DNA of 40,942 bases, taken from Bacteroidetes bacterium GWF2_33_38. Its GTDB lineage: Bacteria; Bacteroidota; Bacteroidia; Bacteroidales; GWF2-33-38. Below are positions 1 through 40,942 of this stretch, piece by piece; position 1 is the first letter of the stretch; the number at the start of each line of letters is the position of its first letter. The notes under the pieces were generated by a model that searched no databases, was not told where the DNA came from, and worked only from the letters and a program-made list of their open reading frames with translations. The translations under genes were made by a program, and so were the position numbers. The stretch lies in NCBI GenBank assembly GCA_001769505.1, contig MEOF01000005.1, forward strand, positions 1 to 40,942, given 5' to 3'.

Positions 1-2
1 AA

Positions 3-50
3 GATACTGAATATCAAGGTATTAACCAAATTTTCGAAGAGCCTAATTAG
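3..50 (+). CDS. C-terminal tail of an unidentified gene, cut by the window edge
   Basis: The first 16 codons in frame 3 read DTEYQGINQIFEEPN and then a TAG stop. The composition (Asp, Glu, Gln, no low-complexity run) looks like a real protein end, and no other frame gives a comparable tail. It lies upstream of cysS on the same strand, with about 116 AT-rich bases between. The fragment is too short to assign to a family, and it could be chance. Confidence 0.35.
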   Translation, partial: DTEYQGINQIFEEPN

Positions 51-166
51 CTGTTTATCAGCATGTTATATGTTTTGTCATGTACTAAATATTAAGTTAG
101 TGATTTTTCCATTTTTTTACGATTAATTTGTACTTTTACTCACTATTACAATAATTTTCAAAATAT

Positions 167-1645
167 ATGCAGTCAAAAGAGCTTGTTATTTTCAATACTT
201 TATCGAAAAAGAAAGAAGTTTTTAAACCAATAAATTTTCCAAATGTTGGAATGTATGTTTGCGGACCAACTGTTTATGGTTCAGCTCATTTAGGACACGC
301 ACGTCCAGCAATTACATTCGATTTGTTGTTTCGTTTGTTGAAACATTTAGATTATAAAGTTCGTTACGTTCGCAACATTACCGATGTTGGACATTTAGAA
401 AATGATGCTGACGAAGGCGAAGATAAAATTGCAAAAAAAGCTCGTTTAGAACAACTTGAACCAATGGAAATTGTTCAATATTATACCGAAGAATATCACG
501 ATGCAATGCGAATGTTGAATGTTCAAAGTCCTAGTATTGAGCCACGTGCATCGGCTCACATTATGGAACAAATGGATATTGTTGACGAAATCATAAAAAA
601 TGGTTTTGCTTATGAAACCAATGGTTCAGTGTATTTTGATGTTGAAAAATATAACGAAAAATATAAAACTTACGGAAAACTTTCGGGTAGAATTTTAGAC
701 GATTTATTGAGCAATACTCGCAAACTCGACGGTCAAGACGAAAAGAAAAATAGTTTCGATTTTGCATTGTGGAAAAAAGCAAGTCCTGAACATATTATGC
801 GTTGGAAATCGAAATGGAGCGATGGTTTTCCAGGTTGGCATTTAGAATGTACCGCAATGAGCACCAAATATTTAGGCGAAACTTTCGATATTCACGGTGG
901 CGGAATGGATTTATTGTTTCCACATCACGAATGTGAAATTGCACAATCAACCGCAACCATCGGAAAAGAAGCCGTAAAATATTGGGTTCACAACAATATG
1001 ATTACCATTAATGGACAAAAAATGGGAAAATCTCTTGGAAATTTCATTACTTTAACTGAACTTTTCACCGGAACGCACAAAATTTTGGAACGTGCTTATT
1101 CGCCAATGACAATTCGATTTTTCATTCTTCAAGCACAATATCGTAGCACGTTGGATTTTTCAAACGAAGCTTTACAAGCGGCTGATAAAGGTTTACAACG
1201 TTTAATGACAGCAATTTCTACGCTTCCAAAACTTAAAACTTCTGACGCTACTTCTTTCAATTTAGATGAATTAGAAAAGAAATGTTACGATGCAATTTTA
1301 GACGATTTGAATAGTCCAATTCTTATTTCGCAATTATTTGAAGCTGTGAGAATTATTAATTCAATTGAAGCAGGAAAAGATACAATTTCAAAATCGGATT
1401 TAGAACGATTTGAAAAACTAATTTCCACATTTGTTTATGACATTTTAGGATTGCAAAACGAAGCAAGTTCATCGTCTTCAAACGAAGCCTACGCAAAAGC
1501 TATAGATTTGTTACTTACTATACGAATGGAAGCAAAAGCCAACAAAGACTTTGCAACTTCTGACAAAATTCGCAACGAATTAACTCAAATGGGTTTCGAA
1601 ATTAAAGACAAAAAAGACGGTTTCGACTGGACTTTGAAGAGTTGA
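167..1645 (+). CDS. cysS: Cysteinyl-tRNA synthetase
   Basis: This class I aminoacyl-tRNA synthetase charges tRNA-Cys with cysteine in the cytoplasm, an essential step of translation. The Rossmann catalytic domain carries the HIGH signature as HLGH at residues 41-44, next to the zinc-ligand Cys32 in MYVCGPTVY. Further zinc ligands fit the HLECTAMS and HHECEIAQ segments. The KMSKS loop appears as KMGKS at 285-289. The C-terminal third is the helical DALR and anticodon-binding region. The length of 492 residues is normal for bacterial CysRS. The ATG at 167 places the HLGH motif at its usual distance from the N-terminus. It is followed by a non-coding gap of about 330 bases and so is probably transcribed as a single gene. 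Confidence 0.97.
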
Positions 1646-1977
1646 AAGTTTGTAAAGTCCATAAAGTTTATAAAGTTGGGAAAAGAAGGTATTAGGTCTT
1701 GAAAAGTTAAAAACTAAAAGTGAAAAGTTTTAAAGATGGGATAAAGAAATGCATTTACAAAAATTTAAGATTAAAAGATTAGAAGATTTAAAGATTGAAA
1801 TACAATTCTAAATTCTCCCCTTTGGGGAGTTAGAGGGGTTAAATAAATCATTGCGAGAGAAACGAAGCAATCTCAAAAATTGAAATACAAAGTAACTCGG
1901 ACATTCTTGTCCGATAAAAATAATAAAATATTATCAGGTGAAAACAACTGACAAAGGCAACTTAAAAATAAAATAAA
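1646..1977. repeat. Intergenic region with low-complexity sequence and a cluster of three small palindromes
   Basis: This 332-base stretch has no convincing gene. Its first half (about 1646-1800) is AT-rich low-complexity DNA built from variations on AAAGTTTATAAAGTT and AAGATTAAAAGATT. The second half holds three imperfectly spaced inverted repeats: CTCCCC-TTT-GGGGAG at 1815-1829, ATTGC...GCAAT at 1850-1871, and TCGGACA-TTCT-TGTCCGA at 1897-1914. Similar GGGGAG and CGAAGCAAT motifs recur between genes in many Bacteroidota genomes (from memory, not checked here), so these look like dispersed extragenic palindromic repeats. The first hairpin could also act as a weak terminator after cysS, but it has no U-tract. 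Confidence 0.6.
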
Positions 1978-2547
1978 ATGTATTTATTTTTTGACACAGA
2001 GACAACCGGACTACCAAAAAGTTGGAAAGCGCCGGTTACAGATTTAAATAATTGGCCAAGATTAGTTCAATTAGCTTTTTTATTATATGATATAAATGGG
2101 AATAAAATTACGGAAGGAGATTTTATTATTAAACCCGAAGGTTTTACAATTCCGGCAGACGCTTCAAAAATTCATGGAATTTCAACACAAAAAGCGTTAG
2201 AAGAAGGGCATAAACTTTATACTGTTTTGGAGCAATTTCAAGCATTAATTAACGAATCTGAATTTCTTGTAGCACATAATATTAGTTTTGACGAAAAAAT
2301 TGTTGGGGCAGAATTTTTAAGAAATAATATGCCGGATATTGATGCTAAAAAAAGAAAAATTTGCACCATGCAAAGCTCAACTAATTTTTGTGCAATAAAT
2401 GGTCTATATGGTTATAAATGGCCAAAACTATCAGAACTTCATTATAAACTTTTTAAAACCGATTTTGAAGAAGCACATAATGCCTCAGTTGATATTAGTG
2501 TAACGGCTAAATGTTTTTGGGAATTAAAACGACTAGGAAAAATCTAA
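1978..2547 (+). CDS. DEDDh 3'-5' exonuclease (DNA polymerase III epsilon-like)
   Basis: A stand-alone RNase T/DnaQ-fold exonuclease of 189 residues, predicted to remove nucleotides from 3' ends using two metal ions. Exo I is FFDTETTG with Asp6 and Glu8. Exo II is in the AHNISFDEKI segment. Exo III is the HNASVDIS segment near the C-terminus, which gives the His and Asp of the DEDDh type. There is no polymerase, BRCT or UvrC-like fusion. It starts a run of four close plus-strand genes (next gene 4 nt away). Its exact substrate, whether DNA proofreading, repair or RNA trimming, cannot be told from sequence. Confidence 0.9.
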   Translation: MYLFFDTETTGLPKSWKAPVTDLNNWPRLVQLAFLLYDINGNKITEGDFIIKPEGFTIPADASKIHGISTQKALEEGHKLYTVLEQFQALINESEFLVAHNISFDEKIVGAEFLRNNMPDIDAKKRKICTMQSSTNFCAINGLYGYKWPKLSELHYKLFKTDFEEAHNASVDISVTAKCFWELKRLGKI

Positions 2548-2551
2548 AAAA

Positions 2552-3541
2552 ATGAAACAAATACTTTCAATCATCTTTTTCGTAATGCTGTTTGTCGCTT
2601 GCGAAAATGAACCAAAAGTTGAAGACAACACATTGAAAATAACAGAAAAAAATATCGTCGCACCTGATTTTAATGCTGATTCGGCGTATCAATACGTTAA
2701 GTCTCAAGTTGATTTCGGACCAAGAGTTCCTAACAGCGAATCTCACGTAAAATGTGCAAATTATCTTATTTCTGAAATGAAAAAGTATGCTGATTCGGTT
2801 TATGTTCAGCAGTTTACAGCGAATGCGTACAATGGAGATAAATTAAAAGCAAAAAATATAATTGCTGAGTTTAATTCAAATCAAACGAACCGAATTTTAT
2901 TATTTGCTCATTGGGATTCGAGACCGTATGCTGATCATAGCGAAAATCCAGAAGAATGGGAAGTGCCTATTGATGGAGCTAACGATGGAGCAAGTGGAGT
3001 AGGTGTGTTAATGGAAATTGCTAGAAATTTGCATGCGAAAATGCCAACTGTTGGAGTTGATATAATATTTTTTGATGTTGAGGATTATGGACAAGCCGAC
3101 CACAAAAATCTTCCATACCAAGAAGATACATGGTGTTTAGGCTCGCAATATTGGTCAAAGAATAAACACATTCCAGGCTATTATGCAAAATATGGAATTT
3201 TGTTGGATATGGTAGGTGCAAAGAATGCATTTTTTACTAAAGAAGGAACTTCGGTGTATTTTGCCCCTTCTATTGTTGACAGAGTATGGAAAATAGCTGA
3301 AAAATCAGGGTACGGTAATTTTTTCTTAAATCAAAAAACATCACCTGTGACCGACGATCATTATTATGTTAATATACTTGCTCAAATACCGAGTATTGAT
3401 ATTATCCAGCACGACCCAACTACCGAATCGGGTTTCGGAGCATATTGGCATACTCATAACGACAATATGAGTATAATTGATAAAGTTACGCTTCAAGCAG
3501 TTGGACAAACTGTTTTAGAACTTATTTATTCAGAAAAATAA
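2552..3541 (+). CDS. Lipoprotein glutaminyl-peptide cyclotransferase (M28 fold)
   Basis: The predicted role is to convert N-terminal Gln of exported proteins to pyroglutamate in the periplasm. The N-terminus is a lipoprotein signal with lipobox FVAC, Cys17. The M28 metal-site pattern is complete: HWD, then Asp145 in GANDGASG, Glu177-Asp178 in DVEDYG, and His300 in YWHTHND, matching type II glutaminyl cyclases such as the Porphyromonas enzyme. True M28 aminopeptidases bind two zincs. The close DVEDYG and WHT resemblance favours the single-zinc cyclase, although some databases would label it peptidase M28. The length of 329 residues fits. It sits 4 nt after the exonuclease gene. All signal peptidase I-type exported proteins in this window have Gln at the predicted mature N-terminus, which supports the call. 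Confidence 0.85.
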   Translation: MKQILSIIFFVMLFVACENEPKVEDNTLKITEKNIVAPDFNADSAYQYVKSQVDFGPRVPNSESHVKCANYLISEMKKYADSVYVQQFTANAYNGDKLKAKNIIAEFNSNQTNRILLFAHWDSRPYADHSENPEEWEVPIDGANDGASGVGVLMEIARNLHAKMPTVGVDIIFFDVEDYGQADHKNLPYQEDTWCLGSQYWSKNKHIPGYYAKYGILLDMVGAKNAFFTKEGTSVYFAPSIVDRVWKIAEKSGYGNFFLNQKTSPVTDDHYYVNILAQIPSIDIIQHDPTTESGFGAYWHTHNDNMSIIDKVTLQAVGQTVLELIYSEK

Positions 3542-3568
3542 AATTTCGGAATTGTACAAAGCATTTTT

Positions 3569-4513
3569 ATGAGAATAGCAATAATCGATATTGGCACAAA
3601 TACGTTTAACTTACTGATTGCCGACTTGGTTCAACGACAAGGATTTAATACAGTTTATAAGTCAAATCTTCCTGTAAAATTAGGTCAAGGAGGAATAAAT
3701 AATAAAAATATTACAGATGAGGCTTATGCTAGAGGAGTTGATGCTATTAAATTTCATTACGAATCGATTATCGAACACAAGGCTGATGAAATATACGCTT
3801 ATGCAACTTCAGCCATTAGAAGTGCAAATAATGGAATTTCGTTTGTGAATACGATTTTTGAAAAATTCGGGCTCAATATAAATATTATTAGTGGAGATGA
3901 AGAAGCTCAATTAATATACGAAGGAATTAAAATGGCAATCGGAATGTCCGAAAAAAGAGATTTAATCATGGACATTGGAGGTGGAAGTGTCGAATTTATT
4001 ATTGCAAATAAGAACGAAATATTTTGGAAAAAAAGTTATCCACTTGGTATAGCAAGGCTTTTAGATAAGTATAAACCATCAAACCCTATCACTCAAAACG
4101 AAATTTCAGAGATTGAATCGTATCTTGAATCTCATCTTGACGAATTGTTTAGTGAAGCAAAAAAATATAGTATCACAAAACTTCTTGGCTCTTCTGGTTC
4201 GTTCGATACTTTTGCAAGTATGGTCTCGTTTTCGAGGCACAAGGAGGATTATACCAAGCATATTATTTCGTACAAAATTGAAATTGAGGAGTTTTCAAAC
4301 TTACACGGTATTCTAATTCGTTCGACACTTGCCGAAAGAGCAAATATGGAAGGGCTCGAGCCAATGCGAATAGAAATGATTGTTTTATCATCGATATTTG
4401 TCAATTTAGTATTAAATAAATTAAAGGTATCTCAAATTTATCAATCAAGTTACGCCATAAAAGAAGGGGTTCTTTTTAATTTTTTGAAAAGGAAAAGAAT
4501 AGTTACAATTTAA
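3569..4513 (+). CDS. Exopolyphosphatase / guanosine pentaphosphatase (Ppx/GppA family)
   Basis: A member of the ASKHA (actin/sugar kinase/Hsp70) superfamily that hydrolyses terminal phosphates of polyphosphate or pppGpp. The phosphate-1 loop is IIDIGTNTFN, with Asp7 near the N-terminus, and the phosphate-2 loop is MDIGGGSVEF around residues 133-142. At 314 residues it is the short two-domain form, lacking the C-terminal HD-like domain of longer Ppx proteins. This form cannot be assigned to Ppx or GppA by length alone. It lies 27 nt after the cyclase gene and 11 nt before the response regulator, and is probably co-transcribed with both. Confidence 0.9.
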   Translation: MRIAIIDIGTNTFNLLIADLVQRQGFNTVYKSNLPVKLGQGGINNKNITDEAYARGVDAIKFHYESIIEHKADEIYAYATSAIRSANNGISFVNTIFEKFGLNINIISGDEEAQLIYEGIKMAIGMSEKRDLIMDIGGGSVEFIIANKNEIFWKKSYPLGIARLLDKYKPSNPITQNEISEIESYLESHLDELFSEAKKYSITKLLGSSGSFDTFASMVSFSRHKEDYTKHIISYKIEIEEFSNLHGILIRSTLAERANMEGLEPMRIEMIVLSSIFVNLVLNKLKVSQIYQSSYAIKEGVLFNFLKRKRIVTI

Positions 4514-4524
4514 ATAAAATAATC

Positions 4525-5691
4525 ATGTCGAAAATATTAGTTATTGATGATGAAAGAAGCATCAGAAATACATTAAAAGATATATTGGAGTACGAAAAAT
4601 ATTCGGTCGAGTTGGCTGAAAATGGAATTGAAGGACTTGATCGAATCAAAAACGAAAATTTTGACATTATTCTTTGTGATATTAAAATGCCACAAATGGA
4701 TGGTTTAGAAGTCCTTGTAAAAATATTTGAAATAACTCATGACACTCCAGTTGTTATGATTTCGGGACATGGAAACATTGATACTGCAGTTGAAGCAATT
4801 AAAAAAGGTGCTTTTGATTTTATAGAAAAACCGTTGGATTTAAATCGTTTGTTGATTACAATTCGTAATGCAATGGATAAATCGAATTTGATAAGTGAAA
4901 CTAAAGTTTTAAAGCGAAAAGTTAATAAGACCTACGAAATGGTTGGAAATTCAGATGCGATTAATCACATAAAAGATATGATTGATAAAGTTGCTCCAAC
5001 TGATGCTCGGGTTTTGATTGCAGGAGACAATGGTTCGGGAAAAGAGTTGGTTGCTCGATGGATTCACGAAAAAAGCAATAGAGCTGCTAACCCATTTGTA
5101 GAAGTGAATTGTGCAGCCATACCTTCAGAACTTATTGAAAGTGAATTATTTGGTCATGAAAAAGGAGCATTCACATCTGCTCATAAACAGCGAGCTGGAA
5201 AATTTGAACAAGCAAACGAAGGAACCTTATTTTTAGATGAAATAGGCGATATGAGTCTTTCAGCACAAGCAAAAGTATTAAGAGCATTACAAGAACATAA
5301 AATTTCGCGGGTTGGAAGCGATAAAGACATAAGTGTAAATGTTCGAGTCGTTGCAGCAACAAACAAAAATTTGAAAAAAGAAATCGAAGAAAATCGTTTT
5401 AGAGAAGACTTATACCATCGTTTATCTGTAATTTTAATTAAAGTTCCATCGTTAAACGATCGAATAGAAGACATTCCTTTGCTTACTGAACATTTTATGA
5501 ATCAGATATGTAACGAACATGGAATTCCAAAAAAAGAAGTAGATAAAAGTGCCATTCAAGAACTGCAAAAAATTAATTGGACAGGAAATATTCGTGAGTT
5601 CAGAAATGTGTTGGAGCGACTAATAATTCTTTGTTCAAATAAAATTACGGCAAAAGATGTTTTAACGTACGCTCAACCAATTAGCAAATAG
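4525..5691 (+). CDS. Sigma-54-type response regulator lacking a DNA-binding domain
   Basis: The protein has an N-terminal receiver domain (ILVIDDE, phosphoacceptor Asp52 in LCDIKMPQMDG) and an AAA+ domain with Walker A GDNGSGKE at 167-174 and Walker B LFLDEIGD. The sigma-54 contact loop is GAFTSA at 214-219 instead of GAFTGA. It stops at residue 388 in KDVLTYAQPISK, soon after the AAA+ lid region, so there is no Fis-type helix-turn-helix. The family normally drives sigma-54 RNA polymerase open-complex formation. With no DNA-binding domain it would have to act from solution or through a partner. No histidine kinase is adjacent, so the cognate sensor is unknown. The next gene is convergent, 17 nt away. 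Confidence 0.9.
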   Translation: MSKILVIDDERSIRNTLKDILEYEKYSVELAENGIEGLDRIKNENFDIILCDIKMPQMDGLEVLVKIFEITHDTPVVMISGHGNIDTAVEAIKKGAFDFIEKPLDLNRLLITIRNAMDKSNLISETKVLKRKVNKTYEMVGNSDAINHIKDMIDKVAPTDARVLIAGDNGSGKELVARWIHEKSNRAANPFVEVNCAAIPSELIESELFGHEKGAFTSAHKQRAGKFEQANEGTLFLDEIGDMSLSAQAKVLRALQEHKISRVGSDKDISVNVRVVAATNKNLKKEIEENRFREDLYHRLSVILIKVPSLNDRIEDIPLLTEHFMNQICNEHGIPKKEVDKSAIQELQKINWTGNIREFRNVLERLIILCSNKITAKDVLTYAQPISK

Positions 5692-5708
5692 ATTTCCATA
5701 AAGGCGTT

Positions 5709-6209
5709 CTATAAAATCTTTGTTGCTAATTCATCAATGTCAATGCTCAGAGCACTAATTTTTATATGTGCTTGTTCGTAAAATGCCTCTCGTTCGCTCA
5801 TTTTATTGCTGACAAAAATATCCAAATCATCTCTGTTTAGTTTTTCGAGCAAAGGTCTGTCGTATCGTTTTGAGTTTAAAAGCCGATTAACTAGAGCTTG
5901 GTGCTCTAAATGCAAGTATATTACTTTTCCAGAGGATTTCATCAAATCTAGATTTTCAAAAAAACATGGAGTGCCTCCTCCTGTTGAAATTACAATATCT
6001 TCAAACAATGAAACTTCTTTTAAATATTTTGTTTCAATTAGTCTAAATTCAGCCTCTCCTTTTTCGTTGAAAATTTCGAGAATTGTTTTATATAATTTTG
6101 ACTCAATATATCTATCAAGGTCAATAAAACTATATCCGATTTTTTTGGCAAGTTTTTTTCCGATAGTCGATTTGCCACAACCCATAAATCCAATTAAGAA
6201 ATATCTCAT
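5709..6209 (-). CDS. aroK: Shikimate kinase
   Basis: This enzyme phosphorylates shikimate at the 3-hydroxyl using ATP, the fifth step towards chorismate and the aromatic amino acids. The Walker A loop is GFMGCGKST at residues 7-15. DLDRYIE follows and contributes the shikimate-binding Asp, and STGGGTPCF is the conserved GGG substrate loop. RYDRPLL is the lid region with its Arg. The length of 166 residues is typical. The ATG lies 1 nt after the parC stop codon, so aroK is very probably the last gene of a parE-parC-aroK transcript and may be translated by coupling. Confidence 0.95.
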   Translation of the reverse strand: MRYFLIGFMGCGKSTIGKKLAKKIGYSFIDLDRYIESKLYKTILEIFNEKGEAEFRLIETKYLKEVSLFEDIVISTGGGTPCFFENLDLMKSSGKVIYLHLEHQALVNRLLNSKRYDRPLLEKLNRDDLDIFVSNKMSEREAFYEQAHIKISALSIDIDELATKIL

Positions 6210-6210
6210 G

Positions 6211-9081
6211 CTAAAACAACGACATTTGTTTTATTTCAGGATCGTCATCTTTGGATTTCTTTTTAATCGTTTTTTTAGGTTCAGAGTTAGTAATTTCAAG
6301 CTCAATTTCTTCTTCCTTTGGTTTTATTATTTCAAAAACAATTTCTTTAATCGGTTTTTCTTCCTGCAAATTAGATTCTAAAATGTTTTCTGTTTCAACT
6401 AGATTCTCCGACATCTCTTCTGAAAAACTCGCATTCGTATTTGTAATTACTTCTGATTCTTCTACAAACTCGACTTCTTCGGTTTCAACTTCCGATTCGA
6501 TAGTTGATTCTGGTTCATCAACTAAAATTGGCTCAATCCATCGAATGGATTTTGTCTCGAAGGTTGTGATTCGCTTACCTCTTGCTTTTACGCCTTTTGG
6601 GGCTATAAATTCAGCAACATCAATTATTTCATTTTCCCGACTTTCGTGTTTTCCTCCAAATACAACTTCCACTCTTGGAAATTTGTAATCACAAATATCA
6701 ATTAACTTTGAATTAGGATATTCCATGATAATAGAGGTTGGCTTTTCTGTTGGTTCAATCTCAAATCGTTTTAGATAATAAAATTGTTGCTCGGCATCGA
6801 AATGAATTGCTGAAAATACCTTTGTGGCATCGAATTTTTCAATTAACAACAAGTCTTCTTCAAAGTGATTCGATAAATCGAAATTTATTAATCGGTAATT
6901 TCCTGATTTGGTTATGATTAATATTTTGTCGTCGCCTAAAAATTCGCCTAAAAATTCGCCTCTTCCGTCTGTATTGAGTCGTAAAATTGTTTCATCAAAC
7001 CATATTTCAATTCCTCCCAATGTCGAAACTCCTTGTTCTTTCAATACGATTTTATGAACGTCGTTTTTAGATAAAATATTCCCAGCTGCTGCTCGTCCTT
7101 TGATAGCAATTTCGCTAAAATCTGATTCGAAAACTAATTTGCGAAGTTTTGGTTTTGGTTTCAAGAATGCTTTTATAATTTCGGCTTCCCCGTTTGGGTT
7201 TGCTGTAAAATACAATACTTTTGAGTTCTCGGTACCTTTGGTTAAATCGTATTCTTTGTCTCGGGTAACTCCTTTAACCGGAAAACGTTTAATCATTATA
7301 TTCCCATTTTTTCCGTCTCGATAAACGACGTTGTAGATTGTTCGGTCATCGTTTTTATCGAAAACATTGATATGAATTAAATCTTTTCCAAAGAATGATT
7401 TATCAGAAACTTTACTAACCATGTACTTACCATCGCGACGGAACACGATAACATCGTCGATGTTTGAACAAGTACATACAAATTCATCTTTTTTGAGCGA
7501 AGTTCCTACGAATCCCTCTTTATAGTCGGCGTATAATTTTTCATTGGCTACAACTACTTTTGCAGCTTCGATATTATCAAAGTTCCTGATTTCGCATTTG
7601 CGTTCTTTTCCTTCACCATATTTTTTCTTAATGTGTTTAAAATAATTTATGGTAAACGGGATGATGTTTTCTAAATGATTTTTAACTTCTTCAATTTCAG
7701 TTTCAAGGCTCAAAAGAGATTCTTCTGCCTTTTCGGAATTGAAACGAAGAATACGCTTCATTTTAATTTCGAGTAATTGCAAAATATCGTCGCGAGATAC
7801 TTCTCTTTTAAGTTGTAATTTGGCTTCTATTATGCAATTGCTGATAAAATCAACAGCCTCATCGGTTGTTGTTGATTCTTCATATTCTTTTTTCTTATAT
7901 ATTCTTTTTTCGATAAACCATTTCTCAAGCGATAAGCTATGCCAAGCTTCAAACAACTCTTCTACTTGGATTTGAAGTTCTAATCTTAAAAGTTCAACCG
8001 TATTATCGGTAGAAACTCTCAACATATGTTTTACGCCTAGAAACTTTGGTCTTTCATCTTCAATTACGCATGAGTTTGGCGAAAGAGAAATTTCACAATC
8101 GGTTAATGCGTACAAAGCATCTATGGTAATATCTGGCGAAACTCCGGGAGCAAGTTGAATTACAATCTCTACATTTTGAGCTGTATTATCATCAATTTTT
8201 TTGATTTTAATTTTACCCAAATCATTTGCTTTCACAATGGATTCAATAACCGTAGAGGTTGTTTTGCTGAATGGTATTTCGGTAATTACTAGGGTTTTAT
8301 TATCAATTTTATTGATTTTTGCACGAACACGTACTGCTCCGCCACGTAAACCATCGTTGTAACGAATTACATCGATATAACCACCCGTTTGAAAATCAGG
8401 AAACAATTCAAAATCTTCGTTTTGCAAATATGCAATCGAAGCATCGATAAGTTCAATGAAATTATGAGGCAAAATTTTAGAGGCTAAACCAACAGCAATA
8501 CCTTCAACTCCCATTGCTAATAAAAGTGGAAATTTTACAGGAAGCGTAATTGGTTCTTTATTTCGACCATCGTACGAAGGTTTCCATTTTGTGGTTTTTG
8601 GGTTAAAAACAACTTCTTGTGCAAATTTTGTCAACCGAGCTTCGATATATCGAGGAGCTGCTGCTCCATCTCCCGTAAGAATATTTCCCCAGTTTCCTTG
8701 ACAATCAATAAGCAAATCTTTTTGTCCCATTTGAACCAAGGCATCACCGATTGATGCATCGCCGTGTGGGTGAAATTGCATGGTGTGTCCGATAATATTT
8801 GCCACTTTGTTGTAACGACCATCGTCTAATCGTTGCATTGAGTGCAAAATACGACGCTGAACGGGTTTCAAACCATCGTTAATATGAGGAACTGCACGTT
8901 CGAGGATTACGTACGAAGCATAGTCCAAAAACCAACTTTGAAACATGCCCGAAATATGAGTTACATTGTAGCTTCTTGTGGTTGGATCGTACTTATATTC
9001 TTCGTCCACAACTTTGCGACTTTCTACAATTTCATCGTCGTTGATTTCTTCTTCGTTTATGTTTAAATCTTCGTCAACCAT
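6211..9081 (-). CDS. parC: DNA topoisomerase IV subunit A
   Basis: The breakage-reunion subunit of a type IIA topoisomerase, which decatenates and relaxes DNA with ParE. The catalytic Tyr145 lies in AAPRYIEARL. The quinolone-determining segment is HPHGDASIGDALV, where the usual Ser is Ala109 and the acidic position is Asp113. After the winged-helix and tower domains come weak beta-propeller-like segments. About 110 residues of highly acidic tail follow (many Glu, Val, Ser), then a basic patch and the final residues QMSLF. At 956 residues it is long for ParC, mainly because of this tail. Adjacency to parE (2 nt gap), not gyrB, and the Bacteroidota-type HPHGDASIGDA segment favour ParC over GyrA. 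Confidence 0.92.
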   Translation of the reverse strand: MVDEDLNINEEEINDDEIVESRKVVDEEYKYDPTTRSYNVTHISGMFQSWFLDYASYVILERAVPHINDGLKPVQRRILHSMQRLDDGRYNKVANIIGHTMQFHPHGDASIGDALVQMGQKDLLIDCQGNWGNILTGDGAAAPRYIEARLTKFAQEVVFNPKTTKWKPSYDGRNKEPITLPVKFPLLLAMGVEGIAVGLASKILPHNFIELIDASIAYLQNEDFELFPDFQTGGYIDVIRYNDGLRGGAVRVRAKINKIDNKTLVITEIPFSKTTSTVIESIVKANDLGKIKIKKIDDNTAQNVEIVIQLAPGVSPDITIDALYALTDCEISLSPNSCVIEDERPKFLGVKHMLRVSTDNTVELLRLELQIQVEELFEAWHSLSLEKWFIEKRIYKKKEYEESTTTDEAVDFISNCIIEAKLQLKREVSRDDILQLLEIKMKRILRFNSEKAEESLLSLETEIEEVKNHLENIIPFTINYFKHIKKKYGEGKERKCEIRNFDNIEAAKVVVANEKLYADYKEGFVGTSLKKDEFVCTCSNIDDVIVFRRDGKYMVSKVSDKSFFGKDLIHINVFDKNDDRTIYNVVYRDGKNGNIMIKRFPVKGVTRDKEYDLTKGTENSKVLYFTANPNGEAEIIKAFLKPKPKLRKLVFESDFSEIAIKGRAAAGNILSKNDVHKIVLKEQGVSTLGGIEIWFDETILRLNTDGRGEFLGEFLGDDKILIITKSGNYRLINFDLSNHFEEDLLLIEKFDATKVFSAIHFDAEQQFYYLKRFEIEPTEKPTSIIMEYPNSKLIDICDYKFPRVEVVFGGKHESRENEIIDVAEFIAPKGVKARGKRITTFETKSIRWIEPILVDEPESTIESEVETEEVEFVEESEVITNTNASFSEEMSENLVETENILESNLQEEKPIKEIVFEIIKPKEEEIELEITNSEPKKTIKKKSKDDDPEIKQMSLF

Positions 9082-9083
9082 TT

Positions 9084-10916
9084 CTAAACTGTCTCTTCTT
9101 CTAATTTGAGATTCTGTATAATAAAATCTTGTCGTTCGGGCGTATTTTTTCCCATATAAAACTCTAACATTTGCGAAACTGCGTCTTCTTTTTTCAGCAT
9201 AACTGGATCCAAACGAATATCTTTTCCGATAAAATGTACGAATTCATCAGGTGAAATTTCGCCTAATCCTTTGAATCGTGTAATTTCAGGATTTGTTCCG
9301 AGTTTTTTTAATGCGTTTATTCGTTCTTCTTCGCTGTAGCAATAAATAGTTTCTTTTTTATTTCGAACTCTGAAAAGTGGAGTTTGTAATATGTATAGAT
9401 GTCTTTCTTTGATTAAATCAGGAAAAAATTGTAGAAAAAATGTAATCAACAGAAGTCTGATGTGCATTCCGTCAACATCGGCATCGGTAGCAATTACTAT
9501 ATTATTGTATCGAAGATTATCAATTCCTTCTTCAATATTTAAAGCCGATTGCAAAAGGTTAAATTCTTCGTTTTCGTAAACTATTTTTTTTGATTTTCCA
9601 TAGCAATTTAAAGGTTTTCCTTTCAAACTGAAAACTGCTTGAGTATTCACATTACGTGATTTTGTGATTGACCCGCTTGCAGAATCTCCCTCAGTAATAA
9701 AAATGGTTGAGTCGAGTTTTAACTCGTGGTTCGAATTCCAATGAACTCGACAGTCTCGTAATTTTTTATTGTGAAGGCTAACTTTTTTAGCTGCATCGCG
9801 AGATTTTTTTTGAATGCTTGAAATTTCTTTTCGTTCTTTTTCGGCTTCTTGAATTTTTTGTAAAAGAATATTTGCTGTTTCAGAATTTTTGTGCAAATAA
9901 TTATCCAAATTGGTTTTTACGAAATCGACAATAAAATTTCGAACCGATGGTCCGTTTGGTCCTATATCTTTTGACCCAAGCTTGGTTTTGGTTTGCGATT
10001 CAAAAACAGGTTCTTCTACCTTTATGCTAATGGCCGCAACAATTGATGTACGAATATCAGAAGCATCGAAATCTTTTTTGTAAAATTCTCGTACAGTTTT
10101 AACAACCGCTTCGCGAAAAGCCAACAGATGAGTTCCGCCTTGAGTTGTATGCTGTCCGTTTACAAACGAATAATATTCTTCTCCGTATTGACGTCCGTGA
10201 GTGAAGGCTATCTCAATGTCTTCGCCTCTTAAGTGAATCAACGGATAGATTCCTTCTGAACTCATGTTTTCGTTCAACAGGTCGAGTAATCCGTTTTTTG
10301 AAACAAATTTTTGACCATTGAGTGAAATTACTAAGCCAGGATTAAGGAATGCATAGTTTTTCAACATCGACTCGATGTATTCGAAAATAAAATGATAATT
10401 TCCGAATATTTCTTCGTCGGGTGTAAACGAAATTTGAACTCCGTTTTGCTCTTCGGCTTTTCCTAGTTCGTGGTTTTTAATCAAATGACCTTTCGAAAAT
10501 TCAACGATTTTTACTTCGCCTTCGCGGAACGATTTTATGGTAAATCCTGTTGATAATGCATTAACTGCTTTGATACCGACACCATTTAATCCAACTGATT
10601 TTTTGAAAACTTTTGAGTCGTATTTTGCTCCGGTATTCATTTTAGAAACTACTTCGACAAGTTTTCCTAGTGGAATTCCACGACCATAGTCGCGAATGTT
10701 CACAAAATGTTCGTTGATATTTATTTCAATGGCTTTTCCAAAGCCCATCATATACTCATCGATTGAATTGTCGATAGCTTCTTTTATAAGAACGTAAATT
10801 CCGTCGTCGCGAGACGAACCATCGCCAAGCTTGCCAATGTACATTCCAGGACGCTTTCTTATGTGTTCTTCCCAGTTTAATGTACGGATACTATCTTCGG
10901 TATATTGTTCAATCAT
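9084..10916 (-). CDS. parE: DNA topoisomerase IV subunit B
   Basis: The ATPase subunit that pairs with the adjacent ParC. The GHKL ATP-binding domain shows EAIDNSIDE (Mg-binding Asn), RDYGRGIP and the glycine-rich loop [20 protein letters not shown] lies in the transducer domain. The TOPRIM domain has ITEGDSASG (catalytic Glu) and [10 protein letters not shown] (metal-binding Asp pair), with PLFRVR and RFKGLGE after it. The length of 610 residues is normal for ParE and short of the larger GyrB forms. The start [13 protein letters not shown] agrees with the family. It is the first gene of the minus-strand parE-parC-aroK run, and its promoter must lie in the 131-base gap shared with the divergent restriction gene. 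A weak minus-strand TAAATTCG hexamer-like element sits at 10937-10944. Confidence 0.93.
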
Positions 10917-11035
10917 TTTTTACGGAAAATTTTGCACGAATTTAGCAAAAACACTGCATTTTAAAGAAAATGTTTATGAACAATTATTAACAGGTTTTGA
11001 GAAGAAAAAAATTTCAAAAACTGTATTTGTTTTAG

Positions 11036-11043
11036 TAATTTTG
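11036..11043 (+). promoter_or_regulatory. Candidate -7 promoter element for the restriction-modification genes
   Basis: TAATTTTG matches the Bacteroidota -7 consensus TAnnTTTG and ends only 4 nt before the ATG at 11048. No good TTTG -33 element is seen at the standard distance. If it is used, the transcript would begin at or very near the start codon. Confidence 0.35.
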
Positions 11044-11047
11044 TAAA

Positions 11048-11893
11048 ATGACAAACATCTTAAAAGCAATAAAAAACATTGTTGAAAATCCTATTATTCA
11101 AGTTCGGGATTTTTATTCGGGACGAAATAGAGCAAATTCTGTTGGCGAAGCATTAGAAAATTATGTAAAAGATGTTTTTGCAAATAGTTTTAATGAACAA
11201 GAAGCTGAAAGAAATTTAAAATTTAATGAAGCTTTTAGTTATTTAGGAAATCAAAATAATCCACCGGATATTATTTTGAGAAATGGAGATGCAATCGAAA
11301 CAAAAAAAGTTCAAAGTTTAACAAGTGCTTTGGCTTTAAATAGTTCATATCCAAAATCTAAACTATATGTAGAAAGTCCAATGCTAACGCAAGCTTGTAA
11401 AAAATGTGAAACTTGGTCTGAAAAGGATATTATTTATGTTGTTGGTTGTACAAACGACAGTGATATAAAATATTTATGGTTTGTTTATGGCGATTGTTTT
11501 GTTGCCGACAAAGAAATTTATGAACGAATTAAAAATACCATTTCAATAGGAATAAATAGTATCCCAAATGTTGAATTTACCGAAACAAACGAACTTGGAA
11601 AAGTTAAAAGAGTTGATCCATTAGGAATAACAGACCTTCGTGTGCGAGGAATGTGGCACATTGAAAATCCGCATAAAATATTTTCATATTTGAATGTTGC
11701 CGATAATTCTGCAAAATTTCAAGTTATTTGTTTAATGAAAACCGAAAAGTTCAATTCTTTTTCAGATGAAGACAAAAATTCACTTTTAAATTTGAAAGTC
11801 GATAATTACAAAATCGCTGACACAAAAATTAAAAATCCAAATAATCCAGCTCAATTAATTGACGCCAAATTAATAACTTTCAAAGTGTTGTAA
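11048..11893 (+). CDS. Type II restriction endonuclease, NgoPII family (predicted GGCC)
   Basis: A 281-residue restriction enzyme. The sequence follows the NgoPII family as I remember it throughout, including the N-terminal SGRNRAN block, the FSYLGNQNNPPD block, ALALNSSYPKSKL, KDIIYVVG and the late LRVRGMWHIENPH block. The PD-(D/E)xK active site fits Asp74 in NPPDIILRNGD and Glu84-x-Lys86 in AIETKK. NgoPII cuts GGCC, so that target is inferred. The ATG at 11048 matches the family N-terminus. The methyltransferase starts 2 nt after its stop codon, so the pair forms one transcript in the order restriction gene then methylase. Base composition is like the neighbouring genes. Confidence 0.92.
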   Translation: MTNILKAIKNIVENPIIQVRDFYSGRNRANSVGEALENYVKDVFANSFNEQEAERNLKFNEAFSYLGNQNNPPDIILRNGDAIETKKVQSLTSALALNSSYPKSKLYVESPMLTQACKKCETWSEKDIIYVVGCTNDSDIKYLWFVYGDCFVADKEIYERIKNTISIGINSIPNVEFTETNELGKVKRVDPLGITDLRVRGMWHIENPHKIFSYLNVADNSAKFQVICLMKTEKFNSFSDEDKNSLLNLKVDNYKIADTKIKNPNNPAQLIDAKLITFKVL

Positions 11894-11895
11894 TT

Positions 11896-12957
11896 ATGAA
11901 AATTGTATCATTTTTTGCAGGAGCTGGAGGTTTAGATTTGGGCTTTACTCAAGCTGGTTTTAATTGTGTTTGGGCAAATGAATATGACAAAGAAATTTGG
12001 GAAACTTATGAAAAAAATCACCCAAAAACAATTTTAGACAAGCGAAGTTTAACAGATATTAAATCAGAAGAAGTTCCCGATTGTGATGGAATTATTGGCG
12101 GTCCACCTTGCCAAAGTTGGAGCGAAGCTGGTGCTTTGCGAGGAATAAAAGATAAAAGAGGACAATTATTTTTTGAATTTATTCGAATTTTAGAAGAGAA
12201 AAAACCGAAATTTTTTCTTGCCGAAAATGTTTCAGGAATGTTGTTGCCAGTTCATAAACAAGCTTTAGAAAACATTAAAGAAATGTTTAAAGATTGTGGT
12301 TATACATTGTCATTTCAATTACTTAATGCTTCCGATTTTGGTGTTCCTCAAGATAGAAAAAGAGTTTTTTTTATTGGTTATCGCAACGATTTAGGAATAG
12401 AATTTCAATTTCCAAAAGGAACAACAATTGAAAATAAAATCACATTAAAACAAGCAATTTTTGATTTAAAAGATACGGTTTTACCTGCAAAAGAAGGAAA
12501 TTTTACCCATGGAAATTTATGTAAAATACCAAATCACGAATATATGATTGGTGGATTTTCGTCAATGTATATGTCAAGAAACCGCGTGAGAACTTGGGAA
12601 GAAGTTTCGTTTACAATTCAAGCAGGAGGAAGACACGCACCAATTCATCCACAAGCTCCATTAATGAAATTTGTTGAACAAGATAAACGTGTTTTTGTTC
12701 CAGGAAAAGAAGATTTATACAGACGATTAAGTGTGCGAGAATGTGCAAGAATTCAAACTTTCCCTGATAATTTTATTTTTCATTACAAAAGTGTTGTTGC
12801 AGGGTATAAAATGATTGGAAATGCTGTTCCCGTAAGATTAGCAAAAGCAATTGCTCAAATTATAAAACAGGATTTAGAAAAAATCGAAAATAAATCAACT
12901 GAAAAATATTATAAAATCAGTTCTGAAACATTGCATCAAACAGTAGCAGAAATATAG
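11896..12957 (+). CDS. DNA (cytosine-5) methyltransferase, partner of the NgoPII-type enzyme
   Basis: This enzyme methylates cytosine in the site cut by the adjacent endonuclease, and so protects the host. Motif I is FFAGAGGLDLGF (AdoMet binding). Motif IV is GPPCQSWSEAGALRG with catalytic Cys72, motif VI is AENVSGM, and motif VIII is QDRKRVFFIGYR. The target-recognition region contains SMYMSRNRVRTWEEVSFTIQ, and motifs IX-X are RRLSVRECARIQTFP and MIGNAVPVRLA. The length of 353 residues is usual. The motif IV surroundings and the SRNRV...W segment resemble M.NgoPII/M.HaeIII-type GGCC methylases, so GGCC is predicted. All ten-motif landmarks are intact, which suggests an active enzyme. Confidence 0.94.
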   Translation: MKIVSFFAGAGGLDLGFTQAGFNCVWANEYDKEIWETYEKNHPKTILDKRSLTDIKSEEVPDCDGIIGGPPCQSWSEAGALRGIKDKRGQLFFEFIRILEEKKPKFFLAENVSGMLLPVHKQALENIKEMFKDCGYTLSFQLLNASDFGVPQDRKRVFFIGYRNDLGIEFQFPKGTTIENKITLKQAIFDLKDTVLPAKEGNFTHGNLCKIPNHEYMIGGFSSMYMSRNRVRTWEEVSFTIQAGGRHAPIHPQAPLMKFVEQDKRVFVPGKEDLYRRLSVRECARIQTFPDNFIFHYKSVVAGYKMIGNAVPVRLAKAIAQIIKQDLEKIENKSTEKYYKISSETLHQTVAEI

Positions 12958-12975
12958 ATTTTTTACTTTTCCGTC

Positions 12976-12996
12976 CTTGTTGCTGTTATCAACAAG
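12976..12996. repeat. Hairpin just downstream of the methyltransferase
   Basis: CTTGTTG (12976-12982) pairs with CAACAAG (12990-12996) around a 7-nt loop. It starts 18 nt after the methyltransferase stop codon. There is no U-tract after it, so it may be an mRNA 3' stabiliser or a dispersed palindrome and not a classical terminator. Confidence 0.5.
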
Positions 12997-13097
12997 CCTG
13001 CTACACAAATCTAATTAAAAATTTACAAAATCTTCAAGAAAAATATAATTTTCGCTCTCGTTGGAATCCATATTAATGAGAACATAAAACATTTTTC

Positions 13098-13131
13098 AAC
13101 TTTCCGAAAGTTCTAAACTTTTCGGAAAGTT
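13098..13131. repeat. 12-bp perfect inverted repeat between convergent genes
   Basis: AACTTTCCGAAA (13098-13109) pairs with TTTCGGAAAGTT (13120-13131) around a 10-nt loop. It lies in the 220-base gap between the restriction-modification pair and msrBA, whose 3' ends face each other. It could limit read-through in both directions, though T-tracts are weak. It also resembles TTTCCGAAAG palindromes common between Bacteroidota genes. Confidence 0.55.
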
Positions 13132-13135
13132 TGGG

Positions 13136-13154
13136 GATTATAAAGCTTATAATC
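13136..13154. terminator. Hairpin near the end of msrBA (possible terminator)
   Basis: GATTATAA (13136-13143) pairs with TTATAATC (13147-13154) around AGC. It is 24 nt beyond the msrBA stop codon on the minus strand and only 4 nt from the larger inverted repeat. The stem is AT-rich and has no U-run, so terminator function is a guess. Confidence 0.3.
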
Positions 13155-13177
13155 TCTGCTAATTACAAGGATTTAAT

Positions 13178-14095
13178 TTAAAACCTTTTCTTATAAATAT
13201 GACAATAGGGTTCGTCGCCTTTTTTGGTGTAATATTCCTGATGATATTCTTCGGCAGTCCAAAATATTTGTGCGGGAGTTAATTTAGTAACCACATCGTA
13301 TCCTTTTGCTTTTAAATTATTTATGAGTTTTTCAGCGGTTTGTTTCTGACTTTCGTTGGTGTAAAAAATCTCGCTACGATATTGTTCTCCAATATCAGGC
13401 CCTTGTCGATTTATTTGAGTTGGATCGTGAATTTCGAAAAATAATTTAGCAAGTTCTTCATAACTGATAATGCTTGGGTTAAACGTAATTTCGATGGCTT
13501 CGGCATGACCAGTATTTGTGTGGCAAACATCTTGGTAGCTTGGTTTTTCTTTTTTTCCTCCGGTATATCCTACATCGGTTTTGATGACTCCTTTGAGATT
13601 TTGAAAATGGTATTCGATTCCCCAAAAGCATCCTCCGGCAAAAATTGCTTTTTCAAGTTTTAACGAATCTGCCGAAACAAAATTCAACGAAATTGAATTA
13701 ACGCAATGCCGCATATTTTTGGGAGTGAAATTTTCACCTTCAAAAACGTGCCCTAAGTGTCCTCCACAAGTTGCACAAACAATTTCGACTCTTCTCCCAT
13801 CTTTGTCGGGAACTCGTTTTACGGCTCCTTCAATTTCATCATCGAAGCTTGGCCAACCACAATGCGAATCAAACTTATCGTTCGATTTATACAATTGTGC
13901 ATTGCATTGCTTGCATGTATAAATTCCATCTTCTTTATAATCAGTAAATTTACCGATAAATGGTTTTTCTGTGCCTTTGTTAATTATCACATTAATTTCT
14001 TCGGCATTAAGATTATTATAATTTTTGGCTTCCATATTTTCTTGTGAATTACAGTGTAAATTTAAAAATCCAAATATAAATATTAAATATTTCAT
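13178..14095 (-). CDS. msrBA: Exported peptide-methionine sulfoxide reductase, MsrB-MsrA fusion
   Basis: A bifunctional repair enzyme that reduces both epimers of methionine sulfoxide in proteins. The first residues form a short lipoprotein-like signal ending LNLHC (Cys15), so it is probably anchored in the envelope. The MsrB half (about 25-140) has two zinc CxxC pairs, CKQCNAQLY and CATCGGHLGH, and the catalytic Cys in RHCVNSISL. The MsrA half (about 148-305) has the catalytic GGCFWG motif, the GYTGG and EQYRSEIFY segments, and ends DEPYCHIYKKRF. The order B-A is the reverse of many fusions but occurs in Bacteroidota. It is a single-gene unit, divergent from the OmpA-family gene. Confidence 0.93.
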   Translation of the reverse strand: MKYLIFIFGFLNLHCNSQENMEAKNYNNLNAEEINVIINKGTEKPFIGKFTDYKEDGIYTCKQCNAQLYKSNDKFDSHCGWPSFDDEIEGAVKRVPDKDGRRVEIVCATCGGHLGHVFEGENFTPKNMRHCVNSISLNFVSADSLKLEKAIFAGGCFWGIEYHFQNLKGVIKTDVGYTGGKKEKPSYQDVCHTNTGHAEAIEITFNPSIISYEELAKLFFEIHDPTQINRQGPDIGEQYRSEIFYTNESQKQTAEKLINNLKAKGYDVVTKLTPAQIFWTAEEYHQEYYTKKGDEPYCHIYKKRF

Positions 14096-14271
14096 TATTA
14101 TATTAATTTAGACAAAATAAAAATAAAGATAGTAAATCAATTATTTATTATCAATTATTTTTGACAAAACGAATCGAATTTATTTTTTGTAGGTTTAAAA
14201 TATCAATAAAAATGAATGTTTCTGTAATTTTTATTATTTTTGGATTCATTATTCAAAACAAAGGAATTTAT

Positions 14272-15822
14272 ATGAAAAGTTTATTTCTGTTTTCACTCAT
14301 TTTGCTTGCTTTAAATTCGCTATTATTTTCGCAGACCGATAGTCTTAAAACAACTGTAATTATTGAGAATTTAGGCCCTAAAGTAAATTCTGAATACGAT
14401 GAGCTAAACCCAATTATTTCACCCGATGGAAAAATGTTGTACTTTGTTCGTCAAAATCATCCGAAAAATACATTTGGAGTAGAAGGCAGTCAAGACATTT
14501 GGGTTTCTACCTTAGGAAAAGACAGTGCTTGGATGGAGGCTGTTAAAATGGGGAAGCCTTTTAATATCGAACAGTACAACGGAATCATAAATGTTACACC
14601 CGATGGAAATACGGTTCTTATTCGCGGAGCATACAAAGAAGGTGTTTACAAAGGCTTAGGTTATTCTTTTGCTCACAAAGGAAAGAAAAAGTGGAAAAAT
14701 CCTGAAATGCTCAACATCAAAAAATTAAAATCGATGGATTTGGGGGCTAATAATTCTGCTTTTTTGTCGAACGATGGACAAACATTACTATTGAGTTTCA
14801 GCGAAGAACATTTTGGAGAACAAAACGATTTGTATGTTAGTTTTATGCAAAAAGATAAGTCTTGGTCGAAGCCCAAAAACATTGGAACTGTTGTAAACAC
14901 TGAGAAAAATGAAGCGGCACCCTTTTTAGCTGCCGATGGAGTAACTTTATATTTTGGTAGCGATAGAGAAGGTGGCAGAGGAGGACTTGATATTTACATG
15001 ACTCGCCGTTTGGACGATACTTGGGAAAAATGGTCGGAGCCTGTAAATTTAGGCGAAGGAATTAATACTTCGGCAAACGAGGCTTATTATTCGTTAGATG
15101 CAGCCGGTAAATTTGCATATATGGTATTATACAAGGAAGCGGTTGGCGAAAGCGATATTGTAAAAATTAAATTAAAAGAAGAAATTCAGCCCGATCCTGT
15201 TGTAATGGTTTACGGAAATGTTTATAATAAAAAAACAAACGAACCGCTTGAAGCTGACTTAACTTATGAAGTATTGTCTGATACAAGTGGAATAGGTGGC
15301 GTTGCCAGAACAAACCCTGACGATGGAGGATATAAAATAATCCTTCCAAGAGGAAAGGTTTATGGATTTACAGCTACTGCTCAAGGATTTATGTCGGCAT
15401 CAGAAAATGTTGATGCCACTCAAATTACCGAATATACTGAAATCAAAAAGGATTTATATTTGGTTCCTTTTGAAGTTGGGCAAACCGTTCGATTGCAAAA
15501 TATTTTCTTCGACCATAATAAAGCAACGCTTCGTCCCGAGTCATTTCCTGAACTCGATAGGGTAAAGGTATTATTAACCGAAAATCCTAAAATGACGATT
15601 GAAGTTGCTGGACATACTGATAATGTTGGATCTGACGATTACAACCTTCGCTTGTCTGATGAGAGAGCAAATGCGGTACGTGATTATTTATTGCAAACAG
15701 GAATCGAATCAAATCGGATTAATGCCAAAGGTTACGGAGAAACTAAACACATTGCCGAAAACGAAACAGAAGAAGGAAAACAACTTAATCGTAGAGTCGA
15801 ATTTACGATATTAACAAAGTAG
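14272..15822 (+). CDS. Outer-membrane PD40/OmpA-domain protein (PorE-like)
   Basis: A 516-residue exported protein. The start is taken at the ATG at 14272, after AAAGGAATTTAT, because it puts the signal peptide MKSLFLFSLILLALNSLLFS at the N-terminus. The frame is open upstream to a TTG at 14161, but that would bury the signal. Mature Gln follows. Residues about 30-310 are PD40-type propeller repeats (SPDGKMLYFV, LAADGVTLYFGSDREGG). About 315-400 is a carboxypeptidase-regulatory-like fold. The last 100 residues are an OmpA C-terminal peptidoglycan-binding domain (GHTDNVGSDDYNLRLSDERA, with the Asp and Arg that contact diaminopimelate). P. gingivalis PorE of the T9SS has similar parts plus a TPR, absent here, so PorE identity is only suggested. 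Confidence 0.88.
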   Translation: MKSLFLFSLILLALNSLLFSQTDSLKTTVIIENLGPKVNSEYDELNPIISPDGKMLYFVRQNHPKNTFGVEGSQDIWVSTLGKDSAWMEAVKMGKPFNIEQYNGIINVTPDGNTVLIRGAYKEGVYKGLGYSFAHKGKKKWKNPEMLNIKKLKSMDLGANNSAFLSNDGQTLLLSFSEEHFGEQNDLYVSFMQKDKSWSKPKNIGTVVNTEKNEAAPFLAADGVTLYFGSDREGGRGGLDIYMTRRLDDTWEKWSEPVNLGEGINTSANEAYYSLDAAGKFAYMVLYKEAVGESDIVKIKLKEEIQPDPVVMVYGNVYNKKTNEPLEADLTYEVLSDTSGIGGVARTNPDDGGYKIILPRGKVYGFTATAQGFMSASENVDATQITEYTEIKKDLYLVPFEVGQTVRLQNIFFDHNKATLRPESFPELDRVKVLLTENPKMTIEVAGHTDNVGSDDYNLRLSDERANAVRDYLLQTGIESNRINAKGYGETKHIAENETEEGKQLNRRVEFTILTK

Positions 15823-15827
15823 TCGGG

Positions 15828-17120
15828 TTACAAATATTCTGCTATTCCTTCGAGTTTAATCCCTCGTGAAGCTTTGATTAAAATAAGAGCGTTTTTTATG
15901 GGATTTTTCTGAATCCATTCAATAAGCACAGAAGTTGAACTAAAGTTTATAAATTTTTCAACGGTGTTTACTTTTTGAAAAATTGGACCTACAAGAATCA
16001 CTTTATTGAAATCATACTTTTCAAGTTGCTTAATAATCTGTTGATGTTCTTGTTCGCTTACATTACCAAGTTCAAGCATATCGCCAATAATTACAGTTTT
16101 GTTCCCATGACTAATCTGAAATAAATTATCTAAAGATGCTTTCATACTTGTGGGATTAGCATTGTAAGCATCTAAAATCAACGTATTATTTTTTGTTTTT
16201 TTAATTTGTGAGCGATTGTTCGATGGAGTATATGATTCAAGAGCTTGGTTTATATCATTTATGCTTACATTAAAATGTAATCCAATAGTAATAGCCGCAA
16301 GTACGTTTTCGTAATTATAAATTCCAATTAAATTTGTTTTAGACAATTGTGTTGGAATGTTAGCTGTTTTCCACTCAACTTCTAAAAATGGTTCTGCTGA
16401 GAATTTTGTGCAGCTGACATCATAATCAGGATTATTGCCATATTTGACGATGTTTTTTTGTGGAGCTATTTCTTTGAGAATATCATTATCGTAACGAATA
16501 AAAGTTGTTTTGTTGTTTGCAGAGATATTGTCGTAAAGTTCTTTTTTCGTTTTAATTACGCCTTCAAAAGAGCCAAAACCTTCAATGTGTGCTTTTCCTA
16601 TGTTGGTAATTAATCCGTAATCGGGATTTGCAATCTCGCACAAAGTTTTTATTTCGCCATTGTGATTTGCTCCCATTTCAACAATTCCAATTTCAGTTTT
16701 TGAAGTCATTGATAGAAGTGTTAGAGGAACGCCAATATGATTATTTAAGTTTCCTTTTGTTGCAAGGGCATTATATTTTTTGCTCAAAACTGCATTTACC
16801 AATTCTTTTGTTGTGGTTTTTCCATTGGTTCCGGTAATCGCAATAATCGGAAGGTGTAAATATTTTCTATGATACGATGCTAAATTTTGCAATGTTTCCA
16901 AAACATTTTGAACTAAAATATAATTCTCATCTGTTTTATAATCTGCATTATCAATAATTGCATACCTACAACCGTTTTCTAGAGCATATTGTGCGTATTT
17001 ATTTCCATCAAATGCCTCTCCTTTTAATGCAAAAAACAGTGCATTTTTAACAATATTGCGTGTATCTGTACAGATTCCATCGCAGATTAAAAATTTATCG
17101 TGAATTTCTTGTATTGTCAT
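15828..17120 (-). CDS. murF: UDP-N-acetylmuramoyl-tripeptide--D-alanyl-D-alanine ligase
   Basis: This cytoplasmic enzyme adds D-Ala-D-Ala to UDP-MurNAc-tripeptide, the last cytoplasmic step of the murein pentapeptide precursor. The N-terminal domain has the DTRN and FFALKGEAFDGN substrate segments. The ATP loop is ITGTNGKTTTKE (Gly97-Thr103). MGANHNGEI and the NIGKAHIEGFGS segment follow, then NNRSQ and DAYNANPTSM in the C-terminal domain. The length of 430 residues is normal. It follows gldJ on the same strand, but a strong terminator (17145-17174) stands between, so murF may need its own promoter or read-through. The same gldJ-murF neighbourhood occurs in Flavobacteriia. Confidence 0.95.
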   Translation of the reverse strand: MTIQEIHDKFLICDGICTDTRNIVKNALFFALKGEAFDGNKYAQYALENGCRYAIIDNADYKTDENYILVQNVLETLQNLASYHRKYLHLPIIAITGTNGKTTTKELVNAVLSKKYNALATKGNLNNHIGVPLTLLSMTSKTEIGIVEMGANHNGEIKTLCEIANPDYGLITNIGKAHIEGFGSFEGVIKTKKELYDNISANNKTTFIRYDNDILKEIAPQKNIVKYGNNPDYDVSCTKFSAEPFLEVEWKTANIPTQLSKTNLIGIYNYENVLAAITIGLHFNVSINDINQALESYTPSNNRSQIKKTKNNTLILDAYNANPTSMKASLDNLFQISHGNKTVIIGDMLELGNVSEQEHQQIIKQLEKYDFNKVILVGPIFQKVNTVEKFINFSSTSVLIEWIQKNPIKNALILIKASRGIKLEGIAEYL

Positions 17121-17144
17121 AATCTTTTTTTTGATATAAAATAA

Positions 17145-17174
17145 AAAACCCCATCAGTAACCGAATGGGGTTTT
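17145..17174 (-). terminator. Rho-independent terminator after gldJ
   Basis: Read on the minus strand, a 10-bp stem (AAAACCCCAT pairing with ATGGGGTTTT, plus coordinates 17145-17154 and 17165-17174) with a 10-nt loop is followed by TTTTTTATTTTA. It begins 20 nt after the gldJ stop codon. GC-rich base pairs in the stem plus the U-tract make it the clearest terminator in the window. Confidence 0.85.
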
Positions 17175-17193
17175 AAAAATATAATTTTATAAT

Positions 17194-18717
17194 TTAGAAT
17201 CCTACAGGACTACCAACTCTAACCATTGCACAACGGAATCCTAAATCGTCTTGTCTTTGTTTTTCATCAAGGTAACGTCTTGTACCAGGAACTAACCAAT
17301 AAGCTCTGTCGCTCCATGAACCACCTTTATATACGCGAGCATTATCATTAACCATTGATGTCATTCCTGCTCCACCTCTCATGCCATCAGTTGTCTTACC
17401 TTGATCATACATTCCGGTTGATGTGTGTTTTGCGGCTTTATCCGATTGGCTATAATTAACACTTGATTGAAAATCACCATCTAGATAGTTGATATTGTCA
17501 GATTGATTGTAGTTTCTTCTATCAAAAGCTTCGTCAGTATGCTCGTTTCCAAGTAAGTCTTTTTTCCCAACTTCTCTCCATCTGATATGACCTAAACTAT
17601 CTTTTTCGTATATATTTCCATCTTCATCTTTCTCTGGAGTCACAAAAACATTACCTCTAAACGGTCTAAATTCTTCAGCATCTTGGAACGTTAATGGTCT
17701 ATAAACGTCCATAACCCACTCGCTAACATTTCCAGCCATGCAATACAATCCGTAATCGTTTGGCCAATATGAATCTACAGGACCTGGTATATCTGCGTTA
17801 TCATTCAATGCACCTGCCGTTCCCATCATATCACCTCGACCTCTCATAAAGTTAGCCATAATAGTTCCTCGATGTTGTTCGCCATCATTACGAACATAAT
17901 GTCCATTCCAAGGATACAATTTTCGAGTGAATACTCGTTCTTCGATTGAATTTCCAATCAACGAAAGGGCTGCAAATTCCCATTCAGCTTCCGTTGGGAG
18001 TCGGTATCTTGGTAATAAAATTCCGTCTTCCATACGAACTTTTCTATAATCTCTGTTTGGATCATAATCAGGAATACCAGGACTCTTCATTAAACCTTCA
18101 TATTGTCCTGCTAAGTAAGCATCTGTATTAAAGTTATCCTCTCCAACTTGATTTGGATTTTTCAACAATAAACCTTCTCTAATTAAAATCCATTCGTTTA
18201 CCCTATCAGTACGCCATGCACAATAGTCATTTGCTTGATACCAATTTACTCCAACAACTGGATACTCTTGATAAGAAGGATGGCGTAAATATAATTCAAC
18301 CATTGGTTCGTTCCAAGCAAGTTTTCGTCTCCAAACTAATGTATCAGGAAGGGCTTTTTTATAAACCTCAGGATAGTCAATGTAAACCCTAGTTAACCAA
18401 TACAAATATTCTCGGTAGTCAACATTTCTAACTTCGCATTCATCCATATAAAAGGAAGAAACGGTAGTACGGCGAGGAACATTATTCCAATCGTACATTA
18501 CATCTTGTTCAACCCGACCCATCGAAAATGTACCTCCTTCGATAAGAACTAGACCAGGTCCAGTTTCTTGCTCGTAATATTCAACATATTCAAAACCGCC
18601 ACTTTCGGGGTCATTATAATCCCAACCTGTAGTGGAAGATCTTTTTGTTTCGCAAGAATTTAAAAAGACAATCACTAAGATTAGCACTGATACTGTTAAA
18701 ATACTTTTTGTTTTCAT
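17194..18717 (-). CDS. gldJ: T9SS / gliding-type lipoprotein GldJ (formylglycine-generating-enzyme fold)
   Basis: An outer-membrane lipoprotein of the type IX secretion apparatus. In Flavobacterium johnsoniae GldJ is needed for gliding and stabilises other Gld proteins. The lipobox is FLNSC with Cys22. TGWDYNDPESGGFEY and LIEGGTFSMGRVEQDVMYDW open an FGE-sulfatase (SUMF1) domain that continues with PVVGVNWYQANDYCAWRT, RLPTEAEWEFAA, MAGNVSEWV and KGGSWSDRAYWL. The TGWDYND-GGF start and the MGRVEQDVM block follow GldJ and not GldK/PorK. Catalytic copper-binding cysteines of true FGE are not evident, so the fold is structural. It lies 42 nt after the PorP/SprF-like gene, and gldJ, murF, porU and porV cluster as in F. 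johnsoniae. Confidence 0.88.
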   Translation of the reverse strand: MKTKSILTVSVLILVIVFLNSCETKRSSTTGWDYNDPESGGFEYVEYYEQETGPGLVLIEGGTFSMGRVEQDVMYDWNNVPRRTTVSSFYMDECEVRNVDYREYLYWLTRVYIDYPEVYKKALPDTLVWRRKLAWNEPMVELYLRHPSYQEYPVVGVNWYQANDYCAWRTDRVNEWILIREGLLLKNPNQVGEDNFNTDAYLAGQYEGLMKSPGIPDYDPNRDYRKVRMEDGILLPRYRLPTEAEWEFAALSLIGNSIEERVFTRKLYPWNGHYVRNDGEQHRGTIMANFMRGRGDMMGTAGALNDNADIPGPVDSYWPNDYGLYCMAGNVSEWVMDVYRPLTFQDAEEFRPFRGNVFVTPEKDEDGNIYEKDSLGHIRWREVGKKDLLGNEHTDEAFDRRNYNQSDNINYLDGDFQSSVNYSQSDKAAKHTSTGMYDQGKTTDGMRGGAGMTSMVNDNARVYKGGSWSDRAYWLVPGTRRYLDEKQRQDDLGFRCAMVRVGSPVGF

Positions 18718-18720
18718 AAT

Positions 18721-18760
18721 ATAATGTTTAGTTTAACATTATGTTCAACATATATTGAAC
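18721..18760 (-). promoter_or_regulatory. Two back-to-back hairpins in the porP-gldJ spacer
   Basis: ATAATGTT (18721-18728) pairs with AACATTAT (18735-18742), and GTTCAA (18743-18748) pairs with TTGAAC (18755-18760). Together they fill nearly all of the 42-base gap between the PorP/SprF-like gene and gldJ. They may mark an mRNA processing or stability site that sets the ratio of the two products. No U-tract is present. Confidence 0.4.
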
Positions 18761-19746
18761 TAAAATGATGGGCAACTTATTGTTCTAAACTTCTTTTTCT
18801 TTTGTTTACAATTTAATTGAAACGAAACAGAAACTTCGTGTGCCCCTAATGTTTGATTTTTAAGTTTAGATATTGTTAAATCGTAACTATATGCAAATTT
18901 CATTTTCGATTGTATATATCCAATCATCATAATATATGAATCGAAATGTGCTTTAAAGTTTTGTCTAAGCCACATTCCAAAAACAATAGAGGTTCGGCTA
19001 AGATAGAGTCCGTAATTAATTTGTTGCATGTCCTCTTGTTGTTGAAACAAGAAATTTGGAGAAATTGAAAGTTCTCCCCTTTTAAAATTTCGATTACTAA
19101 TTGGTATGGTTGTACCAAAATGCACAGTATATTTTCTTGGTAAATAAGCATCGCTTGCTTCTCTGAACGACTCAGAAGGTTGTGTTAAGTGTGCAACTGA
19201 TATTCCAAAGAAATAATCTTTGCTAAAACCAACAAATCCTGCTGTTACGTCGAATAAACTTTTTTTGAAATCAGTGGATACATAATCTTCTTGAGTAGGG
19301 AATACGGGACCGTATAATGGATGTATTTGGTCTGGAAACGTAAATTCATCTCCGAGTTTTTTCTGTAAATAAGTTGCTTGAAAACCTCCTTTTATGGCAA
19401 AAGTTCTTGATATATTTAATGTATATGAGTAAATTCCACTTACATTTATTGTATTTATAGCTCCATTACCTTGTATGTCATTATAAACCATTAACCCAAC
19501 TCCTCCTTGAAGAAAATCAAAATGTTGGTCATACGAAAAACTTGGAGTAACGTAAACAGAACCCAGTTTTGGAAACTGATTCCTATAGCTAAGAGCCAAT
19601 CGAGGGCATTTAACAGATCCTGCAAAAGCAGGGTTAAGGTACAATAGGTTAGCATAAAATTGTGAGAACTCAGGATCTTGAGCCATCACCTTACTACTCG
19701 CTCCTAATGAGATAATCAAGAAAAATACAACTAGCCTCTTAATCAT
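18760..19746 (-). CDS. PorP/SprF-family outer-membrane protein
   Basis: A 328-residue predicted beta-barrel of the PorP/SprF family, linked to T9SS. The signal peptide ends KVMA, followed by mature QDPEFSQFYANLLYLNPAFAGS, the family hallmark. Alternating aromatic strands follow (YRNQFPKL, SYDQHFDFLQGGVGLMVYND, FGTTIPI). In P. gingivalis PorP belongs to the PorPKLMN core. In F. johnsoniae SprF is needed to secrete SprB. Here the gene precedes gldJ and not a porK-L-M-N set, so it may be an alternative PorP-like protein, and I leave the symbol empty. The C-terminus is Lys- and Cys-rich (NCKQKKKKFRTISCPSF), unusual for a barrel end. It diverges from porU. Confidence 0.85.
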   Translation of the reverse strand: MIKRLVVFFLIISLGASSKVMAQDPEFSQFYANLLYLNPAFAGSVKCPRLALSYRNQFPKLGSVYVTPSFSYDQHFDFLQGGVGLMVYNDIQGNGAINTINVSGIYSYTLNISRTFAIKGGFQATYLQKKLGDEFTFPDQIHPLYGPVFPTQEDYVSTDFKKSLFDVTAGFVGFSKDYFFGISVAHLTQPSESFREASDAYLPRKYTVHFGTTIPISNRNFKRGELSISPNFLFQQQEDMQQINYGLYLSRTSIVFGMWLRQNFKAHFDSYIMMIGYIQSKMKFAYSYDLTISKLKNQTLGAHEVSVSFQLNCKQKKKKFRTISCPSF

Positions 19747-19939
19747 TCTGAACCAATAAATTTAATTACAATATTAGTATATTTTTTTTAATTATTGTAC
19801 AAATAAGCTAATATTTCGGCTACAATAATAATATAAAAATATCGTTTAAAAAAGTATCGGATTAAAAAAATCACTTTAGAAAGCGTATTATTTTTAAAAA
19901 AGGATTTAATTTTAGGCAATATTTTAATTAAAAAGACAG
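19747..19939. promoter_or_regulatory. Divergent intergenic region between the porP-like gene and porU
   Basis: These 193 AT-rich bases must hold promoters for both T9SS transcripts. On the plus strand TAATTTTA (in GGATTTAATTTTAGG, around 19903-19917) differs from the TAnnTTTG consensus only at the last base. On the minus strand TAATATTG is one mismatch away. No -33 TTTG is well placed, so the exact start sites are uncertain. Confidence 0.35.
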
Positions 19940-22900
19940 ATGAATTTTAGACTTTTGGTATTGTTTTTTTTCATGAGCGTTTCGGCTTTTCCTCAAATAA
20001 TAAATCAGGTGAAAATAAATTGGGACGAAAATCCTCGTCGGCTTGATGAAATAGAGTATTTATACTTTTATGGTGGAGTATATAATAATGATGACCTTAT
20101 TATTCCTTCATTTAATATAAATATTCCTACGAAAAAAGGAATGGCTTCAGAGTTTAAAATTCAAAATCCCATTTTCGAAACCGTAAACAATGGCTTTGTA
20201 AATTATGAAAGCTATAAAAATATGGTCAATTCAACAATTGAAATTAAATATTCCGAATTATTTCACCGAAACGAAAAACTTGTTAATGTCAATTTTTATC
20301 CTTTTCGGATAAATGCATCTACAGGGAAATTAGAAAAACTAGTTTCATTTAATTATACTGTTAATGAAGTAGAAAAACCAGAGGTAGACAATAAATCGCT
20401 AAAAACATATGCTGCAAATTCGGTTTTATCATCTGGGAAATGGGTGAAAATTAAAATTGAGAACGATGGGATTTATAAATTAACATATTCAGATTTAGTT
20501 GATATGGGATTTCAAAATCCTCAAAATATTCGTGTTTTTGGAAATGGGGGCGAAATGCTTCCCGAAAACTCAAGTAAATATAGACATGATGATTTAGTTG
20601 AAAATTCCATATATATGGATAAAGGAATCGATAATGTTTTTAATACAAACGATTATATTCTGTTTTATGGAGTCGATGTAAATGGATGGAATTACGATGA
20701 TGACGAAAATCGATTCGAACATTCTAAGAATATTTATTCAACTAATTCTTATTATTTTTTGACAACAGACGTTGGAGTTGGTAAGAAAATATCTTTGGCT
20801 GATTTAATTTCTGATGAAGTTAATCATACAACTAGAACGTTTGACCATTATGATTATTACGAAGACGACTCCGATAATTTATTGCTTTCGGGGCAATTGT
20901 GGGTTGGAGAGCATTTTGATGCCGTAACAACTTATGATTTCGATTTTAATATCCCTAATATTGATGTCAGCTCTAAGGTGAATTTGACCTATTATTTGTT
21001 GGCTCGTTCATCTGTGTCTAGCTATTTTAATATCACGGCAAACGATTTGCCCATAAAAACTGTTACCGTTGGTTTGGTTAATATGAGCAGTTATACGGCA
21101 ACATATGCCTCGTATCAATATAATAATGTTTTGTTTGATGCAACTTCATCAGATATTAATATTAGCATTGACTATACAAAAACGACATCCTTATCGGAGG
21201 GATGGCTTAATTACTTAGAAATAAATTCTCGGAGGTTTCTGAATATGAACGGAGGGCAGATGAAATTTCGTGATATCAAAACAGTCGGGAAGGATAATGT
21301 GACAGAATTTGTTTTGTCTGCAGCTAATTCAAATATAATCATTTGGGATATTACAGAACCATTGAATCCTTTGATTGTTGATGGAAGTATAGATGGCGAC
21401 AGTCTTCGTTTTATTGCTAGAACAGATTCCTTAAAAGAATTTATTGCTTTTCAAAAAGACGGAAATTTTTTAACTCCTACGGTTGTTGGGAATATTACAA
21501 ATCAAAACTTGCATGGACTTCAGCAAGCAGATATGTACATTATAACACACCCATTATTTATAAACTCGGCATTAGAACTTGAAGCATTACACGAGCAAAA
21601 TGATAATTTAACAGTTGAAACAGTTACAACTGAGCAGGTGTATAATGAGTTTTCTTCAGGACAAAATGATGTTTGTGCTATTCGTGATTTTATGAAAATG
21701 TTTTTTGATCGTTCGACAGGAGAAGAAGATATGCCTAAATATTTAATGTTATTTGGCGACGGCTCATATGATAATTTTACAAATTCAAGTTCTAATACCA
21801 ACTTTATAACAACATATCAATCGAGTAATTCGCTTACCCCTACAAGTTCATTCGTAACCGACGATTTTTACGGATTACTTAATGAAGGAGAATCTGTAAC
21901 AACAGGGGCTCTTGATATTGGAGTTGGGCGGTTACCGGTTAAAAATTCTACAGAAGCAAATTCTGTTGTTAATAAAATAAAGAATTACATACAGACAAAA
22001 ACGTACGATGATTGGCGGAATATCATAACTTTTGTTGCCGACGATGAAGATTCTGCTGAACATATGGATAATGCTGATGCACTTACGGTGAAAATAGATT
22101 CGCTTTATCCTGTTTATAATATTGAAAAAATATATTTAGATGCATATCAGCAAGTTACCACTCCGTCGGGGGAAAGATATCCCGATGTAAATACAGCTAT
22201 AAATAACAGAATGAAAAAAGGAGCTTTAATCGTTAATTATATCGGACACGGAAACGAACTAGGACTTGCTCACGAACATATTCTAGGAATAAACGACATA
22301 AATAATTGGTCTAACTTTAATCAACTTCCAATTTTTATGACAGCAACTTGTGAATTTAGTCGATTCGATGATTTTGAAAGAACTTCAGCAGGAGAGCAAA
22401 TTCTTCTAAATCCAAATGGAGGCGGAATAGCTTTATTAACAACGACTCGATTGGTGTATTCTTCGCCAAACTTTGCACTAAACGATAAGTTTTACAATTA
22501 TGTAGTTGCAAAAGACGAAAACAATGAGCCTTATCGCTTGGGCGATATTATGCGATTAACTAAAATAAATTCAGGGGCTGGAACTAATAAATTAAATTTT
22601 ACATTGCTGGGAGACCCTGCTCTTCAGCCTGCAATTCCTACTTACGGAACAAATACGCTTTCGATAAATGGAACCATCGATAGTTTGGATACCGATACGA
22701 TAAATGCGTTATCGAAGGTAACCATTACAGGTGAAGTGGTTGATGACGATGGAGTATTAATGGCAGATTATAACGGAGAGTTGAACATTTCGGTTTACGA
22801 TAAAGAATCAACGATTACAACTTTGGCTAACGACGGAGCGGGAGCAATAACGTATAAGTCGTTAAATAATATTATTTACAAAGGCAACGCAACTATTATT

Positions 22901-23719
22901 AATGGATTGTTTACATTTTCGTTTATTGTTCCTAAAGATATTGCTTACAATTATGGCTTTGGAAAAGTAAGCTATTATTATAAAAACGAAACTGTTGATG
23001 GACATGGATATTTCGACGAGATTCTTATTGGAGGTTCGTCCGATTCAATAGATATCGATGAAAACCCTCCGGTTATTGAACTTTACATGAACGATGAAAG
23101 TTTCGTTTTCGGGGGGCTCACTAATCAAAGCCCGATTATGTATGCAAAAGTGTTTGATGATAATGGAATTAATACTGTTGGAAGCGGAATAGGACATGAT
23201 ATTACTGCCGTTATTGATGATAATACTTCTCAAATAATTGTTCTTAACGATTATTACGAATCGGAAATAGATAGTTACCAGTCTGGAAACGTAAAATATC
23301 CTTTTGCCGATTTATCGAACGGAATGCATAATATTCGTTTTAAGGCTTGGGATACGCACAATAATTCGTCGGAGGCATATTTAGAATTTATTGTTGCCGA
23401 ATCAAGCGAAATGATTTTAGAACATTTGTTTAATTATCCAAATCCATTTACGACAAGCACTTCGTTTTTCTTTGACCATAACTCGTCTGAAACGGAATTA
23501 GATGTAATTATTCAAATATTTAGCATTTCAGGAAAATTAGTTAAAACTATCGAAGAACAAATTTTTTCGAGTGGCTATCGGGTAGGTCCAATTACATGGA
23601 ATGGACTCGACGATTATGGCGGTAGGCTTGGGCGTGGTGTTTATTTTTACAAAGTAAACGTAAGAACATCTACTGGACAACTTGTTGAAAAAATCGAAAA
23701 ACTTGTGATTCTTAAATAA
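19940..23719 (+). CDS. porU: T9SS sorting-signal peptidase (C25 family)
   Basis: PorU is the surface protease/sortase that removes the C-terminal sorting domain of T9SS cargo and links it to anionic lipopolysaccharide. It is 1259 residues long with signal peptide MNFRLLVLFFFMSVSAFP and mature Gln. Residues about 525-895 form the gingipain-like C25 domain. The catalytic His770 is in NYIGHGNELG and the nucleophile Cys804 is in MTATCEFSRFDD. LLGDPALQPAIP ends the domain. An Ig-like region follows (DENPPVIELYMNDESF), and the last 90 residues (from NYPNPFTTSTSF to VEKIEKLVILK) resemble a T9SS sorting domain that PorU keeps. PorV, its partner, is encoded 49 nt downstream. Confidence 0.95.
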   Translation: MNFRLLVLFFFMSVSAFPQIINQVKINWDENPRRLDEIEYLYFYGGVYNNDDLIIPSFNINIPTKKGMASEFKIQNPIFETVNNGFVNYESYKNMVNSTIEIKYSELFHRNEKLVNVNFYPFRINASTGKLEKLVSFNYTVNEVEKPEVDNKSLKTYAANSVLSSGKWVKIKIENDGIYKLTYSDLVDMGFQNPQNIRVFGNGGEMLPENSSKYRHDDLVENSIYMDKGIDNVFNTNDYILFYGVDVNGWNYDDDENRFEHSKNIYSTNSYYFLTTDVGVGKKISLADLISDEVNHTTRTFDHYDYYEDDSDNLLLSGQLWVGEHFDAVTTYDFDFNIPNIDVSSKVNLTYYLLARSSVSSYFNITANDLPIKTVTVGLVNMSSYTATYASYQYNNVLFDATSSDINISIDYTKTTSLSEGWLNYLEINSRRFLNMNGGQMKFRDIKTVGKDNVTEFVLSAANSNIIIWDITEPLNPLIVDGSIDGDSLRFIARTDSLKEFIAFQKDGNFLTPTVVGNITNQNLHGLQQADMYIITHPLFINSALELEALHEQNDNLTVETVTTEQVYNEFSSGQNDVCAIRDFMKMFFDRSTGEEDMPKYLMLFGDGSYDNFTNSSSNTNFITTYQSSNSLTPTSSFVTDDFYGLLNEGESVTTGALDIGVGRLPVKNSTEANSVVNKIKNYIQTKTYDDWRNIITFVADDEDSAEHMDNADALTVKIDSLYPVYNIEKIYLDAYQQVTTPSGERYPDVNTAINNRMKKGALIVNYIGHGNELGLAHEHILGINDINNWSNFNQLPIFMTATCEFSRFDDFERTSAGEQILLNPNGGGIALLTTTRLVYSSPNFALNDKFYNYVVAKDENNEPYRLGDIMRLTKINSGAGTNKLNFTLLGDPALQPAIPTYGTNTLSINGTIDSLDTDTINALSKVTITGEVVDDDGVLMADYNGELNISVYDKESTITTLANDGAGAITYKSLNNIIYKGNATIINGLFTFSFIVPKDIAYNYGFGKVSYYYKNETVDGHGYFDEILIGGSSDSIDIDENPPVIELYMNDESFVFGGLTNQSPIMYAKVFDDNGINTVGSGIGHDITAVIDDNTSQIIVLNDYYESEIDSYQSGNVKYPFADLSNGMHNIRFKAWDTHNNSSEAYLEFIVAESSEMILEHLFNYPNPFTTSTSFFFDHNSSETELDVIIQIFSISGKLVKTIEEQIFSSGYRVGPITWNGLDDYGGRLGRGVYFYKVNVRTSTGQLVEKIEKLVILK

Positions 23720-23739
23720 TAAAATAGATAATAATTAGT

Positions 23740-23747
23740 TATATTTG
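23740..23747 (+). promoter_or_regulatory. Candidate -7 promoter element for porV
   Basis: TATATTTG matches the TAnnTTTG consensus and ends 21 nt before the porV ATG, in the 49-base gap after porU. A clear -33 TTTG is not seen, so porV may be transcribed both from here and by read-through from porU. Confidence 0.4.
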
Positions 23748-23768
23748 TTGTACGAAAATGTTTAAAAA

Positions 23769-25016
23769 ATGCAAAAAATACTAATTATCAGTTTGTTATT
23801 GCTACTTTGGGTGAGTTCGTTTTCTCAAACAGTTAACGGCTCCAATAATACTTTGCTCGGTCAAGATTTAGATGGCGAAAGCGTAAACGCAATTACAACG
23901 GCTGTTCCATTTTTATCAATTGCTCCCGATTCAAGAGCTGGTGCTATGGGTGATGCAGGAGTTGCAACCACTCCTGATGTAAATTCTCAACATTGGAATC
24001 CTGCAAAATATGCTTTTATGGAAAATGATATGGGCTTTTCTGTTTCATACACTCCATGGCTAAAGGGATTGGTTAATGATATCAATTTGGGGTATGTTTG
24101 CGGCTATTATCGTTTTGCTGATGATCAAACTGTAAGTGGCTCTTTGCTATATTTTTCGTTGGGAGATATTACTTTTACCGATAACGAAGGAAATACAATC
24201 GGACAAGGCGACCCAAAAGAATTTGCAATTGACGGAGCCTATTCTCGAATGTTTTCAGATCATGTTTCGGGTAGTGTTGCTTTGCGATATATTCATTCGG
24301 ACTTAACAAGTGGATACGAGTTCAATAATGTGGATTCAAAGCCAGGACAATCTGTTGCTGCTGATGTTTCGGCATATTACGAAAATGATGTTGTAATTTC
24401 TGAAAAAGAAGCAAAACTTATGTTTGGAATGAATATTTCGAATATTGGTGCAAAAATTTCATATACGGCGAATGCTGATAAAGATTTTATACCAACTAAC
24501 TTAAGGTTGGGTGGAGGTCTTAAAGTGAATATTGACGAATATAACACTATGCTTTTTACGGCAGATGTTAATAAATTATTAGTTCCAACGACTCCGGTTT
24601 ATTATCCTGATTCAGTTGACCTTGATGGAAATTTGATCCCTATGTTCGGAAAAGATCCAAATGTATCGGTTCCTCTTGGAATGATTCAATCTTTTTATGA
24701 TGCTCCTGGTATTTATAACGATAAAACGGGCAATGTTAGTGTTATGAAAGAAGAATTACGCGAATTAATGTACTCATTTGGAATGGAATACTGGTACGCT
24801 AAACAATTTGCAATTAGAGGTGGGTACTTTCACGAGCATGCAACCAAAGGAAATCGAAAGTTCTTTACTGTAGGTTTTGGATTAAAGTTAAACGTATTTT
24901 CACTTGATTTTGCGTATCTTATTCCTACTCGCCAAAAACATCCTCTCGAAAATACCTTGCGATTTACCATTACTTTTGACCTCGAAAATTTTGAATCTCA
25001 GGCTGTCGTAGAATAA
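23769..25016 (+). CDS. porV: T9SS outer-membrane shuttle protein PorV
   Basis: PorV (LptO) is a 14-strand FadL-like barrel that collects cargo from the SprA translocon and delivers it to PorU. The signal peptide ends VSSFS with mature Gln. The family block PFLSIAPDSRAGAMGDAGVATTPDVNS and the HWNPAKYAFME segment are present near the N-terminus. So are TPWLKGLVNDINLGYV and LNVFSLDFAYLIPTRQKHPLENTLRFT at the C-terminus, as in PorV of other Bacteroidota. The length of 415 residues is typical. ispF follows after 3 nt, which suggests a porV-ispF-CoA-binding-thioredoxin transcript. Confidence 0.96.
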   Translation: MQKILIISLLLLLWVSSFSQTVNGSNNTLLGQDLDGESVNAITTAVPFLSIAPDSRAGAMGDAGVATTPDVNSQHWNPAKYAFMENDMGFSVSYTPWLKGLVNDINLGYVCGYYRFADDQTVSGSLLYFSLGDITFTDNEGNTIGQGDPKEFAIDGAYSRMFSDHVSGSVALRYIHSDLTSGYEFNNVDSKPGQSVAADVSAYYENDVVISEKEAKLMFGMNISNIGAKISYTANADKDFIPTNLRLGGGLKVNIDEYNTMLFTADVNKLLVPTTPVYYPDSVDLDGNLIPMFGKDPNVSVPLGMIQSFYDAPGIYNDKTGNVSVMKEELRELMYSFGMEYWYAKQFAIRGGYFHEHATKGNRKFFTVGFGLKLNVFSLDFAYLIPTRQKHPLENTLRFTITFDLENFESQAVVE

Positions 25017-25019
25017 AAC

Positions 25020-25499
25020 ATGAAAATTAGAGTCGGTTTTGGTTACGATGTTCATCAAATAAAAGCTGGTGAAGAGTTAGTGCTTGGAGGCATTCGTATT
25101 GTGCATGAAAAAGGTACGGTTGGACATTCAGACGGAGATGTATTGATTCACGCCATTTGCGATGCTTTATTCGGAGCTGCTAATATGAGAGACATTGGAT
25201 TCCATTTTCCTGATAATGACAAATCGCTTAAAGGAATCGACAGTAAAATTTTACTTAAAAAAACGGTTGAGATAATTGGCTCAAAAGGTTACAAAATTTC
25301 AAATATCGACACTACATTAAGTCTTCAAAAACCTAAGATTAGTCCGCATGTTGAAAAAATGCGAACCGTTTTAGCCCAAGTAATGGACATCGATATTGAC
25401 GACATTTCAATTAAGGCGACTACAACCGAACATTTAGGATTTGAAGGGAGAGAAGAGGGAATTTCGGCATACGCAACTGTTTTGATAACAAAAGATTAA
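25020..25499 (+). CDS. ispF: 2-C-methyl-D-erythritol 2,4-cyclodiphosphate synthase
   Basis: IspF forms the cyclic diphosphate of the methylerythritol phosphate route to isoprenoids. The zinc ligands Asp10 and His12 lie in GFGYDVHQI. GGIRIVHEKGTVGHSDGDVLIHAICDAL supplies the third His. DIGFHFPDND and KATTTEHLGFEGREEGI are the other family signatures. The length of 159 residues is normal for this homotrimer. The ATG lies 3 nt after the porV stop codon and the CoA-binding gene follows after 4 nt, so translation is probably coupled along the run. Isoprenoids feed undecaprenyl phosphate, needed for murein and surface polysaccharide. Confidence 0.97.
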   Translation: MKIRVGFGYDVHQIKAGEELVLGGIRIVHEKGTVGHSDGDVLIHAICDALFGAANMRDIGFHFPDNDKSLKGIDSKILLKKTVEIIGSKGYKISNIDTTLSLQKPKISPHVEKMRTVLAQVMDIDIDDISIKATTTEHLGFEGREEGISAYATVLITKD

Positions 25500-25503
25500 A
25501 CAA

Positions 25504-25863
25504 ATGAAAAAAACACTTGTATTAGGAGCAAGTCCAAATTCCGAAAGATATTCATATCGAGCTGTTGTTAGTTTGCTGCGAAATAATTTTGATGTAGTTG
25601 CTCTAGGAATTAAGTCGGGGAATATTGTTGGTGTTGATATTGATATCGAAAAAAAACAATACGAAAATATTCATTCAGTAACCATGTACATTGGAGCAGA
25701 AAGGCAACCGGAATACTACGATTATATTGTTTCATTAAAGCCTGAACGGGTTATCTTTAACCCAGGAACTTACAACGATGAATTCACAGCAATTTTAGAA
25801 AAAAACAATATCGAAGTTGTTGAAAAATGTACGCTGGTTATGTTGACTTTCGGCGATTACTAA
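25504..25863 (+). CDS. CoA-binding domain protein (YccU-like)
   Basis: A small 119-residue Rossmann protein of the CoA_binding_2 family. The dinucleotide-type loop is LVLGASPNSERYSYRAV near the N-terminus. VVALGIKSG, DIDI and the conserved VIFNPGTYNDEF segment follow. Members bind CoA or nucleotides but have no settled reaction. Here it sits 4 nt after ispF and 15 nt before a thioredoxin-like gene, with no clear functional link to either. Confidence 0.85.
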   Translation: MKKTLVLGASPNSERYSYRAVVSLLRNNFDVVALGIKSGNIVGVDIDIEKKQYENIHSVTMYIGAERQPEYYDYIVSLKPERVIFNPGTYNDEFTAILEKNNIEVVEKCTLVMLTFGDY

Positions 25864-25878
25864 TAGACAAAAAGTTCG

Positions 25879-26169
25879 ATGAAAAGTTCGATTTCTTTAA
25901 AATATTTTACGGCAGAGGGATGCAATGTTTGCAAAGTATTATTGCCAAAAATTCAACATTTGATTAACGAAAAATTTTCTAATCTATCACTTGAAGTTAT
26001 TGATACGAGACAAAATCCAATAATTGCTGCCGATAATCAGGTTTTTACAATTCCTGTTCTAATTATATATTTTGAAAGTAAGGAATACCAACGTTTTGTT
26101 CGAGTTTTTAGCCTTGAAGACGTAAAACAAAAACTTGAACGATTAGTGAGCCTGAGTGAGCAGGAATAA
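25879..26169 (+). CDS. Thioredoxin-like protein with CxxC
   Basis: A 96-residue cytoplasmic thioredoxin-fold protein without a signal peptide. The active site is CNVC in TAEGCNVCKVLLPKIQ. The cis-proline loop is FTIPVLIIYF, and a helix (DVKQKLERLVS) ends the fold. Its CNVC differs from the CGPC of thioredoxin. The family is common in Bacteroidota, but the redox partner is unknown. It ends the porV-led run, and the next gene is convergent 8 nt away. Confidence 0.8.
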   Translation: MKSSISLKYFTAEGCNVCKVLLPKIQHLINEKFSNLSLEVIDTRQNPIIAADNQVFTIPVLIIYFESKEYQRFVRVFSLEDVKQKLERLVSLSEQE

Positions 26170-26177
26170 GACCAAAC

Positions 26178-26642
26178 TTATTTTTTAGGCATCCCGATTT
26201 CACTTGAATATCTCAAACATTTTTCATTAAATAATGGTTCGGCTAATTCTAAGCCATATTCAATAGCTTTTTTGATGTCGATACAAGCATTTTTATTATA
26301 CGAAAACCTTGCTTTTGCCAATGCTCTATTGTAATATGCTACCGACAAGGTTGAATCAATTTTTAAGCAATGGTTGTAATCGCTGAGTGCGTATGGATAT
26401 AATCCAAGCTCGGCATAAGCCGCACCTCTATTCAAGTACGCACTGGCATCAGTTGGGTTCTTATGTATTTTTTGCGAATACATGTAAATAGCATCTTTAT
26501 AATGTTTGCGTTCTTCTTCTGTTAAGCTTGTGTTGAAGTACTTTTCTAGTTCAAAGCTTACTTCGTTTAAGGTATCCTTTTTTGTTTGAGCAAAAAAGAT
26601 TTTAGTCATTAAAGCAAATAATATGATTAGTGTATATTTCAT
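26178..26642 (-). CDS. Exported TPR-repeat protein
   Basis: A 154-residue protein with signal peptide MKYTLIILFALMTKIFFA and mature Gln, so probably periplasmic. The mature part is mostly tetratricopeptide repeats: KHYKDAIYMYSQKIHKNPTD, DASAYLNRGAAYAELGLYPYALSDYNHCLKID (written in two parts, the middle repeat) and VAYYNRALAKARFSYNKNAC. It starts 10 nt after the stop codon of the CAP/OmpA-like gene and is probably co-transcribed. TPRs suggest a protein-binding role, perhaps with that partner, but no function is known. Confidence 0.8.
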   Translation of the reverse strand: MKYTLIILFALMTKIFFAQTKKDTLNEVSFELEKYFNTSLTEEERKHYKDAIYMYSQKIHKNPTDASAYLNRGAAYAELGLYPYALSDYNHCLKIDSTLSVAYYNRALAKARFSYNKNACIDIKKAIEYGLELAEPLFNEKCLRYSSEIGMPKK

Positions 26643-26652
26643 TAAAATTGAT

Positions 26653-29073
26653 TTAATGGCAGTTTTTACAGTAATCGTCTTTAACTTTTTCGTTTTCGAA
26701 AATTTGGAAACTTAATTTCTTCTCTTTTATAAGCTTACAATATCTTTCGGGATTTAGTTCCTGAGCTTTTTGCATAGCCAATACAAACTTATTAGAGTAA
26801 ATTTTATGCTCAGAAAATGTGCAAAGCGAAATGTAAGTAAAGATAAGTTCTTCGAACACTGTTTTGTCGTCGATAAATGGCTCTAATAATTTACGTGCAA
26901 AATCATAATCTTCTTGTTTTAAGAACATGTACGAAAGTTTTAACGAGTTTTGCCAGTTCGATTCTTTTAAGTTTACAATTTGCTTAATCCGATCTAAACT
27001 TTCTACTACTTTTGGATGTGGAGTTTCAAGTGTGTCAAGAGTTTTGATAATTTTAAATTGATATTCAAGGTTCAGTTTGTCTACTGTATATTTACTTAAT
27101 GTTGTAAAATATAGTTCCGAAATTTTATCTTGAATTTCTTTAATTCTGTTATCATCACCTAAATTTTTGAACAAAACATCGCAATACAAATTATTAAAAT
27201 TAATGTACGAATTAAAAGGGTCTAGTTCGGCTAAAGCCTCAATTCTCTCGGCATAGGTTTCGTTTATGTCGCTGTTGTTGACATATTTTTCGAGCCAAAG
27301 TTTGTTCATCATCAGCCCTGCAAAGTCTTTTTGCAACGGAATTATTTGATTGAAAACAGCATCTTTAGAGTATGTTTCGTTTAATATTTTTTTAAAAATA
27401 TATTTTTGAATTGAAAGAGCCAAAGGCAAATTCTTCTCTTTTACTGCTTTATTGAATCGACTCACAACGTAGGCTTCTTCTTTTTGTCCCATCATGTCGT
27501 AGGTAATATTCATCTCGATTGTTGCATATCTGTGATTCGACAAGATTGGTTCAAGTTCGTCTTGTAAATTGTTTGTTTTTAAATATTCTTTTGCTTCTGA
27601 CATGGTCATCGAAGCTAATTTTTCATGTTTCGAGTTTAAAATATCTTTCTTGAAATCTTCCCAGTTTTCGTCGGTGCTTATTTCGGTTGAAATTTTAGTC
27701 TTTTGTCTTGAATTTAAAACATTGATAATACTTTCGGCTCTTTTTTCTTGCAGAATTTTATTTTCGGTTTCAGAACCTTCGATAGATGAGAAAGCAGAAA
27801 TTTTAAGTTTATTGATTATAAAATCAGGTTCGTTGAGTGATTTTATAAATGGTTCAACATCTTCTGATTTGTAGGTAAATTTATTTTTGTCGAACGGAAT
27901 TTTGAAATTCAAAACCGAAGATTCTACCTTAGGAGTAAATCCTTTTTCGTTGTTTAATGTTACCGTATCGGCAACAAGTCCAAGTAAATTCGTTGATTCA
28001 ACTTCGGCGTCAATCAAATAGGTTTTCGATAAATTTTTGCAAACGTATTTATCTTGAATTATAACAAGATTTAGTTCATATTCGCCTTGAATTTTTTTAG
28101 GAAATTTACCCAAAACAACTTCAATTTCGTTGACTTTTTCGCCTTTTATAAGATTTTTTTTGTAAAGTTTATTGCTGTAAACTCGTTTTAGCAATACTCC
28201 TTTATTAAACAAATTATTGTCGATAATATTGTCGCCAATGCAAGAGTACTGCTCTTTTTGAACAACATCAACGGTCAACGCATCGGTAGGTTTTTTAATG
28301 AGTTTTTTCAACGCTTTTAAATCGTTGTATTTGAAAACAATTTTTCCGTTTCTGACGAAAAGACCATGTTGTAGAGTTTCAATATTTTTAAATTTATCAC
28401 AATTTTTACAAGCTTTTTCATCTTCGGGTTGAAGCCCAAACATTTTGCTCGAAAATGGAACATCAAGTTCTTTTCTGCGAATAGCACCATTGTTAAGCGA
28501 TTTGTAGTTTCCAAGAACAAACGAAATATATAGTTTTTTTCCAGCCTCATTAATTCCAAACCCGATACCGATGAGTGTATATTTTTGATTTGTTAAAAGT
28601 TCGAAACTTTTTTTGGAACTTGTCCATTTAAAAACAATTTCTTCGGCAATTTGTTTATAGCTGAAAAACTCTTTTCCTTTTTGAATAGGAGTTTTGTTGA
28701 GGTTTTCGACTCCAAAACGTGAGCCACCGAAAAATTGAATCCTATCGGCGATTGTTGCTTTTGTGTTATCGTCGTTTTGAAATTCGTAAACTTCGTCAAT
28801 TTCAGCCATAAATTCTGCTTGGTTTTCGGCTGCTTGATTCAAAATTTGATTAAATTCCAACTCTTCACGATTATTAAATACAAGTTGTTTGTTTAAGGTA
28901 TTAAATACAAGTTGGCGTAACAAATTCGCATCAAATTCGTCGGGCAATACAAGAGCATTGTATTGTGTTTCAGTTATAAATTCGCTTTGTTGTTGCGAAA
29001 AAGTTTTTTGATGTACGCTAACAAAAAACAGAATAAAAAGTGCGTTGAAATAGAATTTTAACTTGAGATTCAT
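26653..29073 (-). CDS. Exported CAP-domain protein with an OmpA-like domain
   Basis: An 806-residue exported protein of unknown function. I take the ATG at 29073, which starts a signal peptide MNLKLKFYFNALFILFFVSV...KTFS followed by mature Gln. The frame also opens upstream at a TTG. Residues about 45-200 resemble a CAP/SCP-PR1 fold (EELEFNQILNQAAENQAEFMAE, VFKWTSSKKSFELL, TLIGIGFGINEAGKKLYISFV), but the His and Glu of active CAP pockets are not obvious. Around 420-465 a short stretch (KISAFSSIEGSETENKILQEK) resembles an OmpA C-terminal domain. The rest is mainly helical and TPR-like, ending with KDDYCKNCH. Together with the TPR gene behind it, it may form a periplasmic scaffold, but this is inference. 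Confidence 0.65.
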   Translation of the reverse strand: MNLKLKFYFNALFILFFVSVHQKTFSQQQSEFITETQYNALVLPDEFDANLLRQLVFNTLNKQLVFNNREELEFNQILNQAAENQAEFMAEIDEVYEFQNDDNTKATIADRIQFFGGSRFGVENLNKTPIQKGKEFFSYKQIAEEIVFKWTSSKKSFELLTNQKYTLIGIGFGINEAGKKLYISFVLGNYKSLNNGAIRRKELDVPFSSKMFGLQPEDEKACKNCDKFKNIETLQHGLFVRNGKIVFKYNDLKALKKLIKKPTDALTVDVVQKEQYSCIGDNIIDNNLFNKGVLLKRVYSNKLYKKNLIKGEKVNEIEVVLGKFPKKIQGEYELNLVIIQDKYVCKNLSKTYLIDAEVESTNLLGLVADTVTLNNEKGFTPKVESSVLNFKIPFDKNKFTYKSEDVEPFIKSLNEPDFIINKLKISAFSSIEGSETENKILQEKRAESIINVLNSRQKTKISTEISTDENWEDFKKDILNSKHEKLASMTMSEAKEYLKTNNLQDELEPILSNHRYATIEMNITYDMMGQKEEAYVVSRFNKAVKEKNLPLALSIQKYIFKKILNETYSKDAVFNQIIPLQKDFAGLMMNKLWLEKYVNNSDINETYAERIEALAELDPFNSYINFNNLYCDVLFKNLGDDNRIKEIQDKISELYFTTLSKYTVDKLNLEYQFKIIKTLDTLETPHPKVVESLDRIKQIVNLKESNWQNSLKLSYMFLKQEDYDFARKLLEPFIDDKTVFEELIFTYISLCTFSEHKIYSNKFVLAMQKAQELNPERYCKLIKEKKLSFQIFENEKVKDDYCKNCH

Positions 29074-29260
29074 TGCAATAAATAATAACGTCAAAAATTA
29101 ATTCGACAAAGTAGTAATTTTTAAGCAAAAATTAAAAAAATATACATAATTGTTAAAGAATTGTTAATCATTTTATTGTTTGCGTATTATGTTGAAATAA
29201 ATAGTTAATTTTAGAAATGTTTTTGATATGAATTCATAAAATTGAAAAATAACATACATT

Positions 29261-30511
29261 TTGAAAACCCGAATTATTAAAATAATAATACTGCTATCGG
29301 CTATTTCGTTAATAGGATTGCTGGTTACACAGTTGTTTTGGATTAAAAATGCATTTAAGCAATCCGAAGAACTTTTCGACAGTCGTGTTTCGGTTGCAAT
29401 TAAGCAAGCCTTAGATGAAATTAGCATTATTGATGCACCCACCGAAAATCATTATCATTGTTCGCATCGGGATAGCAATCTTTTTGTTAATACTCATATT
29501 TTAGACTCATTATTGAAGGTTCATTTTTTAAATCATAAACTCGATTCGGTTTTTGAATTTTCGATTGTAAAATGCAAAGGAGGCACCGAACTTTATTCAA
29601 AAAGCGGAGTGTTGCGTGAACGCATTCCCTCGGCTTGCCATACTGCAGGATTGTCTTGTATTTGGAAACCCGAATGTTACAATTTAGAAGTTTATTTTCC
29701 GCAAAAGCAAAATTTTATCTTACTCGGTCTTTCTGCTTGGCTTTTGTTTTCCTTAGTTTTTATTTTAATTGTAATATTTAGTTTTACGTATATCGTGTTA
29801 AAACTCATAAAGCAAAAGAAAATATCGGAAATCAAAAACGATTTTATAAACAACATGACTCATGAGTTTAAAACACCGATTTCAACCATATCGATTGCTA
29901 GTGAAGTTTTGCTAAAAACCGACCAAAAAACTTCAATTAGTCGAATTGCAAAATATTCGAATATTATTTACGACGAAAATCAGCGACTTAAAAACTTAGT
30001 TGATAAGATTTTGCAAATAGCACTTATCGAAAAGGAAGACCTTAAACTCAATAAAATCGAACTCGATTTACATAAGTTAATACAAGAAACCATTGCAAAT
30101 TTATGCTTGGAACATTGTACAAAAGAGGTGAGCGTAAACTATCACTTCGAAGCAAAAAACTTTATGCTGAAAGCTGATAAAATTCACCTTGAAAATGTAG
30201 TTACCAATTTGGTAAATAATGCATATAAATATTCTAAGAATAGTCCTGATATTGAAATTTTTACCAAAAATGTTCATAGCGGAATCGTTTTTTCGGTTAA
30301 GGATAAGGGCGAAGGAATTTCGTCGGAAATGCAAAAACAAATTTTCGAGAAATTTTATCGAGTTCCAACAGGAAATATACATAATGTAAAAGGATTTGGA
30401 CTTGGATTATATTATGTAAAAAGTATTGTCGAATCGCATGGAGGAACTGTAACTGTCGATAGTGTTTTAGGTGAGGGAAGCACGTTTCATGTATTTTTAC
30501 CTTTTGAATAA
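29261..30511 (+). CDS. Two-component sensor histidine kinase
   Basis: A 416-residue membrane kinase that starts at a TTG codon, as no in-frame ATG precedes the first membrane helix (residues 5-27). The periplasmic sensor (28-150) has five cysteines (67, 105, 126, 133, 139) and several His, for example HYHCSH. The second helix spans about 152-180. HisKA follows with His201 in NNMTHEFKTPIS, then HATPase_c with the N box TNLVNNAYKY, G1 DKGEGI and G2 GFGLGLYYVKSIVESHGG. The response regulator gene starts 5 nt later. The arrangement resembles Bacteroides RprX/RprY, but I do not claim orthology. The cysteines suggest metal or redox sensing (inference). Confidence 0.93.
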   Translation: MKTRIIKIIILLSAISLIGLLVTQLFWIKNAFKQSEELFDSRVSVAIKQALDEISIIDAPTENHYHCSHRDSNLFVNTHILDSLLKVHFLNHKLDSVFEFSIVKCKGGTELYSKSGVLRERIPSACHTAGLSCIWKPECYNLEVYFPQKQNFILLGLSAWLLFSLVFILIVIFSFTYIVLKLIKQKKISEIKNDFINNMTHEFKTPISTISIASEVLLKTDQKTSISRIAKYSNIIYDENQRLKNLVDKILQIALIEKEDLKLNKIELDLHKLIQETIANLCLEHCTKEVSVNYHFEAKNFMLKADKIHLENVVTNLVNNAYKYSKNSPDIEIFTKNVHSGIVFSVKDKGEGISSEMQKQIFEKFYRVPTGNIHNVKGFGLGLYYVKSIVESHGGTVTVDSVLGEGSTFHVFLPFE

Positions 30512-30516
30512 AAATT

Positions 30517-31227
30517 ATGAGCAAACGAGATATAAATAAAGCAAATATTCTGCTGGTTGAAGACGATAAAAATTTAGGATTTATTTTAAAGGATTATCTT
30601 GAATTATTGGGTTATTCGGTGTCTTTACGAGAAGATGGAGTTGCCGGATTCGAAGCATATCGAAATTCGAGTTACGATTTGTGCATATTAGATATTATGA
30701 TGCCCTTAAAAGATGGATTTACGCTTGCCGAAGAAATCAGAGTCGATAACAGCTTGATTCCAATAATTTTTTTATCAGCAAAAGCCTTGAAAGAAGACAG
30801 AATCCGCGGATTTAGAATTGGTGCCGACGATTATATTACGAAGCCTTTCAGTACCGAAGAATTAAGTTTGCGAATCGAAGCAATTTTAAAAAGAGTTTAT
30901 CAATCAAAAGTTGCATGTCCTGACATTCGTATTTTTAACATTGGGAAATTCCTTTTCGATTACAACAATCATTTACTAACATTCGAAAATGAAGAACGAA
31001 AGCTTACCAAACGTGAAGCAGACGTATTAAGTTTGCTTTTTAAAAATAAAAATCATGTTGTGAGGCGCGAATCGGCTTTGGAAAACATTTGGGGCGAAAA
31101 CGATTATTTTAAAGGTCGCAGTATGGATGTATATATCACAAAATTGCGTGCATATTTAAAAAACGATCCAAATATCAGCATTATTAATGTTCATGGAACG
31201 GGTTTTAAACTTGAGATTAACGATTAG
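30517..31227 (+). CDS. OmpR-family response regulator
   Basis: A 236-residue DNA-binding regulator, partner of the kinase just upstream. The receiver domain has ILLVEDDKNLG, the phosphoacceptor Asp59 in LCILDIMMPLKDG and the conserved Lys in ADDYITKPF. The C-terminal winged helix (about 133-236) contains LTKREADVLSLLFKN and VVRRESALENIWGENDYF, followed by SMDVYITKLRAYLK and NVHGTGFKLE. Length and order are standard for the OmpR/PhoB family. Target genes are unknown. The 3' flank (31251-31264) contains a 14-base inverted repeat close to the promoter of the next gene. Confidence 0.94.
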   Translation: MSKRDINKANILLVEDDKNLGFILKDYLELLGYSVSLREDGVAGFEAYRNSSYDLCILDIMMPLKDGFTLAEEIRVDNSLIPIIFLSAKALKEDRIRGFRIGADDYITKPFSTEELSLRIEAILKRVYQSKVACPDIRIFNIGKFLFDYNNHLLTFENEERKLTKREADVLSLLFKNKNHVVRRESALENIWGENDYFKGRSMDVYITKLRAYLKNDPNISIINVHGTGFKLEIND

Positions 31228-31250
31228 GAGTTTGTAAAAGAACATGTTGC

Positions 31251-31264
31251 ACAAAAGATTTTGT
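31251..31264. promoter_or_regulatory. Palindrome overlapping the -33 region of the Ycf48-like gene
   Basis: ACAAAA-GA-TTTTGT is a perfect inverted repeat. Its right half overlaps the TTTG at 31260-31263. It could be an operator for a dimeric regulator, for instance the OmpR-type regulator encoded directly upstream, or simply chance in AT-rich DNA. Confidence 0.35.
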
Positions 31265-31293
31265 AGCATATGTCATAATAATTTTTAAATTTG
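31260..31293 (+). promoter_or_regulatory. Bacteroidota-type promoter for the Ycf48-like T9SS cargo gene
   Basis: TTTG at 31260-31263 and TAAATTTG at 31286-31293 match the -33 and -7 elements of Bacteroidota sigma-ABfr promoters, with 22 bases between. The predicted start lies around 31299, leaving a leader of about 24 nt before the ATG at 31323. It is the best promoter match in the window. Confidence 0.65.
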
Positions 31294-31322
31294 TGAATGT
31301 CGTAATCTAAAATCGTATTATT

Positions 31323-32507
31323 ATGAGAACACTTACTTTAGTTTTTTTCTTGATTTTTTGTAATCTTATTTTTGGTCAAAGTTGGCAAAATATATCTCCA
31401 ACTAATGTTACTGGAGATATAACTTCTGTTTTCTTTATTAACGAAGATATTGGTTTTGTTATTGATGGAAGTATTTATAAAACTACTGATGGAGGCTCAA
31501 CTTGGGTTTCAAAAAGTGCCGATGGTGGTTATAAAAGAGACATTTATTTTATCAATTCAACAACTGGATATGCATGTGGAGATCAAGGAGCTATTGTGAA
31601 AACTACCGATGCCGGAGAAACTTGGGCTCAATGTACAACTGGAGCAAGCTTGCCTTTTTATAGTATTTGTTTTCCAAGTTTATCCGTTGGATTTGCAGCT
31701 TGCAACGATGGAAAAGTTTATAAAACAACTGATGCTGGAAGTTCATGGATAGCTTACTCGGCATCAACATCAATAAAAAATGTTTTTTTCATTACTGAGA
31801 GTATTGGTTTTTCGGCTTCGACAACATCTGTATATAAATCAACGGATGGCGGTGCTACATGGAGTTACAATGCTCAAGGCGGAACATATGCTTCGATTTA
31901 TTTTAAAGATGCGGAAAAAGGGTATATTTCGGGTATCGGATATGGCTATAGACAAACTGCAAATACTGGCACAACATGGGCTTATCAAGATATCGCAGCC
32001 GCAAATAGTAATAAAATTATGAATCTTGACTTTTATGGATCAAACAATGGAATAGCAGTGGGTAATAACGGTATTATTATTTCGACAACTGATGGTGGTA
32101 CAAATTGGACTACAGCGTCGTCGGTTACAACTAACGAATTGTTAGATGTAGATTTTGTAAGCAATAACGTAGCATATGCAGCAGGAAGAAGTGGAACAAT
32201 TCTTAAATTTTCGGATAATTCAGGAGTTGAGAATTTAAATAGTAAATCAATAATAGCAACGAACAATGCACCAAATCCTTTTAATAAATCAACAGTAATT
32301 AATTATACCTTAAACAAAAGTCAAGATATCAAAATTGAAGTTTATAATATTCTTGGAAAAAAAATAACAACACTTTTTGAAGGCAAAAAACCAATAGGAG
32401 AATATCAAATTACCTTCGATGCCACTAACTATAAATCAGGAATGTATTTTTATTCTATTATATCAAACGATTATACCATTACAAAGAAAATGCTTATTGA
32501 AAAATAG
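31323..32507 (+). CDS. Secreted Ycf48/BNR-repeat protein with T9SS sorting domain
   Basis: A 394-residue T9SS cargo protein. The signal peptide ends NLIFG with mature Gln. Residues about 20-310 are tandem propeller repeats with the pattern KTTDGGSTW, KTTDAGETW, KTTDAGSSW, KSTDGGATW and STTDGGTNW, as in photosynthesis assembly factor Ycf48 and BNR proteins. A photosynthetic role is not implied. Residues about 315-394 form a type A sorting domain (NAPNPFNKSTVINY, KIEVYNILGKKI, SGMYFYSIISND, ending MLIEK). It is expected to be exported by Sec, then moved to the surface by the T9SS and cut by PorU. It has its own promoter. Confidence 0.88.
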   Translation: MRTLTLVFFLIFCNLIFGQSWQNISPTNVTGDITSVFFINEDIGFVIDGSIYKTTDGGSTWVSKSADGGYKRDIYFINSTTGYACGDQGAIVKTTDAGETWAQCTTGASLPFYSICFPSLSVGFAACNDGKVYKTTDAGSSWIAYSASTSIKNVFFITESIGFSASTTSVYKSTDGGATWSYNAQGGTYASIYFKDAEKGYISGIGYGYRQTANTGTTWAYQDIAAANSNKIMNLDFYGSNNGIAVGNNGIIISTTDGGTNWTTASSVTTNELLDVDFVSNNVAYAAGRSGTILKFSDNSGVENLNSKSIIATNNAPNPFNKSTVINYTLNKSQDIKIEVYNILGKKITTLFEGKKPIGEYQITFDATNYKSGMYFYSIISNDYTITKKMLIEK

Positions 32508-32676
32508 TTTAGCTTTTTTTAAAAATTAAGTTGACTATTCGTGTTCCAAAATCTTATTTCTTGTTGTTGGGTTTGATGTGGTGTGTATTGAATCAATTTG
32601 TTAATAAAAAATAAAAAAAAGATTACACACAAAAGCCTTGTAATTTTAACTTTGTCAGTTTTAAAATTATAAATAT

Positions 32677-33105
32677 ATGGATTTAAAAGGTATTATGTCA
32701 ATTGCGGGCTATCCAGGTTTATTTAAAATGGTTTCCCAAAGCAAGAGTGGAATAATTGTAGAATCGCTTGTCGATAAAAAAAGAATGCCTGCTTTTATGA
32801 CTTCCAAAATCAGTTCTTTAGAAGATATTGCAATCTATACACAAGAAGCTGAAGTTCCGTTAACCGAGGTTTTCAAAAATATTTATGAAAAAGAAAAAGG
32901 CGGCGAAGCGATATCACATCAAGCATCAGCCAATGAATTGAAACAGTACTTTACCGATGTCTTGCCAGATTATGACCAAGATAGAGTTTATGTTTCAGAT
33001 ATAAAAAAAGTTATAAATTGGTATAACACGCTTCACAAAAACGACCTTGTTAAATTTGATAAAAAAGAAAGTAAGAAATCGAAAAAAGTCGAAGTTGAAG
33101 AATAG
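32677..33105 (+). CDS. DUF5606 protein
   Basis: A 142-residue cytoplasmic protein with no signal peptide, of a family found in Bacteroidota. The N-terminal block MDLKGIMSIAGYPGLFKMVS and the following VESLVDKKRMPAF and KISSLEDIAIYT segments identify it. The C-terminal part (DYDQDRVYVSDIKKVINWYN) is also conserved. It ends in a Lys/Glu-rich tail. No function is established. A TAACTTTG element at 32647-32654 matches the TAnnTTTG consensus and ends 22 nt before the ATG, so it probably has its own promoter. Confidence 0.85.
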   Translation: MDLKGIMSIAGYPGLFKMVSQSKSGIIVESLVDKKRMPAFMTSKISSLEDIAIYTQEAEVPLTEVFKNIYEKEKGGEAISHQASANELKQYFTDVLPDYDQDRVYVSDIKKVINWYNTLHKNDLVKFDKKESKKSKKVEVEE

Positions 33106-33151
33106 CATTTCGATTTTTCGTATTCAATTGTTTCCTTTTTTTTGTTAATTC

Positions 33152-33172
33152 TTGATTTGTTGTTCAAATCAA
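33152..33172. promoter_or_regulatory. Hairpin just upstream of the processing protease gene
   Basis: TTGATTTG (33152-33159) pairs with CAAATCAA (33165-33172) around TTGTT, ending 13 nt before the ATG at 33186. It could lie in the leader and affect translation, or form the end of the DUF5606 transcript. It has no U-tract on the plus strand. Confidence 0.35.
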
Positions 33173-33185
33173 AAAAAATAGTCGT

Positions 33186-34775
33186 ATGAGAAAAGTGTTT
33201 TTATTCGTTGTTGCAATTTTTATTGCACAATGTGCTGTTTCGCAGGAATTTAATAATTCTGTTTTCAAATTAAGCAAGGTCTTAAATTTGATTAGTACAT
33301 TTTATGTCGATACCGTAAATCAAGACCAGTTAACAGAAGAAGCAATCATAGGAATGCTTAAATTTCTAGATCCACATTCAATATACATCAGCAAAGAAGA
33401 AGTTGAAGAAATGAACGAACCATTGGAGGGAAATTTCGAAGGGGTTGGTGTTCAATTTAATATCTTAAACGATACAATTGTTGTGGTTTCTCCTATTCCC
33501 GGTGGTCCTTCAGAAAAAGTGGGAATACAAGCAGGAGATCGTTTTGTAACCATAAATGGCGAAAATGTTGCAGGAATAGGGATTCGTAATAATGATGTTG
33601 TCGAAAAGTTACGCGGAGCAAAAGGTACTACCGTAAACGTAGGAATGAAACGAAAAGGAACAAAAGAAATCCTTGATTTTACCATCACTAGAGATAAAAT
33701 TCCAATTTATAGTCTTGATGCTTCGTATATGATAAACAAAGAAGTTGGTTACATAAAACTCAATCGCTTTGCGGCTACAACAATGGAAGAATATTATAAA
33801 GCTGTTGAAAATCTTAAAGCAAATGGAGCGAAACATTTAATTATTGACTTACAAGACAATAGTGGAGGATATTTGAATACATCAATTGATTTGGCCGACG
33901 AATTTTTGAAAGATCAAAAATTGATTGTTTATACTGAAGGAGTTAAAAGTCCTAAACATGAGTACAAGGCAACAGGAAGAGGCAATTTTGAAGAAGGAAA
34001 AGTCATTGTTTTGGTTAACGAAGGATCTGCATCAGCAAGCGAAATTTTATCGGGAGCGTTGCAAGATTGGGATAGAGGCGTAGTTATTGGGCGACGAACA
34101 TTTGGAAAAGGCTTGGTTCAACGACCTTTTAATTTACCTGACGGAGCGATGATTAGATTAACCATTGCACGATATTATACGCCAACCGGAAGATTAATCC
34201 AAAAATCCTACGAAGGCGGGTTTAACGATTATTCTCGCGATTTGATTAACAGGTATAACAGTGGCGAATTTTTAAGCGAGGATAGCATTCATTTTCCCGA
34301 TTCGTTGAAATATAAAACTTTGCAAAATAGCCGTAACGTGTATGGAGGTGGCGGAATTATGCCCGATATTTTTATTCCGATTGATACAAGTTTATTTTCG
34401 CAATATCATCGCGATATTGTAAGAAAAGGCACATTAAACCGATTTATTTTAACACATGTGGATAATAATCGTAAAAAAATGTCTGAAAATTATCCGACTT
34501 TTGAAGTTTTCAAAAGTACGTTTATGGTTAACGACGAAATGTTGAATGAGTTAGTTGAATTTGCTAAAGCCGATAAAGTCGTATATAAAGAAGAAGAATT
34601 TCAGAAATCAAAGTCCTTAATCAGTACACAAATCAAAGCTCTAATTGCTCGTGATTTATGGGATAGTAGCGAATATTATCAAATTATGAATATCGAAAAC
34701 GAAGCTCTGACAAAAGCTATTGAAGTTATTTCAAACGATAGTTTATATAAAAAATATTTAGGCTTTTCAAAATAG
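33186..34775 (+). CDS. C-terminal processing peptidase (S41 family)
   Basis: An exported serine protease of 529 residues with signal peptide ending QCAVS and mature Gln. The PDZ domain (about 80-160) contains GVGVQFNILNDTIVVVSPI and GIQAGDRFVTING. The Ser-Lys dyad is Ser283 in NEGSASASEI and Lys308 in TFGKGLVQ, the spacing of 25 seen in CtpA. The domain LIIDLQDNSGGYLNTSIDLAD precedes it. A C-terminal extension (about 400-529) is common in Bacteroidota members. It probably processes or degrades exported proteins. tatC starts 4 nt later, a link that suggests a shared transcript for export and quality control. Confidence 0.93.
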   Translation: MRKVFLFVVAIFIAQCAVSQEFNNSVFKLSKVLNLISTFYVDTVNQDQLTEEAIIGMLKFLDPHSIYISKEEVEEMNEPLEGNFEGVGVQFNILNDTIVVVSPIPGGPSEKVGIQAGDRFVTINGENVAGIGIRNNDVVEKLRGAKGTTVNVGMKRKGTKEILDFTITRDKIPIYSLDASYMINKEVGYIKLNRFAATTMEEYYKAVENLKANGAKHLIIDLQDNSGGYLNTSIDLADEFLKDQKLIVYTEGVKSPKHEYKATGRGNFEEGKVIVLVNEGSASASEILSGALQDWDRGVVIGRRTFGKGLVQRPFNLPDGAMIRLTIARYYTPTGRLIQKSYEGGFNDYSRDLINRYNSGEFLSEDSIHFPDSLKYKTLQNSRNVYGGGGIMPDIFIPIDTSLFSQYHRDIVRKGTLNRFILTHVDNNRKKMSENYPTFEVFKSTFMVNDEMLNELVEFAKADKVVYKEEEFQKSKSLISTQIKALIARDLWDSSEYYQIMNIENEALTKAIEVISNDSLYKKYLGFSK

Positions 34776-34779
34776 CATT

Positions 34780-35592
34780 ATGGGCAAAAAAGACCCTGAT
34801 GATATGACTTTTCTCGAACATTTAGATGCATTTCGAAAGCATCTGATTCGCTCAGTGGTTGCTGTTTTGTTTTTTTCGGTACTTGCTTTTATTTTCAAAG
34901 GCTTTGTGTTCGATGAAATTATTTTCGCCCCTCGTGAGAGTTCTTTTTTTACAAATCGAGCATTCTGTAAACTTGCCGAAATTTTCGATATTAGTTCACT
35001 TTGCATTAACCAAAAACCGATAGCCCTTCTAAATGTCGATTTGGGAGGATTGTTTAATATGCATATTTTAGTTTCGATAGTTACAGGATTTATACTTGCC
35101 TTTCCGTACATAATATATGAATTTTGGAAATTTATAAAACCCGCATTGCAAACGAACGAGAAAAAACATTCCGCAGGGGTGATTATTTACACTTCGATTC
35201 TATTTATTATGGGAGTGCTGTTTGGATATTATTTGATAGTTCCGCTTACACTTGAATTTTTAGGAAACTATCAACTGAGCGACCAAATACTAAATCAAAT
35301 CAATATAAAGTCGTACATCTCATCGGTAACAACAGTTTGCTTATCAACCGGACTTATATTTGAATTTCCAATAATTGTATATTTTCTTTCAAAAATTGGG
35401 ATTCTGACACCAACTTTTTTAAAAAAATACCGAAGACATTCTATTGTGGTAATTTTTATTATTGCTGCCATAATAACTCCCCCCGACATTATGAGTCAGA
35501 TTATGGTCGCCTTGCCCATTATATTTTTATATGAAATAAGTATAAAAATTTCGGCAAATGTTATTAAACGAAAGACTCGTAAGCAGTTGTAA
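34780..35592 (+). CDS. tatC: Sec-independent protein translocase TatC
   Basis: The integral membrane receptor of the twin-arginine pathway, which exports folded proteins. The N-terminal MTFLEHLDAFRKHLIRSV matches the family signature (EHLxELRxRL type). About six hydrophobic helices follow, including VVAVLFFSVLAFIF, ILVSIVTGFILAFPYIIYEFW, VIIYTSILFIMGVLFGYYLI and VVIFIIAAIITPPDIMSQIM. The family's FIxPAL segment appears as FIKPALQTNE. The length of 270 residues is usual. tatA and tatB are not in this window. A terminator overlaps its stop codon. Confidence 0.95.
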   Translation: MGKKDPDDMTFLEHLDAFRKHLIRSVVAVLFFSVLAFIFKGFVFDEIIFAPRESSFFTNRAFCKLAEIFDISSLCINQKPIALLNVDLGGLFNMHILVSIVTGFILAFPYIIYEFWKFIKPALQTNEKKHSAGVIIYTSILFIMGVLFGYYLIVPLTLEFLGNYQLSDQILNQINIKSYISSVTTVCLSTGLIFEFPIIVYFLSKIGILTPTFLKKYRRHSIVVIFIIAAIITPPDIMSQIMVALPIIFLYEISIKISANVIKRKTRKQL

Positions 35593-35627
35593 AAATCGTA
35601 AACGAATTTTTACAACTCCGTTTTTTT
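35586..35627 (+). terminator. Rho-independent terminator after tatC
   Basis: GTTGTAAAAAT (35586-35596) pairs with ATTTTTACAAC (35606-35616), an 11-bp stem with a 9-nt loop, followed at 35621-35627 by TTTTTTT. The left arm includes the tatC stop codon. The stem is AT-rich, and the T-run starts 4 nt after it. It should separate the protease-tatC transcript from the SprB-repeat genes. Confidence 0.65.
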
Positions 35628-35733
35628 GCTTGAAATTTTTTAGTTTTATTCGTTCATTGTAAAAATTGTAGTTAAAAAGAACAACTTTTTTTATTCTTTT
35701 TCGTCTAACCCAAATACACAAAAAATTTTCGTT

Positions 35734-38700
35734 ATGAAAAGACTAATATTTACCCTCGGAATTTTATTTGTCGCTTTTCAACTTTCAATGGCTCAACTGA
35801 GTATTGAAGTTGTGAACGTGTTTAATATGTCTTGTAATGGCTACTGTGATGGAGCAGCCTCTTTGAATGCAATAGGAGGGGTACCTCCATACACATATTA
35901 TTGGGACAGCGGAATTGTTCCTGCTGTAGTTACCAATTTATGTGCAGGAAGCTATACAATTACAGTTACAGATTCTAATTCTGATACAGCAAGTACGGTT
36001 ATTACAATAGCAGATGCTTTACCAATTGATATTACATTTACAATTCAAAATACAGTCTGTGGGGAAAATATAGGTGTGATTGATTTGGAAGTTATTGGCG
36101 GAGAATCTCCCTATACATATTACTGGAGCAATGGTGTTGCTTCTCAAGATTTGATTGATGTTCCTTCAGGTTGGTATTGTGTTACTGTTGTTGATGCTAA
36201 TGGATGCAGTAGTGATACTTGTGTAAATATTATTGGCACAGGAAATTTAACTGTAACAGCAAGCCAAACAAAACCCGCTTGTTTTGGCTGGAATGATGGA
36301 GAAGCAACTGCTACTGTTTCAGGCTTCGGCTACAATTACTCTTATATTTGGGATAACGGTGTTACAACACAAAACGTAATAAATCTAGACCCGGGAGAAC
36401 ATTGTGTTACGGTTACAGATGATGGAGGATGCGAAGGAACAGCCTGTGTTACAATTGATGAAGCACCTCAATTAAATGTTAGTACAACTTCTCAAAATAT
36501 TACTTGTAATGGATTGTGCGATGGCTCTGCTTCCATAAATGTTTCAGGCGGAACTCCACCATATTCTTTTCTTTGGTCAAATGTCTTTGTTGGGATGTCA
36601 CAGGGAGAATTATGTCCGGGAAATTATTCTATAACAGTTACCGATGCAAATTATTGTCATGTTGCTACAATGGTTAATATTATTGAACCGGAAATTTTAA
36701 CCGTTGGTGTTGAGGTAACAGAAGCGTCTTGTGTAGATAGTAATGGAACGGCAACAATTACTGTTACAGGAGGATTTACTCCTTATGCTTATGCTTGGAA
36801 TTATGACATATCTAAAACTGATTCAATTGCTAATAATTTATTTTCAGGTAATTATTTTATTACAGTTTCCGATTATGGTGGATGCACAGTGTTAGACACT
36901 TTCATAATTAATAATATTGGAGCTGCCGAAGTGAATATTATCTCAAAGCAAAATGTAAGTTGTAATGGATTAAGCGATGGTATTTTAGAATTATCAGCTT
37001 CAGGTGGGATATCGCCATATGAAATTTCTTGGTCACACGATAATTTATTAACAGACTTTATTGCAGACAATCTCGCTTTTGGAAACTATGTTGTAACGAT
37101 AACTGATTCTATTGGTTGTCAGGGCATTCATAATTTTAATATCACTCAGCCTGGAAGTTTATTTCTGTCGATTTCAAAAACCGATGCAAATTGTTTCCCT
37201 ACAGGAACTGCAACAGCAAATCCTTTTGGTGGAACTCCTCCATATTTTTATCAATGGAATGATATGGCTATGCAAATAACTCAAACCGCAACAAATTTAA
37301 CATCTGGAGATTATTATATTACAGTATCTGATACGAATGGTTGTGAAAAAACAGGAAATACTCACATTAATTATTTCTGTAAAAATGTAATAAAAGGAAA
37401 TATTTACAACGATGAAAACTTAGATTGTGTTTTTGATACTTCCGAATCAGGACTGTCAAATGTTATATTGAAATTAACACCTGGGAATTTATATGCAAAT
37501 ACAAATTCTTTAGGAGAATATTCATTTAGCGTTGATAGCGGAACATATACAATTGCGTTGCAATATGCATTGTATAATGTAACTTGTCCTACTTATCCAA
37601 ATACAATAACCGTTAATTTTGAAGAGTCAGGGGACACCCTTTTAAATAATAATTTTGGAATAAATTATGGTAGTTCTTGTAATTTCGATTTAGCTATTCA
37701 CCCCGGTTGGACTGATGGGCATCCTGGATTTCTAAAGAAATATTGGTTTGTATATAAGTATTTTGGAACAGGGCCTATTGATGCAATTGTTAATTTTTAT
37801 TACGACCCCGTTTTGCAATTTGATAGCTGTACACAGGGCGGGATTCTCGATTCTGTAGAACATAAAATTCAATGGTCTTATAATAATTTAATGCCAGTCT
37901 CAACTTGGAATTGGGTATTAGCTCCTAAAATATTTTTTACTGTTCCTGTTTCAGTTTCGATTTATGATGATATTCACACTTATTTCGAAATGCTACCTCT
38001 TGAATGTGACAATCATCCGAGTAATAATATTTTAGACATTTATGAACCAATAACAGGTTCTCATGACCCAAATGATAAATCGGTTTATCCTTCAGGCGAA
38101 GGTGAAAACGGAGCGATTTTGCCAACAGACTCATTGTTGACTTACACGATTCATTTTCAAAACAACGGAAACGATACTGCGTTTACGGTTGTGTTGATTG
38201 ATACGCTTTCGCAATTTGTTGACCCAGCCACAATTGTGTGTGGAGCAAGTAGTCATCCATACGAATTTGAATTGTCGGAACATGGAATTCTGAAATGGAC
38301 TTTTAACCAAATTTTGTTAGTCGATAGCTTTACAAACGAACCTGCAAGTAATGGTTTTGTTACATACACAATTAAGCAACGAGCTGATAATCCACACGGA
38401 ACAGTTATTGCCAATAATGCTGATATTTATTTTGATTTTAATCCTCCAATTCGGACAAATACTACGATAAACACGATTGATTATTATTTGTCGTACAAAA
38501 ACATGGTCGAGATAACGAATATTGATTTAGTGAAAATCTATCCAAATCCAGCCAACGAAGAAATCTATATTGATTTACGAGTAAATAGTAATGAGTTACG
38601 AGTAAATAGTTACAAGATATTCACCATTGATGGCAAAAAAGTATTGGAAGGAAAATTGCAAAACTCGAAAACTCGAATTTCAACCAAATATTTAGAGAAT

Positions 38701-38757
38701 GGAATTTATTTTATTGAAGTGGGCGAAAGCGTTACGAAGGTTGTGATAATGAAATAA
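35734..38757 (+). CDS. Large secreted SprB-repeat protein with T9SS sorting domain
   Basis: A 1007-residue surface protein. Signal peptide MKRLIFTLGILFVAFQLSMA, mature Gln. Residues about 28-545 are seven SprB repeats, each with a Cys near the start (SCNGYCDGAASL), GGxPPYxYxW and GxYxITVTDxxGC. About 548-640 is a SdrD_B/carboxypeptidase-like domain (VIKGNIYNDENLDCVFD). About 775-915 is a DUF11/DUF7619-like domain (SHDPNDKSVYPSGEG, NADIYFDFNPPIRTNT). The last 75 residues are a type A sorting domain (KIYPNPANEEIYIDL, VTKVVIMK). SprB is a gliding adhesin in flavobacteria, but here a cell-surface or adhesin role is only inferred. The signal and sorting-domain coding DNA is shared with the next gene. 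Confidence 0.88.
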   Translation: MKRLIFTLGILFVAFQLSMAQLSIEVVNVFNMSCNGYCDGAASLNAIGGVPPYTYYWDSGIVPAVVTNLCAGSYTITVTDSNSDTASTVITIADALPIDITFTIQNTVCGENIGVIDLEVIGGESPYTYYWSNGVASQDLIDVPSGWYCVTVVDANGCSSDTCVNIIGTGNLTVTASQTKPACFGWNDGEATATVSGFGYNYSYIWDNGVTTQNVINLDPGEHCVTVTDDGGCEGTACVTIDEAPQLNVSTTSQNITCNGLCDGSASINVSGGTPPYSFLWSNVFVGMSQGELCPGNYSITVTDANYCHVATMVNIIEPEILTVGVEVTEASCVDSNGTATITVTGGFTPYAYAWNYDISKTDSIANNLFSGNYFITVSDYGGCTVLDTFIINNIGAAEVNIISKQNVSCNGLSDGILELSASGGISPYEISWSHDNLLTDFIADNLAFGNYVVTITDSIGCQGIHNFNITQPGSLFLSISKTDANCFPTGTATANPFGGTPPYFYQWNDMAMQITQTATNLTSGDYYITVSDTNGCEKTGNTHINYFCKNVIKGNIYNDENLDCVFDTSESGLSNVILKLTPGNLYANTNSLGEYSFSVDSGTYTIALQYALYNVTCPTYPNTITVNFEESGDTLLNNNFGINYGSSCNFDLAIHPGWTDGHPGFLKKYWFVYKYFGTGPIDAIVNFYYDPVLQFDSCTQGGILDSVEHKIQWSYNNLMPVSTWNWVLAPKIFFTVPVSVSIYDDIHTYFEMLPLECDNHPSNNILDIYEPITGSHDPNDKSVYPSGEGENGAILPTDSLLTYTIHFQNNGNDTAFTVVLIDTLSQFVDPATIVCGASSHPYEFELSEHGILKWTFNQILLVDSFTNEPASNGFVTYTIKQRADNPHGTVIANNADIYFDFNPPIRTNTTINTIDYYLSYKNMVEITNIDLVKIYPNPANEEIYIDLRVNSNELRVNSYKIFTIDGKKVLEGKLQNSKTRISTKYLENGIYFIEVGESVTKVVIMK
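38575..38616 (+). repeat. 21-bp tandem duplication inside the sorting-domain coding region
   Basis: TTACGAGTAAATAGTAATGAG (38575-38595) is followed by a second copy (38596-38616) that differs only near its 3' end, giving LRVNSNE then LRVNSYK in the protein. The second SprB-repeat gene carries the same duplication at about 40433-40474, with three changes in the first copy. The duplication therefore preceded the split of the two genes or was shared by conversion. Confidence 0.7.
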
Positions 38758-38815
38758 TTTGAATACTTTTAAAAAATATCATATCAAAAGTAAAGGAAAA
38801 CAAAAAATAAACATC

Positions 38816-40618
38816 ATGAAAAAACTACTTTTTACCCTCGGAATTTTATTTGTTTTAACACAAATAACACAAGCACAATTAAGTGTAGAAATTATTAATG
38901 TAACTCATCCAACATGCTATGCTACATGCGACGGAACAGCTATAATTTCAGTAACAGGCGGAGTTCCTCCATATACATTTAGTTGGAGTAATGGAGAAGC
39001 TACACAAAATGCAAATTGGCTTTGTGAAGGAATGAATACAGTTACTGTTTCAGATGCTAATTCAACTATTGCAAATGCATTTGTTCCCATGGTTGGTCCA
39101 GTACAAATTACCTTGCAATTTAGTATTACACAATCTTGTGATAGCAACTGTTTAGGAGCTACTTCATTTACAATTTACGGAGGAATGTCGCCATATGCAA
39201 TAAATTGGTCTAATGGTGAAACCGAGCAAGCTATAGATAGTCTGTGTTCAGGAAATTATACTGTAACTTTGTCTGATGTGCTTGGATGCACAATTGTTGA
39301 CGATGTTGCTATTCCTGTACCCACAACGCTTGAAGCAAATGCGAGCATTACCAATGTTAGTTCTGTTTGTGGGTGTGACGGTGCTGTTCAGTTAAGTGTT
39401 TTAGGAGGTGTCTATCCATATACTTATTTGTGGAGTAATGGTGATACTTTATCTATGATTGAAAACCTAAATACTGGGGAGTATTGTGTAACCGTAACAG
39501 ATCAAAATCAATGTACGTTGATTGAATGTTTTAATGTTTCACAAACGAATATTATTGGAAATATTTTAGTAGATTCAACAACAACAATCAAAGTATGCTT
39601 TTCTGCAGAACATACTTATGTCTCTGATTTAGGATTTTATTTGGTTGCTCCAGATGGAGTGACATCTGTTGCATTATTAGGATATAACGATAGTTTTAAT
39701 AGTGGAGATGATGTGCAAGATTTGTGCTTTTCAACAGAAGAAACAGAAATTCCTGATATTGATTATTTAGAAACTCCTTTGACAGGAACTTATGCTTCAA
39801 GTGGAGAATGGTCTTCAATATATGGCTTTCCTTTTTTTGGAAATGACTCCATAACTTGGACAGTTCAAATTTATGATTGCCAATCTATGGATATTGGGAC
39901 ATTTACTAATGGAGTAATTACGTTTACAAAAGGAAACACAGAATATATCTATGATTCAGGAGAAATATATGAGCCAATTAACGATAACGCCTGTATTTTT
40001 GATTACGCAAGTACATTTACAATTCCGTTAACAAATGTAAACGAATATCTTACTAATGATTCGTCGGATGTTTTCATTGATACATTATATTCAACAATTG
40101 AAAATTGTGAAATGGATGTTTCGTTACCAGTTGATAGTGCATTTATGCAATCATATTCTGTCCTTGATTCATCAACAGTTGAAGTTGAGTGGGTTTTATG
40201 GCAAGGAACAAATCCTGTATATGTTAGTTCAATTTATAATTACTCAGAAGAAGGAGTATATTCTATTTATGTAACGGTAGAATGCGATACAAGTTTAAGT
40301 AGAGTGCTTTTTTCATATTTTATAAACGAAACAATTGAAGTGTCATATGACCAAGTTACAAGTAGCAAGTTTTTAGATAAAAAACAATTAAAAATTTACC
40401 CAAATCCAGCTAACGAAGAAATCTATATTGATTTACTAGTAAATAGTAGTGAGTTACGAGTAAATAGTTACAAGATTTTCACTATCGATGGCAAAAAAGT
40501 ATTGGAAGGAAAATTGCAAAACTCGAAAACTCGAATTTCAACCAAATATTTAGAGAATGGAATTTATTTTATTGAAGTGGGAGAGAGTGTTACGAAGGTT
40601 GTGATTGTAAAAAATTAA
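38816..40618 (+). CDS. Secreted SprB-repeat/P-domain protein with T9SS sorting domain
   Basis: A 600-residue surface protein. The frame opens at a TTG at 38759, but the ATG at 38816 directly starts the signal peptide MKKLLFTLGILFVLTQITQA with mature Gln, so it is preferred. Three SprB repeats (about 25-245) carry SWSNGEATQN, NWSNGETEQA and LWSNGDTLSM. Residues about 245-373 resemble a proprotein-convertase P-domain (HTYVSDLGFYLVAPDG, LTGTYASSGEW, TWTVQIYDC, GTFTNGVITF), which is usually found after proteases. No protease domain is present. The type A sorting domain at the end is almost identical to that of the gene before it, including a 95-base identical run. Confidence 0.85.
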   Translation: MKKLLFTLGILFVLTQITQAQLSVEIINVTHPTCYATCDGTAIISVTGGVPPYTFSWSNGEATQNANWLCEGMNTVTVSDANSTIANAFVPMVGPVQITLQFSITQSCDSNCLGATSFTIYGGMSPYAINWSNGETEQAIDSLCSGNYTVTLSDVLGCTIVDDVAIPVPTTLEANASITNVSSVCGCDGAVQLSVLGGVYPYTYLWSNGDTLSMIENLNTGEYCVTVTDQNQCTLIECFNVSQTNIIGNILVDSTTTIKVCFSAEHTYVSDLGFYLVAPDGVTSVALLGYNDSFNSGDDVQDLCFSTEETEIPDIDYLETPLTGTYASSGEWSSIYGFPFFGNDSITWTVQIYDCQSMDIGTFTNGVITFTKGNTEYIYDSGEIYEPINDNACIFDYASTFTIPLTNVNEYLTNDSSDVFIDTLYSTIENCEMDVSLPVDSAFMQSYSVLDSSTVEVEWVLWQGTNPVYVSSIYNYSEEGVYSIYVTVECDTSLSRVLFSYFINETIEVSYDQVTSSKFLDKKQLKIYPNPANEEIYIDLLVNSSELRVNSYKIFTIDGKKVLEGKLQNSKTRISTKYLENGIYFIEVGESVTKVVIVKN

Positions 40619-40623
40619 ACATA

Positions 40624-40890
40624 ATGAAGACTCCTATTTTTATAATTTTATTATTTCTAGGAACAATTGTTTATTCTCAAAATTATAAATGTTTCCCACA
40701 GAATTTAACTACTTATTATCTTGATGAATTAGAAAACTCATCATCGGTTTGTGCTATAAGGATTGATTCTATTGTAATCCATAATGATATAACTGAATTG
40801 TTCGGATATAATATGATAAGAGGACTTGAAAATTATTTTTTAAGAAAAGGTGTAAATTCCGACCAAATAGACCACCTAAATCCAATTTAA
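40624..40890 (+). CDS. Small secreted protein, probably truncated by an insertion element
   Basis: The 88-codon frame starts 5 nt after the preceding stop codon. MKTPIFIILLFLGTIVYS is a signal peptide with mature Gln. The mature part (NYKCFPQNLTTYYLDELENS, then SSVCAIRIDSIVIHNDITEL) is not recognised. Its last dozen residues (VNSDQIDHLNPI) are read from DNA that looks like the end of an IS21-type element starting at 40851. The native protein was therefore probably longer, perhaps another T9SS cargo. If that element end is misjudged, it is simply a small hypothetical exported protein. Confidence 0.55.
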   Translation: MKTPIFIILLFLGTIVYSQNYKCFPQNLTTYYLDELENSSSVCAIRIDSIVIHNDITELFGYNMIRGLENYFLRKGVNSDQIDHLNPI

Positions 40891-40942
40891 ATTGACCACT
40901 TCAAGCAGTCGAAGTTGACCACTAACAAATTCACCTTAAAAA
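40851..40942. mobile_element. Possible IS21-family element end, cut by the window edge
   Basis: From TG at 40851 the sequence carries four GACCA motifs at 40861, 40870, 40894 and 40917, the last three extended to GACCAC. The last two intervals are 24 and 23 bases. IS21-family ends start with TG and contain repeated transposase-binding motifs of this sort, and I recall similar GACCAC/GTGGTC arrays from Bacteroidota copies. No istA or istB sequence is inside the window, so this is a tentative call. Confidence 0.4.

Follow-up and report, generated by a model that had tools for sequence, protein, structure and literature searches.

The bias toward Gln at +1 of exported proteins and the glutaminyl cyclase (QC) found together in the window, the whole 40,942-nucleotide stretch of DNA analyzed, are real, ordinary, and already known and explained: the window very probably carries the Bacteroidetes Q-rule pathway in one further genome. 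In this pathway, signal peptidase I (SPI) would cleave exported preproteins directly before Gln, the periplasm-facing lipoprotein QC encoded at positions 2552 to 3541 would cyclize the exposed Gln to pyroglutamate, and the pyroglutamate would shield the N terminus from aminopeptidases. We infer the placement of the QC at the inner membrane, the cyclization and the stabilization from what has been published for P. gingivalis and other species. For the window itself, the outcome is a published rule confirmed and its cyclase named in one more genome, and little beyond.

Since the cleavage sites given in an earlier note on this DNA were possibly picked for their Gln, a signal-peptide predictor was written that does not see the +1 residue. 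It considers only the charged n-region, the hydrophobic core and the residues at −3 and −1, and is blind from +1 onward; any lipoprotein, and any protein with additional membrane segments, is set aside. The predictor is home-made, its −3/−1 weights included, and it admits some cytoplasmic or membrane proteins, so that the Gln fraction is lowered. Applied to window ORFs of at least 85 amino acids (31 ORFs), it returned 12 SPI candidates, two lipoproteins (QC and GldJ) and one membrane protein, and Gln stood at +1 in 11 of the 12 candidates. With Gln making up about 0.03 of mature-protein residues (3.0%, own-genome sample), the binomial chance of at least 11 of 12 is 2e-16, a rough value because proteins of one genome are non-independent events. 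The features concerned are as follows, with a slash marking the predicted cleavage site.

2552 to 3541, + strand: animal-type (type II, M28) glutaminyl cyclase (QC), predicted lipoprotein
13178 to 14095, − strand: MsrB/MsrA protein (MsrBA), NLHCNS/QENMEA; the twelfth candidate, missing from the earlier list
14161 to 15822, + strand: OmpA/PD40 protein, NSLLFS/QTDSLK; likely start ATG at 14272
17194 to 18717, − strand: GldJ lipoprotein (TIGR03524, 6e-144), lipobox LNSC; not an SPI substrate and outside the count
18760 to 19746, − strand: PorP/SprF family protein, SSKVMA/QDPEFS
19940 to 23719, + strand: PorU sortase, blind call SVSA/FPQ, Gln at +3
23769 to 25016, + strand: PorV, WVSSFS/QTVNGS
26178 to 26642, − strand: TPR protein, TKIFFA/QTKKDT
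26653 to 29094, − strand: CAP-domain protein, HQKTFS/QQQSEF
31323 to 32507, + strand: Ycf48-like protein with a type IX secretion (T9SS) tail, CNLIFG/QSWQNI
33186 to 34775, + strand: S41 peptidase, AQCAVS/QEFNNS
35734 to 38757, + strand: SprB-repeat protein with T9SS tail, FQLSMA/QLSIEV
38759 to 40618, + strand: SprB-repeat protein with T9SS tail, TQITQA/QLSVEI; likely start ATG at 38816
40624 to 40890, + strand: small protein, GTIVYS/QNYKCF

GldJ, the PorP/SprF protein, PorU and PorV (17194 to 25016) form a type IX secretion/gliding cluster. Toward the other end of the window, the two SprB-repeat proteins with T9SS tails (35734 to 40618) are adjacent and have very similar signal peptides.

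The same predictor was applied to 20 contig-start stretches of other contigs of the own genome (346,889 of 3,933,251 bases, 8.8%; ORFs of at least 100 amino acids). The 236 ORFs gave 63 SPI calls, 45 of which (71%) have Gln at +1, and 49 of the 63 have Gln within the first four mature residues. The excess was confined to +1, with 45 Gln there versus 0 to 7 at each of the remaining 21 positions between −6 and +16. In a control of 4 × 50 kb (200 kb) of E. coli K-12, Gln occupied +1 in 2 of 21 SPI calls (Fisher p of 1e-6 for 45/63 versus 2/21). The genome-wide frequency that the earlier note proposed to check is thus, in an 8.8% sample, not near background, and the likeness it saw to the reported Bacteroidetes bias is borne out by a sampled value equal to the published mean (PMC5837995).

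That publication reports predicted Q-values above 48% in 332 of 334 Bacteroidetes species, with a mean of 71%, and notes pyroglutamate in data already published for five species; it reports no generic sorting role (PMC5837995). It also describes two QC lineages in Bacteroidetes, most members of which are predicted lipoproteins (PMC5837995). Work on P. gingivalis reports that it is the activity of the QC that makes the enzyme essential, and that Gln-to-Asn variants of selected substrates occur at lower abundance (PMC10653852). The earlier note suggested that the window QC may be central to envelope biogenesis, and an essential QC in P. gingivalis is consistent with this. A different reading of the bias holds that Gln at +1 is set by the preference of signal peptidase or by spontaneous cyclization, the QC merely adding to it. 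N-terminal Gln can indeed cyclize without an enzyme (PMC5837995), and a bias exists in three QC-less genomes described below; we nonetheless regard this reading as improbable, as it sits poorly with the essential activity of the P. gingivalis QC (PMC10653852) and with the presence of a QC in all 76 sampled genomes of the class.

To survey QC occurrence across the phylum, 296 genomes were drawn and QCs were counted by full-length matches only. Among the matches listed, all 76 of 76 same-class genomes, own genome included, have a QC (animal-type in 24, plant-type in 58, both in 6), a tally that assumes that same-class genomes precede the others in the match list, as appears to be so. Outside the class, and again among the matches listed, many genomes have no full-length match to either QC type. 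Genomes outside the class with an animal-type QC had Gln at +1 in 8/15 (G183), 12/14 (G223) and 5/16 (G042) SPI calls, and one with a plant-type QC (G058) in 2/7. QC presence and +1 Gln bias are not tightly coupled outside the class.

Eight QC-less genomes were sampled. First stretches gave Gln at +1 in 6/10 (G003), 6/14 (G123), 7/14 (G131) and 2/7 (G005), and further genomes in 1/5 (G146), 1/5 (G009), 0/7 (G010) and 4/12 (G001), so that G010, G146, G009 and G005 are low, on small samples, G001 lies between, and G003, G123 and G131 are high. QC absence was accordingly dropped as a predictor of low bias, since it fails for these last three, which are single-contig genomes from other classes of the same phylum. 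Second-round stretches were taken from the three high single-contig genomes only, which are therefore a selected set; G005, a single-contig genome with low bias, was sampled in the first round only. The new stretches alone gave 9/15 (G003), 10/19 (G123) and 13/18 (G131), and the two rounds combined gave 15/25 (G003; L142-L146 and L278-L284), 16/33 (G123; L152-L156 and L285-L291) and 20/32 (G131; L157-L161 and L292-L297), which adds up to 51 Gln-at-+1 cases among 90 predicted SPI proteins; in every one of the three genomes the Gln count peaks at +1.

A 30-row QC profile scored 460 bits with the window QC, 402 with that of G183 and 382 with that of G223; its best scores were 38 bits for G003, 45 bits for G123 and 63 bits for G131, where it recognized no QC. 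No score over 15 QC-less genomes exceeded 74 bits; the frames hit were 389 to 1140 amino acids long, plus one of 229. The plant-type family PF05096, searched at a cutoff of E 10 in the three genomes, gave one chance-level match (E 0.66, G123). With neither a QC-level profile match nor a PF05096 match, the +1 Gln bias of G003, G123 and G131 stands without a recognized QC. M28 paralogues were considered as hidden QCs of these genomes and rejected: of the 11 weak hits, 10 were read, seven of which have Glu-Glu for the Glu-Asp of QCs and three of which (L259, L266 and L274) gave no match to the Glu-Asp-site pattern, and the His-Trp-Asp of QCs occurs in none of the 10. By these motifs, the M28 paralogues of the QC-less genomes look peptidase-like, with a divergent cyclase among them possible. 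Seven proteins of QC-less genomes (L251, L306, L307, L308, L310, L311 and L252; families f17 and f35; frames of 1116 to 1140 amino acids) combine an HELLH motif with an M28-like region and are possibly fusions of two peptidase domains. No replacement cyclase beside the cysteinyl-tRNA synthetase gene (cysS) was recognized by eye in six loci of QC-less genomes of about 4.4 kb each.

A bias found elsewhere in the phylum without either recognized QC means that the bias alone is no proof of a known QC at work. We lean slightly toward a Q-rule that is independent of the two known QC lineages, the QC-less genomes having a third cyclase, a self-cyclizing Gln, or a Gln kept for a reason that predates the enzyme. 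If the QC-less organisms grow warm, their N-terminal Gln may close spontaneously; a cyclase of a new kind is another possible answer. Published counts may already bear on the matter. Of 1540 species in the data set, 574 Bacteroidetes species are listed with an animal-type QC, 507 with a plant-type QC and 63 with both, so that this work seemingly also left species with no recognized QC; Ignavibacterium album has a Q-value of 77%, and QC-less species with high Q-values may be recorded in Figure 4, which sorts species by QC type (PMC5837995). A literature search on Ignavibacter and glutaminyl cyclase returned that paper only, one joining Rhodothermus, pyroglutamate and signal peptides returned none, and one on spontaneous cyclization in thermophiles found nothing to the point. 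In the published model, the Gln bias serves the cyclase, which is essential in P. gingivalis (PMC10653852). Biased members lacking a recognized QC, if true, would make bias-first versus enzyme-first testable and could conceal a new family of cyclases; they are a lead worth following, more so than the window.

The QC ORF at 2552 to 3541 (+ strand) is intact and encodes 329 amino acids, with the lipobox LFVAC and its Cys at residue 17. Peptidase_M28 (PF04389, 1.1e-33) is its sole Pfam domain. Its best match among solved structures, over residues 19 to 329 and thus full-length, is 6qro (E 2.1e-117), an entry named glutamine cyclotransferase, which we take to be the T. forsythia QC of the structural study; 3tc8, 4fuu and 3gux follow. 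Human-type glutaminyl-peptide cyclotransferases match it weakly (e.g., 2afm, 8.7e-4). An alignment of 110 sequences was assembled from the window protein and 109 relatives (80 titled genome-record loci and 29 phylum-sample loci). Residues D145, E177, D178, D219 and H300 of the window QC are identical in 110/110 sequences, as are W121, D268 and D269; the Cys17 column is Cys in 109/110, and a lipobox-like motif lies within the first 45 residues of 103/109 relatives.

The zinc ligands of the P. gingivalis QC (PgQC) are Asp149, Asp183 and His299, of which Asp183 is described as peculiar to bacteroidal QCs (PMC7948796). By motif these correspond to D145, D178 and H300 of the window protein, and the catalytic Glu and Asp named in the same source map to E177 and D219 (PMC7948796). 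D178 is thus an Asp in place of human Glu202, as in bacteroidal type II QCs. PgTrp193, described as a conserved residue of bacteroidal QCs (PMC7948796), matches by motif W194 of the window protein, with a possible indel offset; only 68 of the 110 sequences have Trp in this column, 38 having Tyr and 4 having Phe. The earlier naming of the gene as a glutaminyl cyclase lipoprotein was correct.

That the gene instead encodes an M28 aminopeptidase, the Gln bias then having another cause, is very unlikely. The two kinds of enzyme share a superfamily, Pfam alone gives Peptidase M28, and leucine aminopeptidase is the deposited name of some PDB relatives. Nevertheless, the best full-length matches include glutamine cyclotransferase entries (6qro, the 4fuu group and 6qql), and the motifs AHWDSRP and VEDYG occur in the protein as they do in the G183 and G223 QCs. 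Moreover, 3tc8, 4fuu and 3gux are treated as bacteroidal QCs in the structural study, which reports one zinc and QC hallmarks for 3tc8, 4fuu, PgQC and the T. forsythia QC (PMC7948796).

Searching the own genome (rated 99.12% complete) with the QC protein returned itself and one 85-residue match (E 3.9e-4), and no second full-length animal-type QC was found there. A plant-type (type I) QC was dropped as second cyclase of this genome, as PF05096 has no match in it. The M28 family has six matches in the genome, five of them over the Pfam cutoff; the QC is among those five, leaving five other M28 matches (four over the cutoff), so that on sequence alone a different enzyme is possible. Homology, the conserved active site, the lipobox and its standing as the only QC recognized in the genome support the QC at 2552 to 3541 as the candidate enzyme responsible.

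The earlier note had counted Gln straight after a small residue at +1 in 11 of 11 exported proteins. The strong bias stands, at 11 of 12 by the blind predictor; the count itself omitted MsrBA and placed the PorU site differently from the blind call. The MsrBA call is less sure because its score is low (1.7) and a Cys lies at residue 15. For PorU, the site first given, SAFP/Q, has Pro rather than a small residue at −1, and the blind call places Gln at +3. PorU matches occur in 58 genomes, the own genome included, and orthologues were examined at 24 loci; the blind predictor put Gln at +1 in 15 of these and a different residue there in 7, and it found no site in the remaining 2, which makes a cut before Gln plausible for the window PorU. 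The PorU site does look chosen for its Gln, yet that the bias as a whole arose from such choices is hardly credible, being refuted by the blind counts of 11/12 in the window, 45/63 elsewhere in the genome and 2/21 in E. coli.

The QC lies within a run of same-strand genes, its neighbors being these:

167 to 1645, + strand: cysteinyl-tRNA synthetase (cysS), identified by Pfam, upstream neighbor of QC
1978 to 2547, + strand: RNase T-type exonuclease ORF (PF00929, 2.3e-16), ending 4 bases before the QC start
3569 to 4513, + strand: Ppx/GppA phosphatase (ppx; PF02541, 5e-50), downstream neighbor of QC

In 56 of 80 QC relatives, cysS is upstream of QC on the same strand, with a gap below 300 bases in 55 of those 56 loci and of about 3 kb in L048; the set is uneven, as 19 loci are Pontibacter, all with cysS, and some loci have little upstream sequence. 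Neither the window exonuclease nor ppx had a match at 1e-10 in these 80 loci. Among the matches listed for the 29 phylum-sample loci (flanks of about 1.5 kb), 8 loci have cysS next to QC, and these 8 belong to the same class as the own genome; 11 of 29 have a Ppx/GppA relative 3′ of QC, and all 11 come from family f24 of another class, which contributes 12 loci. With cysS, exonuclease, QC and ppx in a row (167 to 4513), the window combines the cysS-QC and QC-ppx arrangements. An old inherited gene order is sufficient to account for the cysS-QC neighborhood, and a search for literature joining cysteinyl-tRNA synthetase, glutaminyl cyclase and Bacteroidetes found none. Elsewhere in the window (11048 to 12957), an NgoPII-type restriction endonuclease (PF09521, 6e-120) adjoins a C5 cytosine methyltransferase.

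Among known systems, the M28 aminopeptidases belong to the same superfamily as the window QC and have a two-zinc site, unlike QC (PMC7948796). Plant-type QCs (type I, PF05096) catalyze the same reaction as the animal type and have no match in the own genome. The window QC shares full-length homology, catalytic residues, the Asp in place of human Glu202, and the lipobox with the bacteroidal type II enzymes from P. gingivalis (PG2157) and T. forsythia (PMC7948796). The P. gingivalis QC gene is the first of a three-gene operon that also contains PG_2158 and PG_2159 (PMC10653852), whereas in the window the order is cysS-exonuclease-QC-ppx. Compared with the Bacteroidetes Q-rule as described in PMC5837995 and PMC10653852, the own genome is alike in its majority of Gln at +1 (45/63; published mean 71%), in its single recognized lipoprotein QC, and in having T9SS parts and cargo as substrates. 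Relative to what these sources describe, there is no essential difference, and the genome alone is new.
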